IMG/VR virus record: IMGVR_UViG_3300049098_000053
Span: 1-58,100 of that record
Source of the DNA: a virus
Length of the DNA: 58,100 nucleotides
Direction: 5' to 3' (one strand)
Positions within the stretch are counted from its first letter, which is position 1, and every line of letters begins with the position of its first letter. Shown here in pieces: positions 1 to 58,100 of this stretch. The notes beneath the pieces are model-generated. The model had not been told where the DNA came from and searched no databases. It saw only the letters and a program-made list of their open reading frames with translations. The translations under genes were made by a program, and so were the position numbers.

Positions 1-127
1 CCGCCTCATCTGGGGCGGTCCCCGTTTGTTTATGGAGATAGTCAATGACAGATGCAGCTGAAAAGCTCGACGACCTCGACACCGAGGAAACTCCCGCGCA
101 GGAAACAGAAGCCACTGAGGTCCCTGA
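1..127. repeat. Terminal direct overlap, left copy
   Basis: The first 127 bases are identical to the last 127 (57974-58100). An overlap of exactly 127 is what a de Bruijn assembler with k=127 leaves at the ends of a circular contig, so this is probably an artefact of closing a circle and not a physical terminal repeat. The real genome ends are not defined by it. The copy contains the right arm of a terminator hairpin and the start of the gene at 45. Confidence 0.95.
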
Positions 128-554
128 ATCAGTCAAGCCGATTGGTCTCAATCGTTTCGGCCTCGCAGCTGAAAAGCGCAATCACTACCTGATCAACGTG
201 CCGCATGGCACAGATCCGCAACTCGCTCTCGAGCCAGACTTCTACTCGCACATCGCGAGGCATCTGGGCCGCGGCGACATAGTGACGATTGAACCTGACG
301 ACTTGGCGTGGGAGATGAGCGTCAAAGTCCTGGACATGGGCCACAACTGGGCCAACGTCCGGATCCGAGAGATGTTCAAGTACGGCGAGTTCGAGGTCGC
401 TCCGGAGACCCCTCGAGAGTACAAAATCGAGTGGGCCGGTCAGACCGACAAGTTCCGTGTGGTGTTCAAGGGCGAAGTCATCAAAAAGGGCTTTGCTACC
501 AACGCTCTCGCGGGCCAATTCGCCGCGAATCACGCTCAGGCTCTCAAGCGGTAG
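45..554 (+). CDS. Unknown head-region protein, 169 aa
   Basis: No family recognised. The first 30 residues are acidic and probably disordered (many Glu, Asp, Thr, Pro). The rest is a compact, mixed-charge domain of about 135 residues with alternating strand and helix segments ending in a basic ALKR. A GGAG ribosome site lies 7 bases before ATG. The gene sits between the capsid/decoration pair and the tail adaptor, so a structural or head-completion role is an inference from position only. A hairpin terminator just upstream would reduce its expression relative to the capsid gene. Confidence 0.75.
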   Translation: MTDAAEKLDDLDTEETPAQETEATEVPESVKPIGLNRFGLAAEKRNHYLINVPHGTDPQLALEPDFYSHIARHLGRGDIVTIEPDDLAWEMSVKVLDMGHNWANVRIREMFKYGEFEVAPETPREYKIEWAGQTDKFRVVFKGEVIKKGFATNALAGQFAANHAQALKR

Positions 555-605
555 CCGAGCAAGGACGGTCATTTGCGCAGGGATGCGCAGGCTTAGGAGG
601 AAGCA

Positions 606-1250
606 ATGCCGAGCAAGCTGAGTATCTACAACGGGGCGCTCACAATTATTGGCGAGCGACGCCTCGCATCCCTCTCTGAGAATCGCGAGCCGCGCTACAA
701 GCTCGACGAGATCTGGGACAACGAAATGGTCGATCGCGTCCTGCAGATGGGCCAGTGGAAATTCGCCAAGCGCACGGTCGAGCTCACAGCCAGTCCATCG
801 GTGACGCCGTCATTCGGCTATCAGTTCGCATTTGAGCAGCCGAGCGACTTCAAGCGGACGATGGCGGTGGCGCATGACGAGTATTTCAATATCCCGATCA
901 CGCGCTACTCGGTCGAGGGCTCATTCTGGTTCTGCGATCAGGAGCAGATCTACGTCGCCTACGTGTCCAACGATGCGCAGTTCGGTGGCGATATGTCTCT
1001 CTGGCCGCCGAATTTCACCGAAATGGTCGAGCACTACATGGCGTGGAAAGTCGCGCCCAGGATCGCCGGCATTGACATCTCGGACAAGCGACTGGGCCGT
1101 CAGTGGAAAGCGATGCTCGCTGATGCCAAGGCAACGGACGCCATGGAGTCTCCGGCCAAGTTCGCACCGCAGGGCGGGTGGGCAAGATCCCGAAAAGGGT
1201 TCCGCGGAGGCAACAGAGAACGCGGAAACCGTAGCCAGCTGATCGGCTAA
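606..1250 (+). CDS. Tail adaptor, T7 gp11-like (tail tubular protein A)
   Basis: Protein of 214 aa, close to the family's usual length of about 200. In T7-type phages this protein forms a ring under the portal and joins it to the nozzle. The N-terminus (SIYNGALTIIGERRLASLSE) and the following pattern of an aromatic-rich helix, a FEQPSDFKR segment and a late WPPNF...YMAWKVAPRI helix are characteristic of gp11-like adaptors. The last 30 residues are Arg/Gly-rich. AGGAGG lies 5 bases before the ATG. The stop overlaps the start of the nozzle gene by one base, as expected for two proteins made together. Confidence 0.9.
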   Translation: MPSKLSIYNGALTIIGERRLASLSENREPRYKLDEIWDNEMVDRVLQMGQWKFAKRTVELTASPSVTPSFGYQFAFEQPSDFKRTMAVAHDEYFNIPITRYSVEGSFWFCDQEQIYVAYVSNDAQFGGDMSLWPPNFTEMVEHYMAWKVAPRIAGIDISDKRLGRQWKAMLADAKATDAMESPAKFAPQGGWARSRKGFRGGNRERGNRSQLIG

Positions 1251-4060
1251 TGACGGACCAAGACACACAAATCCTCGCCTTTAACCGTGGGGTGCTTGAT
1301 TCGATAGGGCTCGCCCGTATCGACATCGAGCGGTACTCATTCGCGGCCGCTCTGCAGCGCAACTGGGTGCCTCGGGTCCTCGGATCAATGATGATCCGAC
1401 CGGGCCTGAAATACATCGACACGATGGCGGTGAGCCAAGGGCTCAATCTGGTGCGCCAGATGCCGTTCATCTTCGAGGAGGACGATACCGCTCTCCTCGA
1501 GTTCGGTGTCGGGTCCTACATGCAGGTCCGCATAAACGATGTGCTCCTCGAGCGGCCCACAGTCTCGAGCACGATCGCAAACGGCAATTTCATCGATGCC
1601 GACAACACATCGCCGCCGACCAGCTGGTCGGTCGACGACGATTCTGGTTGCGACTCGTTTGTGCTGGACAACGATCTCGAGCTCCGCGGATCCGGCGAGG
1701 GCTTTGCCCGCTGCTACCAAACGATCTCGGTTGCCGGCCCAGATCTCGGCGTCGAGCATGGCATCCGTATTGGCGTCCTCCAAGGGACGGCCGTGCTGCG
1801 CATCGGTAGCACGGTGGGCGACGATGACATTTTCAGCGCGACCCTGGATACCGGGGACCACCATATCTCGTTCGAGCCGCTTGGCGATTTCACGATCCAG
1901 CTGTCGAACGACAAGGAATTCAACACGATCGTCTCGTTCTGTCTCATGGAATCAGGCGTCGTGAACATGGGCACCGGCTGGTCGACTGAGGATCAGGTTC
2001 GTTCGGTGCGGTGGGACCAGTCTGGCGATCGGATCTATACGGCCGCCGATGGCCTGCCGAATCTCACGATCGAGCGCCGCGGCGATGGACGCTCGTGGTC
2101 AATCGTCGAGTTTGACAAGACGGCCAACAAGGGACCATTCAAGACGCTCAACACGAGCGCAATCACGCTCCGGCCTAGCGCCATCCAAGGCGACTACGAT
2201 CCGTTCGGTGGCGGCACCTATGTCACCCTGACGGCCGAATCAGATGGCAGCCCGGTGTCATTTTTCAACTCGCAAATGCGAGGGCATCTGTTCCGACTGC
2301 AGAGCGAGGGCCAGACCGTAACCGACTCACAGGGGAGCGGGGTCGAGGTCAGTACCCTGCCGATCCGAGTGACCGGGTCAGATAACGCTCGGCTGTTCGG
2401 CATTACGATCGAGGGGGCACCGGCATTTGTCGCCACGGCCAAGCTGCAGTTCTCATTCAGTGAGACCGGGCCATGGAACGACACCGGCGTCGAGTTCACC
2501 ACGGCCACATCGACGTCCTACCTTGACGGTCAGGACGGCCAGACCATTTTCTATCGCCTGCTTGCCGAGGCTGGTGACTGGACATCCGGCACCATGACGA
2601 TGACGCTGATTTTCACCGGCGGCACCAGACAAGGACTTTGCCGGATTCGATCGATCGTGTCCGATAGCGTGGCCAACATCAGCATCCTCGAGCCATTCGG
2701 ATCCATCGACGCTCAAAAAGACTGGTGGAGGGGTGAATGGGGCAACACGGAGAAGTGGCCCAATTCGGTCGCGGTCCATGAGGGCCGCCTGTTCTGGGGC
2801 GGCGAGGATCGCATCTGGGGCTCTGTGTCCGACGACTTCGAGAACCACGACGACAACACCGAGGGCGACTCTGGCCCGATCAACCGCACGATCGGCTCAG
2901 GCGCTATCCGCGTGATCAACTGGATGCTCTCGATGGCCCGCCTGATGATGGGCACGTCCGAGAATTCAGCCAACATCGCGGCGATCAGGCTGGATGGCAA
3001 CAACCCGCTGTCGGCCAGATCCTCGAATTTCGACGAGCCGCTGACGCCGTTCAATTTCAACATCAAGACTGTGAATTCGCGTGGCGCTTTCGTCGATCGC
3101 ACTCGCCAGCGGCTATTCGAGCTCGTGTACGACATCGACATCCAGGACTTCAAGCCCGTGGATCTCTCGATTTTTACGCCTAGCTTCAACCGGGTAGGTA
3201 TCAAACAAATCGCCGTGCAGATGAAGCCGGACATCCGGATCCATTGCGTCCGCGAGGACGGCACTGTGGGCATGTTCGTCTACGATCGCACCGAGAACGT
3301 CATGGCGTGGGTGGACATCGAGCTCGGCGGCGTCGGCAACTGGAACGTCGAGGACGTCGCAGTTCTGCCGGGGACCGTCGAGGATCAGGTCTACTACACC
3401 GTCGAGGCGTTCAATGGCGTCACAGGCGAGGAGCGGTATCTGCTGAAATGGAGCCTCGAGGAGGAGGCTATTGGCGGCCTGAACAACTACATGGCTGATG
3501 CGTGGTTGCAGTACGATGGCGTCCCGATCGACACCATGACCGGGCTGGATCATCTGGCCGGCCTCGAGGTCTGCGTCTGGGCTGATGGCGCCTATGTCGG
3601 CAACGGCACGGTCACTCAGTTCGGCACACCGGGCGAGCTCGATCTTGGCTCCCTGACGCTCAACGGCGATCCCAGTGACGCCAGCCAGTCATCAAACGTC
3701 ATCGTGGGCCTGCAGTACACGGCCCAGTTCCAGTCGACCAAGCTGGCAACGCTGCAGCGCATTGGTCTGATGGAGCATAAAAAAGTGAACAAGCTCGGAT
3801 TCATTGCCGAGAACCTGCATCACAAGGGCATTCAGTACGGGCCTGATTTCACAAATCTGTATGATCTTCCCGAGGTCGAGGGGGGTCAGGTTGTCGCAGG
3901 CGATTTTGTCTGGGACGAATATCACGAGGAGCAATTCCCATTCGGTGGCGAGTGGGATGTGGATTCAAGAATATGCTTGCAAGGTCAGAGCCCGAAGCCA
4001 GCTACTATCCTGGCGGCGATTGCAGAGTTCCAGTCGGTCGAGAAGCTGCGCCGTCAGTAA
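1250..4060 (+). CDS. Tail nozzle, T7 gp12-like (tail tubular protein B)
   Basis: Protein of 936 aa; members of this family are usually about 600-900 aa. It forms the tip of the short tail through which DNA leaves. The N-terminus is diagnostic: an FNRGVLD segment, then ALQRNWVPRVLGSMMIRPG and an FIFEEDDTALLEFG strand. The rest is beta-rich, with a conserved NSVAVHEGRLFWGGEDRIWG block near residues 500-520. It follows the adaptor with a TAATG overlap. The extra length over T7 gp12 lies mostly in residues 100-450 and could be an inserted carbohydrate- or receptor-binding region (inference). Confidence 0.9.
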   Translation: MTDQDTQILAFNRGVLDSIGLARIDIERYSFAAALQRNWVPRVLGSMMIRPGLKYIDTMAVSQGLNLVRQMPFIFEEDDTALLEFGVGSYMQVRINDVLLERPTVSSTIANGNFIDADNTSPPTSWSVDDDSGCDSFVLDNDLELRGSGEGFARCYQTISVAGPDLGVEHGIRIGVLQGTAVLRIGSTVGDDDIFSATLDTGDHHISFEPLGDFTIQLSNDKEFNTIVSFCLMESGVVNMGTGWSTEDQVRSVRWDQSGDRIYTAADGLPNLTIERRGDGRSWSIVEFDKTANKGPFKTLNTSAITLRPSAIQGDYDPFGGGTYVTLTAESDGSPVSFFNSQMRGHLFRLQSEGQTVTDSQGSGVEVSTLPIRVTGSDNARLFGITIEGAPAFVATAKLQFSFSETGPWNDTGVEFTTATSTSYLDGQDGQTIFYRLLAEAGDWTSGTMTMTLIFTGGTRQGLCRIRSIVSDSVANISILEPFGSIDAQKDWWRGEWGNTEKWPNSVAVHEGRLFWGGEDRIWGSVSDDFENHDDNTEGDSGPINRTIGSGAIRVINWMLSMARLMMGTSENSANIAAIRLDGNNPLSARSSNFDEPLTPFNFNIKTVNSRGAFVDRTRQRLFELVYDIDIQDFKPVDLSIFTPSFNRVGIKQIAVQMKPDIRIHCVREDGTVGMFVYDRTENVMAWVDIELGGVGNWNVEDVAVLPGTVEDQVYYTVEAFNGVTGEERYLLKWSLEEEAIGGLNNYMADAWLQYDGVPIDTMTGLDHLAGLEVCVWADGAYVGNGTVTQFGTPGELDLGSLTLNGDPSDASQSSNVIVGLQYTAQFQSTKLATLQRIGLMEHKKVNKLGFIAENLHHKGIQYGPDFTNLYDLPEVEGGQVVAGDFVWDEYHEEQFPFGGEWDVDSRICLQGQSPKPATILAAIAEFQSVEKLRRQ

Positions 4061-4413
4061 CGTGGCGCCGCGCGAGCGCGGACGACATCGTCCAGATGTA
4101 CGGTGCGCCCTATCCGTTCACGGTTAGGGCCAATGCCGTGCTGCTCGATGACGAAGTGGTCGGAATTATCGGTGTGGCCAAGCATCCCGAGTGGGGCATT
4201 TTCTTCACTGATTACAGGGAAGATCTGCAGCCACATCTGAGTTCGGTTACGATATGGCGGTGCATCAAGGACGCAATGAAGATTGTCGAAGGATACGCAG
4301 GCCCGCTGCTCTCTCAGGCCTCTAACGTCGAGGGCTGTATCAATCTGAATCGGCTCGGGTTTTTTCATTTGCACGGAGCGTGGTACGGATGGCCCAAGCA
4401 GTCCCATTCATAA
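3952..4413 (+). CDS. GNAT-like internal virion protein (gp13-like)
   Basis: A 153-aa frame that begins inside the nozzle gene, overlapping it by 109 bases. Residues from about 36 (VTWRRASADDIVQMY) to the end follow an acetyltransferase-like order: first strand, helix, a paired strand containing LLDDEVVGIIGVAK, then a late LNRLGFFHLHGAWYGW. A protein with a GNAT-like fold occupies this slot in T7 (gp13), which supports the reading. No acetyl-CoA P-loop (Q/RxxGxG/A) is visible, so it may be non-enzymatic. GTG at 3952 and ATG at 3973 are both possible; the next in-frame ATG would cut the first strand. Confidence 0.65.
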   Translation: MGCGFKNMLARSEPEASYYPGGDCRVPVGREAAPSVTWRRASADDIVQMYGAPYPFTVRANAVLLDDEVVGIIGVAKHPEWGIFFTDYREDLQPHLSSVTIWRCIKDAMKIVEGYAGPLLSQASNVEGCINLNRLGFFHLHGAWYGWPKQSHS

Positions 4414-4943
4414 TAGCCGCTGTCGCCGCTGTCGGTCAGGGTGTCGCGGCGTACAAGAAGTCGCAATATCACACCAAGCAGGCCAAGGCCTCGATGGAGG
4501 CCAAGAATCGTCGCATGGCAGCTGCGACCCGTGAGGCTGCAGAGGAGCGCCGCAGAGCCCAATTCATAAGATCTCGAGCTCGCGCGGTCGCTGCATTCTC
4601 AGGAGGCGGCACCGATGCCGGCATGGTCAAGGTGTTTGCGGATCTCGCGGCCGAGGGTGAATACAGGGTGCTCTCGCGTGTCTGGCAGGGCCAGAACGAC
4701 GCGCAGGGATTGATCGCTCAGTCCGAGGCTAACTTCAAGGCTGCTCGAGACGCTAAGGTCATGGGCGTATTCAACTCGATCACGTCTGCCTTTGCTGCTT
4801 ACAGTGGTGCTGGTGGTGGTGCTAATCCGAATCCCGGCGCCGGCGCGACCAACTTCTCGTCATCTTCTGCACCGCAAATGAGCCCGATACAGGGCTATCA
4901 GGACGTAGGCAAGCTCTGGCTTGGTCCTGCGCCATCGGGGTAA
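4389..4943 (+). CDS. Internal virion protein, T7 gp14-like
   Basis: Protein of 184 aa with a hydrophobic N-terminus (residues 2-19), a long charged Ala/Arg/Glu-rich helix (20-70), an AFSGGGTDAGMV turn and a second helical half, then a Gly/Asn/Pro-rich tail. This order and length match gp14-type internal proteins, which are ejected and form a pore in the outer membrane. I chose ATG 4389 because GGAG lies 10 bases upstream; GTG 4380 is the alternative. It overlaps the previous gene by 25 bases. Confidence 0.75.
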   Translation: MAQAVPFIIAAVAAVGQGVAAYKKSQYHTKQAKASMEAKNRRMAAATREAAEERRRAQFIRSRARAVAAFSGGGTDAGMVKVFADLAAEGEYRVLSRVWQGQNDAQGLIAQSEANFKAARDAKVMGVFNSITSAFAAYSGAGGGANPNPGAGATNFSSSSAPQMSPIQGYQDVGKLWLGPAPSG

Positions 4944-4946
4944 CAG

Positions 4947-6389
4947 ATGACTCAGCAGAATTTCCGGCAGGATTCATTCGTCGAGGGGCTGGCGATCAAG
5001 GCCCCTGTCAAGGTAGCGACCAATGCACCGATAACGCTATCCGGCGAGCAAACCGTCAATTCCGTCCCGCTGTTGGTTGGCGATCGCGTCCTCGTCAAGG
5101 ATCAGGCCGACCCTGCCGAGAATGGCATCTACGTGGTGCAAACCTCAGCGTGGACTCGGGCTGGCGATTTCGACGGCAGCCGCGATGTGGTTGGCGGTAC
5201 ACTGGTCCCGGCTTACGCGGTAGCAGGCCCAGGGTTCATCCAGTACATCGTTGCCGGCGACGGCGATGCTGTCGTGCCGACAGTCGACAACATCAATTTC
5301 ACGCTGTTCTACGACCCTAATGCGGGCGGCGGCGCGACACTCCCGATCTCGACCAATGAGAACAATTCGCTGAGGGCCGACAATGCCGGTGGATGGGAGG
5401 AGACCGACACGGTCCGGATCACCAATGCTGGCGAGGTATTCTGGAATTACGAGAGCGCCAGCCAGTACGGCTTGCTCGGCCCGGGCACCGCTGATGGTCG
5501 CAGGATCTCGACGCAGGGCGGTAGTCTCGAGCTCATCGCTGACGGTGGCCTCGCGCAGGTTGTTATCTTCGGCGGCTCGAACCTTTCGATCATCGATGAT
5601 GGCGTGATCTACATGGAGGAGACGGCCGACCACGACACCGTGCTCGTCGGTACTGGCCAGTTCTGGGTTAGGTCCTCGGACGGCGCCCCGATGTTCACGG
5701 ATAGCTCGAGCGTCGATTTCCAGCTGAATACGTCTCCGACATTCAGCCCGCCACTGGTGTTGCTCGACGACGAGCAGATCGAATTCGGCACTGGCACCGA
5801 TGTCATCATGGAGTACGACTCGACGATCTCCGGCATCCTCGTCGACCCTGTAACGACTTCCGTGCCGTTCGCGTTCAATAACGGCATGGAGCTCAGGTTC
5901 TACAATCAGATTGGCAGCCAGTACATCGGCCTCGAGAATCAGGGCATCCTCGGCTTCAACGATCTGGTCATGTCGGCCAGCGGTGGCACGTCGAATTTCA
6001 GCTACGAGGTCGGCGCGTGGGATCACAACGACAACCGATTCCTGCGTCCGGTGCTCGACGATTACGCGATCCAGCACCAGACGGCCGGCTCGGTCTCGAA
6101 CGTCTTGGACATCGATTTCGAGGATGGCAATTCGGCCTACGTGGCCCTGACTGAGAACGTCACCACGATGACGCTCTCGAATCCTCCTGCTTCTGGCCGG
6201 CTTGGCCAGCTGGAAATTGAGATCCTGCAGGACTCCGTCGCGCGCACGATCGCGTGGCCCGCTTCCGTGCTGTGGCCCGGGGGCACGGCACCGGATCTCT
6301 CGACCACCAACTCCCGGCACTTGGTCCATCTGCGCACACGCGATGGCGGCACCACGTATCTCGGGACCTACCTCGAGAACTTCTCGTAA
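4947..6389 (+). CDS. Short tail-fibre-like protein (paralogue of the 1483-aa fibre)
   Basis: Protein of 480 aa. Residues 10-125 form a beta-rich N-terminal module with LSGEQTVNSVPLLVGDRVLV and ENGIYVV motifs, of the kind that opens many phage fibre proteins and likely docks to the virion. Near residue 236 there is a GQFWVRSSDGAPMFT module. The C-terminal 85 residues (PPASGRLGQLEIEILQDSVARTI...WPGG..., ending DGGTTYLGTYLENFS) match the end of the protein encoded at 25379. It therefore looks like a reduced version of the long fibre. It is beta-rich, with no enzyme motif seen. Confidence 0.75.
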   Translation: MTQQNFRQDSFVEGLAIKAPVKVATNAPITLSGEQTVNSVPLLVGDRVLVKDQADPAENGIYVVQTSAWTRAGDFDGSRDVVGGTLVPAYAVAGPGFIQYIVAGDGDAVVPTVDNINFTLFYDPNAGGGATLPISTNENNSLRADNAGGWEETDTVRITNAGEVFWNYESASQYGLLGPGTADGRRISTQGGSLELIADGGLAQVVIFGGSNLSIIDDGVIYMEETADHDTVLVGTGQFWVRSSDGAPMFTDSSSVDFQLNTSPTFSPPLVLLDDEQIEFGTGTDVIMEYDSTISGILVDPVTTSVPFAFNNGMELRFYNQIGSQYIGLENQGILGFNDLVMSASGGTSNFSYEVGAWDHNDNRFLRPVLDDYAIQHQTAGSVSNVLDIDFEDGNSAYVALTENVTTMTLSNPPASGRLGQLEIEILQDSVARTIAWPASVLWPGGTAPDLSTTNSRHLVHLRTRDGGTTYLGTYLENFS

Positions 6390-6847
6390 TGCCGCTCCTG
6401 GGTGGCGCAGGCAAGATGGGCGCAGGGGTTGCTTCCGGCGATCCTCGTTTCACGAATGACCCTTACAACGTCCAGAGCTTTACGATGCCGCCGACCGAGC
6501 CAGATGCTTTGGCCGGGATTGAGATTGATGCTGACGGCGGCATCGAGTCGTTCCTGAGCTCGGTAGAGGGTGGCAATCAGGGTGACATCGGCCGGTGGGA
6601 TAACGGCCTCGGTACGCTGGACATCGCAGACTACGACTTTCGGTTCGATGTCACGTCTGGCGCGGTCAACGGCATTAGCTTCGCTGCGAACACATGGCAT
6701 CCAGGGTCGGGAGGATTGATAAACTTTAGTGTTACGGAGAATTTCGGAGTCCAGACTGCAACTGGTACGCTACGCATGCGGCCAGCCGGAGGCGGGGCTG
6801 ATATTGATACCGCGAGCCTGACTCTTGGCGCTGAGAGGACACCATAA
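6389..6847 (+). CDS. Unknown virion-region protein, 152 aa
   Basis: Not recognised. ATG 6389 overlaps the fibre stop by one base (TAATG). The N-terminus is Gly-rich (MPLLGGAGKMGAG); the rest is an acidic beta-rich domain with GGIESFLSSVEGG and FRFDVTSGAVNGISF segments. Its stop overlaps the next start by one base, so it is embedded in the late virion operon. A small accessory of the preceding fibre, or a head or tail decoration, is possible (inference). Confidence 0.7.
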   Translation: MPLLGGAGKMGAGVASGDPRFTNDPYNVQSFTMPPTEPDALAGIEIDADGGIESFLSSVEGGNQGDIGRWDNGLGTLDIADYDFRFDVTSGAVNGISFAANTWHPGSGGLINFSVTENFGVQTATGTLRMRPAGGGADIDTASLTLGAERTP

Positions 6848-8820
6848 TGCCCAGACTACCTGACGTAACAGATTTCGGAGCGCGGCCAAGCATGCGCAGT
6901 AACCGCGTGGATCCGGTGCACCCCGAGGGCGTCGAGGTTGCTGAGGCGATCTCGAATGCGGCGATCGTGTTTGCTGAGGCCTACGGCGCGAAGCAACAAA
7001 AGGACAGCAGGATCCATTACGCGCTGGCCAAAAACGAGGTCATGGCGCTGGACCTGCAAGTCCGGCAAGGTCTCAAGGAGCGTCAGGATTTCGAGAATTT
7101 CGACGAGGCGTACCAGACTGAGTTCACCACTGGCTACGACGAGATCCGTAGCCGGCATGACCGACTAACCGGAGAAGATGCGGCGCTGTTCTCGTCGGAG
7201 GTTGACCTGATCCGCGAGCGCGGACGTGCAGCGGTGTCTGAGTTTGCCAAGGGCCTCGAGGTCGATCAGGGCCGAGCAGACACGGAAACGGCTCTGCAGC
7301 AATTCACTGAATTTGCCCACATGACCGAGGGCGAGGAGCGCAACGGCTACATCCTGCAGGGCCTCGAGACAATCAAGGCCGCTGAGGAGGAGGGCTGGTT
7401 TACCGAGCAAGAGAGCGAGGAGCTCGGGCAGATATTCACGACGACGCTTGCGACCGACTCACTCGGCAACATGGAGCCGGAGGCTCGGCTCGAGGAGATC
7501 CAGCTGGCAATCCTGTGGCGCGAGAAACGAGGCGCCCCATTGTCTGCGGAGGATGCTGCAAACGACTTGGGCTCTGGCTCGATCGGTGATTACGTTCCGC
7601 TGCATGTGCTCCGCAAGATGGAGTCCCAGACCGAGGACGAGATTGAGCTCGAGAACGTGCAGGGCATGGCCACAGAGGCTAATGCCTCGGCGTGGGGCAT
7701 GTATCCTGACAAGCTGGACGATCGCCAGCGCCGCCAGCACATTCGCGAGACTCTGAGCGACAACCCCGCAGCCATGAAGGAAGCCCTGTCGCTGAATGCG
7801 ACCGAGCAAGCGGCCCGTGCCAACGAGGAGGTCATCGAGCGATCTGAATACTCTCGCAGCCTGACCAATTCGCTGTACGAGACTGACGGCCGAGCTCAGC
7901 TGGATACAGGCATGCTTTCCAAGCTGAATCGCACCGAGCAAAAGGCGGTTCGAGACCTGCAGAAGCGGCTCCTCGAGGGCAATGAATGGGCCGAGTCAAC
8001 GGACTGGGAGGCGTGGGAAGCGTGGGATCAGATGACCGACGCACAAAAGGCCGCCACTTCGTTCGACATCAACACGGATCCACAGAACGAGGAGGAGGCG
8101 AAACAGGGTTACTACGAGACCACGGGGGCCCTGGGTGAGCCGGTGCTCATTCCGTGGAAAGCAATCGTCTCTGTCGATCGTGCTCGCTATATGTCGGCCG
8201 ATCGGGCCGATGCTGAGAAGCGGTTACAGGCCGGTGGCGCAGCGGATCACGTTGGTAGCCTCAGTCAGGAGCAGTTGCTCGACCGAGCTCTGATTGACTC
8301 GCCATTCTTCGATCGCAAGCCCACAGCAGCCAAGAGCGATGACGATATTCGCGGCGACTGGATGCGGATTTCTGATCGGTACAACAGGCGGCTGGTTGAG
8401 CTCCACGATGCCGGCGTCGTGATCGACGACACAAAACGCTATGAGGTCATTGCCGACATCATGGTCAAGGAGGTCAGTGTCCGGCAGACCGGCCCCGATG
8501 AGGAGACCCTGTTCGCAGCCCTGCAGCGCGGTGAGTTCGAGGAGGGCTACATCCCGCTCAAGAAGGAAATTACGATCGTTCCCGGCGAGCCGAAAGTGTC
8601 ACTGGCCGGAGCCTACATGCGGATCCCTGAGAGATATGGCGGCAGCCCGACTGGCCAGAACGAATATGTGCACGACTGGATCAAGAAGCGCATTGCTTCA
8701 ACGCATGCTGAGCCCGTTGAAGATGTCGACACGGACGAGATCGAGGAGGTTTGGTTCTATCTGGTTACACAGGGTTGGGACGCAGCTGAAAGCCGCATCA
8801 ATCGCAAGCAAGGTTTCTAA
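6847..8820 (+). CDS. Internal virion protein, gp15-like, 657 aa
   Basis: Almost entirely alpha-helical and charged, with no signal peptide and no catalytic motif that I can see. The start (LPDVTDFGARP, then a helix with AYGAKQQKDSRIHYALAKNEVMALDLQVRQG) is the usual opening of large ejected internal proteins in T7- and P22-like phages. Its position after the gp14-like gene and before a second large helical protein matches the gp14-gp15-gp16 order. The length compares with 747 aa for T7 gp15. It probably forms part of the ejected periplasmic tube. Confidence 0.7.
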   Translation: MPRLPDVTDFGARPSMRSNRVDPVHPEGVEVAEAISNAAIVFAEAYGAKQQKDSRIHYALAKNEVMALDLQVRQGLKERQDFENFDEAYQTEFTTGYDEIRSRHDRLTGEDAALFSSEVDLIRERGRAAVSEFAKGLEVDQGRADTETALQQFTEFAHMTEGEERNGYILQGLETIKAAEEEGWFTEQESEELGQIFTTTLATDSLGNMEPEARLEEIQLAILWREKRGAPLSAEDAANDLGSGSIGDYVPLHVLRKMESQTEDEIELENVQGMATEANASAWGMYPDKLDDRQRRQHIRETLSDNPAAMKEALSLNATEQAARANEEVIERSEYSRSLTNSLYETDGRAQLDTGMLSKLNRTEQKAVRDLQKRLLEGNEWAESTDWEAWEAWDQMTDAQKAATSFDINTDPQNEEEAKQGYYETTGALGEPVLIPWKAIVSVDRARYMSADRADAEKRLQAGGAADHVGSLSQEQLLDRALIDSPFFDRKPTAAKSDDDIRGDWMRISDRYNRRLVELHDAGVVIDDTKRYEVIADIMVKEVSVRQTGPDEETLFAALQRGEFEEGYIPLKKEITIVPGEPKVSLAGAYMRIPERYGGSPTGQNEYVHDWIKKRIASTHAEPVEDVDTDEIEEVWFYLVTQGWDAAESRINRKQGF

Positions 8821-11528
8821 TGTCCACCACAGAGGAAGATCTCCAAGAGCGACTCAATACGCTGGTTCCGGAGGCGCCTGAGCTCAACGACTTCCAACAG
8901 TCGTACCAGCGCAGCGCCATGCAGGATCGGCTCGAGCTCTATGGGCAGTACACCCAGGAGGACTTTGACCGCTCCGCTCGCATTCTCAGGGTTGCCGGCC
9001 AGACCGGCATCCCGCACGACATCATTGCCGGGGGCAACTCTCTCGAGAGTCTCGAGCAGCAGATCAAACAACCGGACTTTGATGCGAACCAGTGGCTCGA
9101 GGACAGCCCGATCTTCGCCAAATATGCGTCCGAAAACCCTTACGCTCTGGTGGTCCTGAAACAGGACTCGGAGAACTTGTCCTGGATCGAGCGCGAGTGG
9201 GGCCGGCCAATGTCGCTGGCGTTCCAGTCCACAAAGGCCAAGGTGGAGCTCAACCAGATCTGGAATCGCCGCGCCATGGGCGTCGAGTATCACCAAGATG
9301 GCGATATGGAGCGCGTCGGTGAACTGCAAAAGATGGTGCAGGAGCACGATTTCGGTGCCGAGAACTGGTGGTCCCTGTCCGCGCCGTTCATCTGGGGCAC
9401 CCGTGAGATTGGCCCGATGGCGTACATCACATGGGAGGGCAAGGAGGGCGCCATGATGGGCGCCATGGCCGGTGCTGGTCTCGCAATGGTCTATGGTCAA
9501 ACCGGACCTCAGCTGCTCGCGCCGGAGGAATTGCTGACCGTTCCTTTCGGCTTCTTCACGGGCGGCGGTATTGGCTGGTCAGCTGACAGTGCCGGCGCGT
9601 CGTTCGAGATGATGCGTGGTGAGCAATACGGTCGCTACATTCAGGCTGGATTCGATCACCAAGAAGCGGCAAAGGTCTCGACCCTGACTGGTGCGATCTC
9701 GACGCTCCCAGAGCTCAGCGGTGTGGGCAAGCTGATCAAGCACATCCCCGGCGTCGACAAGGCGTTCGAGTGGACCGGAAAACAGGTAGCCGACCGCCTT
9801 GCCAGAGACATCCTCGTTCGGCAGTCATACCGGCGAGCAGCAGGCCAGCTGGCCATGCGCTATGGGCAGAATATGGCGTGGGAGATTGGCACTGAGATCT
9901 TCCAGGATAGCGTGGCAACGGTTGGCCAGAACTATCTGGCGAGCTCCACAGGACGTCCAGAGGCCGCGGTGACGTGGGACCAGTACGTCGACGATGTGGC
10001 GCACACCGCCATAATGACCGCTAAGGGTGTCATGCTGATCGGTGCTGTCGGCCCAGGGTCCAGCTTCGTGCGCGACTACAAGCGGGCTCGAGATGCTCGT
10101 GGATTGGAGGATGCGATGACCGCTCTGGCCGAGCGTCTGACTGACTCCAAAATCCGCACTGAGGCGCCTGAGCAGTACCGTGATTTCGTCGAGGAGGTTG
10201 CTGCAGCCCACGGTGGCGGCCCGCGCATCAATGCGAATCGGTGGGACGAGTTCTGGCAGAGTAACAACGAGGATCCTGACGCCATGGCCGATCGGTTCGG
10301 TATCGACCGTGACGACATGGAACTGGCCCGCGAGGTCGATATGGACATCGCGATCCCGCCAGTACCATTTGCCGAGCAGCTGGCGCCCTCGGAGCTATTC
10401 AACGGCATCGTGCCGCATCTCAAATGGACCGAGGATGGCATGTCACCGCACGAGCGGGACCTGTTCAATGCGAACAAGCCAGAGGCCATCCGTAAGATCG
10501 AGGAGTCGATCGAAAAGCTGAGCGAGGCCGAGTCCAAGGTCGACGCCATGAACCTGATCGAGGAAGTGACCGGCGAGCTCATGGCCGCAGACTTCGACCC
10601 TACCGCTGCGCAGCAGATGTCCCAGATCTACCGCGGATTCGGCGTCATTGCCGACAAGCTGGACATGGATGCGCAGGAGCTATTTGACAAATTCTACGGC
10701 GGGGTCAGGCGTGTAACGCCAGAGGCCCTGCAGCGCACCAAGATCCTAGATCCCCACATCGACCCGATCATCAACCGGCTACGCCGGCAGGACTGGCCCA
10801 CGGCCCGCCAGCAGCGCGGAGACTCCCTGATGGATCTCGTGCGTGAGATGGGCGGTCTGGACCCAACGGATCCGGAACTGTCGGCCATGGACTTCGAGCT
10901 CGGCTCCCTGGATCTCGGCATCACCAAGGCCGATATGCAGCGGTGGAAGGAATCTGGCCGGCTGGTATCGGAGATTGCGGAGACCGCGGCCGAGCGTGGC
11001 TACATCCCAGAGTACGACGAGAACCTGTTGCTGGCGGCAATCAGCCGTGAACTGGGCGGCGATCCTGTATTCGGCGCCCGTGACGATGGCATGCCGGGAA
11101 TGAGGGAAACGGCCGAGCACATGGAGCGCCTCGAGCGCATGATCCAGAATCTCGATATAGACCTCGAGAACATGAGCAATGAGGAGGTCCGAGCGGCCCT
11201 AGAAGCCGCTGACACCTATGATCAGGAATTAGCTGGTGACGAGCTCAGGTCGATCGTCGAGCAGCTGGTGCGGGCTGACGAGCTCGCTGGCGGGACCAAG
11301 GATAGGACCCCTGCGAACGAGATTGACAACGTCCTGAATCGATGGGGCACCCTCGCTCCGCTCATTTACGCGGATCAGGACTTTGGAGATCTGCAGATTA
11401 CTGATACAGTCGAGCTCGAAACGACCGGAGAGCAGGTCGAAATCACGGAAGATGCTCGAGAGAAACTTGAGCGTGTCCAGAGGCGCCAAAAGGCACTAAA
11501 AGCCCTGTTGGAGTGCGTAAGTGGCTGA
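8820..11528 (+). CDS. Large internal virion protein, 902 aa
   Basis: Follows the gp15-like protein with a one-base overlap. The N-terminal 190 residues are helical (repeated DFxANQWLEDSPIFAKY-type segments). Residues about 210-250 are small and hydrophobic (AMMGAMAGAGLAMVYG and PFGFFTGGGIGW), and could cross or coat the inner membrane. A WEIGTEIFQDSVATVGQNYL segment near 360 and a MSPHERDLF segment near 540 are typical of large polyvalent or ejected phage proteins. The C-terminal 350 residues are helical and acidic. No lysozyme motif of the T7 gp16 type is visible. It likely acts in DNA ejection. Confidence 0.65.
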   Translation: MSTTEEDLQERLNTLVPEAPELNDFQQSYQRSAMQDRLELYGQYTQEDFDRSARILRVAGQTGIPHDIIAGGNSLESLEQQIKQPDFDANQWLEDSPIFAKYASENPYALVVLKQDSENLSWIEREWGRPMSLAFQSTKAKVELNQIWNRRAMGVEYHQDGDMERVGELQKMVQEHDFGAENWWSLSAPFIWGTREIGPMAYITWEGKEGAMMGAMAGAGLAMVYGQTGPQLLAPEELLTVPFGFFTGGGIGWSADSAGASFEMMRGEQYGRYIQAGFDHQEAAKVSTLTGAISTLPELSGVGKLIKHIPGVDKAFEWTGKQVADRLARDILVRQSYRRAAGQLAMRYGQNMAWEIGTEIFQDSVATVGQNYLASSTGRPEAAVTWDQYVDDVAHTAIMTAKGVMLIGAVGPGSSFVRDYKRARDARGLEDAMTALAERLTDSKIRTEAPEQYRDFVEEVAAAHGGGPRINANRWDEFWQSNNEDPDAMADRFGIDRDDMELAREVDMDIAIPPVPFAEQLAPSELFNGIVPHLKWTEDGMSPHERDLFNANKPEAIRKIEESIEKLSEAESKVDAMNLIEEVTGELMAADFDPTAAQQMSQIYRGFGVIADKLDMDAQELFDKFYGGVRRVTPEALQRTKILDPHIDPIINRLRRQDWPTARQQRGDSLMDLVREMGGLDPTDPELSAMDFELGSLDLGITKADMQRWKESGRLVSEIAETAAERGYIPEYDENLLLAAISRELGGDPVFGARDDGMPGMRETAEHMERLERMIQNLDIDLENMSNEEVRAALEAADTYDQELAGDELRSIVEQLVRADELAGGTKDRTPANEIDNVLNRWGTLAPLIYADQDFGDLQITDTVELETTGEQVEITEDAREKLERVQRRQKALKALLECVSG

Positions 11529-11928
11529 AAAGACTATATCTGAGCAAGCCCTTCGGGAACGTGAAAAATCGGGAGCTCGCGTTCAATTCGCCAAGAAACC
11601 GGAACAAATCGAGGGTTTTCCGGATCTGGTCGCTACCCTCAAGCAAATGGTGGCCAACGAGGAGGAGCGCGTCCGCGCAGATTTAGCGCGCAATCAGACG
11701 ACTCTCGAGATCCTGGGCACACTCCAATCAATGATTCGCAAGCAAGGCTCCGGCCCTGCAGCACAACCTGTAGACCTTTCCCCAATTCGTGACCTGCTCG
11801 AGGAGATCCAAGCCGATCGACTCCGAGCTCCGGTCGACTACGATTTCAACATCATTCGGCCCGGGGGCGATGGCTTCCAGCCAGCGTCCAGGATAGAGGC
11901 GCGAGCCGTAAAGCCGACAACTCACTAA
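11521..11928 (+). CDS. Small coiled-coil virion-region protein, 135 aa
   Basis: The GTG start at 11521 overlaps the preceding stop by 8 bases, with GGAG about 7 bases upstream. Residues 1-100 are predicted helical: a charged stretch, then VANEEERVRADLARNQTTL and a second helix containing IRDLLEEIQADRLR. The C-terminal 35 residues are extended. No family recognised. A chaperone or connector for the large appendage protein encoded next is possible from its position alone. Confidence 0.65.
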   Translation: MAEKTISEQALREREKSGARVQFAKKPEQIEGFPDLVATLKQMVANEEERVRADLARNQTTLEILGTLQSMIRKQGSGPAAQPVDLSPIRDLLEEIQADRLRAPVDYDFNIIRPGGDGFQPASRIEARAVKPTTH

Positions 11929-11940
11929 GGAGGGTGAGAG

Positions 11941-14931
11941 ATGCCTAATCCAACAGCGGTACTAGATCCGCATTCACTGAGCCAGGGAAATATCCAGACG
12001 ATCTCGGATCTGGTTTTTGGCACACCGACTGGCGATGCGGTGACGATCACCAGCGCCGGCAGCAACATCCCGACTCTCAAGGACAAGGAGTATTTTGAGA
12101 TTCGAGGCAACTCGAACTCCGTGAACAATGGCCTGTATCAGGTCGATGACGCCACGCCGGCCGCCAACTCAGTCGATGTTCGCAAGGTTTCAGGGCCGGA
12201 CCCTGTGGTCGAGGCGGTAGCAGAGTCGAACCAGATTCTCTGCGCGCTCGAGACTGCGGTCTCTGACGCCGTCTGGGCGAACCAGTCGCTCAATGACGTC
12301 GACATCACATCGGCCGGCGGCAACCTGCCAACTTTCGAGATTGGCGCTCGCTTTGAGGTCAGGAATCACTCAGACGCCGACAACAACGGTGGCTACGAGG
12401 TCAACTCCACGGTCACGAACGGCTATAACTGCACCAAGATCACCGGCGCCGAGCCGAACAATGCCGCTTCTGAGGCGGTAGACGTCGACTCCGAGCGCAA
12501 GTCTATTTTCTACGATACCAGCGCCCTCGGGTTCTATATCCTCGAGCAGCCGGGTCTGGCCGACACCGCTGTATCTGACGCGGTGTGGCAGAACACGTCA
12601 GGCGCCAACACCGAGATCCAGAGCACGGGCGCGAACCTGCCGACCGTCCGCATCGGCCAGTACATCCTGGTGCGCAACCACGCCACGGCGGCCAACAACG
12701 GCTACTACAAGATCACCGGCATCCCAACCGTGAATACGCTGTGGGAGGTCGAGATGGTCTCCGATGGACTCACGCCGGCCGACGCAGCATCCGAAGCGGT
12801 CGACATGCAGACGGATCCGCTGGTGGATGACACTGGCGGCTTCGGCCAGCCGATCTACTCCAGAATGATGATCGACTGGAAAGACGACAACTTCCTGATC
12901 CGCAATGCCGGCTTCCCGATGTTCAACATTGACTCTGACGCCGGTAAATACCTGATGGGTCAGAACGCCTCCGGCACGAACACGGGCTGGAACTTCGTCG
13001 ACAACGCAGAGTTCGGTATCCGCTCCCGTAAGCTGGTTCGGAATATGGGCTGGCAGGAGATCAACTCCGATGGTCTCGTTACGGCTGAGTACGCAGCAAT
13101 CAGGTCCAACGCTACGGTAGAGGACAACGATCGTGACCTCGGTTACTTTCAGTTCGGCACTGACACAACCAAGGATGACACGGTGGACTTCGAGTTCGCC
13201 GGTCCGGTTGATGAGTCGATTCTGGTTTACGACGCCACGGTCACGCGGGCTCAGGCCACGCTAACTGAGGGTTACGACTTCAACGATACGGGCGACACCA
13301 TCGACCGAAACGATGGCGGCTCGTTCATCACGGACGGCTACAAGGTCGGCTCTCTCGTCATCGTAGAGAATGCCGAGACCTCAGCGGACAACGGCACCTA
13401 CCGATGCACGGCGGTCGCCGCCGCCGTCCTGACGGTCGAGAACCTCGACGGCTCCGCGGTCACGTTCTCCGACACCTCGGACGACAACACGGCCACGCTG
13501 ACGCTCGATAACCGTTTTGCCTTCGCGCTGAAACTGCGTCCTCGGGACGACGACACGTTCGGCAAGTCGTTCGCGCAGCAGGGCCTCGCAGACGCACTCG
13601 CGACTCAGCTGTCGAACCGCGCGTTCATTTTCGGTCTGGGTACGGTAGTCGATCTCAACATTTCCGAGACCGACGCGAACATCGATGCCAATACGCCTTA
13701 CACCGGCATGTCGATTACCTTCTACGCAACGCCACAGTCGCTCGGTGGCGGCTCGCTGGTTGGCGGTGCACAGAACTTCGGCATTGTCATCGACGGCAAC
13801 AACGGCACCACGACCGAGATCTACGAGTGGACACAGCGTCAGCTGAGGAAATTCACAGACATCGACGCTGACGCTGATACGGCAATCGGTCGCGCGATCG
13901 ACGGCCTGCTTCGCTTCAACGGTTCGGTGCTCGAGTTCGGCTCGGTCGACGGTGGTCTGTCCTTCCCGACTAACCCTGATGGCGGCGGCTCAGGTGTGTA
14001 CTGCCTGAACGTCAACGCGGTCAACGCCAACGATGTCGCGTTCTTTGACAACACCGGCACCCTGCGCACGAATGAGGAAACGATTGCGGTCACGCTCGAC
14101 TTCAACGACATCCTGATCGACGACACGATTGCCGAGGCTGACCTGTTCTTTGACCGCACGATCCGCACCAGTGTTGCTGATCTGGTCGTCACCGCTGGAA
14201 CTGGTGCGAACGGTACGATCACGTCTGCCGGCACAAACCTGCCGAATCCGCTCGATGTCGGTGTTGGCGCTTACATCAGGCTGGCCGGACTGACTGGCGG
14301 CGATGCTGCAATGAACGGCGTCTATCAGGTCACGGCGATCACCACGCCGGGGGCTGACTGGTCCGTCACGCGCCTTGATGGCGATACGGTGGTAACGACT
14401 TCATCGGCAGCGGTGAACGTGGACGAGCATCCGTTCGACACGCCGGATGCGCTGATCGTCAACACGGCCCTGCAGCTGACCGATACGACCATCAGCTTCA
14501 CGAGCCCAGACACGATTGGCGATACCAACTCCGGCTTTGGCATCTTCGCCGTAGGCGAGACGCTGAGGATCTCCGGTGCTGGTGCTGGCACGAACGCCGG
14601 CAAGCTGGTCAAGATCCTGACGGTTGTGGCCGGTACGATCACCATTGAGACCGGACAATTCTGGACGCCTCTCGACACTCAGGCGGCCGGTGGATCGGTC
14701 ACGCTGCAGCGTATTGCAAGCGTCGAAGCTGACTCTGACTTCTCGTTCTCGTTCGAGTTTGACGCCAACGTCCAGGGTGGCCGCGTGGTCTCTACCGAGA
14801 CTTTCGTGAAAGCCAAGGCGCTCGGACGTGAAACGGCGCAGTACACCGAGTCGGCGGTGCTCAGTATCCAGTCAGGCACTCCTCTCGTCGTACCGCTGCA
14901 GTCGCAGCAGGAACGCAATGTCGAACTGTAA
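11941..14931 (+). CDS. Repeat-containing virion appendage protein, 996 aa
   Basis: Beta-rich, Asp/Thr/Gly-rich protein built partly from a repeated module of the form ITSAGxNxPT ... Y(F/I)xxRxxSxxxNNGxYxV. Copies are clear near residues 38-70, 119-152 and 206-245, with weaker copies near 435-465 and 755-800. Between copies lies an IYSRMMIDWKDDNFLIRN block and an AFIFGLGTVVDLNISETDA block. AGGAGG lies before the ATG. No enzyme motif is visible. The composition suggests a trimeric tail or head fibre or a tail spike; the exact role is inferred. Confidence 0.7.
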   Translation: MPNPTAVLDPHSLSQGNIQTISDLVFGTPTGDAVTITSAGSNIPTLKDKEYFEIRGNSNSVNNGLYQVDDATPAANSVDVRKVSGPDPVVEAVAESNQILCALETAVSDAVWANQSLNDVDITSAGGNLPTFEIGARFEVRNHSDADNNGGYEVNSTVTNGYNCTKITGAEPNNAASEAVDVDSERKSIFYDTSALGFYILEQPGLADTAVSDAVWQNTSGANTEIQSTGANLPTVRIGQYILVRNHATAANNGYYKITGIPTVNTLWEVEMVSDGLTPADAASEAVDMQTDPLVDDTGGFGQPIYSRMMIDWKDDNFLIRNAGFPMFNIDSDAGKYLMGQNASGTNTGWNFVDNAEFGIRSRKLVRNMGWQEINSDGLVTAEYAAIRSNATVEDNDRDLGYFQFGTDTTKDDTVDFEFAGPVDESILVYDATVTRAQATLTEGYDFNDTGDTIDRNDGGSFITDGYKVGSLVIVENAETSADNGTYRCTAVAAAVLTVENLDGSAVTFSDTSDDNTATLTLDNRFAFALKLRPRDDDTFGKSFAQQGLADALATQLSNRAFIFGLGTVVDLNISETDANIDANTPYTGMSITFYATPQSLGGGSLVGGAQNFGIVIDGNNGTTTEIYEWTQRQLRKFTDIDADADTAIGRAIDGLLRFNGSVLEFGSVDGGLSFPTNPDGGGSGVYCLNVNAVNANDVAFFDNTGTLRTNEETIAVTLDFNDILIDDTIAEADLFFDRTIRTSVADLVVTAGTGANGTITSAGTNLPNPLDVGVGAYIRLAGLTGGDAAMNGVYQVTAITTPGADWSVTRLDGDTVVTTSSAAVNVDEHPFDTPDALIVNTALQLTDTTISFTSPDTIGDTNSGFGIFAVGETLRISGAGAGTNAGKLVKILTVVAGTITIETGQFWTPLDTQAAGGSVTLQRIASVEADSDFSFSFEFDANVQGGRVVSTETFVKAKALGRETAQYTESAVLSIQSGTPLVVPLQSQQERNVEL

Positions 14932-14942
14932 GGAGATGTCTT

Positions 14943-15341
14943 TTGATCACAGTCATCGCCAGATGGGACACGGTACAGATGGCGTCCGAACTCGAATGGC
15001 GCGTTTGGAGGCAGCTACGCGGGGCATTTGAGGTCGACGAATTCATCTTCGTTGGTCCGGCACTGGAAGGCTCGTACAGCTTCACCCAGGTCGCCACGGT
15101 AAGCGATGCGCTGGCACTTCTCCCCGAGGGGTGCCAGCGCGTTTTTCTTGAGCCCGGTGGATCCAAAACGGTAGCGCAAGTCCCAAGCGGGGACGTTGCC
15201 ATCATCGTTGGCAACACCGACCACTCGAACGCAGAACACGCGCAGCCTGACGAGCTTTACGGAATCCTCAGCCCAATGCCGACTGACCTGTACGGCTTCA
15301 ATGCTGCAGCGATAGCCTTGGCTCTCAGGTACGGTCAGTGA
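14943..15341 (+). CDS. Unknown alpha/beta protein, 132 aa
   Basis: TTG start at 14943, supported by AAGGAG 5-6 bases upstream. It looks like a Rossmann-type alpha/beta domain: a first strand ITVIARW, a long helix, an EFIFVGPA strand, SDALALLPEG, then PSGDVAIIVGNTDHSN and a final PTDLYGFNAAAIALALRYG helix. The last two segments recall the knotted end of SPOUT RNA methyltransferases, but this is a weak resemblance and no cofactor residues can be assigned. It overlaps the next gene by 4 bases (GTGA). Unusual among fibre genes. Confidence 0.65.
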   Translation: MITVIARWDTVQMASELEWRVWRQLRGAFEVDEFIFVGPALEGSYSFTQVATVSDALALLPEGCQRVFLEPGGSKTVAQVPSGDVAIIVGNTDHSNAEHAQPDELYGILSPMPTDLYGFNAAAIALALRYGQ

Positions 15342-16936
15342 GCACAGATAACAGAACGACGCTCAACGCTTGCGATTCAAACTCTGGTTGGGGCGGCGAC
15401 GATGGTACGCCGAGCTCAGTCACGGCTGCGGGTCTGACCTACGAGAACGCCAACTCTCTCTCGTTCCAGCATACGAACGCGCCCGAGCACACGTACTACA
15501 CAGACGGCACCGGATGGAACCTGGCGGATGCCGTCTGCTTCCTGATCGTAAAGGTGAACCAGCAGGACTCGCAGGCCAATGGCGGCATGCAGTATGTCCT
15601 TGGTGACGGCACGGATCGCCTCGGCGTAGAAACCAACGGCTCAGACAACCCCGGTGTCGCGCTGCGAGATCTGTTCTACGGCATGAACATCGATACGACG
15701 ATTCTTTCCAGCTTCACGCAGCAGAACTACGCCGGCGTCAATGCCAACCTGACGCTCTCGGCTATCACGCAGGTAGGCTACGGCTCGAACCACTTGGCCA
15801 AGGCCCAGGGCGCGGTCGACAACATCTACCTCGATCGACTCAGCTTCATCGCCAATGACTCGGCCGCCTTTACGATCAATGGTGGCACGGTAGGCACTCC
15901 GGAGACGTGGACAGACTTCCAAGGCGACGACTCAACGAACGGTTGGGGCGTCTGCGGCAACCCGTTCGCTGACCAGTTCCAGATGAATGCGTCGTTCGAT
16001 ATGGGCGATGCAGGCACAGCGAGCACGTATTTCGAGATGGACGGTGTGCAGCTGTACCTGTTCGGTCAGGCCTACGGCGCCGGTCACTTTTTCTGGGACC
16101 TGATCTCTAACGCGACCGGCACGAACTCGCTGGAAATTAACGGCTCGCAGATCATCTCGATCGCAGGTTCGACTGGCAACCCGATCGACCTCGGCTGGAA
16201 CAGTGCCAACTTCGACACAATCAACGTCGACGGCTCGATTTTCGTCGATGTAGGTAATTGGGAACTGCCGGGTAACTCAGCGACCCGCTGGATCCGGACG
16301 TCAACGATCGACAATCCGATCAGCATTACGCCTAACGGCATGGAGATCAGCGACACCACGATCAACCAAGGCGCGCAATCACGCGCTGACGGCATGATGA
16401 TCCTCGATACCGCCGGCGACTCGAACAACATGGACGGCGTGGTTTTCAATAGCGACGGCACTGGCCACGCCATTGAGATCACAGCACCGGGGGCATACAC
16501 ATTCACAGCCCTCGAGTTCAATGGTTACGACGCCGGTACGGACGCGAACGGCGGCTCGACCGGCAACGCCAACTCGGCCATCTACAACAACTCTGGCGGC
16601 GCAGTCACGATCACGGTCGTCGACGGCGCTACGCCATCGGTGCGCGATGGCACAGGAGCCAGCACAACGGTCGTGGCCAACATCGCGCTGACGTTCACGC
16701 CGCTCGAGCTCAACACTGAGGTCCGGATTCTCGAGACCGGAACCAATACTGAGGTCGATGGTGTTGAAAACAGCGGCACCAGCTTCGTAGCGACCGTGCC
16801 AAGCGGGCAGGCCATTGACATACGAATAATCAACCCGGGCTGGCTGGATATCGAGACGATCAATGTGAGCTTCACTTCGTCGCAGAGCATCCTCGTAAAC
16901 CAGCAGTTCGATCGCAACTTTGACAGGGTGGGCTGA
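15338..16936 (+). CDS. Beta-helix-like virion appendage protein, 532 aa
   Basis: GTG start overlapping the previous stop. Long run of short strands rich in Asn, Asp, Gly, Ser and Thr with regular turns (for example VTAAGLTYENANSLSFQHTN, ITAPGAYTFTALEFNGY), consistent with a right-handed parallel beta-helix or a trimeric spike shaft. The C-terminal 100 residues form a separate Ig-like sandwich (LTFTPLELNTEVRILETGTN). No catalytic acid pattern of a polysaccharide lyase or glycosidase can be assigned by eye. It lies in a run of five co-translated appendage genes. Confidence 0.65.
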   Translation: MSTDNRTTLNACDSNSGWGGDDGTPSSVTAAGLTYENANSLSFQHTNAPEHTYYTDGTGWNLADAVCFLIVKVNQQDSQANGGMQYVLGDGTDRLGVETNGSDNPGVALRDLFYGMNIDTTILSSFTQQNYAGVNANLTLSAITQVGYGSNHLAKAQGAVDNIYLDRLSFIANDSAAFTINGGTVGTPETWTDFQGDDSTNGWGVCGNPFADQFQMNASFDMGDAGTASTYFEMDGVQLYLFGQAYGAGHFFWDLISNATGTNSLEINGSQIISIAGSTGNPIDLGWNSANFDTINVDGSIFVDVGNWELPGNSATRWIRTSTIDNPISITPNGMEISDTTINQGAQSRADGMMILDTAGDSNNMDGVVFNSDGTGHAIEITAPGAYTFTALEFNGYDAGTDANGGSTGNANSAIYNNSGGAVTITVVDGATPSVRDGTGASTTVVANIALTFTPLELNTEVRILETGTNTEVDGVENSGTSFVATVPSGQAIDIRIINPGWLDIETINVSFTSSQSILVNQQFDRNFDRVG

Positions 16937-17529
16937 TGGCTGCGCAATACGACGGCGTCAACCTTCTGGTCACTTTGGATGCTCCGGTTGCAGAGGTATT
17001 GAACCAGACGGCCGAGCAGGTCTACGACGATGGCAAGATCTGGCACCTGAACGTCAACAACAGGAAATACTCATTCCCGTGGCTGACCTCCGGCGGCGAG
17101 GACATCACGCCAACGTCGATCGCTGGCCAGTATTACTTTTTCCGCAATGACCTCGGCTGGCGCATCTGGACTACCGACGAGGACCAGGATGTCTATTGGG
17201 ATGGGAACCTGATCCCCGCGGACTTGAGCCTGCCGATCTTCGCTCGTCGCACTGGCCGCACCGTGGCCCATCTCGGCCTGCAGCCGATCACACAGGGAAT
17301 CGTCGGCCTCGAGGACCGGACGGTGCAGACACTCATGGACTACATCGTTGAGGCCGGCTTCACCTACCTGCAGGTCTACCGGATACTCGCTGCTCACGCT
17401 GCTGGCAGGATCAACGAGCCGGTCGACGGCACCTACGCGATCCGCGATCTGAACAACACCAAGGATCGTATCGTCGGCACTGAGTCGGTCAACGGTGGCC
17501 GCATCATCACCACGGTTGACGGATCGTGA
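16936..17529 (+). CDS. Unknown virion-region protein, 197 aa
   Basis: ATG overlaps the previous stop by one base. The N-terminal half is beta-rich with many aromatic residues (QYYFFRNDLGWRIWTTDEDQDVYWDG). The C-terminal half is helical (RTVQTLMDYIVEAGFTYLQVYRILAAHAAGR) followed by a YAIRDLNNTKDRIVG strand pair. Proteins of this general shape occur beside tail genes of environmental phages. A tail accessory role is inferred from position. Confidence 0.65.
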   Translation: MAAQYDGVNLLVTLDAPVAEVLNQTAEQVYDDGKIWHLNVNNRKYSFPWLTSGGEDITPTSIAGQYYFFRNDLGWRIWTTDEDQDVYWDGNLIPADLSLPIFARRTGRTVAHLGLQPITQGIVGLEDRTVQTLMDYIVEAGFTYLQVYRILAAHAAGRINEPVDGTYAIRDLNNTKDRIVGTESVNGGRIITTVDGS

Positions 17530-17747
17530 GCTCGCATTTTCTCAGCGGACACCACGCATCGGGGCACTTCGCCTCTGCGCACTTCGGCCGCACGATTGTC
17601 GTGCCGCCGATCGTTCCGGACGAGCCGGTACACCCGCCGGGTACTGGCCGCGGCATCGATGCTACGCTGCAGAAGCGAATCATGGAGGAGGAGGAGCTCC
17701 TGATGCTGGTCATTCGGGCGTTCCTCCACATGCGGAATAGGGACTGA
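17526..17747 (+). CDS. Small His-rich protein, 73 aa
   Basis: GTG at 17526 overlaps the previous stop (GTGA), and its stop overlaps the next ATG (TGATG). The first 25 residues contain seven His with Ser, Ala and Gly (MSSHFLSGHHASGHFASAHFG), then a Pro-rich linker and a C-terminal amphipathic helix (EEEELLMLVIRAFLHMRNR). The His cluster could bind metal. It is tightly coupled to the giant polyvalent gene, so it may be a partner or a regulator of it (inference). Confidence 0.65.
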   Translation: MSSHFLSGHHASGHFASAHFGRTIVVPPIVPDEPVHPPGTGRGIDATLQKRIMEEEELLMLVIRAFLHMRNRD

Positions 17748-20700
17748 TGGCACTCGGCTACAAAAACTGCATCAAGCGGCTGCGAAAAAACGGCTACAAG
17801 GTTGAGCTCTCTGACCGGCGCCTGATCAAAACGCTCCTGAACGAGGGGCTCACGATCGATCAGGTAGTCACAAAGATGCTGGCTGAGTCGACCCTGGATG
17901 TGATCGAGACCGTCCAGCAGATCGAGGCACTGGGCGCAGATGTCGAGACCGGCCGTGGCCAGCTGGCAGAGATCAAGGACTTTCGCACCGAGCAACTCAA
18001 GGCTGAGATGGCATCGCGCCGCGAGATCAGCCAGAAGATCTCAGAGGCCAATGCCGAGTATCAGGACATCAAGCAAGACGCTGAGATGTTCGACAAGATC
18101 CTGTCGCAGGCGCTCGACGAGGAGGTCGCGTTCCTGGATCTCACCGAGAACGAGGCCAAGCTGTATTTCGGCCAGCTGATGATGCGGGCCACGACGACCG
18201 AGCTCCCCACTGGTAAGCCCGGTCAGAATCGTAACCGGATCTGGCCCGAGGACCGCTTCCGTGTCGCCATGGAGAACGGCACCTTGCTCGTGTCTGGCAA
18301 CACGCCGCAGGAGATCTATGACAGCCGTGTCGCTCTCGAGACGCAGCTGGCTGAAAAGAAAAAAGTGGTGCAGGAGCTCAAGGCCCAAAAGGCCGAGGTC
18401 CAAAAACAGATCGAGTCGAAGTTCGGGCCCGAGACTGTCGTCGAGCCTGACGTGCTGTTCCAAAAAGAGGGCGACCTCGAGGCCGAGGTCACTGGTGTCG
18501 CAGCCAAGGGTGACGTCAACAAGCAACGCATGACCCGCCTGCTCGGCGCTCAGCTGTACGGCGACATGAACAAGATCCAGTCGGTGACGGTCAAGGAGGT
18601 ATTCCAAAACGCCTTCGATGCCGTGCGTACTGCGGTGCGCAACGGTGACATCGAGGACGGCCAGATCACCATGGAAGTCACCGAGGACAAGCGCACCCTG
18701 ATCGTCCAGGACAACGGTGTCGGCATGACGCCAGAGATGATCAATGAGGGCTTCCTGACGCTGGCCGGCACCCGCAAAGAGGGCGACGTAAACTCCGGCG
18801 GCTTCGGTGTGGCCAAGGGCCTGTTCCTTGCCGGCAACAAGAAGCTGAAACTTGTGACCATTCGTGACGGCGTCAAAACAACGCTCGAGACGACTGGCGA
18901 TGACTTCATGGCAAGCCTCGAGGATCCGGAGCACTCGCTCGACCAGCGGTATCCAGCCGACCAAGCTCTGCGCGTTAGCAAGACTGATGGCGAGAACGGC
19001 ACCCGAGTCGAGATCACCATTCCTGAGCAATTTCAGGACTTCAAGACACGAGAGTTCAAGGACATCCGACAGTTCGAGGGATGGGACATGGGCTCAACCG
19101 CGGACAACCAGCTTCTCGATCCGAGGATCACGGTCAGAACGCGGGTACGGCCAGACACGAGATTCAATACGCGGGACGCCGGCAAAGAGTTCCGGCTCGA
19201 TCGATACCGCTCGATCGGTGAGGTCAGGTTCGAGTGGGGCACGGCCGACATCCTGATCGAAAAGGACGAGAACGAGCACGTCTCAAGCAAAAACACGACG
19301 ATCTCCATAGAGGGCCTGAATCAGCTGGACATAATGACCACGGAGAATCCGTGGGATCCCGGCGCCGGAAAGCTGAAACGGCGCATCTACATCAACATGC
19401 ACCCACAGGACGCGGACGGCAATCCGATCGATGCCGGCGATCCAGGGTATCCGATGGAGCTCAACCGTCAGGGCCTACAGCAACACGCGGCCGAGGACAT
19501 CTTCCAGATCCAGTCGTATCTCGCGGTACTCATGTGGCGAGACCAGAGCGCAGAGATCGCTCGCGGCTACGGCACCCTGCGTGAGATCAAGCCGAGCGGA
19601 GAGCTAGGCGACCCCGTTGATCTGACGCCGCCGCCTCCGGTGCAGGAGTCACTGACCGGCAAGATCGACACCGGCGAGGAATTGCGGGTTGAGAACGGCG
19701 AGCTCATTGTTGACGGTGTTGGTCAGGGCAAACTGGACCGTGACAACATGGCGCAGGAGCGTCGTGAGATGGACGAGTACAAGGTCGATCAGGACCTAGT
19801 GCCGACGCAGCGCCCGATGATTCACAACCAGATGGCATTCAAGGCCGAGGAGGAGATGACCTCCTACTTCCTGGACGACACCGCGGCCGAGCCGGGTATG
19901 GATCTGATCGAGGCCCTCAATCAGGAGTTCGGGGAGAACCGCGTCAACGAGTATTTCTTCTCGGTTGGCGATGTGTTCATGGACATCAGGGACCTGCTGG
20001 CCAATTACGGGCAGGAGAAAATGTACGAGGACATCGAGAAAATCGGTGTTGGCGTCAGTGTCCTTGGCCGTCGCTACTACGGTGTGCACACCAAGGTCCC
20101 CGGTCGCATGATGTTTGTGAACCCCGGGCAGGATCCTCGTGAGATCAACGACATTCGCGAGATGGACTGGGACGGCCCCAAAGCCCGTGACGACATGGAC
20201 TCCAAGGAGTTCCAGACTGTAGCGACCTCAATGATCACAACCATGGTGCACGAGGCTGCACACTACGCTGAGATGTCGCACGATCAGGACTATCTGTTTG
20301 CTTTGCAGAGCGCATTCTCTACCATGCTCGAGCACAGCGAGCACGTCGATCACATCAAGGACCGACTACAGGAAGCGATTTATGAAAACTGGGAAATCTA
20401 CCGATACATCTCAGAAGCCCTCGAGTCAGGATCTATCGAAGTCTCTGGTATTAGCCTCTCGGACGTTGGCTCAGACTCCAGAGGAAATGAGAGCCGTGCT
20501 GACGTCGCTGCACGAGAACGCCGAGAGCGTGGGCGAGGGGAGGGTGGTCCAGATGAAGCTGCGCAGGGCGATGTCGATACTGGACAACAGCAAGACGCTG
20601 ACGCAATTCAGGCAGGCTATAGAGACGGCGGCACTGTAGTACCAGAGGGGGACGTTCACCCCAACGCCGGCGAGGACTCCGAGTTCTATCAGACCTACTG

Positions 20701-23700
20701 GCATGGCTCGCATGCCAAATGGGATTTCCCAGATCTAGGATTCATGGGCACCGGAGAGGGCGCCCAGATGGCCGGCTACGGAATGTATCTGGCCGAGGTC
20801 ATGGATGTTGGCAAGGGGTATCAGCCCCGAGATCTCAAGCGAGATCAGAACCTCTACGACATGTATAAACAGGCCGAGCAGGCCAACGATGCGATCCGCA
20901 TGGAGCTCCTCGAGGACGCCATGCTGCACTGGACGCCAGACGAGATCCGCGAGAACTACACGGAGGACAACGGCTACGGTCCCGAGGCCGTCGCTCGGGC
21001 TCAGGAGTTTGCCGACGAGCTCCACGCGATCGATCAGGAGTCCGAGGGCTCGCTGTATCAAATCGAGATCAACGACGAAGCGGACGCCATGATGATGCTC
21101 TGGGACGCGCCGCTCAGTGAGCAGCCGGAAGCCGTACAGGCCGCGCTCAAGTCACTGATCCAGCGCACCGCGTCCGCGTTTCCTGATGGCATCCTGGCTG
21201 AGATGGGTTTCGAGGAGATCGGCACTGGCGGCGCCCTGTACCGTGCACTGGCCGATGATCTGGGGTCCGAAAAAGAGGCGAGCATGGAGCTTAACTCCGT
21301 TGGGATCCCGGGACACAAGTTCCTCGATGCGCAATCACGGGTAAGCCCGGTGAGTGCCGGCACGGGCGGGTTCATCCAAGGCATACGTGACGTCCTCGGG
21401 CGCCAGCCGACACACAACCTCGTGCTCTACGACACGAGCGTCATCGATCAGGTCAAGCGCGACGGTGAGGTCGTCTACCCAGAGCAGGCTCTCGAGCAAG
21501 GCGGCATCGAGGAGGGCGGCGAGCGCGGCCGTATCACATTCAACGAGGCCCGTAAGGGATTCATCGAGATCCTGTCGTCCGGCGATGTCTCGACGTTCAT
21601 TCACGAGACTGGCCACCTGTACCTCGAGGTTCTACGGTGGGCCGCTCAGCAAGAGAACGCGCCTCAGCAACTCAAAGATGACTGGCAGACCGTGAAGGAA
21701 TACACGGGCGCCACGGACGAGGCCATCCCCAAGGACGCTCACGAGAAGTTCGCAAATTCGTTCGAGATCTATGCTCTCGAGGGCAAGGCCCCGAGCATTG
21801 CGCTGCAGGACTCATTCAGTTTCTTCCGCTCCTGGATGACGCGGATCTATCGCAAGCTGAAAAACATCACGGGCGTACATCTGCATCCGGAGATCCGCGG
21901 TGTCATGGACCGGCTTCTGGCCAGCGATGAGGAGATCGCCATTGCCGAGCAGTCGCAGGGCTACGTCGCGCTGTTCGCTACGGCCCAGGATGCTGACATG
22001 ACTGAGGCTGAGTTCGAGCTCTACGCCAAGCAAGTGCAGCGGGAGCACGACGACAACGTGGGCAAGGAGCACCGCCGCATGATGGCCGCAATGGAACGCG
22101 ACCAGACAAAGTGGTGGAAGGCTGAGCGCAAGAAGATCCGCGCCGAGGTCGAGGAGGAGATGCACGAGGAGCGCGTCTACAAGGCGCTGTATTTCCTGCA
22201 GCGTGGCACTCGGCCTGATGGCAGCCCGACCAGAGGGCAGGCCACCAAAATCAACAAGGAGAGCCTCCTGCGGCTTCTCAATTACGATCAGCAATCACTG
22301 AACAAGTTACCGCGGCCGTTCATCTACACGGTGGAGGGCGGCACTGACGTCGAAGTCTTGGCCCGCACCTTGGAATACGCGAATGGCCTCGAGATGATCG
22401 AGGAGATCTCCAACGCCAAGCGCATGAAGGATGTCATCAACGCTGAGACCGAGGTCCGCATGCGCAGGATCTATGGTGATCCGCTGACTGATGGCACCCT
22501 GCCGGACAACGCACTCCGTCGTGTGCATACCGAGGGACGCCTCAAGATCCTCACCAAAGAGCTCCGCAAGTTGCGCCAGCTGGCTGCTGAGGATCGGCCA
22601 GCGGTACGTGCGGCGCAGCAAGCGGAGCGCCAGCGTGACCGTCAGGCCAGAGAGGCCAACAAGGGACAGATCCCCGGCCGTGCTGAGATGGCAATGCTCA
22701 AGGCTGCTGCTCGTGAGGTCATCAACGGCATGCGGATCTCGCAGATCAAGCCGCACATCTACCTGCGCGGCGAGCAAAAGGCCGGCCGCGAGGCTTTCGC
22801 TGCTCTTGAGAAGCGGGACTATCAGACTGCCTATGCCGCCAAGCTGCGCCAGATCAAGAATCACGAGATGTACCGCGCGGCGATGGCCGTGCAAAAAGAG
22901 ATGGAGTCCACGCGCAAGGCGGTGATCCGATACCAAGGCCCACGGCTGCGCAAGAAACTGGGGCTGGCCAAGGTTCTCAATCAGGTCGATGCGGTACTCG
23001 AGAACGTCGACCTCAAGAAGCGGTCGATGGCCGATCTCGAGCGCAAGAAAGCATTGCAGGGCCTCAAGGAGGCGGTATCCAAGGGCACCCTGATCGTCAC
23101 GCCTGACACGCAGCGCAAGATCATGGATGAGTCTGTCCACTGGACTGAGTTCACGCCCGACGAGTTCCGCGAGATCAAGTCGGTGCTAAAACAGATCGAG
23201 CACGGCGCTCTGAACGAGGACAAGATGACCGTCAATGGCGAGCTCGTCGACTACCAAGAAGTCGAGGACGAGATCGTCGATCACATGCGGACAGCCAACG
23301 AGGAGATCAAGCTACGTCCTGGTGGCGTCCAGACCAGCGGCGAGCGTGGCAACTCGAACGTCGACCAGTCGATTATGACGTGGCTCCGGCCGAGCTCGAT
23401 CGCTCGCATCTTGGACAAGACTGGGTTCGGCGCCCTGACGCGCCGGATCATCGTGCCGCTCCGTCGAGCGTATGCCGAGAAGCTGATCCCGATGCTGCAC
23501 CAAGCGCAAAAGGACGTAATGCAGATTTATCTAAAGCATTACAACATGACCGAGCTCGGTCAGATGTCCAAGCGCCATTACAAGATCAACACACTGGGCG
23601 GTGAGCTCTACTCGAAGTCCGAGCTCCTGTCGATGGCCCTGAACTGGGGCAACCAAGGCAACCGTGACGCGGTGCTCGGCGGGTCCTACAAGGGCAAACC

Positions 23701-25375
23701 CGTGTTCACCGAGCAGACCGTTCGGGAGATGCTCTCTCACCTGACGTCAAAGGACTGGGCGTTCGTGCAGGACATCTGGGACTACAACGACACCTACCGC
23801 GAGGCGATCTTCGATGCAGAGGAACGCAGGCGCGGGATCAGGCCCGAAAAGGTAGAGGCCCTCCCGTTCTCTATTCGCACGTCAGACGGCCAGCTGATCA
23901 CTGTCAAGGGCGGCTATCACCCGCTCCGCTACGATCACCAGTACGACGCCAAAGAGGGCCGGGGCAAGCAAAAGGTCAAGGCCGAGGAGGCTATCGATAA
24001 TGCGCTTAATCACATCGCCAATGGCACATTCGTCACCGCCAACACCCGCGCCGGATCGACTCATAACCGCGTCAAGAATCACGGCAGAGTGGTACGGCTT
24101 GGCCTGAACATCATCGACTCGCACCTGCGCGAGGTCATCCGTGACATCGCCATTGGTGACGAGGTCAGACACGTCAAGCGCCTGCTGGATTCTGGCTCAG
24201 TAGAGCGGGCATTCAGGGACACGGGCAATGGCGCAGCCTACGAGGCGCTCGGGCTGTGGCTCACTGATGCTGCGGTTGGCGAGCTCCCCGCCGAGAATGC
24301 GATCGAGTTCGGTATCGCGTGGCTCCGGACTGGATTCACCAAGGCCAAGCTCGGCTGGAATTTCGCAGTTATGGCGCTGCAGCTTACTGGCCTGTTCCAG
24401 ACGATCTCGGTCATCGGCACCCGTGCCTTCTCTGCCGGCTTCGTCAAGTACATCCAGAATCCTGCTGCGGCTACTCGGCACGTCATGGATCAGTCGTCAT
24501 TCCTGCACACCCGCTACGTGGTGGGCGGCTTCGACAAGGATGTGCAGGACACCAAGGCCATTGTCGAGAGTGAGTTCGGGTCCATGCCGACGCGCACTAA
24601 GCGGGCATACAACTTCGTCGCCAACACGCTTTTCACAGGCATCGCATGGTTCCAGAAGATTGTCGACGTGATCACCTGGATGGGCGCCTATGAGAAAGGC
24701 CTCAACGAGATCAATCAGGATGCCGGCGGTCTCTCAGAGCAAGATGCAATTATCTACGCCGACACGCAGGTCGAAGCGGCACAGACCTCCGGCTTCTTCT
24801 CCGATCGCTCCGGCCTCGAGCGCGGCACGACTGGGCTGCGCAAGAATCGTCAGTCTCAGCTGCTCCGCATCTGGACTACGCTGATCTCGTACATGCTGGC
24901 GAAGTCAAACATCGCCTACGAAAAATACAAGGACACCAATTTCAAGGATCCGAAGCAAGTCATGGACCTGCTGCTGGACATGATTCTGCTCTACACGGTG
25001 GAGGGTATTGCATCGGCCCTGATCTACCAGAGGCTCCCAGAGGATGACGACGAGCCGGAGGAATGGGCAAAGTGGGCTGCGGTGCAGTCGCTCGACTCAC
25101 TCACCGCCGGCATTCCGTTCGTGCGTGAGATTGCCAGTGCCCGCTTCGGAGGCGGCAACACGCCGGTCGGTGTATTCTCCAATGACGCGATGACGCTGAT
25201 CGAGCAATACCTCCAAGGAGAGGCAGACTGGGCCTCGGTTGATGCGACCCTAGATGTGGTGGGCACGATCGGACACCTGCCGACCGGGCAGATCAGCAAA
25301 ACAGGCGAGAAACTATGGGAGGAGGGCCTCACCACAGACGACTGGTGGGAATACTTCACTGGCCCCAAGGACTAG
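17747..25375 (+). CDS. Giant polyvalent ejected protein: GHKL ATPase, two HExxH motifs, ADP-ribosyltransferase-like domain, 2542 aa
   Basis: Domains in order: helical coiled coil (1-240); a GHKL-type ATPase with an N-box EVFQNAFDA near 283, DNGVGM at 322-327 and GGFGVAKG at 351-358; an HEAAH metallopeptidase motif at 835-839; a low-complexity linker (about 880-970); an ADP-ribosyltransferase-like domain starting YWHGS near 984 with GTGEGAQMAGYGMYLAE at 1001-1017 and LVLYDTSVIDQVKRDG near 1225; a second zincin motif HETGH at 1286-1290; then over 1200 residues of charged helix ending in small hydrophobic stretches. Such multi-domain polyvalent proteins are known to be injected with phage DNA to act on host targets. 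Co-translated with the His-rich protein upstream. The GHKL module in this setting is unusual. Targets are unknown. Confidence 0.85.
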   Translation: MALGYKNCIKRLRKNGYKVELSDRRLIKTLLNEGLTIDQVVTKMLAESTLDVIETVQQIEALGADVETGRGQLAEIKDFRTEQLKAEMASRREISQKISEANAEYQDIKQDAEMFDKILSQALDEEVAFLDLTENEAKLYFGQLMMRATTTELPTGKPGQNRNRIWPEDRFRVAMENGTLLVSGNTPQEIYDSRVALETQLAEKKKVVQELKAQKAEVQKQIESKFGPETVVEPDVLFQKEGDLEAEVTGVAAKGDVNKQRMTRLLGAQLYGDMNKIQSVTVKEVFQNAFDAVRTAVRNGDIEDGQITMEVTEDKRTLIVQDNGVGMTPEMINEGFLTLAGTRKEGDVNSGGFGVAKGLFLAGNKKLKLVTIRDGVKTTLETTGDDFMASLEDPEHSLDQRYPADQALRVSKTDGENGTRVEITIPEQFQDFKTREFKDIRQFEGWDMGSTADNQLLDPRITVRTRVRPDTRFNTRDAGKEFRLDRYRSIGEVRFEWGTADILIEKDENEHVSSKNTTISIEGLNQLDIMTTENPWDPGAGKLKRRIYINMHPQDADGNPIDAGDPGYPMELNRQGLQQHAAEDIFQIQSYLAVLMWRDQSAEIARGYGTLREIKPSGELGDPVDLTPPPPVQESLTGKIDTGEELRVENGELIVDGVGQGKLDRDNMAQERREMDEYKVDQDLVPTQRPMIHNQMAFKAEEEMTSYFLDDTAAEPGMDLIEALNQEFGENRVNEYFFSVGDVFMDIRDLLANYGQEKMYEDIEKIGVGVSVLGRRYYGVHTKVPGRMMFVNPGQDPREINDIREMDWDGPKARDDMDSKEFQTVATSMITTMVHEAAHYAEMSHDQDYLFALQSAFSTMLEHSEHVDHIKDRLQEAIYENWEIYRYISEALESGSIEVSGISLSDVGSDSRGNESRADVAARERRERGRGEGGPDEAAQGDVDTGQQQDADAIQAGYRDGGTVVPEGDVHPNAGEDSEFYQTYWHGSHAKWDFPDLGFMGTGEGAQMAGYGMYLAEVMDVGKGYQPRDLKRDQNLYDMYKQAEQANDAIRMELLEDAMLHWTPDEIRENYTEDNGYGPEAVARAQEFADELHAIDQESEGSLYQIEINDEADAMMMLWDAPLSEQPEAVQAALKSLIQRTASAFPDGILAEMGFEEIGTGGALYRALADDLGSEKEASMELNSVGIPGHKFLDAQSRVSPVSAGTGGFIQGIRDVLGRQPTHNLVLYDTSVIDQVKRDGEVVYPEQALEQGGIEEGGERGRITFNEARKGFIEILSSGDVSTFIHETGHLYLEVLRWAAQQENAPQQLKDDWQTVKEYTGATDEAIPKDAHEKFANSFEIYALEGKAPSIALQDSFSFFRSWMTRIYRKLKNITGVHLHPEIRGVMDRLLASDEEIAIAEQSQGYVALFATAQDADMTEAEFELYAKQVQREHDDNVGKEHRRMMAAMERDQTKWWKAERKKIRAEVEEEMHEERVYKALYFLQRGTRPDGSPTRGQATKINKESLLRLLNYDQQSLNKLPRPFIYTVEGGTDVEVLARTLEYANGLEMIEEISNAKRMKDVINAETEVRMRRIYGDPLTDGTLPDNALRRVHTEGRLKILTKELRKLRQLAAEDRPAVRAAQQAERQRDRQAREANKGQIPGRAEMAMLKAAAREVINGMRISQIKPHIYLRGEQKAGREAFAALEKRDYQTAYAAKLRQIKNHEMYRAAMAVQKEMESTRKAVIRYQGPRLRKKLGLAKVLNQVDAVLENVDLKKRSMADLERKKALQGLKEAVSKGTLIVTPDTQRKIMDESVHWTEFTPDEFREIKSVLKQIEHGALNEDKMTVNGELVDYQEVEDEIVDHMRTANEEIKLRPGGVQTSGERGNSNVDQSIMTWLRPSSIARILDKTGFGALTRRIIVPLRRAYAEKLIPMLHQAQKDVMQIYLKHYNMTELGQMSKRHYKINTLGGELYSKSELLSMALNWGNQGNRDAVLGGSYKGKPVFTEQTVREMLSHLTSKDWAFVQDIWDYNDTYREAIFDAEERRRGIRPEKVEALPFSIRTSDGQLITVKGGYHPLRYDHQYDAKEGRGKQKVKAEEAIDNALNHIANGTFVTANTRAGSTHNRVKNHGRVVRLGLNIIDSHLREVIRDIAIGDEVRHVKRLLDSGSVERAFRDTGNGAAYEALGLWLTDAAVGELPAENAIEFGIAWLRTGFTKAKLGWNFAVMALQLTGLFQTISVIGTRAFSAGFVKYIQNPAAATRHVMDQSSFLHTRYVVGGFDKDVQDTKAIVESEFGSMPTRTKRAYNFVANTLFTGIAWFQKIVDVITWMGAYEKGLNEINQDAGGLSEQDAIIYADTQVEAAQTSGFFSDRSGLERGTTGLRKNRQSQLLRIWTTLISYMLAKSNIAYEKYKDTNFKDPKQVMDLLLDMILLYTVEGIASALIYQRLPEDDDEPEEWAKWAAVQSLDSLTAGIPFVREIASARFGGGNTPVGVFSNDAMTLIEQYLQGEADWASVDATLDVVGTIGHLPTGQISKTGEKLWEEGLTTDDWWEYFTGPKD
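20382..20639 (+). CDS. Candidate nested gene in the +1 frame of the giant gene, 85 aa
   Basis: Inside the giant gene, in the +1 frame, AGGAAG lies 6 bases before an ATG that opens 85 codons ending in TAG. The second half (PEEMRAVLTSLHENAE, then VVQMKLRRAMSILDN) reads like a natural helical protein and uses the genome's preferred codons (CTG, GAG, GCC, ACG). Over the same bases the giant frame encodes a Gly/Arg/Glu/Gln-rich low-complexity linker with codons such as CGA, AGA, GGG. Either this is a true overlapping gene or a frameshift product that ends the first half of the giant protein. Function unknown. Confidence 0.45.
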   Translation: MKTGKSTDTSQKPSSQDLSKSLVLASRTLAQTPEEMRAVLTSLHENAESVGEGRVVQMKLRRAMSILDNSKTLTQFRQAIETAAL

Positions 25376-25378
25376 GAA

Positions 25379-28300
25379 ATGGTCAGCAATTCAACGGATA
25401 GATTCAACGGCGTGGTGGCGAGCAAGGCCATCAAGGTGCCATGCGCAGTAGCAACCAGCGCAGACATCACGCTCTCAGGAAGCCAGACAATCGACGGTGT
25501 GCTCGTATCCACGGGAGACCGGGTGCTTGTCAGGGCCCAGACCAACGCGGCTGAGAACGGCATCTATGACGTCAAGGATCAGGCATGGGACCGCGCTGCA
25601 GACTGGGACGGCAACCGAGACATCGCCCAGGGTACGCTGATCACAGCGTTCGACTCTGGCGGGCTCGCCTCGCAGTACATCGTCGAAACCGCAGATCCAA
25701 TCACGATCGGTAGCACACTGGTCTCGATCATCCTGTACTCGCAGGGAGCCACGGTCTCAGTAGAGGCCGGCACGATCACTGACGCGATGCTGCGATTTGA
25801 TGGCGTCGACACCTACCGTCAGGCCGATCGCCTCCGAGCCACGGCCCAAGGTGCCGAGTTCCGCTGGTACGCATCGAACCTCACGGACTATGCCGAGCAA
25901 ACATATGTCGGCATGAGTGCGATCTTTTCCCTGAGCAATGGCTCACATGGCTTTGAGTTTCAGAATGACTTGTCGATTTCTGGTGCTGATTTCGTAGTAA
26001 CTAGCGGCGATGCCACTATCTCTGGAACCATGGAGGCCGGTGTGGTCATCAGCGAGGGCGCACTTTACCTCACGGAGATCGCTGCAGCCGATACAGACAT
26101 CGCAGGCAAGGGTCAGCTTTTTGTCCGAAACGACGCGCCGAATGTGCTGGTGTTCCGCAACGATGATGGCGATGAGGTAGAGCTCGGCGGTGGCGGTGGC
26201 GGCATCATGTTTGACTCATGGCGCTACGATCAGCAGTTCACCGGGCCGACCGATCCTGGATCGGAGGAGTTCCGGATGTCCTCTGGCACTCCATCGGTGA
26301 CAACCGCCCTCTATATGAGCGACACGTCGCTTGGCGGTCTGGATCCTGACGAGGTATTCACTCGCCTCAGTGTTGGCGGCCACCTAGTCATGCAGGACGC
26401 GAATCGCACATCGTTCCTGCACTACATCATCACCAGCGTTACGGACAACACGACATGGTGGCAAATAGGTGTCGAATACGCGGGCGGCAATGGTGTCCTG
26501 CCGGGAGATCAGGTCGACATCCAGTTCGAGTTTTTCCCGAACGCATACATTGTCAACGGTGCCGCGGCCAGCAACGGGCACGACCTTGCGTGGTGGGATG
26601 ATAGCCAGCTGCGGTGGGAGGGCACGGGGTCCGGCATCAGGGTTAATCCAGTAACGCCGCCGACCGGCGGGCGACTGCAGTTTGGCTCGCCGGGAACCAC
26701 TGTCCGCACTAACCCCAATATCAACATGGACTATGGCGTCTCGGGTCAGGGTCCGGTGTGGCGGGTCGAGGACAGCGCAAGCGCAACGGATAACTTCGGG
26801 GCTTTCGCGGCCTTCAATGTCTCGCCAGCGTACCTGCAGTATGAGATCGATGATTTCCCGTACATGCGGCTGACCTCAGCCGGTAACGTCTTTTTCGAGG
26901 ACTGGCAGACCCAGGGCGGCGGCGCCAATGCTGGTTTCTTCTGGCAGGAAAAGGCAGCAGCGGCAGCTGACGTCGCTGGCTACGGCCAGCTTTGGGTCAA
27001 CAGTTCCGACCAAGGCCTGTATTACACCGGAGAGGCGGGGGCTGATGTCCGGCTGGATGTCATCACGCCTACCTTCAACACGCCGCTCCGAGTGATTGGC
27101 GATACGGACGGCGCACCGCCAGCATCGCAAACGGCTCTGCTCGAGTTCTATGACTCTGATGAGTCAGACCGTCAGGCCTACATCGGATATAACGGCAGCA
27201 ACGACTTCGTCATCAGGACAGCCTTTGCCAACAACGGTCAGGACTTCTCGATCTTCCATGGCGGCGATCGCATCCTGCATAACGAGGGCACTGGCGGCAG
27301 GACCTTCCTTGAGGCCGGTACTGGTGTCACTAGCGATATCTACATCCGACCGAACGCGGGTAACGATGACGGCATCCGAGTCATGTATCAGGGCGCGGTC
27401 GAGCTCTACCACAACGACTCGCTAATTGCTCAAACTGCCGCGGTCACAAGCGGTGGATTCACTGTCGCTCAGTCCGTAACCGGACCCGGCTCACAAGAGC
27501 GGGTGCTCACGGAAACCGATAGGTCCCGTGGCTGGCCATGCACCCTCTACCAGTTCGACACCAGCACGACCGCCTCGGATCCCGGTAACGGTAACTTCCG
27601 CTTCGACAATGCGACCCTTGGCAGCATCACTGAGATGTATGTCGACGACAACAACGACAACATCCAGGCCAGCGATCGTCTGATCGAGTACCTGAACGCA
27701 GGCGACATCATTTCATTCCATCGCGTCGACGCGAATAACCTGCACACATGGTTCCGCGTTACGGGCGCACCGACCGACAATACCGGCTGGTGGACCGTGC
27801 CGGTCGAGTACCTCTATGGCACCGGCTTTGCTGGCACCGAGGTCTACACGCTATTCCCGTTCCATCTGTCGCAGCTTGAGGGCGTCCTGCCCACCAGCGT
27901 CACCGAGAACGCGCTGCTCACGGCAGACGCCTCTGGCGGTTGGGTCGAGGACGTTGACGCCCGGTTCGGCAGCGGCAACCTGGACATCTACGGCATAGAC
28001 GATCTGGCCGGTGGCGACAGGCGCGTCAGGTTCTACCGCGATGACGGTACTCTGGCGGGGCAAGTTGGCACTGGTAGTGGGGGCAATGACCTCCTGATTC
28101 GGAACGATTTGCCGGGGCAAGGCATCAGGATGAACGCACGGAATCAAGCAGACAATGGCGATACTGTGCTGATTTCGTTCGACCCAGACAACACCACGAC
28201 CCTGAATGCCGCGACGACATTCAACCTGAGTATCGGTGGCTCAACGTCTACGCTGATGGGCTACAGCGGTGCTGGCGGCTTCACGTTCAAGGCTGTGCCC

Positions 28301-29830
28301 GGTGTTGGCACACCTGCCGTCATGCGAATGGCCGATGCCGTCGATGGGTCGATGGAGTTCCAGCAGACCTACCAGTTTGGTGATACGTGGTCTCGTGTTC
28401 TGAACGAAAACCAGATGGACTTTATGGGTCCGATGGAAGTGTTCGAGTTCAACACCGGCACGACTATGGCCGAGCCGACCAACGGCGACATCCGGTTCAA
28501 TAGCGCCACGCCTGCATCAGTGACCGCGATTGCGGTCAGCGACAACGGCGCTCAGGGCAACACGAAGGATGCGACGTGGTTCTGGGACTCTCTCAGCGTC
28601 GGTGATTACCTGATCATCAAGAGCGACGTCGACATGGCTGACTACTGGATTCTTGAAGTAGACAGCATCACTGACAATACGACGTGGTATCAGATTGGCG
28701 TTACGGTGGTTCAGTCTGGGTCTCTGCCGTCGCAGAATGATCGTCTGGTTGCGTCGATCCAGTACCTCAGCGCAGCCGGCGGTGGTGGTGGCGTGAGTAA
28801 CCCACTGACCGCAGACCTTGACGGCGACGGATTCAACCTGGACGACATGGGCGTCATGTTCATGCGCGAGCAGGCGGCAGCTGATGCCGATGTCGCGGGG
28901 CAAGGTCAGATCTGGGTTGAGAACACGACATCCCCGGGGAATCGCCTCGGCTTTACTGATGATGCCGGCGGCGATGGCTTCTTTGGGGCGGCCGGCATAG
29001 AGCTTGCCGAGTCATCGGCCAGACCCTATGGCACTCCGGCCGCCGGGAACGGAATTCTCTGGATTAAAAACACCCCGGGCAATGAGATCGTGTACCAGTC
29101 GGACGTCGATCAGACGTTCGCGATGCTGAGTGTCACCAATGATTTCTATTACCAGTTCTCGACGACGACCACGGCCGCTGATCCTGGCTCTGGTTTCCTG
29201 AGATACGACAATGCCACGCCGGCCAGCATCACCAACATCTATGCCGATGTGCTTGACGTTACGGCTCTGGGCCATGCTAATCGGTGGGGCGATCTGGTTC
29301 GCGGCGACATCGTTGAGATCTTCAATCAAGACAACAACGGAGAGTTCCAGCGGTTCCGAGTCAATGGCACTCCGGTCGACAACACTGGCTGGTTCACTAT
29401 TCCGGTCGAGCCTCTCGACAATGGCACCCTTCACTCGAACAACGACAACATCCATGTCCAGTTCCACAAGTCTCCATCTAAGCTGCAGGACTACTCGATC
29501 GAGAATGTCTCGACGACTCCTACTGGCACAACCGAGACGCTGACCTACGAGGATGGCCCCGCCTTCGAGGTAGATCTCGAGAGCGTCACGGGCAACATCA
29601 CGATCACGATTTCCGGTGGCCCGCCGAGCGGTGACTACGGCCAGATAGTCTGCAAGGTCACGCAGGATTCTGCCGTGGCTCGCACGATCACATGGTCAGG
29701 CGGCACGTTCGAGTGGGCCGGTGGCACCGCGCATACGATGACGACGACGCTCAACGGCTTCTCGATCTTTACCTTCGAGACGTGGGATGGCGGCACGACA
29801 TGGTTCGCGGCCGGAGCGGACTATTCGTAA
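25379..29830 (+). CDS. Long tail fibre with four internal repeats, 1483 aa
   Basis: Residues 8-115 match the N-terminal module of the protein at 4947 (LSGSQTIDGVLVSTGDRVLV, ENGIYDV). Three GQ(L/I)(F/W)V modules lie near 244, 536 and 1175. Four repeats of about 100 residues occupy roughly 284-387, 725-830, 1022-1128 and 1259-1364; each has a DPG..FR(F/Y)..(G/A)(T)..S(I/V)T start and a central TDNT(G/T)W(W/Y/F) signature. The C-terminal 90 residues match the end of the 4947 protein. It is probably the host-recognition fibre, with the repeats as stalk or binding domains. Confidence 0.8.
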   Translation: MVSNSTDRFNGVVASKAIKVPCAVATSADITLSGSQTIDGVLVSTGDRVLVRAQTNAAENGIYDVKDQAWDRAADWDGNRDIAQGTLITAFDSGGLASQYIVETADPITIGSTLVSIILYSQGATVSVEAGTITDAMLRFDGVDTYRQADRLRATAQGAEFRWYASNLTDYAEQTYVGMSAIFSLSNGSHGFEFQNDLSISGADFVVTSGDATISGTMEAGVVISEGALYLTEIAAADTDIAGKGQLFVRNDAPNVLVFRNDDGDEVELGGGGGGIMFDSWRYDQQFTGPTDPGSEEFRMSSGTPSVTTALYMSDTSLGGLDPDEVFTRLSVGGHLVMQDANRTSFLHYIITSVTDNTTWWQIGVEYAGGNGVLPGDQVDIQFEFFPNAYIVNGAAASNGHDLAWWDDSQLRWEGTGSGIRVNPVTPPTGGRLQFGSPGTTVRTNPNINMDYGVSGQGPVWRVEDSASATDNFGAFAAFNVSPAYLQYEIDDFPYMRLTSAGNVFFEDWQTQGGGANAGFFWQEKAAAAADVAGYGQLWVNSSDQGLYYTGEAGADVRLDVITPTFNTPLRVIGDTDGAPPASQTALLEFYDSDESDRQAYIGYNGSNDFVIRTAFANNGQDFSIFHGGDRILHNEGTGGRTFLEAGTGVTSDIYIRPNAGNDDGIRVMYQGAVELYHNDSLIAQTAAVTSGGFTVAQSVTGPGSQERVLTETDRSRGWPCTLYQFDTSTTASDPGNGNFRFDNATLGSITEMYVDDNNDNIQASDRLIEYLNAGDIISFHRVDANNLHTWFRVTGAPTDNTGWWTVPVEYLYGTGFAGTEVYTLFPFHLSQLEGVLPTSVTENALLTADASGGWVEDVDARFGSGNLDIYGIDDLAGGDRRVRFYRDDGTLAGQVGTGSGGNDLLIRNDLPGQGIRMNARNQADNGDTVLISFDPDNTTTLNAATTFNLSIGGSTSTLMGYSGAGGFTFKAVPGVGTPAVMRMADAVDGSMEFQQTYQFGDTWSRVLNENQMDFMGPMEVFEFNTGTTMAEPTNGDIRFNSATPASVTAIAVSDNGAQGNTKDATWFWDSLSVGDYLIIKSDVDMADYWILEVDSITDNTTWYQIGVTVVQSGSLPSQNDRLVASIQYLSAAGGGGGVSNPLTADLDGDGFNLDDMGVMFMREQAAADADVAGQGQIWVENTTSPGNRLGFTDDAGGDGFFGAAGIELAESSARPYGTPAAGNGILWIKNTPGNEIVYQSDVDQTFAMLSVTNDFYYQFSTTTTAADPGSGFLRYDNATPASITNIYADVLDVTALGHANRWGDLVRGDIVEIFNQDNNGEFQRFRVNGTPVDNTGWFTIPVEPLDNGTLHSNNDNIHVQFHKSPSKLQDYSIENVSTTPTGTTETLTYEDGPAFEVDLESVTGNITITISGGPPSGDYGQIVCKVTQDSAVARTITWSGGTFEWAGGTAHTMTTTLNGFSIFTFETWDGGTTWFAAGADYS

Positions 29831-30570
29831 TGTCATCAAACTTTGAGAAGCGCATATTCATGCCGCGCGGTCCGCTCGGGCCGACGACTGCCATGGGTGA
29901 CGGCAAAGAAAAGCGCATCATTCGCTGGTATCGCAGGGAGTGGGAGGAGTTCCTCGCTGAGGTCAGGGCTTACAAGCACGAGGTCGGCATCGCTTACCAC
30001 GATCTCCGGCTGTATCTGTTCGAGGAGCGACAGCGGTGCGCTCGTTGTCGCAAGACGCATGACGCGCTCAATCGGATTGCAGATCTAACGGTCAGGCATC
30101 CGGCGCTGCGCAGATACCAGCGCGGCATGCTGTCAGGCTTTGGCGTCAGGCGATCGGCTTGGGCTGCCGGTGACTGCTCCTTTACGGCCTCAGCAATCCC
30201 GACCTTTACCGACTTCTGCGTCAATCCTTGCGCGGCGCGCACCGCCGCCAGACTTCATAGCGATGGCGATTGGTACTACCAAGCCGGCACGGGCTTTGGT
30301 CCGTCAGATGGAACGTGGCAGGGTGACTGCGCGGTCGCGGACTACGACACGCGCCACGTAAAAAACAGCGGCGATAATTCCAACTACCTAACGTCGGGCG
30401 TCAACGCGACATGGTCGGCGGCCTCAACTTCCAAGGCGGTCGGTTACGATCAAAACGGCTTTGGCATTCTCTCGGGTAATTTCGACCTAGAATGCAGGGA
30501 TGGAACGAGCCTTACCGTGCTGTTCACCGACAACTTCACAATGAACGCCGAAGTGGATGCAAAAAACTGA
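29830..30570 (+). CDS. Unknown Cys-containing protein, 246 aa
   Basis: The ATG shares one base with the fibre stop. Residues 20-105 are basic and helical and hold a CARCRKTHDAL segment near 75, a possible metal-binding hook. The C-terminal 130 residues are Gly/Ser/Asn-rich with scattered Cys (AAGDCSF, DFCVNPCAART, WQGDCAVADYD, FDLECRDG), which could form disulfides outside the cytoplasm. No family recognised. Its place between the fibre and the sulfotransferase suggests a tail-tip or fibre-maturation role (inference). Confidence 0.65.
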   Translation: MSSNFEKRIFMPRGPLGPTTAMGDGKEKRIIRWYRREWEEFLAEVRAYKHEVGIAYHDLRLYLFEERQRCARCRKTHDALNRIADLTVRHPALRRYQRGMLSGFGVRRSAWAAGDCSFTASAIPTFTDFCVNPCAARTAARLHSDGDWYYQAGTGFGPSDGTWQGDCAVADYDTRHVKNSGDNSNYLTSGVNATWSAASTSKAVGYDQNGFGILSGNFDLECRDGTSLTVLFTDNFTMNAEVDAKN

Positions 30571-31208
30571 TGATTATTTCTCATAGCAAGGGGGTCTGCT
30601 TCTGGAAGATACCCCGCACCGGGAGCTCAAATGTCGAGATGATTCTGCGTCTGACTGCAGGGCTGGATTACAGCCAGGATGTCGTCGCGCGGACGAACTT
30701 CTACGATCACTCTCACAATTTCAGCACCATGCCAGACACCGCGGACGGAGTTCCCGGGGACCGGCGAGCCCACATCACGCCGCAGACGGCCATCGACAAC
30801 GGGTTCCTGACGCTGGCGCAATACAATGCCTACGATCACTACTGCATCGTTCGGGATCCGGTCGATCGTTTTATATCGACAATCCATCTGGCCCTGCCCG
30901 GTCAGGCCGAGGGTTTCAATGTTGGGGATCTGGTCCAGTTCATGCAGCAGCACATGAGCGAGGCGCACTACCGCCCGCAGGTCGAGTGGCTCACGCTCGG
31001 CAACATCAATGCGCTGCCGTTCTCTGACTACGAGAATAGCGTCAACACGATCCTGACTGCCTTCGGGGCGCCGATCCCGGCCGGCGGTCTGCCTCGAGTG
31101 TCGCGGTCGCACTGGCGCTTCCTGGACATCGTGAAGCAGATCCCAGATCAGGCGCAGCGCGGACTCATTCGGGCCTTCTGGTCAGCTGATTCAGGACTTT
31201 CGACATGA
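30570..31208 (+). CDS. Sulfotransferase-like protein, 212 aa
   Basis: Shows both PAPS-binding signatures of sulfotransferases. The 5'-phosphosulfate loop reads KIPRTGSS at residues 13-20 and is preceded by a strand (GVCFWK). The 3'-phosphate site reads RDPVDRFIS at 95-103, preceded by a YCIV strand. The enzyme family moves a sulfuryl group from PAPS to a hydroxyl or amino group of sugars, proteins or small molecules. His49 (HSHNF) or His48 could act as base. The length matches compact bacterial and marine-phage forms. It is linked by TGATG to the gene before it and by ATGA to the endolysin. The target could be a host or virion glycan (inference). Confidence 0.8.
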   Translation: MIISHSKGVCFWKIPRTGSSNVEMILRLTAGLDYSQDVVARTNFYDHSHNFSTMPDTADGVPGDRRAHITPQTAIDNGFLTLAQYNAYDHYCIVRDPVDRFISTIHLALPGQAEGFNVGDLVQFMQQHMSEAHYRPQVEWLTLGNINALPFSDYENSVNTILTAFGAPIPAGGLPRVSRSHWRFLDIVKQIPDQAQRGLIRAFWSADSGLST

Positions 31209-31663
31209 CTACATTCACGCGAGATCACATATTCGATTTGGCCGAGAGATTCTCTGGCACCGAGGAGATGGCAGGCAAGGTCGACAACCCCGCAATCATG
31301 GCCATGCTCAGGCTCGACAACAAATGGCCCTCGAACGACGAGGTCCCGTGGTGCTCAGCCTTTGCGAACTACATCGCGTGGCTGGCCCGGGCGCCGAGGT
31401 CCAAGGATCTCAGGGCTCGCAGCTGGCTGAGAGTAGGCCGCGGCATCAACCTGGATCAGGCCGAGCCGGGTGACGTGGTGATCATCAAGCGTGGCACTGG
31501 CGAGCAGCCGGGGCCCGAGGTCATTGACGCTCAGGGCCATGTCGGTTTCTACGCCGGCATGTTCCACGGGTTCATCGAGATCCTCGGCGGCAACCAAAGC
31601 GACACCGTCAAGATTTCACGGTATCCTGTCCAGCGTCTACTGGGAGTACGGAGGCTCCTCTAA
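31205..31663 (+). CDS. Endolysin, CHAP/NlpC-like peptidase (TIGR02594-like)
   Basis: Protein of 152 aa with the TIGR02594 pattern: VPWCSAFANYIAW with catalytic Cys50, GDVVII near 90, GHVGFY with His112, and ILGGNQSD with Asn130 as third residue. Such enzymes cut the peptide part of peptidoglycan. There is no signal peptide, so release needs a holin. A membrane-protein candidate and spanins follow within 1.7 kb. ATG overlaps the sulfotransferase stop by 4 bases. Confidence 0.85.
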   Translation: MTTFTRDHIFDLAERFSGTEEMAGKVDNPAIMAMLRLDNKWPSNDEVPWCSAFANYIAWLARAPRSKDLRARSWLRVGRGINLDQAEPGDVVIIKRGTGEQPGPEVIDAQGHVGFYAGMFHGFIEILGGNQSDTVKISRYPVQRLLGVRRLL

Positions 31664-32064
31664 TGAAACGGACGCTGCAATGGATTGTGGCAATCGTTCT
31701 CCTCGGCAGCCTGACGATTCAGGCCGACCCGTTCAAAACGTGGAACTGGACGGACCCGGCCGAGTACGAGAATGGCTCGATCATTCCTGAGACCGACGAC
31801 TTATCGTTCCGACTCAAGTGCGGCACGACCCTGGGCGGTCCCTACGATCTCTATGAAACATTGCTGACTGAGCCGGCGCCGTCCGTGCAGGACATGGGGC
31901 CGCTGGTATCCAACACGCCGGGGACCTACTACTGCATAGCCACGGCAACGAGCTCGCTGCACAACACGGAGTCGGCACCGAGCAACGAGGTAAATTTCAC
32001 TGTGCTTCCGGGGGATCTGGGTTTGCGCCCGAAACCTCCTGTACTGTCACTCGGAAGCGGGTAG
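31663..32064 (+). CDS. Secreted fibronectin-III-like protein, 133 aa
   Basis: N-terminal signal peptide (basic KR, hydrophobic WIVAIVLLGSLT, likely cut after IQA near residue 21). The mature part is one Ig/FN3-like beta sandwich: SFRLKCGTTLGGPYDLYETL, then TPGTYYCIATATSS and SAPSNEVNFTVLP, as in FN3 C and G strands, with two Cys that could bond. Located between endolysin and the holin/spanin genes and coupled to the endolysin by TAATG. It would act in the periplasm or at the surface; binding to a glycan or protein is a guess. Confidence 0.7.
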   Translation: MKRTLQWIVAIVLLGSLTIQADPFKTWNWTDPAEYENGSIIPETDDLSFRLKCGTTLGGPYDLYETLLTEPAPSVQDMGPLVSNTPGTYYCIATATSSLHNTESAPSNEVNFTVLPGDLGLRPKPPVLSLGSG

Positions 32065-32093
32065 GATCGGGCTGTACTTTTTGGAGATGATCT

Positions 32094-32453
32094 ATGTCTA
32101 TCGCAGCAAAGAAACCCGGCTTTGATAACAGCGCCGGCAACCGTAACCGCCGGGTCGGCCGGTTCCAGAACAACGCAAACCGCACCGCCAATCGGCACCG
32201 TGCCGTGCGCGACATCACGATCGCGTCGGTCTTGCCTGACCAGTTCACCGACTCTGGCAACCGCTTCGCGCAGTTCCGCTCGGGTGAGTTCATCGAGGCG
32301 CAGCTATTTGTCGCCCAGGATGGCACCTACGAGGTCGACACGGCTGTCGCCGGCCAGATCGACACGATCGAGCAGACCATTACGGCCGAGGGTGCTGGCG
32401 CAGATGTCAGGATCAAGACGCTGGACAATAGGCGAGACTCAAGGTTCAGCTAG
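32094..32453 (+). CDS. Unknown protein, 119 aa
   Basis: GGAG lies 8 bases before the ATG. The first 40 residues are strongly basic and Asn/Arg-rich (NRNRRVGRFQNNANRTANRHR), which suggests nucleic-acid contact or disorder. The rest is a small beta-rich domain (EFIEAQLFVAQDGTYEVDTAVAG). No family recognised. It is the last gene before a regulatory site at 32478. Confidence 0.65.
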   Translation: MSIAAKKPGFDNSAGNRNRRVGRFQNNANRTANRHRAVRDITIASVLPDQFTDSGNRFAQFRSGEFIEAQLFVAQDGTYEVDTAVAGQIDTIEQTITAEGAGADVRIKTLDNRRDSRFS

Positions 32454-32477
32454 AATTTTTCGGTCAAACCTGTAGAA

Positions 32478-32491
32478 ATTGTCCATACAAT
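32478..32491. promoter_or_regulatory. Operator-like site before the holin candidate
   Basis: ATTGTCCATACAAT is an inverted repeat (ATTGT / ACAAT) holding the 10-mer TGTCCATACA, which occurs twice more at the divergent control region near 37.3 kb, beside a ribbon-helix-helix gene. It ends 12 bases before the ATG of the next gene and overlaps a TACAAT -10-like hexamer. A stretch AATTTTTCGGTCA just upstream (32454-32466) is also echoed at 37263-37275. Binding of the phage regulator here is inferred. Confidence 0.55.
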
Positions 32492-32503
32492 TAGGAGGCA
32501 AGG

Positions 32504-32689
32504 ATGCCTAACAGACCATCAAGCACGATCACGGCGGCCACGCTCGCCGGCATGGCGGCGGCTCTTATCTGGGAACTCGTCGCTACATTCTCGACGGTGG
32601 AGCCTACGGCTGGCCTGATCGCCGGATCGACTGCGCTCGCGTCTGGTGTCGTCGGCTACCTCAAGCGTGAAAAGGTCCTGACCAAGTGA
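32504..32689 (+). CDS. Holin candidate, 61 aa
   Basis: Small protein with two hydrophobic stretches (residues 8-28, TAATLAGMAAALIWELVATF, and 36-54, AGLIAGSTALASGVVGYL) and a short basic C-terminus (KREKVLTK), the size and shape of a class II holin. AGGAGG lies 7 bases before ATG. An operator-like site is directly upstream. Its stop overlaps the i-spanin GTG by 2 bases. Two other small membrane proteins downstream (34268, 34558) could share or replace the holin job. Confidence 0.6.
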   Translation: MPNRPSSTITAATLAGMAAALIWELVATFSTVEPTAGLIAGSTALASGVVGYLKREKVLTK

Positions 32690-32979
32690 ACAAGTGGCTG
32701 CTGGCGATCGGCGCGTTCCTGGCTGCGGTCGGGTTCGCGATCATCTCTCGTCCTGAGCGCCAGCTGAAAAAGGTGGAGCACCAGCGCGACCAGCTGCTCC
32801 ACGACAACACGAAAAGGGCGCAGGTCAAAGCCGAGCAGTTGGGCAAGAAAGCTGATAAATTGCAGGCCAAAGCCAAAGAGGCCGAGCAAGTGGGCAAGGC
32901 CACAGTCGACAAGGTAGGGACTCAAGGTGAGACGGTTAGCAGCATTCTTGATTCTTGGAGCAAGCCTGCAGGGGTGTAG
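32686..32979 (+). CDS. i-spanin-like inner membrane protein, 97 aa
   Basis: GTG start (GTGA overlap). One N-terminal membrane segment (residues 4-20, WLLAIGAFLAAVGFAII) followed by a long charged helix or coiled coil (25-75, RQLKKVEHQRDQLLHDNTK and KAEQLGKKADKLQAKAKEAE). This is the layout of Rz-type i-spanins, which reach across the periplasm to an outer-membrane lipoprotein. The end overlaps out of frame, by 53 bases, a lipoprotein gene, the classic Rz/Rz1 arrangement. Confidence 0.7.
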   Translation: MNKWLLAIGAFLAAVGFAIISRPERQLKKVEHQRDQLLHDNTKRAQVKAEQLGKKADKLQAKAKEAEQVGKATVDKVGTQGETVSSILDSWSKPAGV

Positions 32980-33355
32980 CACCGCCCCGATCCAGCCGCC
33001 ATCGTGCGAGGTTCCCGAGGCACTGGCTGAAATCGCAGCCATGCAGAGCGTCCCTGAGATGCCCTCTGCCGTCCGCTCGGACGACGAGACCGCTACGTTC
33101 GACCTCGAGGGCTTACTGCAATTCCAGCGCCTACGCGCAGCCTCGCTGGCCAATAAGGAGGTTGGCGACCTTAACGCTGCAGCCCTGCAAGCTCGCAACG
33201 ATGAGGTCAACGCACTGATCGAGTGCGTCCGGCATCAAAATGTATGGATGGAAGTGCGCGAGGAGATGCTCCAACAGGAGCGGCAGGCGCACCAGATCGA
33301 TAACCTATGGCACCGGGCCCTGATCGCTCTCGGTGTCGCGGCAGCATTACTATGA
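32927..33355 (+). CDS. o-spanin-like lipoprotein, 142 aa
   Basis: GTG start inside the i-spanin gene, in another frame. The signal peptide ends in a lipobox LQGC with the acylated Cys at 17, giving an outer-membrane lipoprotein. A Pro-rich stretch follows, then helices up to residue 125. Paired with the upstream i-spanin it would fuse the membranes at the end of lysis. It is odd in being longer than usual for Rz1 and in having a hydrophobic C-terminus ([14 protein letters not shown]) that could be a second anchor. Confidence 0.65.
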
Positions 33356-34278
33356 AATTTTGCACATCAAGAAACCTACTGATCATTCTCGTGGCACTGG
33401 CCCTGATCACTGTGGCCGGCACTCGCTATGCTTTCGCATGGGACGATGAGGAGTGTGACCATCCCAGATTCGTCGAGATCGGGTGCGAGATGCCCGGGCC
33501 TCCTGGGCCACCGGGACCGCCGGGGCCGGCCGGACCGCCGGGACCTGCCGGACCACCGGGACCTGCCGGACCACCGGGGCCGGCTGGACCACCGGGGCCG
33601 CCGGGGCCACAGGGACCACCGGGCGAGGTTCCTACCGAGTGGATCACCGAGACAAACAACACGTTCAACATCCACAACAAGTGGATCACCGCTGCTCGGG
33701 ACGCTATCGCTGCAGACTCGGCGGTGCAGGTGTTCCTGCCTCAGCACCAGTCGCAGCGCATCACATTCAGCGGCGTCAGGATCAACAACACCACGGGCGT
33801 CGGTGTCGGCTATGCCTACATGCTGGATAGCGACAATCGCACGGCCCTGACGCTCTCAGTTGGCCACGCTGGCGATGAGACCGCCATCCGTGGGTCGGTT
33901 GGCTTCGAGTTTGGCGGGGACCGTCGCATGAAGATCGACATGTCGGAACTGGTCCCCGTTACCCCTACCCCTACCCCTACCACTTACGAGCCGCCTCCCG
34001 GCACCGTGTTAATTTATGCCGATGAATTGGAGGAGCTCGAGCTCATGGCCCAGAGCAGCGAGGAGGTCGAGGACCATCTCGAGCAGGCCGAGTATCGCTA
34101 CGCGCAGCAGCAGAATCAGATCGATGCCCTCGAGGCCGAGCACGAGGAAGATGCCGCGGAAATCGAGCGACTAAAGCAAGAGGCGGCGGCCTTACGCGAG
34201 CGGCAGGAAGCCGACGAGGAGCTCCGCGAGTCAGTGCGGCAGCGGATCTTGGACAAGAGGAAAGGCGATGAAAAATGA
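33352..34278 (+). CDS. Secreted collagen-like protein with YadA-anchor-like and coiled-coil parts, 308 aa
   Basis: The signal peptide spans residues 1-29 ([15 protein letters not shown]...AFA). A run of 14 Gly-X-Y triplets at 49-90, mostly GPP and GPA, should form a collagen triple helix. Residues about 112-190 ([42 protein letters not shown]) resemble the trimeric YadA membrane-anchor barrel, but here the segment is not C-terminal. [10 protein letters not shown] linker and a strongly charged coiled coil (225-308) follow. All parts favour trimers. ATG overlaps the spanin stop by 4 bases. An envelope or surface role is likely; the exact function is unknown. Confidence 0.75.
33496..33621 (+). 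repeat. Collagen-coding triplet repeat tract
   Basis: About 126 bases of near-perfect 9-base repeats coding Gly-Pro-Pro and Gly-Pro-Ala (CCGGGACC and CCGGGGCC variants). Such tracts change length by slippage or recombination and are a place where assemblies can be wrong in copy number. Confidence 0.9.
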
Positions 34279-34558
34279 GATCGTGAGCAACATCGTCGTC
34301 TCAGTGGCGACGGCTGTCGTCCTGGGCCTTGGCGCGTGGGTGCTTGGCGTGTTCGACAAGGCCGAGGTAGCGGCCGATAAAGAGCTCATCCGAGCGGTCA
34401 TCGAGGAGGAGCTCAAGACTGACGCCGGCAAGACCTACAAGGCTCGGCTGGCCGAGGTCGGTAGTCAGATAACCGTGCTCGAGACGAGGGTTGACGGCAT
34501 TCGCAGCGACGTCGAGGATCTCGAGGATATTGCGCTGGACCTGGCTGGCGGTAACTGA
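34268..34558 (+). CDS. Membrane-anchored coiled-coil protein, 96 aa
   Basis: One N-terminal membrane segment (residues 8-29, [21 protein letters not shown]), then an acidic helix and a heptad-like stretch ([27 protein letters not shown]). ATG lies 11 bases before the end of the collagen-like gene. It pairs with the next small membrane protein; together they may be holin/antiholin or pinholin-like proteins. No family recognised with certainty. Confidence 0.6.
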
Positions 34559-34758
34559 TGAACCTGTCTCCGGAGATCTGGGCCATCGTCATCCAGACGA
34601 TTGTTCTGATCGGCGGTTTCGTAGTGTTCATGCTCCGTCGTGAGCACCGTATCACCAAGGTCGAGGGCCGCGTCGATAACCTCGAGGACGCGGTCAGGCC
34701 GATCCCCGGCATCTCCCGCCACCTTGCCGAGCTCAAGGGCAGGCTCCACAAGCAATAA
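34558..34758 (+). CDS. Small membrane protein, 66 aa
   Basis: TGATG overlap with the previous gene. A single N-terminal membrane segment (residues 7-26, IWAIVIQTIVLIGGFVVFML) and a charged helix (RREHRITKVEGRVDNLEDAV) that resembles the ending of its upstream neighbour. This is the last gene of the late operon; a terminator begins one base after its stop codon. A holin-like or lysis-timing role is possible. Confidence 0.6.
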   Translation: MNLSPEIWAIVIQTIVLIGGFVVFMLRREHRITKVEGRVDNLEDAVRPIPGISRHLAELKGRLHKQ

Positions 34759-34788
34759 AAAAGGCCCCGCTAACGGTCGGGGCCTTTT
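34759..34788 (+). terminator. Intrinsic terminator of the late operon
   Basis: Perfect 11-bp stem AAAAGGCCCCG / CGGGGCCTTTT with loop CTAACGGT, ending in TTTT, directly after the last late gene. The symmetry (A-run before, T-run after) should let it also stop leftward transcription coming from 37.2 kb. It lies between the convergent ends at 34758 and 34847. Confidence 0.9.
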
Positions 34789-34846
34789 CCCTACTTTTTG
34801 CAGGCCGGCTCAGGAATCCGGCATCCGTCTTTGACGCGAGGAGCGT

Positions 34847-35134
34847 CTAGGAATCAGGTGTCACAGCACTCGCTCTGGGTGCAGAGTCCCACGCTGCATG
34901 CGCTTTGTCCAGTATCGCCTCGGGATCCTGGGTGTGACCGCGCAGGAAGTCCATGCCCCAGACGCCACAGGTGCCGCACGTCGCGCGGCCGACCTTGCCC
35001 TGTTGAGGGACCTCGAGGAGCAGCTGCTCTGGGACCACGCCGCACGGACAGGCCTTGAACTCTCGCTTCTCTGGTTGTTCCTGCTTGGCACCACTTGCTG
35101 CAGCCTCAGCGGCCTGTTCAATCGTCTCGCTCAA
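34847..35134 (-). CDS. Zinc-ribbon protein of Lar-like type, 95 aa
   Basis: TTG start chosen because AGGAG lies 7 bases upstream. After a helical N-terminus (SETIEQAAEAAASGAKQEQ) come ACPCG, CGTCG and a C-terminal AHAAWDSAP helix. This is the order of restriction-alleviation (Lar) family zinc ribbons, which have CxxCG...C.xCG and a final A..WN. Lar of the Rac prophage modulates host restriction. Whether this copy does so is unknown. It is the last gene of the leftward operon. Confidence 0.6.
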   Translation of the reverse strand: MSETIEQAAEAAASGAKQEQPEKREFKACPCGVVPEQLLLEVPQQGKVGRATCGTCGVWGMDFLRGHTQDPEAILDKAHAAWDSAPRASAVTPDS

Positions 35135-35360
35135 TTTCTTTCTCCTCGAGCTCCCACTTGAGCTCGTAGTAGTCGATCCAATCCTGCGCGGTCATCCTGC
35201 AGCTGGATCGCTTAATGCAGGCGCGGTATGCGTGGTAGGTTCTGGCGGCCTCCTCGGCCGAGGGCGAGGGATCATACAGCACCCCGCTCCATACACCGCA
35301 AATGTAGGCGGCAACGAGTAGCACCACAACCTCCAAGGAGTTGACCTCGTATTTTCTCAT
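35118..35360 (-). CDS. Small membrane protein, 80 aa
   Basis: The start overlaps the previous stop as ATGA. One membrane segment near residues 9-29 (EVVVLLVAAYICGVWSGVLY), then a soluble helical tail with two Cys (RACIKRSSCRM) and a charged end (ELKWELEEKEIERDD). Translated from a ribosome site that lies within a 22-bp direct repeat. No family recognised. Confidence 0.65.
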   Translation of the reverse strand: MRKYEVNSLEVVVLLVAAYICGVWSGVLYDPSPSAEEAARTYHAYRACIKRSSCRMTAQDWIDYYELKWELEEKEIERDD

Positions 35361-35378
35361 GCCAGTCCAGCCTCCTCG
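35357..35378 (-). repeat. 22-bp direct repeat, copy 1 (coupling element)
   Basis: Identical to 35557-35578, exactly 200 bp away. Read on the minus strand it codes the last residues EAGLA of one protein, contains a GAGGAGG ribosome site, and ends in the ATGA stop/start of the next gene. The duplication thus carries a complete translational-coupling junction. Confidence 0.9.
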
Positions 35379-35560
35379 AGCATGTAGTCGACATCCTCCT
35401 CCCAGAAACCCTGCCCCTTGGCGCTGCCGTAGAGGATCGCTTTCAGCCTCTCGAAGTCCTCGTATGAGACCCACTCGCCGGTCTCGCTCTCCTCCATGTG
35501 GCAGGTAGCGTCACCGTGGTTGTGGAACTCCGTCTCAATGTCGTAGCGTTTGACGGTCAT
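35357..35560 (-). CDS. Unknown acidic protein, 67 aa
   Basis: Starts as ATGA overlap with the exonuclease stop. Acidic, with His and Cys (EFHNHGDATCHMEESE) followed by WVSYEDFERLKAILYGSAKG, the usual form of small phage proteins of unknown role. It ends in EEAGLA, exactly as the exonuclease does, because both endings are coded by a duplicated 22-bp element. Confidence 0.65.
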   Translation of the reverse strand: MTVKRYDIETEFHNHGDATCHMEESETGEWVSYEDFERLKAILYGSAKGQGFWEEDVDYMLEEAGLA

Positions 35561-35578
35561 GCCAGTCCAGCCTCCTCG
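35557..35578 (-). repeat. 22-bp direct repeat, copy 2 (coupling element)
   Basis: Second copy of the junction element, at the end of the exonuclease gene. It provides GAGGAGG and the ATGA overlap for the 67-aa gene. Confidence 0.9.
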
Positions 35579-36207
35579 TAGCACTCCGCGATGAACAGCT
35601 TGCACCGTTCCTCCATGGCGTCGATCAACTTCTGGTCGCGCGGGATCCAGGAGACGTGCAACTTCTGGGCGATGCCGCCCTCGAGGTTCGTGCCGATGTA
35701 GTAGTTCGCAAAGCCCCACGTCTGGAATCCGGTGAGCATCATAAAGCCTTGGACTTGGTGCCGGTTCTCGGCAGGGCAAGCCCTGATCGTTCCCTCGTGC
35801 TCCTCGGCCATGTCGCGGAATTTGCGATAGTTTTTGTAAAGGGCGCGGCATTTGATCTCGACGCCGCGATCGTAGTTGGGCAGGTGCATCATGTCAGGCG
35901 AGCCGCCGAGCCAGTCGTACTTGTCGCTCACGAGAAACACGTCATGCTCAGTCTCGAGCTCGTACTTCCACTCGTAGGCGCCGATCGCCCGGGGCTCATT
36001 CTCCCGGCCGTGGTCGGCCCACTGTGGATTCTCCTCGACGTGGCGGTAGCCGAGCATCTCTTTGACCTTCTCGTTCTGGTACTTCTGGTATCGCTTCGTC
36101 GACGGCTTCGCCATGACATCTGCCAGCCTCGAGCAGGTGATCCGATTGCGACGAACGTCGAACCACTCCTCGGATCCCTGCTCTACCGTAATGATCCTGC
36201 AGTCCAT
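35557..36207 (-). CDS. YqaJ/lambda-exonuclease-like recombination nuclease, 216 aa
   Basis: PD-(D/E)XK nuclease of the YqaJ viral recombinase type. GSEEWFDVRRNRITCSRLAD at 11-30 is the family's QGTxEWxxxRxGxITAS motif. GRENEPRA with Glu71, GGSPDMM with Asp105 and VEIKC with Glu117 and Lys119 form the metal site. It degrades one strand of duplex ends to give single-stranded tails for the annealing protein encoded just upstream; the two genes overlap by one base (TAATG). Together they form a Red-like recombination pair. In a genome without its own polymerase this may be central to concatemer formation (inference). Confidence 0.9.
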   Translation of the reverse strand: MDCRIITVEQGSEEWFDVRRNRITCSRLADVMAKPSTKRYQKYQNEKVKEMLGYRHVEENPQWADHGRENEPRAIGAYEWKYELETEHDVFLVSDKYDWLGGSPDMMHLPNYDRGVEIKCRALYKNYRKFRDMAEEHEGTIRACPAENRHQVQGFMMLTGFQTWGFANYYIGTNLEGGIAQKLHVSWIPRDQKLIDAMEERCKLFIAECYEEAGLA

Positions 36208-37049
36208 TACGCGCTCGGCTTAGCTGGCTTTGCCGGCTTCTCGCTCTTACCCTCAACCTCCTCTGGTGCCTTGGTGCCACGCTTCTTGGCCTGATTCTCC
36301 ATGCGTTTGATCGCGACATCGAATTCGTCCGCTGGTATCAGCCGGACCTCCTCGACCATGTGGATCTTCTTGCACATGCGCTCGAGCATGGCCTCGGCGT
36401 CGTCGCCAAAGAGCTCGTCCGCGGTCTCGAATATCTTGTCGGCCTGCGCTGCGGTGATCAGCTTGGCCGCCGGCTGAGCCTTCTCGGCGTCATCATCCTG
36501 GGCGCCGGCGATCGCGAGGATCGACATGGCCACGTAGCGCCGCATGTAGGTCATCGCTGAGCCAACACCCTGCGGTGACGGATCAGGCACGACCATCTCA
36601 AAGTAGTTCTCGATCGACTGGCCTGACTTGTGGCCGAGGATCGTGGTGAGCCCGAGGATCTCGCCGCGGTCTCCCTGTGGCCGGGTCGGCAGCTGCATGA
36701 GCGAGAGCCCGTGCTTGGATAGCACTGGGCGCACGGTCGAGAGCACACCACTGAGCGTGGCGTACTTGTAACCGTACTTGCCGCCAGACTTCATGCGGAC
36801 CTCGGCCTCGCCGGTCTGCTCCGGATCCGTGAGCTCGGCCTGTGCTTTGGCCAGCGCATCGAACAGCTTGTCGGTGTCGGACTGGCCGGCGTCGGCAATG
36901 ATTGAGATTTTGTCGAACAGCTTGTCGTGGTCGAGCGTCTTGTCACTGATCAGGTCGAGCCGATCGGTCATGGCGTCGAGCCTGTCCGGTAGGGCATGCA
37001 GGAATTCAACGTCCTGCGGTTTGATTGTCACTTCTCTGCTGTCTGTCAT
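36207..37049 (-). CDS. erf: ERF-family single-strand annealing protein, 280 aa
   Basis: The core runs from about residue 48 to 190: FDALAKAQAEL, then YKYATLSGVLSTVRPVLSKHGLSLMQ, a hydrophobic middle and VGSAMTYMRRYVAMSILAIAG followed by DDDAEKA, the hallmarks of ERF proteins. It anneals single strands exposed by the YqaJ nuclease. The N-terminal 45 residues and the Lys/Glu/Pro-rich C-terminus are variable extensions. Starts as an ATGA overlap with the small Cys protein upstream. Confidence 0.9.
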   Translation of the reverse strand: MTDSREVTIKPQDVEFLHALPDRLDAMTDRLDLISDKTLDHDKLFDKISIIADAGQSDTDKLFDALAKAQAELTDPEQTGEAEVRMKSGGKYGYKYATLSGVLSTVRPVLSKHGLSLMQLPTRPQGDRGEILGLTTILGHKSGQSIENYFEMVVPDPSPQGVGSAMTYMRRYVAMSILAIAGAQDDDAEKAQPAAKLITAAQADKIFETADELFGDDAEAMLERMCKKIHMVEEVRLIPADEFDVAIKRMENQAKKRGTKAPEEVEGKSEKPAKPAKPSA

Positions 37050-37258
37050 GTTAGCTCCTCGCTAGGTCTGGGCGCCGAGCATTCGGCGCAGTATGGTGAA
37101 TTTGGCAGGTGCGGCCGCGGGCAGGACATACATTCCTTGTCGTCGACCTTCTGTTGCCTGAATCGCTCGTAGGCGTCGTCCTCGTCCTCCGTGGGGTAAT
37201 CCAGGAGGTCCTCGGGTTCCTGCGGGCCGTCAGATATATGGCATGGCATTTTCGGCAT
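37046..37258 (-). CDS. Small zinc-finger-like protein, 70 aa
   Basis: ATG 37258 chosen; a longer reading would run into the opposing promoter. The N-terminal half is acidic (PEDLLDYPTEDEDDAYERF). The C-terminal half carries CMSCPRPHL and YCAEC, a four-Cys zinc knuckle. First gene of the leftward operon. No strong ribosome site is visible, so translation may depend on an mRNA with a very short leader. Function unknown. Confidence 0.65.
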   Translation of the reverse strand: MPKMPCHISDGPQEPEDLLDYPTEDEDDAYERFRQQKVDDKECMSCPRPHLPNSPYCAECSAPRPSEELT

Positions 37259-37282
37259 AGGAAATTTTCCGGTCAGTCTGTG

Positions 37283-37311
37283 TTGCTTGTATGGACATTT
37301 GACCATACAAT
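37283..37311 (+). promoter_or_regulatory. Rightward early promoter overlapping an operator
   Basis: TTGCTT (37283-37288), 17 bases, then TACAAT (37306-37311). It lies 29 bases before the regulator's ATG. The perfect inverted repeat described below covers the spacer and -10, so a bound protein would block RNA polymerase. The -35 match is 4 of 6, the -10 match 5 of 6. Confidence 0.55.
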
Positions 37312-37330
37312 AGCTCAGGTGTCCATACAC
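37287..37330. promoter_or_regulatory. Operator cluster of the divergent control region
   Basis: TTGTATGG and CCATACAA form a perfect 8-bp inverted repeat with an 8-base spacer (37287-37310). A second palindrome GTGTCCATACAC follows at 37319-37330. The 10-mer TGTCCATACA occurs at 37320-37329 and reversed at 37288-37297, with a one-mismatch copy at 37300-37309, and a further copy lies at 32480-32489. This is the expected target of the ribbon-helix-helix protein encoded 10 bases downstream. Confidence 0.6.
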
Positions 37331-37339
37331 GGAGCGAGC

Positions 37340-37489
37340 ATGAAACGCAAAACCAAGAAGTTCCAAATGAGGATGGATCCCGACGACCACAGACATCTGA
37401 TGCAGCTGGCCGGATTGGAGCGCAAGAGCATGGCCGAATGGATCCAGGACGAGATCCGCAAGGCCGCCAAGCGGGAGAAACTGAAATGA
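37340..37489 (+). CDS. Ribbon-helix-helix (Arc/Mnt-like) regulator, 49 aa
   Basis: Short basic protein with the RHH order: beta-strand KFQMRMD (7-13), helix 14-24, a GLERKS turn, and a second helix SMAEWIQDEIRKAAKRE. RHH proteins bind as dimers through the strand to short palindromes. GGAG lies 6 bases before the ATG. The repeated TGTCCATACA sites flank its own start and recur before the holin candidate, so autoregulation and control of the lysis genes are likely (inference). ATGA overlap with the next gene. Confidence 0.75.
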   Translation: MKRKTKKFQMRMDPDDHRHLMQLAGLERKSMAEWIQDEIRKAAKREKLK

Positions 37490-37677
37490 CGGTAATTGAG
37501 GCCAAATGTAACGAGTGCGGGGCCGAGATCGCTGAGGGCTGCGTCCCGCACCGATCGCTCGATGCTTTCGACGATGATCCCGAGGCCTATTGCCCATCCT
37601 GTCAGGGCGATGACCTGACGTTTTTCAACACCGAACCTCCGGAGCGAGAAGATGAGCGGGAATTTCACCGTGATTGA
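37486..37677 (+). CDS. Small zinc-ribbon protein, 63 aa
   Basis: CNECG near residue 8 and CPSCQ near residue 36 give a four-Cys zinc ribbon with an acidic insert (SLDAFDDDPEAY). The C-terminus is charged. Starts as ATGA overlap with the regulator gene. Small ribbons like this are common in early phage operons; function unknown. Confidence 0.7.
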   Translation: MTVIEAKCNECGAEIAEGCVPHRSLDAFDDDPEAYCPSCQGDDLTFFNTEPPEREDEREFHRD

Positions 37678-37945
37678 GAACATCGAGAAATACAGCCAGA
37701 TATTCAACCGAATCGAGAACGGCGAGAGCCGCTGGTTCTACACCGACGAGGAGGGCAACGACCATGAGATCCAGAGCACTTTCACCGAATGGAAACAATT
37801 ACGAACGCTTATCGCGGTTGCGCGCTGTCCGGATGAGAATTGCGTCGATGGCGCGATACCTGTCCAGGTTGGCGAGGACGAGTTCGAGGCTCAGCAATGC
37901 CAGTGGTGTTACGAGCGGGCCGGCATCCTTTACGGATACGATTGA
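37652..37945 (+). CDS. Unknown Cys-containing protein, 97 aa
   Basis: GGAG about 7 bases before ATG; overlaps the previous gene by 26 bases. The N-terminal half reads like a small folded domain (FTVIENIEKYSQIFNRIENGESRWFY). The C-terminal half has CPDENC and CQWCYERAG, a second likely zinc site. No family recognised. Confidence 0.65.
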   Translation: MSGNFTVIENIEKYSQIFNRIENGESRWFYTDEEGNDHEIQSTFTEWKQLRTLIAVARCPDENCVDGAIPVQVGEDEFEAQQCQWCYERAGILYGYD

Positions 37946-38280
37946 GCGATTGCGCTTGACGCTGCCACCACGATGCTAGTAGTTTCGACATCGCAAATTT
38001 TAAAGGCCCGACCGCTACCAACGATCGAGCCTTTCGGAATTCGGATAGGCGAATACCGGCGCAGGCGAATTATCTCACCCTGTCGCATCTCGTCGCAACC
38101 GGATTCCCGGTGTGGGCGAACCTACCGACCGAAACTCAGGGCATCGCATCATCAAATCCGTGCAACGTCCCGGCCCCGACGACACGGTGGGTGGGAGTCT
38201 CTGACTCAGCCGAACCTGTACCGAATGGCGCTGGCTTAGCCACCCTGTAGGGGGTTAGCTGTGCCTAAACGAGGAGAATC
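37946..38280 (+). promoter_or_regulatory. Gene-free leader with promoter-like and hairpin elements
   Basis: 335 bases without a supported gene. Near its start is TTGACG (37956-37961), followed after 18 bases by TAGTTT, a weak -10. A terminator-like hairpin lies about 20 bases after the expected start point. A frame open from 37960 to the TAG at 38248-38250 reads protein-like at its end (LVATGFPVWANL, TRWVGVSDSAEP) but has no usable start codon before GTG in FPVW. GGCTTAGCC and CCCTGTAGGGG stem-loops lie just before the AGGAG of the next gene. A structured 5' leader or a decayed gene are both possible. Confidence 0.45.
38002..38034 (+). terminator. Terminator-like hairpin in the leader
   Basis: AAAGGCCCGA and TCGAGCCTTT form a 10-bp stem with one C-A mismatch and a 13-base loop. 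The T-run is short in the plus direction (TTT) and richer in the minus direction. It could end the 37340-37945 transcript or act as an attenuator for a promoter at 37956. Confidence 0.45.
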
Positions 38281-38658
38281 ATGGACCTAGAAGAACGAAA
38301 CGATCCGCTCTACAACGCGCTGCAACCGCTGGTCGACCAGCACGTTAGCGCGCTACTGGACGAGGACGGCGTCGACAACGATCGCGCGTCGGTCATCCTG
38401 GCGCACTTCAGCTTTGCGCTGGCCCACATCATCACCGCCGGCTTCCTGCGAAACATGCCAGACGGCGGCGAGGTCGCTCTGCCGGCCAAGGTGCGGTTTT
38501 CCTGCGATCAGGTGCATGCCCTGACGGTCGAGCACATGCGCGAGACGCTGCGGCTAAACGATATTCCTGACCCTTGGGCCGAGATGCCCGAGAAGTCACT
38601 GAATGAGCAAACTTTTGACGAAATAATGAGGGAAATCAATGACCAAGAAAAAACTTAG
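38281..38658 (+). CDS. Unknown helical protein, 125 aa
   Basis: AGGAG lies 5 bases before ATG. Predicted all-helical, acidic (LEERNDPLYNALQPLVDQHV), with a hydrophobic middle helix (ASVILAHFSFALAHIITAGF) that seems buried and not membrane-spanning. No motif recognised. First gene after the long leader; overlaps the next gene by 20 bases. Confidence 0.65.
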   Translation: MDLEERNDPLYNALQPLVDQHVSALLDEDGVDNDRASVILAHFSFALAHIITAGFLRNMPDGGEVALPAKVRFSCDQVHALTVEHMRETLRLNDIPDPWAEMPEKSLNEQTFDEIMREINDQEKT

Positions 38659-38920
38659 CTTTCGCCAGCGGCTCCGTGACGGCGCCGAAAACAAACTGGA
38701 CAAGATGGTAAGCACCATGCAGGCGGCTGCTACTCGGGTGATCGAGGAGCACGATAGCAACATCAACGAGTACCTGCTCATGCAGCTTGCCAGCCAGCCC
38801 ATACAGGGCAAAACGCTGCGCCACGATCTTGTGACCAAGCTGGCCAACGAGGCCGAGCAGGAGCTCGAGGCGCTCTACAACGACCAGCACAAGCTGGATC
38901 TCGGAGAGGGCGATGACTGA
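38639..38920 (+). CDS. Unknown helical protein, 93 aa
   Basis: Basic N-terminus (MTKKKLSFRQRLRDG) and an otherwise amphipathic helical sequence with an acidic end (LDLGEGDD). It may bind nucleic acid or pair with the preceding helical protein. ATG lies inside the previous gene; its stop overlaps the ParB-fold gene. Function unknown. Confidence 0.65.
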   Translation: MTKKKLSFRQRLRDGAENKLDKMVSTMQAAATRVIEEHDSNINEYLLMQLASQPIQGKTLRHDLVTKLANEAEQELEALYNDQHKLDLGEGDD

Positions 38921-39695
38921 ATTCACCATGCCAGACGGCTCGACGATCGAGCTCCCGCCCGGTGCGATTGCGTTCGAGAAGATCGCCGTCGATAACATCG
39001 AGGCCACAGCCGCCACGCAGATGCGCGTCAGGCTGGATCGCGGCATCATCGACCAGTACGCCGAGGACATGCTGAACGGGGATCCGTTCCCGCCGATCCA
39101 CGTCTACCGCGAGGAAAACACTGATCGCAACATCCTGGCCGATGGCTTCCATCGCCATCGCGGGGCGATCAATGCCGAGCGAGAGGACATCGGCTGCTGG
39201 ATCTATCCCGGCGGCATGAAAGAGGCTCTGATCCACGCGCTCGGATCCAATCACGGCCACGGCTTCCGGCGCACCAACGCGGACAAGCGCCACGCCGTCG
39301 AGATGGCCCTCAAGGATCCGGAGATCTCTCAGCTGATGCAAAAAGAGATCGCGGACATCTGCCGCGTGACCGATCGCACGGTGCGCAATATCCAGAACGC
39401 GCTGCTGGCCAAGGACACGTCGAACGACGAGGACGACCGGAAAGATTCCGGTGAGGCGCCCGAGACCCAGACCGCGGCCGAGAACACGCGCGACTCTGGC
39501 GAGGTCTCGCAGGAGCAGGTCGAGACTGACGAGCTCCGGCAGGCCCTCAAGATGATCACAGTGTTGCCGTATCCCGGCGAGCAAGCGCCCGAGCGCCTGA
39601 TCCTGGACGATGACCTGATCGCAGACTGCGAGCACGTCTCTATCTGGCTGGCCTCGCTGGTGCTCGAGTCCCGCAAGGAGCCGGCAGATGGCTGA
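38913..39695 (+). CDS. ParB/sulfiredoxin-fold protein, 260 aa
   Basis: Residues 20-100 hold a ParB N-terminal domain: IAVDNIEAT, then a PPIHVYRE strand and the ParB box ADGFHRHRGA at 76-85, a CTPase/nuclease-type motif. Residues about 115-150 look like a helix-turn-helix (ISQLMQKEIADICRVTDRTVRNIQNAL). The rest is acidic and disordered up to a helical end. Phage ParB-fold proteins may act in replication, transcription or as nucleases; no parA partner is present, so plasmid-type partition is unlikely. Confidence 0.8.
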   Translation: MTEFTMPDGSTIELPPGAIAFEKIAVDNIEATAATQMRVRLDRGIIDQYAEDMLNGDPFPPIHVYREENTDRNILADGFHRHRGAINAEREDIGCWIYPGGMKEALIHALGSNHGHGFRRTNADKRHAVEMALKDPEISQLMQKEIADICRVTDRTVRNIQNALLAKDTSNDEDDRKDSGEAPETQTAAENTRDSGEVSQEQVETDELRQALKMITVLPYPGEQAPERLILDDDLIADCEHVSIWLASLVLESRKEPADG

Positions 39696-40428
39696 CCTCG
39701 ACTTTCGGTACGAGATGCCTGACGGCCGCGTGGTCGAGGCCTTCCAGCTGACTGAGGCCACGCGGTTTCAGGAGAAACGCTGGCCTGACTGGATGAACAG
39801 CCGGATCCTGATGACCAAGGAGAGCAAGGACGGCGGCAAGAAAACGAACTGGCTCAATATCAATGACGTCGAGACCGAGATCCCCGAATACGGCTGGATA
39901 GTCAACGAGGACGGCCGGATCACGGCCGTCGACTACGAGGTCATGGAGACCGCGGTCAAGCTGGTGGCTGATCCTGTGGTGATCCCAGACGAGGCCAAGT
40001 ACCTACCTGACGATGCCCTGCGACTGGCGGCCAAGCTGTCCAAGCAACCGTTCGACGAGGTCAAGGCGGCCGATCGAGCTCAGGTCGATCGCACCAATGC
40101 GATCAGGCAAGAGATGATCGACGCCAACGAGGGTGTGACCGCCGACAGGATCGAGGAGATCGCGGCCGAGCGTGAGCGTGAGCTCCTCGGAGAGGATGAG
40201 CCGCCGCCGGCGCCGACGACCGCGGCCCAGGATGGCGTGGTCCCGATTGCCGAGCTCGTGACCGTGCTCGAGGTACTGAAAAACGACGCGCCTGCCGGCA
40301 TCGCTGCGCTCAGGGCCAGCGTGTCACAGCGCGTAACGTGGTGTAACTGTGCTCCCGGCCAGTGCTCAGGCTGCTCGGCAGAGGAGCGAATTGGGTGCCG
40401 GCAGAACAGCCCGCTGACCCACGAATAG
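39688..40428 (+). CDS. Unknown protein with Cys-rich end, 246 aa
   Basis: The first 90 residues are beta-rich with many aromatics (MADLDFRYEMPDGRVVEAFQ, NWLNINDVETEIPEYGWIV). The middle is helical and acidic (ADRIEEIAAERERELLG) and a Pro/Ala linker follows. The end has a Cys cluster (WCNCAPGQCSGCSAEE) that may bind zinc. ATG overlaps the previous gene by 8 bases. No family recognised; a single-strand-binding or replication accessory role cannot be claimed. Confidence 0.65.
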   Translation: MADLDFRYEMPDGRVVEAFQLTEATRFQEKRWPDWMNSRILMTKESKDGGKKTNWLNINDVETEIPEYGWIVNEDGRITAVDYEVMETAVKLVADPVVIPDEAKYLPDDALRLAAKLSKQPFDEVKAADRAQVDRTNAIRQEMIDANEGVTADRIEEIAAERERELLGEDEPPPAPTTAAQDGVVPIAELVTVLEVLKNDAPAGIAALRASVSQRVTWCNCAPGQCSGCSAEERIGCRQNSPLTHE

Positions 40429-40437
40429 GAGATCTCT

Positions 40438-40638
40438 ATGACTGACACAATCAAACCGCCGATGAACGTCCACATAACGATGCAATCTGGCGGCCACTTC
40501 AAGGTCGAGGGCGATCAGGCCCGCGAGTTTATGCGGAAGTTTCAAAACGCGACGAGCGAGTGGATTGAGTTCCCCTGCCAGACGTGGACCATGATGCTCA
40601 AGCGGGAAAACATCGAGGCGCTATCGATAAAAGAATGA
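40438..40638 (+). CDS. Unknown small protein, 66 aa
   Basis: GGAG 7 bases before ATG. One small alpha/beta unit (MNVHITMQSGGHFKVEGDQA, then helix REFMRKFQNA and a final strand pair with WIEFPCQTWTMML). Its stop overlaps the helicase ATG (ATGA), so the two are co-translated. Function unknown. Confidence 0.65.
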   Translation: MTDTIKPPMNVHITMQSGGHFKVEGDQAREFMRKFQNATSEWIEFPCQTWTMMLKRENIEALSIKE

Positions 40639-42170
40639 TCGAGGAGCGCCAGTACCAGATCGATGACGTCAACCATGCGATGCACCATGGCAAGGATCGG
40701 CGCGTCATCCATTGCTCGCCTACCGGATCCGGCAAGACGGTCATTCAGTGCCAGATCGCCAAGCGGGAATTCGAGCGAGGCGACTCCACGGCGATCCTGA
40801 CACCGCGGAATGAGATCCTGGGCCAGACCCTCGAGCTCGCCAGATCCGACGAGATGATGGGCTACCGGAACGTCTCGGTACTCAGAGCGAAACGACCGGG
40901 CGAGCGATGGGATCCCGTGGCGCCTGTGCATGTTGTAAGCTGGCCGACCCTGATCGCGAGGGTCCGGTCAGATCCCCATTTCTGGTTTCCCAAAGTCGAC
41001 CGGGTGCTTGTCGACGAATGCCATCTCTCCGTGGCACCCAAAATACTCGAGATACTCGAGCATTACGCACCGAAAGCCCGCATAGACGGGTACACGGCCA
41101 CGCCCGCGCGCCTTACCGGCCGCGGGCTAGGCCACTTTTTCACGGAGATCAAACATGTCACAACAGTCAGACGGCTCCTTGAGGAGGGCTATCTTGCGCC
41201 GCTGGAATACTTTGGAGCGGCAACGCCAGACCTTGCAGGCATCAAAGTCCGACGAGGAGATTATGAGACCAAGAAATTGTCTAAGGCCTGCGTGGAGTTG
41301 GTCGGAGACGCTGTCGATAACTGGCTCCGTCTCGCTTCTGACCGGCACACGATTACATTTGCCGTTGACATCGCGCACTGTGAAGCCCTCGCTGAGCGAT
41401 ACCGACATGTCGGCATTAAAGCGGCAGCACTCCACACAGGACTCGAGCAGAACGAGCGAGACGACATCGTGGCTGCGTTCAAAGCCCAACGGGTTCAGGT
41501 CCTCGTAAACGTCTCGATCGCCAGCTACGGATTCGATGCGCCGAGCGTCACTTGCATACAGGCCTGCCGGCCGACCAAGTCGATCGTGCTCTGGCTGCAA
41601 ATGTTGGGCCGCGGCATGCGGGTCGGCCACGGGCCCTGCCTCGTCCTGGATCACGCCGGCAACACTCAGAATCTCGGCTTTGCTGATGACCTGTACCGCT
41701 GGACCCTCGACGAGGGCAAGGCCGCAGCGCACAACTGGTCCCGCGACGAGCGATCGAACGAGGACGAGGAATCGAAGTCGCACGAGTGCGGCCAGTGCCA
41801 TCACATTTTCAAGAGATCCAGGGTGTGTCCGATGTGCGGGTGGAAAGTCCCGTTTTCCAAGCGCGACGTCGACACCGTGGAAGCGGACCTCGTCCGCATT
41901 GGCAAGAATACGGCCGAGCCCCTGCCGGAGGGCTGGCCGAGTCACGAGGTATTTTTCGGAATGCTCCGGCACCACGCAGAGGCCCGGGGCTACAGCCCAA
42001 TGTGGGCCGTCCATAAATTCGAGGAGAAGTCTAAATGCAAACCGCCTTACGACTGGAACAACCACGCCAAGGTGCCACCCAATGAGCGGGTCAAAAACTG
42101 GATCCGATCCCGACAGATCGCCTACGCAAAGAGCCGGCAAAAAGCCGAGCAAGGACGCCGACCGGCTTAG
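40635..42170 (+). CDS. SF2 DNA helicase (DEAH/RAD25-like) with zinc ribbon, 511 aa
   Basis: Residues 28-35 SPTGSGKT are Walker A, VLVDECH at 124-130 the DExH box and TATPAR at 154-159 motif III. QMLGRGMRVG near 325 is motif VI with its arginine finger. A four-Cys ribbon (CGQC...CPMCGW) lies near 385-405. The C-terminal 90 residues resemble the end of related phage helicases (WAVHKFEEKSKCKPPYDW). It is the only replicative motor found here, and likely opens or remodels DNA for host polymerases or for recombination. A nuclease gene follows 200 bases later. Confidence 0.9.
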   Translation: MIEERQYQIDDVNHAMHHGKDRRVIHCSPTGSGKTVIQCQIAKREFERGDSTAILTPRNEILGQTLELARSDEMMGYRNVSVLRAKRPGERWDPVAPVHVVSWPTLIARVRSDPHFWFPKVDRVLVDECHLSVAPKILEILEHYAPKARIDGYTATPARLTGRGLGHFFTEIKHVTTVRRLLEEGYLAPLEYFGAATPDLAGIKVRRGDYETKKLSKACVELVGDAVDNWLRLASDRHTITFAVDIAHCEALAERYRHVGIKAAALHTGLEQNERDDIVAAFKAQRVQVLVNVSIASYGFDAPSVTCIQACRPTKSIVLWLQMLGRGMRVGHGPCLVLDHAGNTQNLGFADDLYRWTLDEGKAAAHNWSRDERSNEDEESKSHECGQCHHIFKRSRVCPMCGWKVPFSKRDVDTVEADLVRIGKNTAEPLPEGWPSHEVFFGMLRHHAEARGYSPMWAVHKFEEKSKCKPPYDWNNHAKVPPNERVKNWIRSRQIAYAKSRQKAEQGRRPA

Positions 42171-42378
42171 GTTTCTTGCCGATCGCGCGGCGATCCTGCT
42201 GGTCGTGGCCATGAATCAACACGGCGGGGACCTCAACCCGTTTTTCCGTGAGGGCCTGTACGAGGATGCCGGCAGCCTCGGTGACGAGATCCGCGGCTGG
42301 CCCCAGTACAACACCGCCATGGACGTCATTCGCCTGTGGCTCAAAAAACACGATAGGAGGCAAAATGCTGAAACGTAG
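42082..42378 (+). CDS. Unknown protein, 98 aa
   Basis: Frame that opens at ATG 42082, inside the helicase gene (89-base overlap), and continues 208 bases past it. The non-overlapping part looks coding (RLRFLADRAAILLVVAMNQH, then EDAGSLGDEIRGWPQYNTAM and a helical end). Without the overlap the first possible starts would be GTG 42205 or ATG 42211. No family recognised. It fills an otherwise empty space and keeps the tight gene packing. Confidence 0.5.
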   Translation: MSGSKTGSDPDRSPTQRAGKKPSKDADRLRFLADRAAILLVVAMNQHGGDLNPFFREGLYEDAGSLGDEIRGWPQYNTAMDVIRLWLKKHDRRQNAET

Positions 42379-42694
42379 ACAAGGCGGGGGCAAGGGCCCT
42401 CGATACGGCAAAAACGTGGACGCCAATCAACTCGAGATTGTGCAGGCCCTCGAGGCGATCGGCTGTGACGTCCTCGAGGTCGGCTGGCCGGTGGACCTCC
42501 TGGTTGGCTACCGCGCGCTCAACTTCCTGATCGAGGTCAAGGACCCCAACAAGCCGCCATCCGAGCGCAAGCTGACGGCCGAGCAGGACTCATTTTTCAA
42601 GCTGTGGCGCGGGCAGGTCCGCAAGGTCGAGACCGCTGACGACGCCATCCACCTAGTAACGAGGGCACACCGCCATGACAAGACCAAAGAATGA
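42365..42694 (+). CDS. VRR-NUC-type PD-(D/E)XK nuclease, 109 aa
   Basis: AGGAGG lies 4 bases before the ATG. PVDLLVGY with Asp44 and LIEVKDP with Glu57 and Lys59 form the catalytic core, with Glu24 in the first helix as a further candidate. KLTAEQDSFFKLW and VRKVETADDAI complete the small fold. Stand-alone nucleases of this kind act on branched or flap DNA. Next to an SF2 helicase and an HNH nuclease it probably helps resolve replication or recombination intermediates. Confidence 0.8.
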   Translation: MLKRRQGGGKGPRYGKNVDANQLEIVQALEAIGCDVLEVGWPVDLLVGYRALNFLIEVKDPNKPPSERKLTAEQDSFFKLWRGQVRKVETADDAIHLVTRAHRHDKTKE

Positions 42695-42908
42695 ACCGCG
42701 GGTATCCGAGAAACGGCCGTACTCTTACGCGACCGGCGTCACCAAGCGCCGGGACAAGTGCCTCGACGCTGACGAGATCAGCCTGCTGTACCGAATTGTT
42801 GGCTGGATAGGGCCTGTACCTAATTTGCCCCGTGACAACGTGGTCCACGTGGTCCGGATCTGGGCAGACATCGACGAGTACAACGACATCCACATGGGCT
42901 CGATTTGA
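42675..42908 (+). CDS. Unknown small protein, 77 aa
   Basis: ATG is 20 bases inside the VRR-NUC gene. Basic N-terminus (KNEPRVSEKRPYSY), a helix DADEISLLYRIVGW, a Pro-rich turn and a C-terminal VVHVVRIWADIDEYND segment. Its TGA overlaps the next ATG. No family recognised. Confidence 0.6.
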   Translation: MTRPKNEPRVSEKRPYSYATGVTKRRDKCLDADEISLLYRIVGWIGPVPNLPRDNVVHVVRIWADIDEYNDIHMGSI

Positions 42909-43363
42909 TGGTAGGCAAAACCCGGCAGGCCAATGCCAAGGACCGCAAGCGCATGGATACGATCGCTCAATACTGCGGTTGTCTGCCTTGCTTGCTGATG
43001 GGCTGGCCCGACGTGCATACCTCGATCGAGCATGTAACCGAGCGCGGGCGCCGGATGCCTGACGAGCACCAGTGGACGATCGGCCTGTGCGTCTGGCATC
43101 ACTTCGGCCATTGCCAGCACGGCAAGGGCAGGCAACAGATGAGCGGGGAGCTCGGCCCGCCGCTAACCTGGGGCCGGCATATCTTCGAGGATCATTTCGG
43201 GGACGAGGTCAAAGTCCTTGTCCCGACTCAAGATTTTGTGCTGGCGAAGTTTGACGAGAGGCCGTGGCCTGAGTACGCTCTGCCTCGAGACGTCGCAAGA
43301 CTCACGAGAATTCATTGGATAGAACTGAATGCAGCACCTTCACGATACACCGTCCAATCATAG
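42908..43363 (+). CDS. HNH/Ref-like nuclease, 151 aa
   Basis: Has the Cys/His pattern of Ref- or DUF968-type HNH nucleases. CGCLPC at 23-28 gives a zinc pair, EHVTERGRR (His42) lies where the family has its first catalytic His, and TIGLCVWHHF (Cys61, His64, His65) closes the site. A later WGRHIFEDHFG helix is also typical. P1 Ref is a RecA-dependent nuclease; the degree of kinship is not settled by eye. ATG 42908 (TGATG overlap) is preferred over TTG 42905. Confidence 0.7.
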   Translation: MVGKTRQANAKDRKRMDTIAQYCGCLPCLLMGWPDVHTSIEHVTERGRRMPDEHQWTIGLCVWHHFGHCQHGKGRQQMSGELGPPLTWGRHIFEDHFGDEVKVLVPTQDFVLAKFDERPWPEYALPRDVARLTRIHWIELNAAPSRYTVQS

Positions 43364-43503
43364 TCAAGCGGGATCCCGCATGGCCAAAAGTTCGGTTGAT
43401 TTGTGGAGAGGTCGAGAGGATCCGGCACCCAGGAGCGGTGCCGGAGGTCTGGGAGCGCGATAAATGGTTATGGAGCGCCCGAAAGTCACTCAGGACTTCC
43501 TGA
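43315..43503 (+). CDS. Possible small gene, 62 aa
   Basis: Frame opened by TTG 43315 inside the HNH gene and closed inside the next gene. The part that lies free of both (RDPAWPKVRLICGEVERIRHPG, then VPEVWERDKWLW) reads like protein and fills a 100-base space. No ribosome site is visible and the only start is TTG, so it is a weak call. Confidence 0.3.
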   Translation: MDRTECSTFTIHRPIIVKRDPAWPKVRLICGEVERIRHPGAVPEVWERDKWLWSARKSLRTS

Positions 43504-43853
43504 ACCGCCTCGAGAAGCCCACAGACATGCCTGACTTGCCTTGGGTACAGTGGCGGGTCGAGAACGTGGAGGAGATGGCCAGATTCATCGAGGATCAGGT
43601 CGTCAACAAATTCAACGTGCGGGCCCGCTTCGTAAACATCCCCGGCGACCAGCTGCTCATTCAGACGGCCGTGCTTAACTCGGACTTGCAACTCAGCCCC
43701 GGCGACTGCCTTGTCGTGCACCCAGACGCAGGACGGCCCCGACTTGGGATAGTCAGGGCCGCCAATTCGGTGCCGTTTCGTGAAGCCGATGGCCTCAAGG
43801 ATCACAACAATCCTGAGTTCATGGACCCCAAGGCCGGCAAGATTTCACACTAG
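43464..43853 (+). CDS. Unknown protein, 129 aa
   Basis: GGGAG 8 bases before ATG. A compact alpha/beta domain: PWVQWRVENVEEMARFIEDQ, a RARFVNIPGDQLLIQT strand pair, and SPGDCLVVHPDAGRPRLGIV. No catalytic motif identified. Last gene of the rightward early operon. Its TAG and the TAG of the opposing HTH gene share the palindrome CTAG, so the two transcripts converge without a gap or a visible terminator. Confidence 0.7.
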   Translation: MVMERPKVTQDFLNRLEKPTDMPDLPWVQWRVENVEEMARFIEDQVVNKFNVRARFVNIPGDQLLIQTAVLNSDLQLSPGDCLVVHPDAGRPRLGIVRAANSVPFREADGLKDHNNPEFMDPKAGKISH

Positions 43854-44047
43854 GGCATCAATACCAGACACTCGAGAGTGAATTGCACCGTATAGGGGAA
43901 AGGCCGCTCGCCTTTCATCCAGCGCCGGATCGATCGATCGTCATGGCCGATAACCTTGGCCAGCCTGCCTTGGCTTAGCCCCGTGGACGTCACCAGTTGA
44001 GTGAAATACTCCGGATCCTGGTTATGTAGTCGAGCATCGGGTTTCAT
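43850..44047 (-). CDS. Cro/CI-like helix-turn-helix protein, 65 aa
   Basis: A single XRE-type HTH: LVTSTGLSQGRLAKVIGHDD followed by RSIRRWMKGERPFPYTVQF, with the expected scaffold and recognition helices, in a protein without an oligomerisation domain. This is the size of Cro-type repressors. It is the last gene of the leftward modification operon and reads towards the early operon. Its own operators were not identified. Confidence 0.75.
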   Translation of the reverse strand: MKPDARLHNQDPEYFTQLVTSTGLSQGRLAKVIGHDDRSIRRWMKGERPFPYTVQFTLECLVLMP

Positions 44048-44301
44048 GCGCGGCCCTCCTCTCCTGGGTATGTCATTAGCCAGTCGTCGAATATGCCGGC
44101 CTGCCTCGGCTCCTCCTCGTCGAGCAGGTCCGGCTCGCCGTCGATACTGGCCTCGCATAGGATCGGGTCGCCATTGGGCCACGCTCCGAGGTTGGCGCTG
44201 GCGCAGTCGAGTGCATCCAGGAGCGCCTGCCTTGCTTCCGGCTCGCTGTCTCCCTGGACTCTGATAGTTGCAAATAGCTTGCAGTCGTAGCTGTATTCCA
44301 T
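44044..44301 (-). CDS. Unknown acidic protein, 85 aa
   Basis: GGAG 8 bases before ATG. The first 35 residues form one beta-strand/helix unit (CKLFATIRVQGDSEPEARQALLDAL). The rest is acidic (DGEPDLLDEEEPRQAG). Overlaps the HTH gene by 4 bases, so the two are coupled and set apart from the upstream genes by a terminator. Confidence 0.65.
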   Translation of the reverse strand: MEYSYDCKLFATIRVQGDSEPEARQALLDALDCASANLGAWPNGDPILCEASIDGEPDLLDEEEPRQAGIFDDWLMTYPGEEGRA

Positions 44302-44313
44302 CGATTTAACTCC

Positions 44314-44340
44314 AAAAAAAGCCGGCCCCGGTGGGCCGGC
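44314..44340 (-). terminator. Intrinsic terminator within the leftward operon
   Basis: On the minus strand, GCCGGCCC and GGGCCGGC form a perfect 8-bp stem with a 4-base loop, followed by seven T. It separates the 44353-49239 genes from the 85-aa and HTH genes. Those two then depend on read-through or on their own promoter. Confidence 0.85.
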
Positions 44341-44352
44341 GTTGTGGTTGGT

Positions 44353-44523
44353 TTAGATCTGGCGGCCGAGCTCTCGGCTGGCCCAGTTATAGAGGCCCTC
44401 GTCGTTCCGGAGCCAGTCCTCGCGCTCCTCGTCGTTCAACGTCTGGCCCTCCATGCCCGGGACCGATGTCACGGCCCGGTCGATCTCCTCGCGGTGCTCT
44501 CGCACCCAGTCGCGCAGCCTCAT
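44353..44523 (-). CDS. Unknown small acidic protein, 56 aa
   Basis: AGGAGG 8 bases before ATG 44523. Helical throughout (MRLRDWVREHREEIDRAV, then DEEREDWLRNDEGLYNWASREL). Small proteins of this type are common in phage operons. No function can be given. Overlaps the upstream gene by 4 bases. Confidence 0.65.
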   Translation of the reverse strand: MRLRDWVREHREEIDRAVTSVPGMEGQTLNDEEREDWLRNDEGLYNWASRELGRQI

Positions 44524-44690
44524 GCCTGTAACCTCCTGCGGCACTGGTCCGCGTCTGCCTTGGTCTTAAAAAGGTGATAGCACCCGGCGACTATTAGGGC
44601 CCACTTGCCCACGTCGCCGGGATCCAAGTTAGCCCGCTCGGCCGTCTCGTCGTCGACCTTGAAAGGCGCGTAAACTTTGGGGCCGCTCAT
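44520..44690 (-). CDS. Unknown small protein, 56 aa
   Basis: Starts as ATGA with the 260-aa gene. Sequence MSGPKVYAPFKVDDETAERA is followed by a hydrophobic strand (WALIVAGCYHLF) and a basic helical end (KADADQCRRRLQA). No motif recognised. Confidence 0.6.
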   Translation of the reverse strand: MSGPKVYAPFKVDDETAERANLDPGDVGKWALIVAGCYHLFKTKADADQCRRRLQA

Positions 44691-45469
44691 GCCGTCGCCT
44701 CCCTGGGCTCGTACAGTGCGCGCAGGAAGTCGGCCACGGTCATCTGGCCATCTGCCCCAAGGTGGGCCCACAGCTTCGCGTCTCCGAGACTGTCCGGCGA
44801 TCCCTGCGCGTAGATTGTCGGCGGGTTGAACTCGCCCAAGTATTTGCCCTCGGGGTCGGTGATCGGGACCGTTGTCCCAGACATCGGCACCCGGTCGTGA
44901 TATACCTGCCGGCCCTCGATCGACTTCACGGGCCCGCACTGGCCCCAGTGCTTGACATGGCCCGAGAAACTGAGCGCGCCCCACCTTGGCCCGCGGGCCA
45001 CTTTGAGAGTGATCTCGGCAATAAAACCGCCGATTAGCGTGAAGTATTTGACCTCGGTGCCCCAGTTATTGAGCCGGACATGCCACGGCGCGACCTCGAA
45101 ATATTCGCGGATCTCGTCGGCGCTGAATCCCTTGGCGTTCTCTTTTTCCTCCAAAAACGCGGCCGTAGCTGGCGCGGCCACAAAATACTGATAACGGCCG
45201 CGGGCGTAGTTCTTGCCGATCGGCGGCAAGGCCTTGCAGATCTCCACGGCGCGCTCGATTGTGACCGGCTCCTCGCTATGGTGATCGCCGTAGCCAAAAG
45301 CGACCTGAGTGCCGTACAGCTGCCGCCAGTGAACAATCCAGGGTTGCGGGGCCCCGGCGGCCTCGAGGGCCTCGCGGAGCGCCTGCTCGTGGGCTAGGTC
45401 CTCGGCTTCCTTTTTCTGGCGAGCCTCGAGGATCTGGCGCTGTTCTGCATGTGTTTTTGCTAGTGTCAT
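44687..45469 (-). CDS. Unknown protein, 260 aa
   Basis: GGAGG 8 bases before ATG. The N-terminal 45 residues form a charged helix (QRQILEARQKKEAEDLAHEQ). The following domain is rich in aromatics and His (WIVHWRQLYGTQVAFGYGDHHSE; YFEVAPWHVRLNNWG; VKHWGQCGPVKSIEGRQVYH) and may bind metal. The end is helical. No family recognised. A GGGCC/GGCCC stem-loop lies in its 5' leader at 45508-45531. Confidence 0.65.
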   Translation of the reverse strand: MTLAKTHAEQRQILEARQKKEAEDLAHEQALREALEAAGAPQPWIVHWRQLYGTQVAFGYGDHHSEEPVTIERAVEICKALPPIGKNYARGRYQYFVAAPATAAFLEEKENAKGFSADEIREYFEVAPWHVRLNNWGTEVKYFTLIGGFIAEITLKVARGPRWGALSFSGHVKHWGQCGPVKSIEGRQVYHDRVPMSGTTVPITDPEGKYLGEFNPPTIYAQGSPDSLGDAKLWAHLGADGQMTVADFLRALYEPREATA

Positions 45470-45507
45470 GGTGTTACCTCCGTTAGGTTGTGGGAATCAG
45501 TCCCGAC

Positions 45508-45531
45508 AAGGGCCCGCGGCTGCAGGCCCTT
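45508..45531. other. Stem-loop between genes
   Basis: AAGGGCC and GGCCCTT form a perfect 7-bp stem with a 10-base loop, in the 73-base space between two leftward genes. No T-run follows on either strand, so it is more likely an mRNA processing or stability element than a terminator. Confidence 0.4.
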
Positions 45532-45542
45532 GGCGCGGTGAC

Positions 45543-45911
45543 TCAGTAGTCAAAGCCATAGGCCTCGCCGCCCTCGGCGTCGGCCCAGTTCGCGAGCCGC
45601 TTGGCCGCATAGATCGCCGTCAGGTCGCATAAATAGCCGCCCTGCTCCTCGGTGTCGGTGAAAGTGTCCGCGATCCGCTCGCCGTCCCTGAATACCTCGA
45701 GGCCGGCATAGCCGAGCCCTCGATTACGGGCCAGCACATACAGGGCCCCGCCCTCCTCGAATAGGTCGACATCGTCGGCCGTGCCGGCTCCCAGGGTGTA
45801 GCGGTTGCCCTTCCAGATGATCACCATGGCGGCCGTATAGTGGCCGCTGGCGCTCTGCTCCTCGATTGTTTCGCGGTCCCAGTCATAGGCCGCTGGCTGT
45901 AGCGTTCTCAT
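45543..45911 (-). CDS. Unknown protein, 122 aa
   Basis: GGAGG before the ATG. Acidic alpha/beta protein with strands AAMVIIWKGNRYTLGAG, ALYVLARNRGLGYAGLEVFRD and a C-terminal helix AIYAAKRLANWADAEG. No motif recognised. Placed directly after the first PP-loop enzyme. Confidence 0.65.
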   Translation of the reverse strand: MRTLQPAAYDWDRETIEEQSASGHYTAAMVIIWKGNRYTLGAGTADDVDLFEEGGALYVLARNRGLGYAGLEVFRDGERIADTFTDTEEQGGYLCDLTAIYAAKRLANWADAEGGEAYGFDY

Positions 45912-45924
45912 AGTGTTGCCTCCG

Positions 45925-46944
45925 TTAGCAGGTGCGGCGGTCTGCCGCGTTGCCGCCTTGGCCTTTCAGTTGCTCGGCCTTGGCGAGTAATTCAGCGGGC
46001 GGCATGATCACGCGCCCCTCGCTGTTGGTGATTCGGTTGACGCGGGCCCAGTGGTTCCACGCAAACGTCCGGCCCAGTCCTACGGTGATCGAGGTCGTGG
46101 GCCATTGGTCGGCCGGCTTGTTTACGAACTCCTCCCAGTCCTTGCCATAGGTGCAGACATCGGAGCCCCATCGGCTGTGCTTGCCAGTCATGGCGATGTG
46201 CTCGAGCTCGAGGGCCCGCTCGAATAACTCGGGGTGCCGGCCGGCCAGATAGTAGAGCTCCCACTTTTGAGACGCCGGGCAAAACCAGCAAGCCGATTTA
46301 ATCGGCACGGCCAGCCCTGCATCCAGGATCGCGTCGATACAGTCCTCGCGAGTCCATCCAAGTTGCTGCAGCGGGTAGCAATACCGGAAACTGTCATCGC
46401 ACTCTTTGAGGCGCTTCGAGCGCCTGAGATCTGCGGGGCCGGCATCGTAGCCGATCAGCTTCACGGGCATCACGCCGGCGGCCTGCGCCTCGATCCATAG
46501 CGGGTGCGGGTCGCACTGGTTGGGCCCGCTCTTGCAGCCCTTGACCACGAAATCCTGCGGCTGCTGTTTCCATTTGATGCTGCAGGACTTGCGGCCAAAG
46601 GCCAGCGAGGGGAGCGTCTCATTGGCGGTGTTGTTGCCCTCAAGGTCGCTATATGGCGCGGTAGTTGTCTTGTACTTGCAAACTGTGACGCGCGGCCAGC
46701 CTCGAGCCGCGAGCCAGTCGGACATTATGCCGACCTGCTCGAGGGTCTCGGGTTTCTCGCCGCCGGTGTCTGCGAACGTGATCAGATCAGGCCGCAAGCC
46801 TTGGCGATACATGGCGACCAGCATCGCGGTAGAGTCCACGCCGGCCCCATAGCAAACGATCACGGGGCCCTCTGGTAGCTCGATCGACGTGGCCGGCCGG
46901 CTCGGGAATAGGTCGGCCTGCATGGCTGCGCTAGTGCCAGTCAT
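45925..46944 (-). CDS. PP-loop ATP pyrophosphatase, PAPS-reductase-like, 339 aa
   Basis: CYGAGVDSTAML at 31-42 is a PP-loop (SGGxDS type) of N-type ATP pyrophosphatases, preceded by a VIV strand. FADTGGEKPET near 57-67 is the expected second motif. Cys121 (RKSCSIKWK) and CWFC at 219-222 are conserved-type cysteines of this superfamily, which includes PAPS reductases, sulfurtransferases and DndC. Members adenylate a substrate for reduction or thiolation. Phages often carry relatives of unknown role. ATG 46944 or ATG 46923; the gene start overlaps a 47-aa gene. A role in nucleic-acid or small-molecule sulfur chemistry is an inference. Confidence 0.8.
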   Translation of the reverse strand: MTGTSAAMQADLFPSRPATSIELPEGPVIVCYGAGVDSTAMLVAMYRQGLRPDLITFADTGGEKPETLEQVGIMSDWLAARGWPRVTVCKYKTTTAPYSDLEGNNTANETLPSLAFGRKSCSIKWKQQPQDFVVKGCKSGPNQCDPHPLWIEAQAAGVMPVKLIGYDAGPADLRRSKRLKECDDSFRYCYPLQQLGWTREDCIDAILDAGLAVPIKSACWFCPASQKWELYYLAGRHPELFERALELEHIAMTGKHSRWGSDVCTYGKDWEEFVNKPADQWPTTSITVGLGRTFAWNHWARVNRITNSEGRVIMPPAELLAKAEQLKGQGGNAADRRTC

Positions 46945-47074
46945 AGATATAGCCCCCGAGCTCTTTGATAGTGGCCATGGCCTCGCGGTGCTCGGTGGCG
47001 CTGTAAGTTATCCAGGTTGTGCAGCCGGCATATGCGCGGCGCTGGTATCCCCAGTGAATTGTCGAGTATTTCAT
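46931..47074 (-). CDS. Small unknown protein, 47 aa
   Basis: GGAGG lies 7 bases before ATG 47074. The 47 codons end in TAG, overlapping the PP-loop gene start by 14 bases. Sequence begins MKYSTIHWGYQRRAYAG and contains TWITYSATEHREAMATIKEL, a strand-helix unit rich in Tyr, Trp and His. The ribosome site, the overlap and the lack of any other gene in the space support it. Function unknown. Confidence 0.6.
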   Translation of the reverse strand: MKYSTIHWGYQRRAYAGCTTWITYSATEHREAMATIKELGGYIYDWH

Positions 47075-47087
47075 CTCGTGCCCTCCG

Positions 47088-47891
47088 TTAGATCAGGCTA
47101 AGTTGTTCCGGCTCCTCGGCCGGCTGTGGATTCATGGCCCCGGCCAGTTTCTCGGCTAGGGGTCCGCTCGGGAACATCGTGAAGCCAGTCCGCTCCTCGA
47201 GCTCGATATATTTGGCCGCGAGGGCCGGATTGTGGGCCGCGGCGTTCCTGAGATCGCCCTCACAGCCCATAATGCAAAACATACAGCTGAGCCTCTCGTT
47301 CCCGCTCGAATAGGCGTGGAACGGCTTTTGATTGGCCTGCTTAATCTCGGCCCAGACATCGGCAACGGGCCAGTGCTGGATCGGGAGCCAGTCCCAGACC
47401 TCGCGGCCTGCCTTGGACAGTGCTTTATTCTGCACCCAGGATGGCCGGCGAGCTCGTGCGGCGCTTTCCTCGGATCGCAGCCCCATACAGTTCACGGCCA
47501 GCAATACGCCGCGGCGCTTGAGCTCGTGCCGGATAAACTTTTGAATAGGCCCGCGCTTGAGGTCGCTGGTGCACTGGCGGTGCTTGGGGCTCGGCCACGG
47601 CGGTACATCTGGCCGGCTCTCGTGCCGGCGCTCGACCATTTCGAGCAGGGTTTTCCCGGCCTTAACAACGTGGAGCCGGTGGTCGATGTTGCGCTCGATA
47701 TGCTCGATAACTCCCGGCCACTCGACCTCGCCCAGATTGGCGTGGACCACGCATATCTGATCCCGCGGGATCCCGATGCGGCGCAAATAGGCGTACATGG
47801 CTTGCGAGTCCTTGCCGCCGCTGTGGCTGCAAAAGAACACGGCCCCGCGGTTGGCAAGGTCCCGCCATTGGCTGCGCTTGTTGGTGCTCAT
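47088..47891 (-). CDS. Second PP-loop PAPS-reductase-like enzyme, 267 aa
   Basis: FFCSHSGGKDSQAMY at 19-33 is a canonical PP-loop. VVHANLGEVEWPG is the acidic second motif, QCTSDLK at 106-112 the conserved Cys segment, GLRSEES at 137-143 and SCMFC at 202-206 complete the PAPS-reductase-like set. It differs in detail from the 339-aa enzyme, so the two are not recent copies. ATG overlaps the methyltransferase stop (ATGA). Activation of a substrate for sulfur transfer or reduction is known for the family; the substrate here is unknown. Confidence 0.8.
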   Translation of the reverse strand: MSTNKRSQWRDLANRGAVFFCSHSGGKDSQAMYAYLRRIGIPRDQICVVHANLGEVEWPGVIEHIERNIDHRLHVVKAGKTLLEMVERRHESRPDVPPWPSPKHRQCTSDLKRGPIQKFIRHELKRRGVLLAVNCMGLRSEESAARARRPSWVQNKALSKAGREVWDWLPIQHWPVADVWAEIKQANQKPFHAYSSGNERLSCMFCIMGCEGDLRNAAAHNPALAAKYIELEERTGFTMFPSGPLAEKLAGAMNPQPAEEPEQLSLI

Positions 47892-48883
47892 GCGAATAGC
47901 TCCATTTGGCCAGTGATCGGCGTGACTGGGGCCGGCCGGGTGGCGGCTTTGATGCCGCCCCATTGCTCGGCCATGGCTCGGGCCACGCCCTTGAAAAAGG
48001 TGCTGCGAATCTTCCAGCGGTCGGCGCTCGGGCCGGTGCGATCGGCACCGCTCGGGCATTGGTTCGACCAGCGTTTTACAGTCTTGCCCTTGTACTGCTC
48101 GAGCCGGGGCTCGACATACTCGGCCGGGTCGGCCTCGAGCTTCTCGAGGTTCTCGAGCCAGAGACACGTCTGCTTGCTGTGATCGTGGCCGAATTGATAG
48201 GGCTGGATCATCTGGTCGGCTTTGCGTATCTGACCGCTTATGACGCTCTTGGGGTTCTCGATCGCCCACTGGTCAATCGGTGCCGCCATGAGGTCGCGAA
48301 CGAACTCGAGGGCCTCGGCCCGGGCTGCGCGGCGCTCTGCGCCGATCAGGGTGCCGGGTTTGATGTTGCGACCGTCGCCGTCGTCCTTGTAAGCCCATTC
48401 GGCGCTGGTCGTGAGGTAAGTGCACGGCGGGTGCGCGATCATCATGCTGTATCCGTCTCCGAGGATCTCGCGGACGTCTCGCTGGTGATGGATCCCGCCG
48501 GGGCTGTCGCTCGGGAGTATGTCGCAGGACTCGGCGCTGTGGCCCAGTCTTGCGAACTCGTCGCGGACGGTGCCGCTGTACTCGCAAGCCACTAGAATTC
48601 GGTGGAGGCGGTAGCCGCTGGCCTTGGCCTTCGCGGCCGCCTCGTTCATCTCGTCGGCGTAGTCCGACAAGGTAGCGCCGGGGCGCTGCAGGTGAACGCA
48701 CTCGGCAAGGATCTCGCCGGCGTCGGTGAAGTCGTGGACGTGGTCAACACCCTGGGTGTGCTCGGCCTCGTTCTGAGTCCGGACCTTGTCCAGCTGGTCG
48801 GCTGTGAGCTCGGCACGGATAGCCGCGGAATAGTCCGCGGCCAGCCGTGTGACGTCGAGCCGATCGAGTCGGATCAGGCTCAT
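47888..48883 (-). CDS. C5-cytosine-methyltransferase-like protein, 331 aa
   Basis: Residues 1-90 form a helical extension. The catalytic part starts with RILVACEYSGTVRDEF (SAM-binding motif I at 96-104), then SCDILPSD (motif II) and MMIAHPPCTYLTTS at 148-160, where PPC with Cys154 is the catalytic loop of C5 methyltransferases. WAIENPKSVI follows as motif VI. The later RQ-type motif and target domain are reduced, as in the compact phage family. It may methylate or otherwise modify phage cytosine. Coupled to a PP-loop enzyme downstream and a McrA-like head domain upstream. Confidence 0.75.
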   Translation of the reverse strand: MSLIRLDRLDVTRLAADYSAAIRAELTADQLDKVRTQNEAEHTQGVDHVHDFTDAGEILAECVHLQRPGATLSDYADEMNEAAAKAKASGYRLHRILVACEYSGTVRDEFARLGHSAESCDILPSDSPGGIHHQRDVREILGDGYSMMIAHPPCTYLTTSAEWAYKDDGDGRNIKPGTLIGAERRAARAEALEFVRDLMAAPIDQWAIENPKSVISGQIRKADQMIQPYQFGHDHSKQTCLWLENLEKLEADPAEYVEPRLEQYKGKTVKRWSNQCPSGADRTGPSADRWKIRSTFFKGVARAMAEQWGGIKAATRPAPVTPITGQMELFA

Positions 48884-49239
48884 GCCGTTGCCCTCTCGTG
48901 GTCGTGGCGTCGGTTGAGCTCGTCCTGCATGGCCTGCTTGAGCGATGCCTGATAGTTGGCGAGCGCCCGGTATCCGAAGCCGTCCATTGTGACGTCGCCG
49001 GGGTACAGGTCGCGGTGTGCGGCCGTGGCGTTCATCAACTTGGCCTCGATGCTGCCGCGGCTGCGGTTGAACAGCGGCCCCGGGCTGGTGCTGATGCCGG
49101 TGACGCTGTTGCATTGGGCTAACTTGATCAGGTGGCTCTTGGTGTAGGCCTCGCCGGCCAGAGCACAGTCGAGCATCGTGAAATACAGGTTGATGACAGC
49201 CTGATTCTCGAGCTCAGTCCAAGGTTTGCGTGTAGTCAT
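48880..49239 (-). CDS. McrA-like N-terminal-domain protein, 119 aa
   Basis: WTELENQAVINLYFTMLDC at 7-25, YTKSHLIKLA and RSRGSIEAKLMNATA at 59-73 match the head domain placed at the N-terminus of ScoMcrA-like and DUF3883-linked HNH restriction proteins. Here the domain stands alone without a nuclease. It could bind modified DNA or interfere with such host enzymes (inference). GAGGAG lies 9 bases before ATG 49239. First gene of the leftward operon, driven by the promoter at 49314-49342. Confidence 0.6.
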   Translation of the reverse strand: MTTRKPWTELENQAVINLYFTMLDCALAGEAYTKSHLIKLAQCNSVTGISTSPGPLFNRSRGSIEAKLMNATAAHRDLYPGDVTMDGFGYRALANYQASLKQAMQDELNRRHDHERATA

Positions 49240-49313
49240 TTCGTGACACTCCTCGCGGTTGTTGTTGGCGGGGTCTGCGGCCCCGGCTGGCACGACATCG
49301 GCCAGCACTACCG

Positions 49314-49342
49314 ACGATAGGGCCAGCGGCCCGGGGTGTCAA
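49314..49342 (-). promoter_or_regulatory. Leftward promoter with operator-like spacer
   Basis: On the minus strand: TTGACA, 17 bases, TATCGT (perfect -35, -10 match 4 of 6). The spacer holds the inverted repeat GGGCC-GCT-GGCCC (49320-49332) directly against the -10, which could be a repressor site. It lies 75 bases upstream of the 119-aa gene. Confidence 0.65.
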
Positions 49343-49398
49343 GGACTCATTTAATGCGCTAGGATTTTCGCACCCTCCAAGCCCCTGACCGAGGACAT

Positions 49399-50064
49399 AT
49401 GTCAAACAGCGATGCGCAGCCTGTAACCCAAGAGCCCCAAGTCATCGACCTGCCAGCCGCTCCCGAATCACGGGGGATAGGAAGGCCCACGACATACACG
49501 CCGGCGTTGGCTCAGCTGCTATGCGCAAGACTCGCGGACGGTGAGACCCTGAGCCAGATCTGCAGGACCCCCGGCATGCCCGCACGGCAAACGGTGCACC
49601 AGTGGCGCATGAGAATGCCGGCCTTTGGCGACCTGTACGCCCGAGCGCGCGAAATCGGCATGGAGTCAATGGGCGACGACATGCTCGAGATCGCGGACGA
49701 CGACACGCTGGATCTCGACGAGGATGGCCGGCCGAATAGCGCCAGCGTCCAGCGCAGCCGGCTGCAGGTGGATGCCCGCCGGTTCCTGATGGCCAAGCTA
49801 GCCCCCAAGGTGTACGGCGATCGGGTCGAGCACCAGCATAGCGGCAACGTGGAGCACACTGTCACCTTGTCCGACCGGGAGCGCATGCGCCGCCTGATCT
49901 CGTTCGCTGCTCAGGACTCGGCCAGCGGTGCGCTCCTCGAGGGTGAGGTCGAGGCCAGCCCGCAAGCGCCAGACCTGCCCGCCTCGCCTGCCCTGCCTGC
50001 CTCACCGAATGAGATCGAGCTCAGCGCCATAGATGAACCGCGCGTAAGGGACGATGAGGTTTGA
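49399..50064 (+). CDS. terS: Terminase small subunit, 221 aa
   Basis: Residues 28-85 hold the family's opening: GRPTTYTPALAQLLCARLADGE, then LSQICRTPGMPARQTVHQWR (a DNA-binding HTH) and FGDLYARAREIGMESMGDDM. RSRLQVDARRFLMAKLAPKVYGDRV at about 117-142 is a second signature. It selects phage DNA for packaging and loads the large subunit. The last 70 residues are Pro/Glu-rich. It opens the late operon; its stop overlaps a small gene (TTGA). Confidence 0.85.
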   Translation: MSNSDAQPVTQEPQVIDLPAAPESRGIGRPTTYTPALAQLLCARLADGETLSQICRTPGMPARQTVHQWRMRMPAFGDLYARAREIGMESMGDDMLEIADDDTLDLDEDGRPNSASVQRSRLQVDARRFLMAKLAPKVYGDRVEHQHSGNVEHTVTLSDRERMRRLISFAAQDSASGALLEGEVEASPQAPDLPASPALPASPNEIELSAIDEPRVRDDEV

Positions 50065-50258
50065 TAGAGGTCCCAATTACCACGCCGGGGGGCCGCTGTG
50101 GCCGCGGGGACTGGGGGGTGTGGGGCGCGCTCGTACATTTTGTCCTGGAAACCGCAGGGAAGTTGTTTCTAATGAAACTACCGGAAAATTTCCGGTGGCC
50201 ACCGCCCGGGCAGGAGCCCTTGCTGTGCGCTTTTGCCCGCAGGAATTTTAAAAAATGA
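50061..50258 (+). CDS. Unknown small protein, 65 aa
   Basis: TTG start overlapping the terminase stop; its own stop overlaps the next ATG (ATGA). Gly/Trp-rich start, a hydrophobic helix (WGALVHFVLETAGKLFLMKL) and a basic end (CAFARRNFKK). The overlaps at both ends support it; another frame over the same bases is less well coupled. Function unknown. Confidence 0.5.
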   Translation: MIEVPITTPGGRCGRGDWGVWGALVHFVLETAGKLFLMKLPENFRWPPPGQEPLLCAFARRNFKK

Positions 50259-50440
50259 TGGAAATTGTGCTTTTGCTCTGGATATTGGGGCCCGATGGGG
50301 ACTTGCAGCCGTTGGAGCGATTTAGCGGCTGGTATGCGGTCGGGGATTGCGAGGATTTCGTGGAGACGCTTTTTGCGCGGAATCCGCACGATGGATTTCA
50401 GCTGCAGGGTGTGGCCCGGTGCGTGGAGGTTCCGAAGTGA
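50255..50440 (+). CDS. Unknown small protein, 61 aa
   Basis: Hydrophobic N-terminus (MMEIVLLLWILGP) that may be a short membrane segment or a buried strand, then a soluble part with two Cys (GDCEDFVETLFARNP, VARCVEVPK). This resembles small exported or membrane-linked phage proteins near terminase genes. No function known. Confidence 0.55.
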   Translation: MMEIVLLLWILGPDGDLQPLERFSGWYAVGDCEDFVETLFARNPHDGFQLQGVARCVEVPK

Positions 50441-50682
50441 CGCCGGGTGAAGCGGCGCGCGCGGAATTCCGGCGCCAGCAGCGTTACTGGCGGGAACGGG
50501 CGGCTATTGCCCGCCGTGGCCGGTATGTCGTCAAACACGGGTTTGGACGATCTGAGGTCAAGGGGCGTAAGATACGGGCCTCGAGCCAGAACAAGGATGT
50601 GGCTCAGCGCAAGAAACGGGCACGGAATCGCCTACGGACCAAATTGAAGCGTTTACAACGACAACGACTGATGAGGAGATGA
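50437..50682 (+). CDS. Basic protein, 81 aa
   Basis: GTG start (GTGA overlap). More than a third Arg/Lys (AEFRRQQRYWRERAAIARRGR, then KKRARNRLRTKLKRLQRQR), predicted helical and likely to bind nucleic acid. Sits between terminase subunits, where phages often carry small packaging or HNH genes; no HNH motif is present here. Confidence 0.6.
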   Translation: MTPGEAARAEFRRQQRYWRERAAIARRGRYVVKHGFGRSEVKGRKIRASSQNKDVAQRKKRARNRLRTKLKRLQRQRLMRR

Positions 50683-50683
50683 C

Positions 50684-50941
50684 ATGTCGGATGAGACCAA
50701 CGTAGAAGCACCAGACGCGCCTGAGACGACCGTTTCGGACGCGATCGATGAATCGCGGCCCGATGAGGCCACAGATCCGTCGGAGCCGGAGGCGGCTGAC
50801 GTGCCGGAGCGCGAGCCGACGCAGGCTGAAAAGCGCAAAGCCGCTCAGAAGAATATGGCGAAAAATTCGCGCGAAAAAGAAGCGCGCAAGCGCGGTGTTG
50901 GCCAAGCTGGCGAGAGCGAGGAGGCTCCCGCTGAGGAGTGA
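50684..50941 (+). CDS. Acidic/basic disordered protein, 85 aa
   Basis: GAGGAG before the ATG. Residues 1-50 are very acidic (Glu, Asp, Pro, Thr); 50-70 are basic (QAEKRKAAQKNMAKNSREKE); the end is acidic again. Probably disordered. It could shield or carry the basic protein encoded before it (inference). Confidence 0.6.
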   Translation: MSDETNVEAPDAPETTVSDAIDESRPDEATDPSEPEAADVPEREPTQAEKRKAAQKNMAKNSREKEARKRGVGQAGESEEAPAEE

Positions 50942-51123
50942 AGCCCGCACAGGCGCCGGAATTTGACCGCCGTACCGGCGAGTCCTGGGTGGCTCGCTGG
51001 TATCGGCTGACCGGAAATATGCCTGATGGCTACGACGCTGCACGAAAACTGGTTTTGAGTCACCGCCAGCACCGCCGGCTAGACCGCGTCCTCGAGGAGG
51101 GAATCCGTGTCAGAACAAACTGA
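50938..51123 (+). CDS. Unknown small basic protein, 61 aa
   Basis: GTG start overlapping the previous stop. Contains ESWVARWYRLTGNMPDGYDA followed by a basic helix (ARKLVLSHRQHRRLDRVLEEG). No family recognised. It overlaps the next gene by 17 bases. Confidence 0.55.
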   Translation: MKPAQAPEFDRRTGESWVARWYRLTGNMPDGYDAARKLVLSHRQHRRLDRVLEEGIRVRTN

Positions 51124-51343
51124 AAAGATCAATGAGCCGTGGCAGGTCATGCGCACGGCCTACACCATGCGCGAGGGCATGGATTACACCGATGCCGTGG
51201 TTCGCGCGCCCAATGGTGTCGAGATCCGCATACGTGTTGGTGGCATGAAAACCAAGCCAGAGCACGAGGCTTTCCTGATCGATGAGGCAAAGCTGCAGAT
51301 GCCAAAAAGGCCGATTAACGGCGCCGGGGCAGGAATGCACTGA
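51107..51343 (+). CDS. Unknown small protein, 78 aa
   Basis: GTG start with GAGGAGG 7-8 bases upstream. Beta-rich centre (DAVVRAPNGVEIRIRVGGM) and a basic C-terminus (KLQMPKRPINGAGAG). Its TGA shares a base with the large terminase ATG (TGATG). Function unknown; conserved placement before terL suggests a packaging accessory. Confidence 0.6.
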   Translation: MSEQTEKINEPWQVMRTAYTMREGMDYTDAVVRAPNGVEIRIRVGGMKTKPEHEAFLIDEAKLQMPKRPINGAGAGMH

Positions 51344-52998
51344 TGAGCGCAAGCATTGAGCAAATGAGCGTCGACGAGGCACTGGCCATGTACGAACAGC
51401 TGCCAGAGGCCGAGCGGCACGAGCTCGATGCGCTGATCGATAAACGATCTCAGAACGAATTGTGGATCCCATCGGCAGGGCCACAACTCGAGGCCATGCT
51501 GTCAGAAGCCGATATTTTGCTATACGGGGGTGAGGGTGGGGGTGGCAAGACCGATCTCGGTCTGGGCCTCGCGTTCACTCAGCATGAACGCTCCCTGATC
51601 ATTCGCCGCCAATACACCGATCTGCGCGGAATCACCGATCGGGCCAAGGAAATTAACTCGACCGAAAAGGGCTACAACGGGTCCAGCCCGCCACGTCTGG
51701 TCACGATCAACAAAAAACTCATCGACTTTGGCGCGCTGTCGGAGGAGGGTAGCGAGGAAGCATGGCAGGGCCAGCCACACGATCTGATCTACATTGACGA
51801 GGTCGTCCAGAACCGTGAACACCAAGTCCGGTTTCTCATGGGCTGGAACCGCTCCACCAAAGAGGGCCAACGATGCCGGGTCGTCCTGGGCTCTAACCCG
51901 CCAATCAACTCACAGGGCGTCTGGATTATCGCCATGTTCGCCCCGTGGCTCGATCCTCGCTACCCCGATCCGGCTGAATACGGCGAGCTCCGATGGTGCG
52001 TCACCAGCCAGGATGCCTCGGGCAATACGTTCGATCAGTGGGTCGAGGGCCCCGATGTCAAAATCCCAAGCGGCAAATTCGACGAGAAAACCGGCGAGCC
52101 GCTGTACCTGAAACCGCTCTCAAGGACGTTCATTCCGGCACACCTGTCGGACAACCCGTTCCTCGCCAACACCAATTACGCAGCACAACTGGACGCGCTG
52201 CCGGAGCCGCTGCGCTCGGCTATCCGCGACGGCAACTTTATGGCCGCGCGAAAGGATGAAGTCGATCAGGTCGTCCCGATGGCGTGGGTCCACGCTGCGC
52301 AGAACCGCTGGCTGGAAGCTGAGGGCCAGCCGCCGTCAGGAGTGCCTATGTGCGCGATCGGCGTCGACTGTGCCCGCTCCAAGGACAAAACCGTGCTCGC
52401 ACCGCGATATGACGGCTTCTACCCGAAACTGATCGCCGTACCGGGCAAGGAAACACCGCACGGCCGCGATGTCGCCGCTCTGGTGCTCAAATACCGCCGC
52501 GACGGCGCTATGCCCGTGATTGACGTGGGTGAGGTCAACGGCGCCGAGGCATACGCGCATCTGGATGAAAACGGCGTCCAGTGCATCCGGCACATGGGCA
52601 TGGACAAGTCGGTCGGCCGGACCAAGTCGAAACATCTCAAATTTTTCAACAAGCGCGCCGAGGTCTACTGGAAATTCATGGAAGCCCTCGATCCGGAGCA
52701 AGATGGCGGTTCCCCGATCGCGCTGCCCGACGATCCCGAGCTCGTGGCCGAGCTCTGCGCCCTCAAGTGGGAACTGGTCCCGCAAGGCATCAAAGTCACG
52801 CCGAAAAAGGATCTGGTCAAGGAACTGGGCCATTCGCCGGACAAGGCCGACGCTGTCGTCATGTCCTGGGCCGCAGGCGCCAAATCAGTCACGCATCTGG
52901 CCCAGTGGCGTGACGATCAGAGAACTGGTAACTTTGGCGGCAAGCGACGTCCATCGGTCAACATGGGTCCTCGTCGCAAGCATGCAAGGAGGCATTGA
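51343..52998 (+). CDS. terL: Terminase large subunit, 551 aa
   Basis: The ATPase part has YGGEGGGGKT (61-70) as Walker A and DLIYIDEVVQN with Asp152 and Glu153 as Walker B. The nuclease part has Asp342 (MCAIGVDCARSKDK), Asp394 (VIDVGEVNG) and Asp503 (DKADAVVMSWA), the RNase-H-like metal site. It pumps DNA into the head and cuts it. The N-terminal 40 residues (MSVDEALAMYEQLPEAERHE) are a helical lead typical of BPP-1-like terminases. Length is in the normal range. Confidence 0.95.
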   Translation: MSASIEQMSVDEALAMYEQLPEAERHELDALIDKRSQNELWIPSAGPQLEAMLSEADILLYGGEGGGGKTDLGLGLAFTQHERSLIIRRQYTDLRGITDRAKEINSTEKGYNGSSPPRLVTINKKLIDFGALSEEGSEEAWQGQPHDLIYIDEVVQNREHQVRFLMGWNRSTKEGQRCRVVLGSNPPINSQGVWIIAMFAPWLDPRYPDPAEYGELRWCVTSQDASGNTFDQWVEGPDVKIPSGKFDEKTGEPLYLKPLSRTFIPAHLSDNPFLANTNYAAQLDALPEPLRSAIRDGNFMAARKDEVDQVVPMAWVHAAQNRWLEAEGQPPSGVPMCAIGVDCARSKDKTVLAPRYDGFYPKLIAVPGKETPHGRDVAALVLKYRRDGAMPVIDVGEVNGAEAYAHLDENGVQCIRHMGMDKSVGRTKSKHLKFFNKRAEVYWKFMEALDPEQDGGSPIALPDDPELVAELCALKWELVPQGIKVTPKKDLVKELGHSPDKADAVVMSWAAGAKSVTHLAQWRDDQRTGNFGGKRRPSVNMGPRRKHARRH

Positions 52999-53189
52999 TG
53001 GGCAGTATGTTCGGATCCGGCATGAGTGCCAGCGAGAAGCGTCAAATCAAACTCGACAAGATGTACGCCGGCGCATCGATGCCAGACGAGGAAGTCATCA
53101 AGCGCAACGAGCGCCGCAAGGCCGCAACGCGCCGCGGATCCCGAGTTCGCAACGTACTCACTGATAACGGCGAGGATATGCTCGGATGA
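52998..53189 (+). CDS. Small basic protein before the portal, 63 aa
   Basis: GGAGG 5 bases before ATG 52998, preferred over TTG 52995. Gly/Met-rich start (MGSMFGSGMSASEKRQ) and a basic helical part (EEVIKRNERRKAATRRGSR). Small proteins of this kind precede the portal in related podoviruses. ATGA overlap with the portal gene. Confidence 0.65.
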   Translation: MGSMFGSGMSASEKRQIKLDKMYAGASMPDEEVIKRNERRKAATRRGSRVRNVLTDNGEDMLG

Positions 53190-54823
53190 GACCCCGCGAG
53201 ATATGCGAACGCGCTGGCCAGCTTTATAGCGACCGCAAAGCGATCACCACGTTATGGCAAGAAATCGCAGAGAACTTCTACCCGCAAAGGGCCGATTTTA
53301 CGATCAGGCGCTACGTGGGCGAGGAGTTCGCAGAGCATTTGTATTCTTCGTATCCAATCCTGGTTCACCGGGATTTGAGCAACGCCTTCGCCGCTATGTT
53401 GAGGCCACGGAAAAAGGAGTGGTTTGGCATACTGGTTGACGATATGGATACCGTTTCTCGGGCCGGCAAGATGTGGCTCGAGTGGGCGACCAAGCGTATG
53501 CGCTGGTTCATGTATGACCGCCGCGCCAATTTCATCCGTGCGACCTCCGAGGGCGATGCCGATTTCGCCGCTTTCGGCCAATGCCTGATCACCCGCGACA
53601 TGAACTGGAACGCCCAGACGCCGCACCTGCTCTATCGGTGCTGGCACCTTCGGGACTGCGCATGGTCGGAGATGGCGACCGGCGATCTGGGCGAGATCTA
53701 CTTCAAGTGGAAGCCGACCGTCAAAGAGCTCAAGGAGCAATTTGGCGAGGACAAGCTGCACCGCGACATCGCAAAGGTCAAAACCAAAGAGAATCTCCGT
53801 AAGGTCAAGTGCTTGCGCGCCGTCATCTCGACTGACGTCTACGATGGCCAGAGCGGCCAAGCCAAGGGCTACCCGTGGATCGTGGTGTATCTCGACAAGG
53901 AGAACAACCACATCATGGAGGAGTTCGGCGTATATTCACACGGCACCACTCTCCCCCGGTGGCAGACCGTGTCGGGAAGCCAGTACGCCTACTCGCCGGC
54001 TACCGTGGCCGGTTTGCCAGATGCTCGTCTCCTGCAGGCAATGAGCCTCACCCTGCTCGAGGCCGGGGAGATGAGCGTCAGGCCTCCGATGATCGCGACC
54101 CAGGACGCCATCCGTGGCGACGTCCAGCTGTATTCCGGCGGCATCACATGGGCCGATGTGGAGTACGACGAGCGCAAGGGCGACGTGCTGAGACCTATCA
54201 CCCAGGATAGGCGCGGACTGCCGATGGGCTACGAGAACGCCGAGCGCCAGATGGGCATGCTGGCTGAGGCCTTCTACATCAACAAATTGACCTTGCCGCC
54301 CCCAGAGGGCGACATGACCGCTTTCGAGGTGGGCCAGCGCGTCGAGGAGTATGTGCGACAAGCGTTACCGCTATTTGAGCCGATGGAGCACGAATACAAC
54401 GGACAGCTCTGTGAGGACACATTCGACGCCCTACTCCGCGCTGGCGCCCTCGGATCCCCTCAAGACATGCCGCCAGAACTGAGGGGCCGCCAGATCCATT
54501 TCAGGTTCGAGAGCCCGCTACACGACGCAATGGAACGCAAAGAGGCATCGACGTTCATGGAGGCCTCGGAGCTCATTCGCATCGCCGTCGAAACGGATCC
54601 GACCGCACTGGCACACTACGACTCCGGTCTGGCTCTGCGGTCGGCCCTCGAGGGCATCGGTGTGCAGGCCAAGCACGTCAGGGACAAGGATCAGGTCGAA
54701 CAAATCATCGCTGCCAACGCGCAGCAGGCCGCGGCCGAGGAACAGGCCGCCGTTGCAAGAGAAGCCGGAGCAGCGACAAGGGAATTCGCGCAGGCCGAGA
54801 AACTATCAAGGGCCGCCGCATAA
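53186..54823 (+). CDS. Portal protein (T7 gp8-like head-tail connector), 545 aa
   Basis: N-terminus ICERAGQLYSDRKAITTLWQ followed by IAENFYPQRADF is the T7-type portal opening. Further matches are MLRPRKKEWFGILVDD, LLYRCWHLRDCAWSE, the central WADVEYDERKGDVLRPI and the long C-terminal helix rich in Gln, Ala and Glu. It forms the dodecameric ring through which DNA enters and leaves and to which the adaptor binds. Length matches the family (about 535-550). Confidence 0.9.
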   Translation: MRPREICERAGQLYSDRKAITTLWQEIAENFYPQRADFTIRRYVGEEFAEHLYSSYPILVHRDLSNAFAAMLRPRKKEWFGILVDDMDTVSRAGKMWLEWATKRMRWFMYDRRANFIRATSEGDADFAAFGQCLITRDMNWNAQTPHLLYRCWHLRDCAWSEMATGDLGEIYFKWKPTVKELKEQFGEDKLHRDIAKVKTKENLRKVKCLRAVISTDVYDGQSGQAKGYPWIVVYLDKENNHIMEEFGVYSHGTTLPRWQTVSGSQYAYSPATVAGLPDARLLQAMSLTLLEAGEMSVRPPMIATQDAIRGDVQLYSGGITWADVEYDERKGDVLRPITQDRRGLPMGYENAERQMGMLAEAFYINKLTLPPPEGDMTAFEVGQRVEEYVRQALPLFEPMEHEYNGQLCEDTFDALLRAGALGSPQDMPPELRGRQIHFRFESPLHDAMERKEASTFMEASELIRIAVETDPTALAHYDSGLALRSALEGIGVQAKHVRDKDQVEQIIAANAQQAAAEEQAAVAREAGAATREFAQAEKLSRAAA

Positions 54824-55168
54824 TTGCCAGTTAGAAGCACGATCGCTGAGTGCCTGCCGAATCGGGATCCCCACCAGCGCCCCGACTACACCGAGGCTGA
54901 GGTCCAGGCTATTCGAGCCTGCCATCGTGGTGAGGCGTCCGCTCGCCAGCAACGCATGGCGCTCGACTGCCTCGTCCGCATTGCCGGCACCCACGATATG
55001 AGCTACCGGCCCGGTGACACTCACGCCACAGCATTTGCAGAGGGCCGCCGGCATGTCGGCCTCGACATCGTCTGGTTCATCAATCAGGCGCCAACAAAAA
55101 CGGATCCTGATAAGATCTCGACACGAAACCCAGAGGTAGACCCAAATGACCGACCAGACAACCGATGA
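54824..55168 (+). CDS. Bbp19-like phage protein, 114 aa
   Basis: TTG start right after the portal stop. EVQAIRACHRGEASARQQRMALDCLVRIAG at about 26-55 and RPGDTHATAFAEGRRHVGLDIVWFI at about 62-86 match the Bbp19 family, found between portal and scaffold genes in BPP-1-like phages. Role in head assembly unknown. The 3' end overlaps the scaffold gene by 23 bases. Confidence 0.7.
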   Translation: MPVRSTIAECLPNRDPHQRPDYTEAEVQAIRACHRGEASARQQRMALDCLVRIAGTHDMSYRPGDTHATAFAEGRRHVGLDIVWFINQAPTKTDPDKISTRNPEVDPNDRPDNR

Positions 55169-56093
55169 CCAAGGCAACGTAATCAACAATGACTGGTACG
55201 GCGATTTCGCCGGAGAGGACGAGGGCCGGCAGGAAACGCTAGGCCAATTCGACTCGTTCGACTCGTTCTACGAGGACTACAACAACGCCAAGAATTTCGA
55301 CTGGCGCGAAGGCGTAGCCGGCGACGACGACAAATTCAAATCGAATCTCGAGCGATTCGACTCCCTCGAGGCGTTCGGTAACTCGTGGCGCGAGAGCCAG
55401 CAGAAGATCCGCTCAGGCCAGCTGCTCCCGACGCTGCCCGAGGATGCGACCGAGGATCAGGTCAAGGAATTCCGCACCGCCAACAACATCCCGCTCGAGG
55501 TCGACAATTACCTCGACGATCTGCCGGACGGACTTGTCGTGGGCGACGAGGATCGCGAGTACATGCTCGACTTCCTGGGTGCCATGCACGAGGTCAATGC
55601 GCCCAAAGAGGTCGGCACGGCACTGGTCCAGTGGTACGACGATTTCAGGGAGCGCCAGCAAGATGCGATCGCTCAGCTGGATGCTGAGCAGCAGCGCGAA
55701 GCGACCGACTTCCTGCGCAGCACCGATACCGGATGGGGCAATGATTTCCGCACCAACATGAACCTGATCAACTCGGTGCTCGAGCAGCACTTTGGCGAGG
55801 AAGCCAAGGCTCAGCTGCTCAATGGCCGCTATCAGGACGGCCGTGGCTTCTTCAACGATCCCGGCGTACTGATGGGACTGGCCAGCCTCGCGCGGCAGGT
55901 CAATGACGTGGCGCCGCTGATCGCCCAGGATCCGGACAAGATGCAGTCGCTCAACGACGAGATCTCGGACCTCGAGGCGAAGATGGCCGACCGGACCTCG
56001 GAATACTGGCGGGGTCCAAAGGCCAACGAGAACCAAGCTCGCTATCGGGAGCTCCTTGATCTAAGATTGAAGTCTGAGCAAAACGCAGCATAG
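55146..56093 (+). CDS. Scaffolding protein, 315 aa
   Basis: Acidic and mostly helical, with an N-terminal disordered part, a LPEDATEDQVKEFR motif near 98-111 that recurs in T7-like scaffolds, PLEVDNYLDDLPDG, a long middle helix and a charged C-terminal helix (SLNDEISDLEAKMADR) for capsid binding. It guides coat assembly and leaves before packaging is complete. Placed directly before the major capsid region as in T7- and BPP-1-like phages. Confidence 0.8.
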   Translation: MTDQTTDDQGNVINNDWYGDFAGEDEGRQETLGQFDSFDSFYEDYNNAKNFDWREGVAGDDDKFKSNLERFDSLEAFGNSWRESQQKIRSGQLLPTLPEDATEDQVKEFRTANNIPLEVDNYLDDLPDGLVVGDEDREYMLDFLGAMHEVNAPKEVGTALVQWYDDFRERQQDAIAQLDAEQQREATDFLRSTDTGWGNDFRTNMNLINSVLEQHFGEEAKAQLLNGRYQDGRGFFNDPGVLMGLASLARQVNDVAPLIAQDPDKMQSLNDEISDLEAKMADRTSEYWRGPKANENQARYRELLDLRLKSEQNAA

Positions 56094-56104
56094 GGAGATG
56101 CTCA

Positions 56105-56443
56105 ATGGCCTTTCAGATGAAGAACGTCCCTGAATGGGGTGGATCCGCTCGATGGTCACGCTCTGGCAGGAAGCCAAAGGGCATCTCAGGCATGTTTCGA
56201 TACATGAAAGACGCCCTCACGCCGGGAGGCCTTCCCGGCCTCTCCACGGTTGAGCAAGGCGGCACGATCTCGCAACGCTGGACCGGCATGACGCCACGCG
56301 ACAACCCTGCTTTTGATTCAAGCCTTGCTGGCGGCCGCCGCAACCCGCTAGGGCCGCCGGGAGGTAGGCCCCGTAGACCCGGCGGCAGGCCCCGCGGCAG
56401 GCCACGCGGCACAGGCGGTGTGCGGAGTGTATTGAGTGGCTGA
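56105..56443 (+). CDS. Basic Gly/Pro/Arg-rich protein, 112 aa
   Basis: GGGAG before the ATG. The first 70 residues look folded (EWGGSARWSRSGRKPKGISG, MFRYMKDALTPGGLPG). The last 40 are Gly/Pro/Arg repeats (GGRPRRPGGRPRGRPRGTGG) ending VRSVLSG, likely to bind DNA or RNA or to be disordered. Lies between scaffold and capsid genes. A head-associated DNA-binding role is inferred. Confidence 0.6.
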   Translation: MAFQMKNVPEWGGSARWSRSGRKPKGISGMFRYMKDALTPGGLPGLSTVEQGGTISQRWTGMTPRDNPAFDSSLAGGRRNPLGPPGGRPRRPGGRPRGRPRGTGGVRSVLSG

Positions 56444-56582
56444 ATCAGCCCCAATGACGAATTTCGTCGGGCCACGTAAGAAGCAAAAGGTCCGATCCGT
56501 ATTGAGCGGCACCGGGAAGGTACGGCGATCGAGCCCCCCGGTGGCTGCTCGAAAGCCTAGAGCCACCCGGCGCCGCTCTTGA
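56436..56582 (+). CDS. Small basic protein, 48 aa
   Basis: GTG 56436 overlaps the end of the previous gene by 8 bases; ATG 56454 is an alternative. Very basic (GPRKKQKVRSVLSGTG, ARKPRATRRRS). It repeats the VRSVLSG ending of the preceding protein, so the two may come from a short tandem duplication. Its TGA lies inside the -35 of the capsid promoter. A weak but plausible gene. Confidence 0.45.
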   Translation: MAESAPMTNFVGPRKKQKVRSVLSGTGKVRRSSPPVAARKPRATRRRS

Positions 56583-56605
56583 CATAGGCCCAGACCGGGC
56601 ATAAT
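56579..56605 (+). promoter_or_regulatory. Major capsid promoter
   Basis: TTGACA (56579-56584) and CATAAT (56600-56605) with a 15-base spacer; shifting to TAATCT gives 17. It is the only perfect TTGACA that I noticed on the plus strand of the head module. It precedes a 160-base untranslated leader and the major capsid gene, which must be made in large amounts. Confidence 0.6.
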
Positions 56606-56769
56606 CTCAGCCCTACCACGACCCGCCGGCCAACCTCATTCGAGCCCCGGCACTCGACCGGCCCCTGCCGGCGACGATGCGGCCCCTATCTGGCCAACCC
56701 GCATCAAGCCACAAGCAGGCTAACCCGAAAAGTGGAAAACGGATCTTTTCATTTTTGGAGGATAGCCAA

Positions 56770-57630
56770 ATGGCTGAAACTGCCTTTCAAATCCAGTATC
56801 GCCAAGAATTCATCCATGGGTTCGAGCAGCTGGTGTCACTCATTCGGGGCTTTACAACCACCGAATCTGTGATTAAAGGCAATCAGGCGACGTTCCTCGT
56901 TGCCGACTCGGGTGGAGCCGAGGCCAAGACGCGCGGCGTCAACGGTCTCATTCCCGCTCGTGGCGACAACCTGAACCAGCCGGTTGCAACGCTGGTCGAG
57001 TGGCACGATCTCGTGCGCAAGACCGATTTCAACATCTTCGCCTCTCAGGGCAACCAGCGCGCCATCATGCAGGCGACGTCGATGGGTGTCATCAATCGCA
57101 AGATTGATCAGGACATCTTTGGCGATCTGGCAACGTCGACGGTCAACATCGGCGCGGCTGTGGTCGCAGACACGCTCCGCACCCTGCGCGCCAAGACGGT
57201 ACTCGGCAACAACGATGTACCCTGGGATGGCTGGATCAGCTTCGTCATCACGCCGGCCTACGAGGCCTACATGATGGGCGAAAACGACTTCTCGAGTCGC
57301 GACTTCTCGCAGAACGGCCCGATGGATGGCGCCGATCTCGCGTGGAGAGACCGACCGCAGACCTACCGTTGGCTCGGCATGAACTGGTGTGTTCATCCGA
57401 ATCTCAACGGCGGTGGCGGCCCCGGCTCTGCAACCGAGGAGTGCTACATGTTCCATCGTTCCGCTATTGGCCATGCCTACAACGCGGACGACATGGAAAT
57501 GCGGGTAGGCTACGACGAGGAACAGGATTACTCCTGGACCCGTTGCAGTATCTACATGGGCTCAGTGCTTCTACAGAACTCCGGTGTGTGCCTCGTAGCG
57601 CATGACGGCTCGGCTCTGGTAGCAGCCTAA
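56770..57630 (+). CDS. Major capsid protein, 286 aa
   Basis: TTTTTGGAGGA gives a strong ribosome site before ATG 56770. The sequence has the HK97-like pattern of BPP-1-type coat proteins: AETAFQIQYRQEFIHGFEQ start, a VADSGGAEAKTRGVNGLIPARG loop, a long helix with IMQATSMGVINRKIDQDIF (the spine helix), PAYEAYMMGENDF, a WLGMNWCVHPNL strand and a final DYSWTRCSIYMGSVLLQ strand. It builds the icosahedral shell. Follows the scaffold as expected and has its own promoter. Confidence 0.9.
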   Translation: MAETAFQIQYRQEFIHGFEQLVSLIRGFTTTESVIKGNQATFLVADSGGAEAKTRGVNGLIPARGDNLNQPVATLVEWHDLVRKTDFNIFASQGNQRAIMQATSMGVINRKIDQDIFGDLATSTVNIGAAVVADTLRTLRAKTVLGNNDVPWDGWISFVITPAYEAYMMGENDFSSRDFSQNGPMDGADLAWRDRPQTYRWLGMNWCVHPNLNGGGGPGSATEECYMFHRSAIGHAYNADDMEMRVGYDEEQDYSWTRCSIYMGSVLLQNSGVCLVAHDGSALVAA

Positions 57631-57646
57631 TCGGGAGGAATGAAAC

Positions 57647-57931
57647 ATGGCATATGACACAAACAGCCTAGTAACTGCGTTCCCTCGCGTCGGTGCGGCC
57701 GAAGGGCCGGGTGACAACACTGGTGGCTACTCGGGTGCTCTGCATATCTATCGGTCTGCTGACGACATCGCTACGGTGATCGCCGCCGGCTACATCGATG
57801 ATGGCAACGAGAAGTTCATTCAGGTGAACGACATGGTGCTCGTGATCGACGACAACACTCCGACCATTGACCTCTGTCTCGTGACAGTGGTCGCGGCCAA
57901 CGGTGATGTCACTTTGATCAACGGCACCTAA
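57647..57931 (+). CDS. Capsid decoration or head-fibre candidate, 94 aa
   Basis: GGGAGG before the ATG and only 16 bases after the capsid gene. Small beta-rich domain (GALHIYRSADDIATVIAAGY, MVLVIDDNTPTIDLCLVTVV) as in proteins that sit on the capsid surface in related phages. Followed by a strong terminator-like hairpin, so it is expressed with the capsid gene at a high level. Confidence 0.65.
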   Translation: MAYDTNSLVTAFPRVGAAEGPGDNTGGYSGALHIYRSADDIATVIAAGYIDDGNEKFIQVNDMVLVIDDNTPTIDLCLVTVVAANGDVTLINGT

Positions 57932-57968
57932 GCCGACTGGCGCAAAGGGTACAACTGCGCGACAATCC

Positions 57969-58004
57969 GGGGGCCGCCTCATCTGGGGCGGTCCCCGTTT
58001 GTTT
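57969..58004 (+). terminator. Hairpin terminator after the capsid unit
   Basis: GGGGGCCGCC and GGCGGTCCCC form a 10-bp stem with one G-T pair and an 8-base loop, followed by GTTTGTTT. It spans the join of the circle (the right arm appears again at bases 14-23). It probably lowers, without abolishing, read-through from capsid to tail genes. Confidence 0.75.
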
Positions 58005-58100
58005 ATGGAGATAGTCAATGACAGATGCAGCTGAAAAGCTCGACGACCTCGACACCGAGGAAACTCCCGCGCAGGAAACAGAAGCCACTGAGGTCCCTGA
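57974..58100. repeat. Terminal direct overlap, right copy
   Basis: Identical to bases 1-127. Removing one copy gives a circle of about 57,973 bp. Confidence 0.95.
58018..58100 (+). CDS. Partial second copy of the 169-aa gene
   Basis: The first 83 bases of the gene at 45-554 appear again at the window end because of the overlap. It is truncated by the end of the window and is not a separate gene. Confidence 0.9.
   Translation, partial: MTDAAEKLDDLDTEETPAQETEATEVP

Follow-up and report, generated by a model that had tools for sequence, protein, structure and literature searches.

The locus and its protein

The window analyzed here is a 58,100-nucleotide stretch of viral DNA (IMG/VR record IMGVR_UViG_3300049098_000053, positions 1 to 58,100). 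On its plus strand, positions 17747–25375 form an open reading frame with an ATG start that encodes a protein of 2542 residues, present in a single copy according to a search of its own genome. Upstream on the same strand lie two tail protein genes (phrog_394 and phrog_376, 606–4060), an internal virion protein gene (phrog_418, 4380–4943) and a gene for a 902-residue companion (8820–11528), which combines an LPD22 domain with what is the N-terminal half in phrog_9880 and stands in this genome as a gene of its own. Every motif that an earlier note had read from the letters of this DNA was recovered within the open frame, at most one residue from where it had been placed: EVFQNAFDA at residues 284–292 (previously near 283), DNGVGM at 322–327, GGFGVAKG at 351–358, HEAAH at 835–839, YWHGS at 984–988, GTGEGAQMAGYGMYLAE at 1001–1017 and HETGH at 1286–1290. 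These are no chance matches. The chain joins several unrelated enzymatic domains with a zincin and LPD-type parts, a make-up of the polyvalent type, and the 2542-residue protein is a phage polyvalent protein. Its N-terminal ~130 residues (17747–18136) recur in relatives of phrog_9880 type, whether or not these contain the ATPase module described below (loci L012, L029, L013 and L005). The tripeptide LFQ (residues 237–239; 18455–18463), also found in L002 and L011, stands directly N-terminal of that module.

A Bergerat ATPase and a zincin form one conserved module

The GHKL/Bergerat ATPase domain occupies residues 252–440 (18500–19066), with an N-box (E284, N288, D291), the DNGVGM motif and a lid, SGGFGVAK, at 350–357. 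Pfam detects HATPase_c (PF02518) across residues 282–367 with E = 6.4e-7 and a score of 30.2 bits, above the cut-off of 26.4; HATPase_c_3 likewise scores above its own. HtpG, TRAP1 and GRP94 are profile matches of the GHKL part. The AlphaFold model of residues 245–985 has a core pLDDT mostly between 75 and 93, and Foldseek matches it to the N-terminal and middle domains of Hsp90 (E = 1.3e-12, probability 1.00) in alignments of ~420 columns that span both. The Hsp90-like middle domain, of S5 type, covers residues 441–640 (19067–19666) and carries an invariant Arg574 in YPMELNRQ (19466–19468), which we infer to be the equivalent of R380 of Hsp90. The GHKL domain is real, as the earlier note had claimed: the Bergerat fold at residues 280–360 held in the AlphaFold and Foldseek analyses, and the residues of the predicted ATP site are intact in all 74 homologous copies aligned.

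The middle domain is followed by zincin 1 (residues 690–865; 19814–20341). Its signature, HEAAHYAEMSH at 835–845 (20249–20281), corresponds to HExxHxxxxxH and includes the first of the two HExxH motifs reported previously; the HExxH lies inside a predicted helix (575–597 of the AlphaFold model). Zincin 1 has no Pfam match of its own in the 2542-residue protein, and was assigned because the HExxHxxxxxH is invariant and because of the predicted structure. At least 171 relatives were found in IMG/VR, and 74 distinct copies, 20–95% identical, made up the alignment. All 74 retain residues E284, N288, D291, D322, G326, G354, K357, R574, H835, E836 and H839, and 73 of them also retain H845. Since copies were extracted only if they had HExxH and one of H, D, E or N at +10, the near-uniform histidine at +10 is the more independent evidence.

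Another scan was seeded by the zincin alone and blind to GHKL. A GHKL domain was present in the same reading frame in all 72 evaluable loci, its motif residues were found in 72/72, and its distance to the zincin ranged from 521 to 633 residues. The distance matrices of the ATPase and the zincin are correlated (r = 0.74; 0/2000 permutations). Residues ~250–865 are therefore one conserved module, in which a Bergerat ATPase, a middle domain of Hsp90 type bearing the invariant arginine, and a zincin follow each other in fixed order and spacing. The same ATPase–zincin pair recurs in 70 or more further phages from environmental samples. This alters how the GHKL domain is to be seen: rather than an unusual addition to separate zincin and ADP-ribosyltransferase (ART) domains, as first suggested, it is half of a fixed GHKL–middle–zincin unit. 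Similarly, of the two metallopeptidase motifs proposed at the outset both are present, but the first belongs to this unit and not to a separate domain.

No matches were obtained with a single sequence of the N-terminal half or in a genome scan with GHKL alone, and alignments had to be used; a two-sequence alignment (A1) matched only L002, which was already known. The full-length module matched an unnamed viral protein fragment of 1404 residues (E = 7e-50, 736 columns), followed by Hsp90-like and rIIA proteins. Among the matches listed for bacterial genomes in the full-module scan, only HtpG-type Hsp90s without a zincin were found, which leaves a prophage or cellular origin of the module unsupported in that sample. 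The plasmid search returned only Hsp90-like GHKL matches, PADLOC gave nothing convincing, and a PDB sequence search with the middle of the protein (20150–22400) gave no significant match.

Among named phages, rIIA proteins were the sole matches to the ATPase part of the module. This raises the question of whether the GHKL domain is a relocated counter-defense ATPase of rIIA type, with the zincin as one of the variable C-terminal partners of rIIA. There is similarity to rIIA (hhalign probability 98.4; PHROG rIIA match at E = 2e-7; BFVD matches to rIIA at ~1e-9), and rIIA orthologues are described as having an N-terminal GHKL domain and a variable C-terminal domain (PMC7824862). However, the profile match is confined to columns 10–244, the GHKL part only, the zincin found no counterpart in any of three rIIA proteins used for comparison, and the module always lies within a giant protein. 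We regard such a descent as improbable.

The module travels between giant carriers

The carriers of the module fall into two families or more: phrog_9880, to which the present protein belongs, and DarB-like giants. Domains found in the carriers include LPD, InPase, MutS_I, RadC, helicase and FtsK_gamma. The effector on the C-terminal side of the module differs, being a divergent ART in the present protein and ART-PolyVal or RadC in others, and is set apart here by a predicted disordered linker (residues 906–980; 20462–20686; pLDDT 22–37); a low-complexity linker is found in nearly all relatives. The module thus travels between carriers, and from one to another the domain after it changes (ART, RadC and others). 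Of the parts named in the earlier note, only the ART is interchangeable.

The ART-like domain of the present protein covers residues 979–1240 (20681–21466). Homologues of this stretch were found with E-values as low as 8e-18, and H986, Y1014 and D1194, invariant in 8 sequences, fit the H-Y-D active site described for ART-PolyVal (PMC5512222). PF18760 (ART-PolyVal) has no Pfam match in the 2542-residue protein; homologues of the stretch reach it with sub-threshold values (2.8e-4, 5.5e-4 and 1.3e-5), and hhalign found no significant similarity to the true ART-PolyVal of L002. The AlphaFold model of the domain (pLDDT 62) had no significant Foldseek match. An ART of the polyvalent type, as proposed earlier, is probable, but this assignment is weaker than those of the other domains, and structure prediction did not confirm the ART fold.

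The carriers measure 1.2–5.2 thousand residues and are encoded in ejection gene clusters, next to ejection and virion genes. For example, in L155 and L187 the carrier gene directly follows, or is one gene from, a gene annotated as 'DNA ejection protein', and the homologue in Pseudomonas phage AF lies downstream of internal virion proteins and a structural lysozyme. DarB proteins of P1 and JC1 are present in purified virions (PMC9024508, PMC9144972). The ejected-protein setting suggested previously agrees with this homology and gene order, and the 2542-residue protein probably enters the host cell along with the phage DNA. Proteins of such size in such clusters, with strong similarity to Hsp90 N-terminal and middle domains in the predicted structure, could carry a built-in foldase that refolds the giant chain after its unfolded passage through the tail, the zincin clearing misfolded copies or being structural. 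We consider this improbable: the module is missing from most giant proteins of this carrier family, only L002 and L011 have it among the C-terminal-core loci compared, and a structural role would not call for the invariant active site of the zincin.

A second zincin in the C-terminal core

The conserved C-terminal core (residues 1258–2542; 21518–25372) is homologous to phrog_9880, which it matches over ~1280 residues at E = 4e-255, and to Bbp10 of Bordetella phage BPP-1. It begins with zincin 2 (residues 1258–1450; 21518–22096), which contains HETGH; a duplication relating the two zincins was rejected (hhalign probability 7%). Ahead of the core stands LEQ (residues 1249–1251; 21491–21499), a hydrophobic-x-Gln motif. 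Of 79 relatives, 75 have this motif ahead of the core carrying zincin 2. In DarB-like carriers it accompanies the GHKL module in only 20 of 70, against 25 at random, and as the module's own cleavage site it was rejected for these carriers. Since the motif goes with the zincin 2 core and not with the GHKL module elsewhere, processing is better assigned to zincin 2, the likelier candidate for an enzyme that processes the carrier itself.

This bears on whether the module itself could be a self-processing unit, in which the ATPase would sense arrival in the cytoplasm through its ATP, with the zincin cleaving the polyvalent chain to free the separate effectors. Such cutting has been proposed for zincins of polyvalent proteins (PMC5512222), and both the predicted disordered linker and the swappable effectors come after the module. 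Against it, the sole junction motif found belongs with zincin 2, and in some carriers the module lies so near the C-terminus that little would be released (92 residues in L094, 112 in L165). Self-processing thus seems to us rather unlikely.

Proposed function

The reading that we favor, with a probability of about one half, is that the module is an injected, ATP-gated metalloprotease effector acting in the newly infected cell. The protein would travel inside the virion and leave it with the DNA. Once in the cytoplasm, where ATP is abundant, its GHKL domain would bind ATP and close, with Arg574 completing the site. Closure would probably involve a dimer, as in other GHKL ATPases, although the C-terminal dimerization domain of Hsp90 is absent. 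It may then present a substrate to the adjoining zincin or switch it on. The putative target would belong to the cell just infected, a defense or regulatory protein of the host being the most plausible, and the module would work alongside the ART and other effectors. The earlier note had suggested that the GHKL part could disarm or remodel a host defense or chromosome protein on entry. A counter-defense role is reasonable, given that the closest phage kin is rIIA; there was no pointer to a chromosomal target among the present results.

Polyvalent phage proteins are thought to bring ready-made enzymes into the cell within the first minutes of infection, yet to our knowledge targets are known for hardly any of their domains. 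An Hsp90-type ATPase that stays joined to a zinc protease even in very divergent phages and carriers offers a clear experimental target: the module is compact (~650 residues), and single-residue mutants of E284 and E836 would allow the ATPase and the protease to be told apart. Should the ATPase prove to gate the protease, this would be an ATP-dependent protease on a motor other than the known AAA+ ones. The module is also relevant to what the related rIIA ATPase does, a long-standing question in phage biology.

Comparison with known systems

We found no publication describing a GHKL–zincin module, and the pairing appears not to have been described before. The polyvalent proteins of Iyer et al. 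2017 (PMC5512222) are likewise giant multi-domain proteins with zincins, ART, RadC and LPD, co-injected with DNA by inference; the main text of that paper mentions no GHKL, Hsp90 or HATPase. The phrog_9880/Bbp10 family shares the C-terminal ~1280 residues, zincin 2 and a comparable genomic position behind the internal virion proteins, whereas most of its members lack the module and its N-terminal half is a separate upstream gene here. DarB-like antirestriction proteins (P1, Bcep22, JC1) are also giant virion proteins, and the C-terminus of the carrier in L145 matches phrog_10089. However, the module was not found in the DarB proteins of P1 and JC1, whose own domains are a methylase and a helicase, and the relationship is by carrier only. 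The T4 rIIA family is a phage GHKL ATPase with a profile match over the ATPase and a structural match of ~390 columns, but in the records compared rIIA is stand-alone, aligns with no zincin and lies outside an ejection gene cluster. Hsp90, HtpG and TRAP1 share the Bergerat ATPase and a middle domain with a conserved arginine and are the best PDB matches of the module, which differs in sitting within virion-type giants. The present protein is not classed as an Hsp90, as a zincin takes the position of the C-terminal dimerization domain. Tentatively, and with the odds somewhat against it, the module might represent the first known class of ATP-dependent protease in which a GHKL clamp of Hsp90 type takes the place of the AAA+ ring. 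It would be a mobile effector injected at the start of infection that is absent from the named phages searched and widespread in environmental ones.

The 2542-residue protein and its genomic setting

The open reading frame at 17747-25375 was confirmed to encode 2542 residues, and the motifs listed for it in the earlier note were all located, with positions correct to within 1 residue. The GHKL domain proposed there was borne out by PF02518 over residues 282-367 (E = 6.4e-7, above the Pfam curated cut-off) and by PF13589, and in PHROGs the same stretch gave an rIIA-like match (E = 2e-7). The C-terminal half (residues 1256-2523), here called the core, matched phrog_9880 (E = 4e-255). The protein occurs once in the 58,100-base record and its gene resembles its surroundings in base composition. 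LPD22 is carried by a 902-residue protein (8820-11528) with a match to the N-terminal half of phrog_9880; one protein of that family is thus split here over two non-adjacent genes. Three large proteins of the same gene cluster (996, 532 and 657 residues; 11941-14931, 15338-16936 and 6847-8820) had no match in PHROG or Pfam, and a weak phrog_3347 match (galactose-3-O-sulfotransferase family, E = 3e-5) at 30492-31208 adjoins tail genes.

Genes for tail proteins of phrog_394 and phrog_376 and for a phrog_418 internal virion protein lie upstream. Named phages with a core relative include BPP-1 (Bbp10) and phages of Xanthomonas, Pseudomonas, Caulobacter and Vibrio. The gene for the Pseudomonas phage AF homologue comes immediately after those for a pair of "internal virion proteins" and a "structural lysozyme", the gene position of T7-type ejection proteins; by analogy with this order, the window protein is likely to be ejected into the host.

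A conserved GHKL-middle-zincin module

Among 50,697 named phage records, the N-terminal 1255 residues had no full-length relative; the GHKL part was matched only by rIIA-type proteins and the ART part by a few phage proteins. Residues ~250-980 of the window protein have counterparts in two IMG/VR loci, L002 and L011, which keep the ATP-site residues, Arg574 and HExxH. The domain directly following this stretch is a true ART-PolyVal in L002 (E = 1.7e-19), RadC in L011 (E = 6.8e-21) and a divergent ART in the window. Scans seeded with wider alignments (A4, A5) returned distant relatives and then at least 171 relatives, of which 80 were kept. Once duplicates were dropped, 74 copies were alignable across the N-box-to-HExxH span, their ORFs being 1.2-5.2 thousand residues long; one further copy, L095, was excluded for an insertion after HExxH. 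Pairwise identities span 20-95%, with 39 clusters at 60%, and the order GHKL, middle domain, zincin (hereafter the module) is constant. Residues E284, N288, D291, D322, G326, M327, G351, G354, A356, K357, G418, Y568, P569, R574, N792, P793, H835, E836 and H839 are kept in 74/74 copies and H845 in 73, counts that at the N-box and HExxH arise partly by selection, because the scan giving the 171 was seeded with GHKL motifs and extraction demanded an N-box and an HExxH whose +10 position was H, D, E or N; conservation of the lid and Arg574 is free of that selection.

In the reverse direction, a scan seeded with zincin peptides only gave 76 loci, 72 of them with at least 500 residues of the same ORF upstream. 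All 72 carry a GHKL domain with intact N-box, DxGxG, lid and YP..R, which reflects linkage and not independent origins, since many contigs recur from the GHKL-seeded scan and one large clade is involved. GHKL comes first, 521-633 residues from HExxH. GHKL and zincin distance matrices correlate at r = 0.74 (permutation maximum 0.19), as expected of co-inherited parts.

Predicted structure

An AlphaFold model of residues 245-985, from an alignment of 11 sequences, had a mean pLDDT of 71, with ATPase, middle and zincin cores mostly at 75-93 and the final 80 residues disordered. The Bergerat fold anticipated earlier was recovered: Foldseek matched the N and middle domains to Hsp90, TRAP1 and GRP94 in the PDB (E down to 1.3e-12, probability 1.00), at high rmsd, so that domain orientation is not reproduced. 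The module is thus predicted to be Hsp90-like. Arg574, in the context YP[MF]xxxR[QE], is the best candidate for the counterpart of the Hsp90 middle-domain Arg. A foldase role would suit this fold, but we consider it quite improbable. Two IMG/VR records, L102 and L103, each encode a 667-residue HtpG-type Hsp90; the match statistics of L102 are identical to those of a Lelliottia chromosome locus (L106), so this record may include host sequence.

In BFVD, the top match was a 1404-residue viral fragment (736 columns, E = 7e-50), followed by Hsp90-like and rIIA proteins. Profile comparison with rIIA reached a probability of 98.4, over the ATPase part only. An rIIA-like role without protease gating would draw on this likeness, which is confined to the ATPase, and appears unlikely. 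Zincin 1 (HEAAH, 835-839) reads HExxHxxxxxH, metzincin-like in spacing but lacking the usual metzincin Gly. Comparison with zincin 2 (HETGH, 1286-1290), at the start of the core, ruled out a recent duplication.

The ART-like domain

The ADP-ribosyltransferase-like domain claimed earlier, here delimited to residues 979-1240, has clear homologues, some placed, like it, right ahead of the core (L051, E = 8e-18). All 8 sequences compared have H986, Y1014 and D1194, a trio consistent with the H-Y-D configuration reported for ARTs of polyvalent proteins (PMC5512222). Pfam links to ART were sub-threshold and via homologues only, and the domain model (pLDDT 62) found no fold match in the structure search. 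On its sequence, the domain is a probable, unconfirmed ART. A low-identity counterpart lies in another locus, L129, which has the window's GHKL-zincin-ART-core order at about a third identity, so the window is not alone in this architecture.

A junction motif before the core

Of 79 non-redundant proteins, 75 have a hydrophobic-x-Gln tripeptide within the 30 residues before the core, against a mean of 24.8 and a maximum of 38 for random windows. LFQ is the commonest form (22 versus 1.0 random), and variants with E, N, K or R in place of the Gln showed no excess there. Its offset varies, LFQ or LYQ lying 9-24 residues ahead of the core start. The window protein has LEQ before the core (residues 1249-1251; 21491-21499) and LFQ before the ATPase module (residues 237-239; 18455-18463). 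The motif was seen before the core in L004, L012, L013, L016, L035, L064 and other loci, and LFQ also stands immediately ahead of ART domains and, in L017, of a PBECR5-like stretch. It looks like a candidate processing or docking site. Across all carriers, the motif is at chance level ahead of the module (20/70 versus random 25) and so tracks with the core and zincin 2, an argument for carrier processing by zincin 2 or another phage protease and for a different substrate of zincin 1. We regard self-processing by the module as doubtful.

Carriers and comparison with known systems

The module is one unit with conserved active sites, moves from carrier to carrier and sits among virion genes. A phrog_9880-type core is present in 8 or 9 of the 74 copies and absent from 65. 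Of three coreless carriers scanned, two have phrog_11358-type C-termini, one of these also matching the phrog_10089 "DarB-like antirestriction" type, and the third has no PHROG match. Co-occurring domains include LPD22, LPD38, LPD5, LPD1, InPase, MutS_I, RadC, ResIII/DEAD helicase, FtsK_gamma and ART-PolyVal. At two loci (L155, L187) the carrier gene adjoins, or is one gene from, a phrog_4287 "DNA ejection protein", downstream of virion structural genes. One module-carrying ORF (L094, 5202-10328) also has FtsK gamma and sigma-70 region 1.1 domains.

We give a probability of about 0.5 to the module being an ATP-gated protease effector. The window protein would be packaged in the virion and ejected into the cell, where ATP-driven closure of the GHKL domain may gate zincin 1, which would then target a protein in the infected cell.

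P1 DarB is carried in the virion and believed to pass into the cell (PMC9024508), and 51 unique peptides of the phage JC1 DarB-like protein were detected in purified virions (PMC9144972); the module was found in neither, so both are relatives by carrier only. The main text of the polyvalent-protein paper (PMC5512222) makes no mention of GHKL, Hsp90 or HATPase, and full-text literature, largely open-access, yielded no description of GHKL with zincin, or of HATPase with metallopeptidase in phage injection. Polyvalent proteins are known and, an earlier supplementary listing being possible, the GHKL-middle-zincin module is to our knowledge a new component within them.
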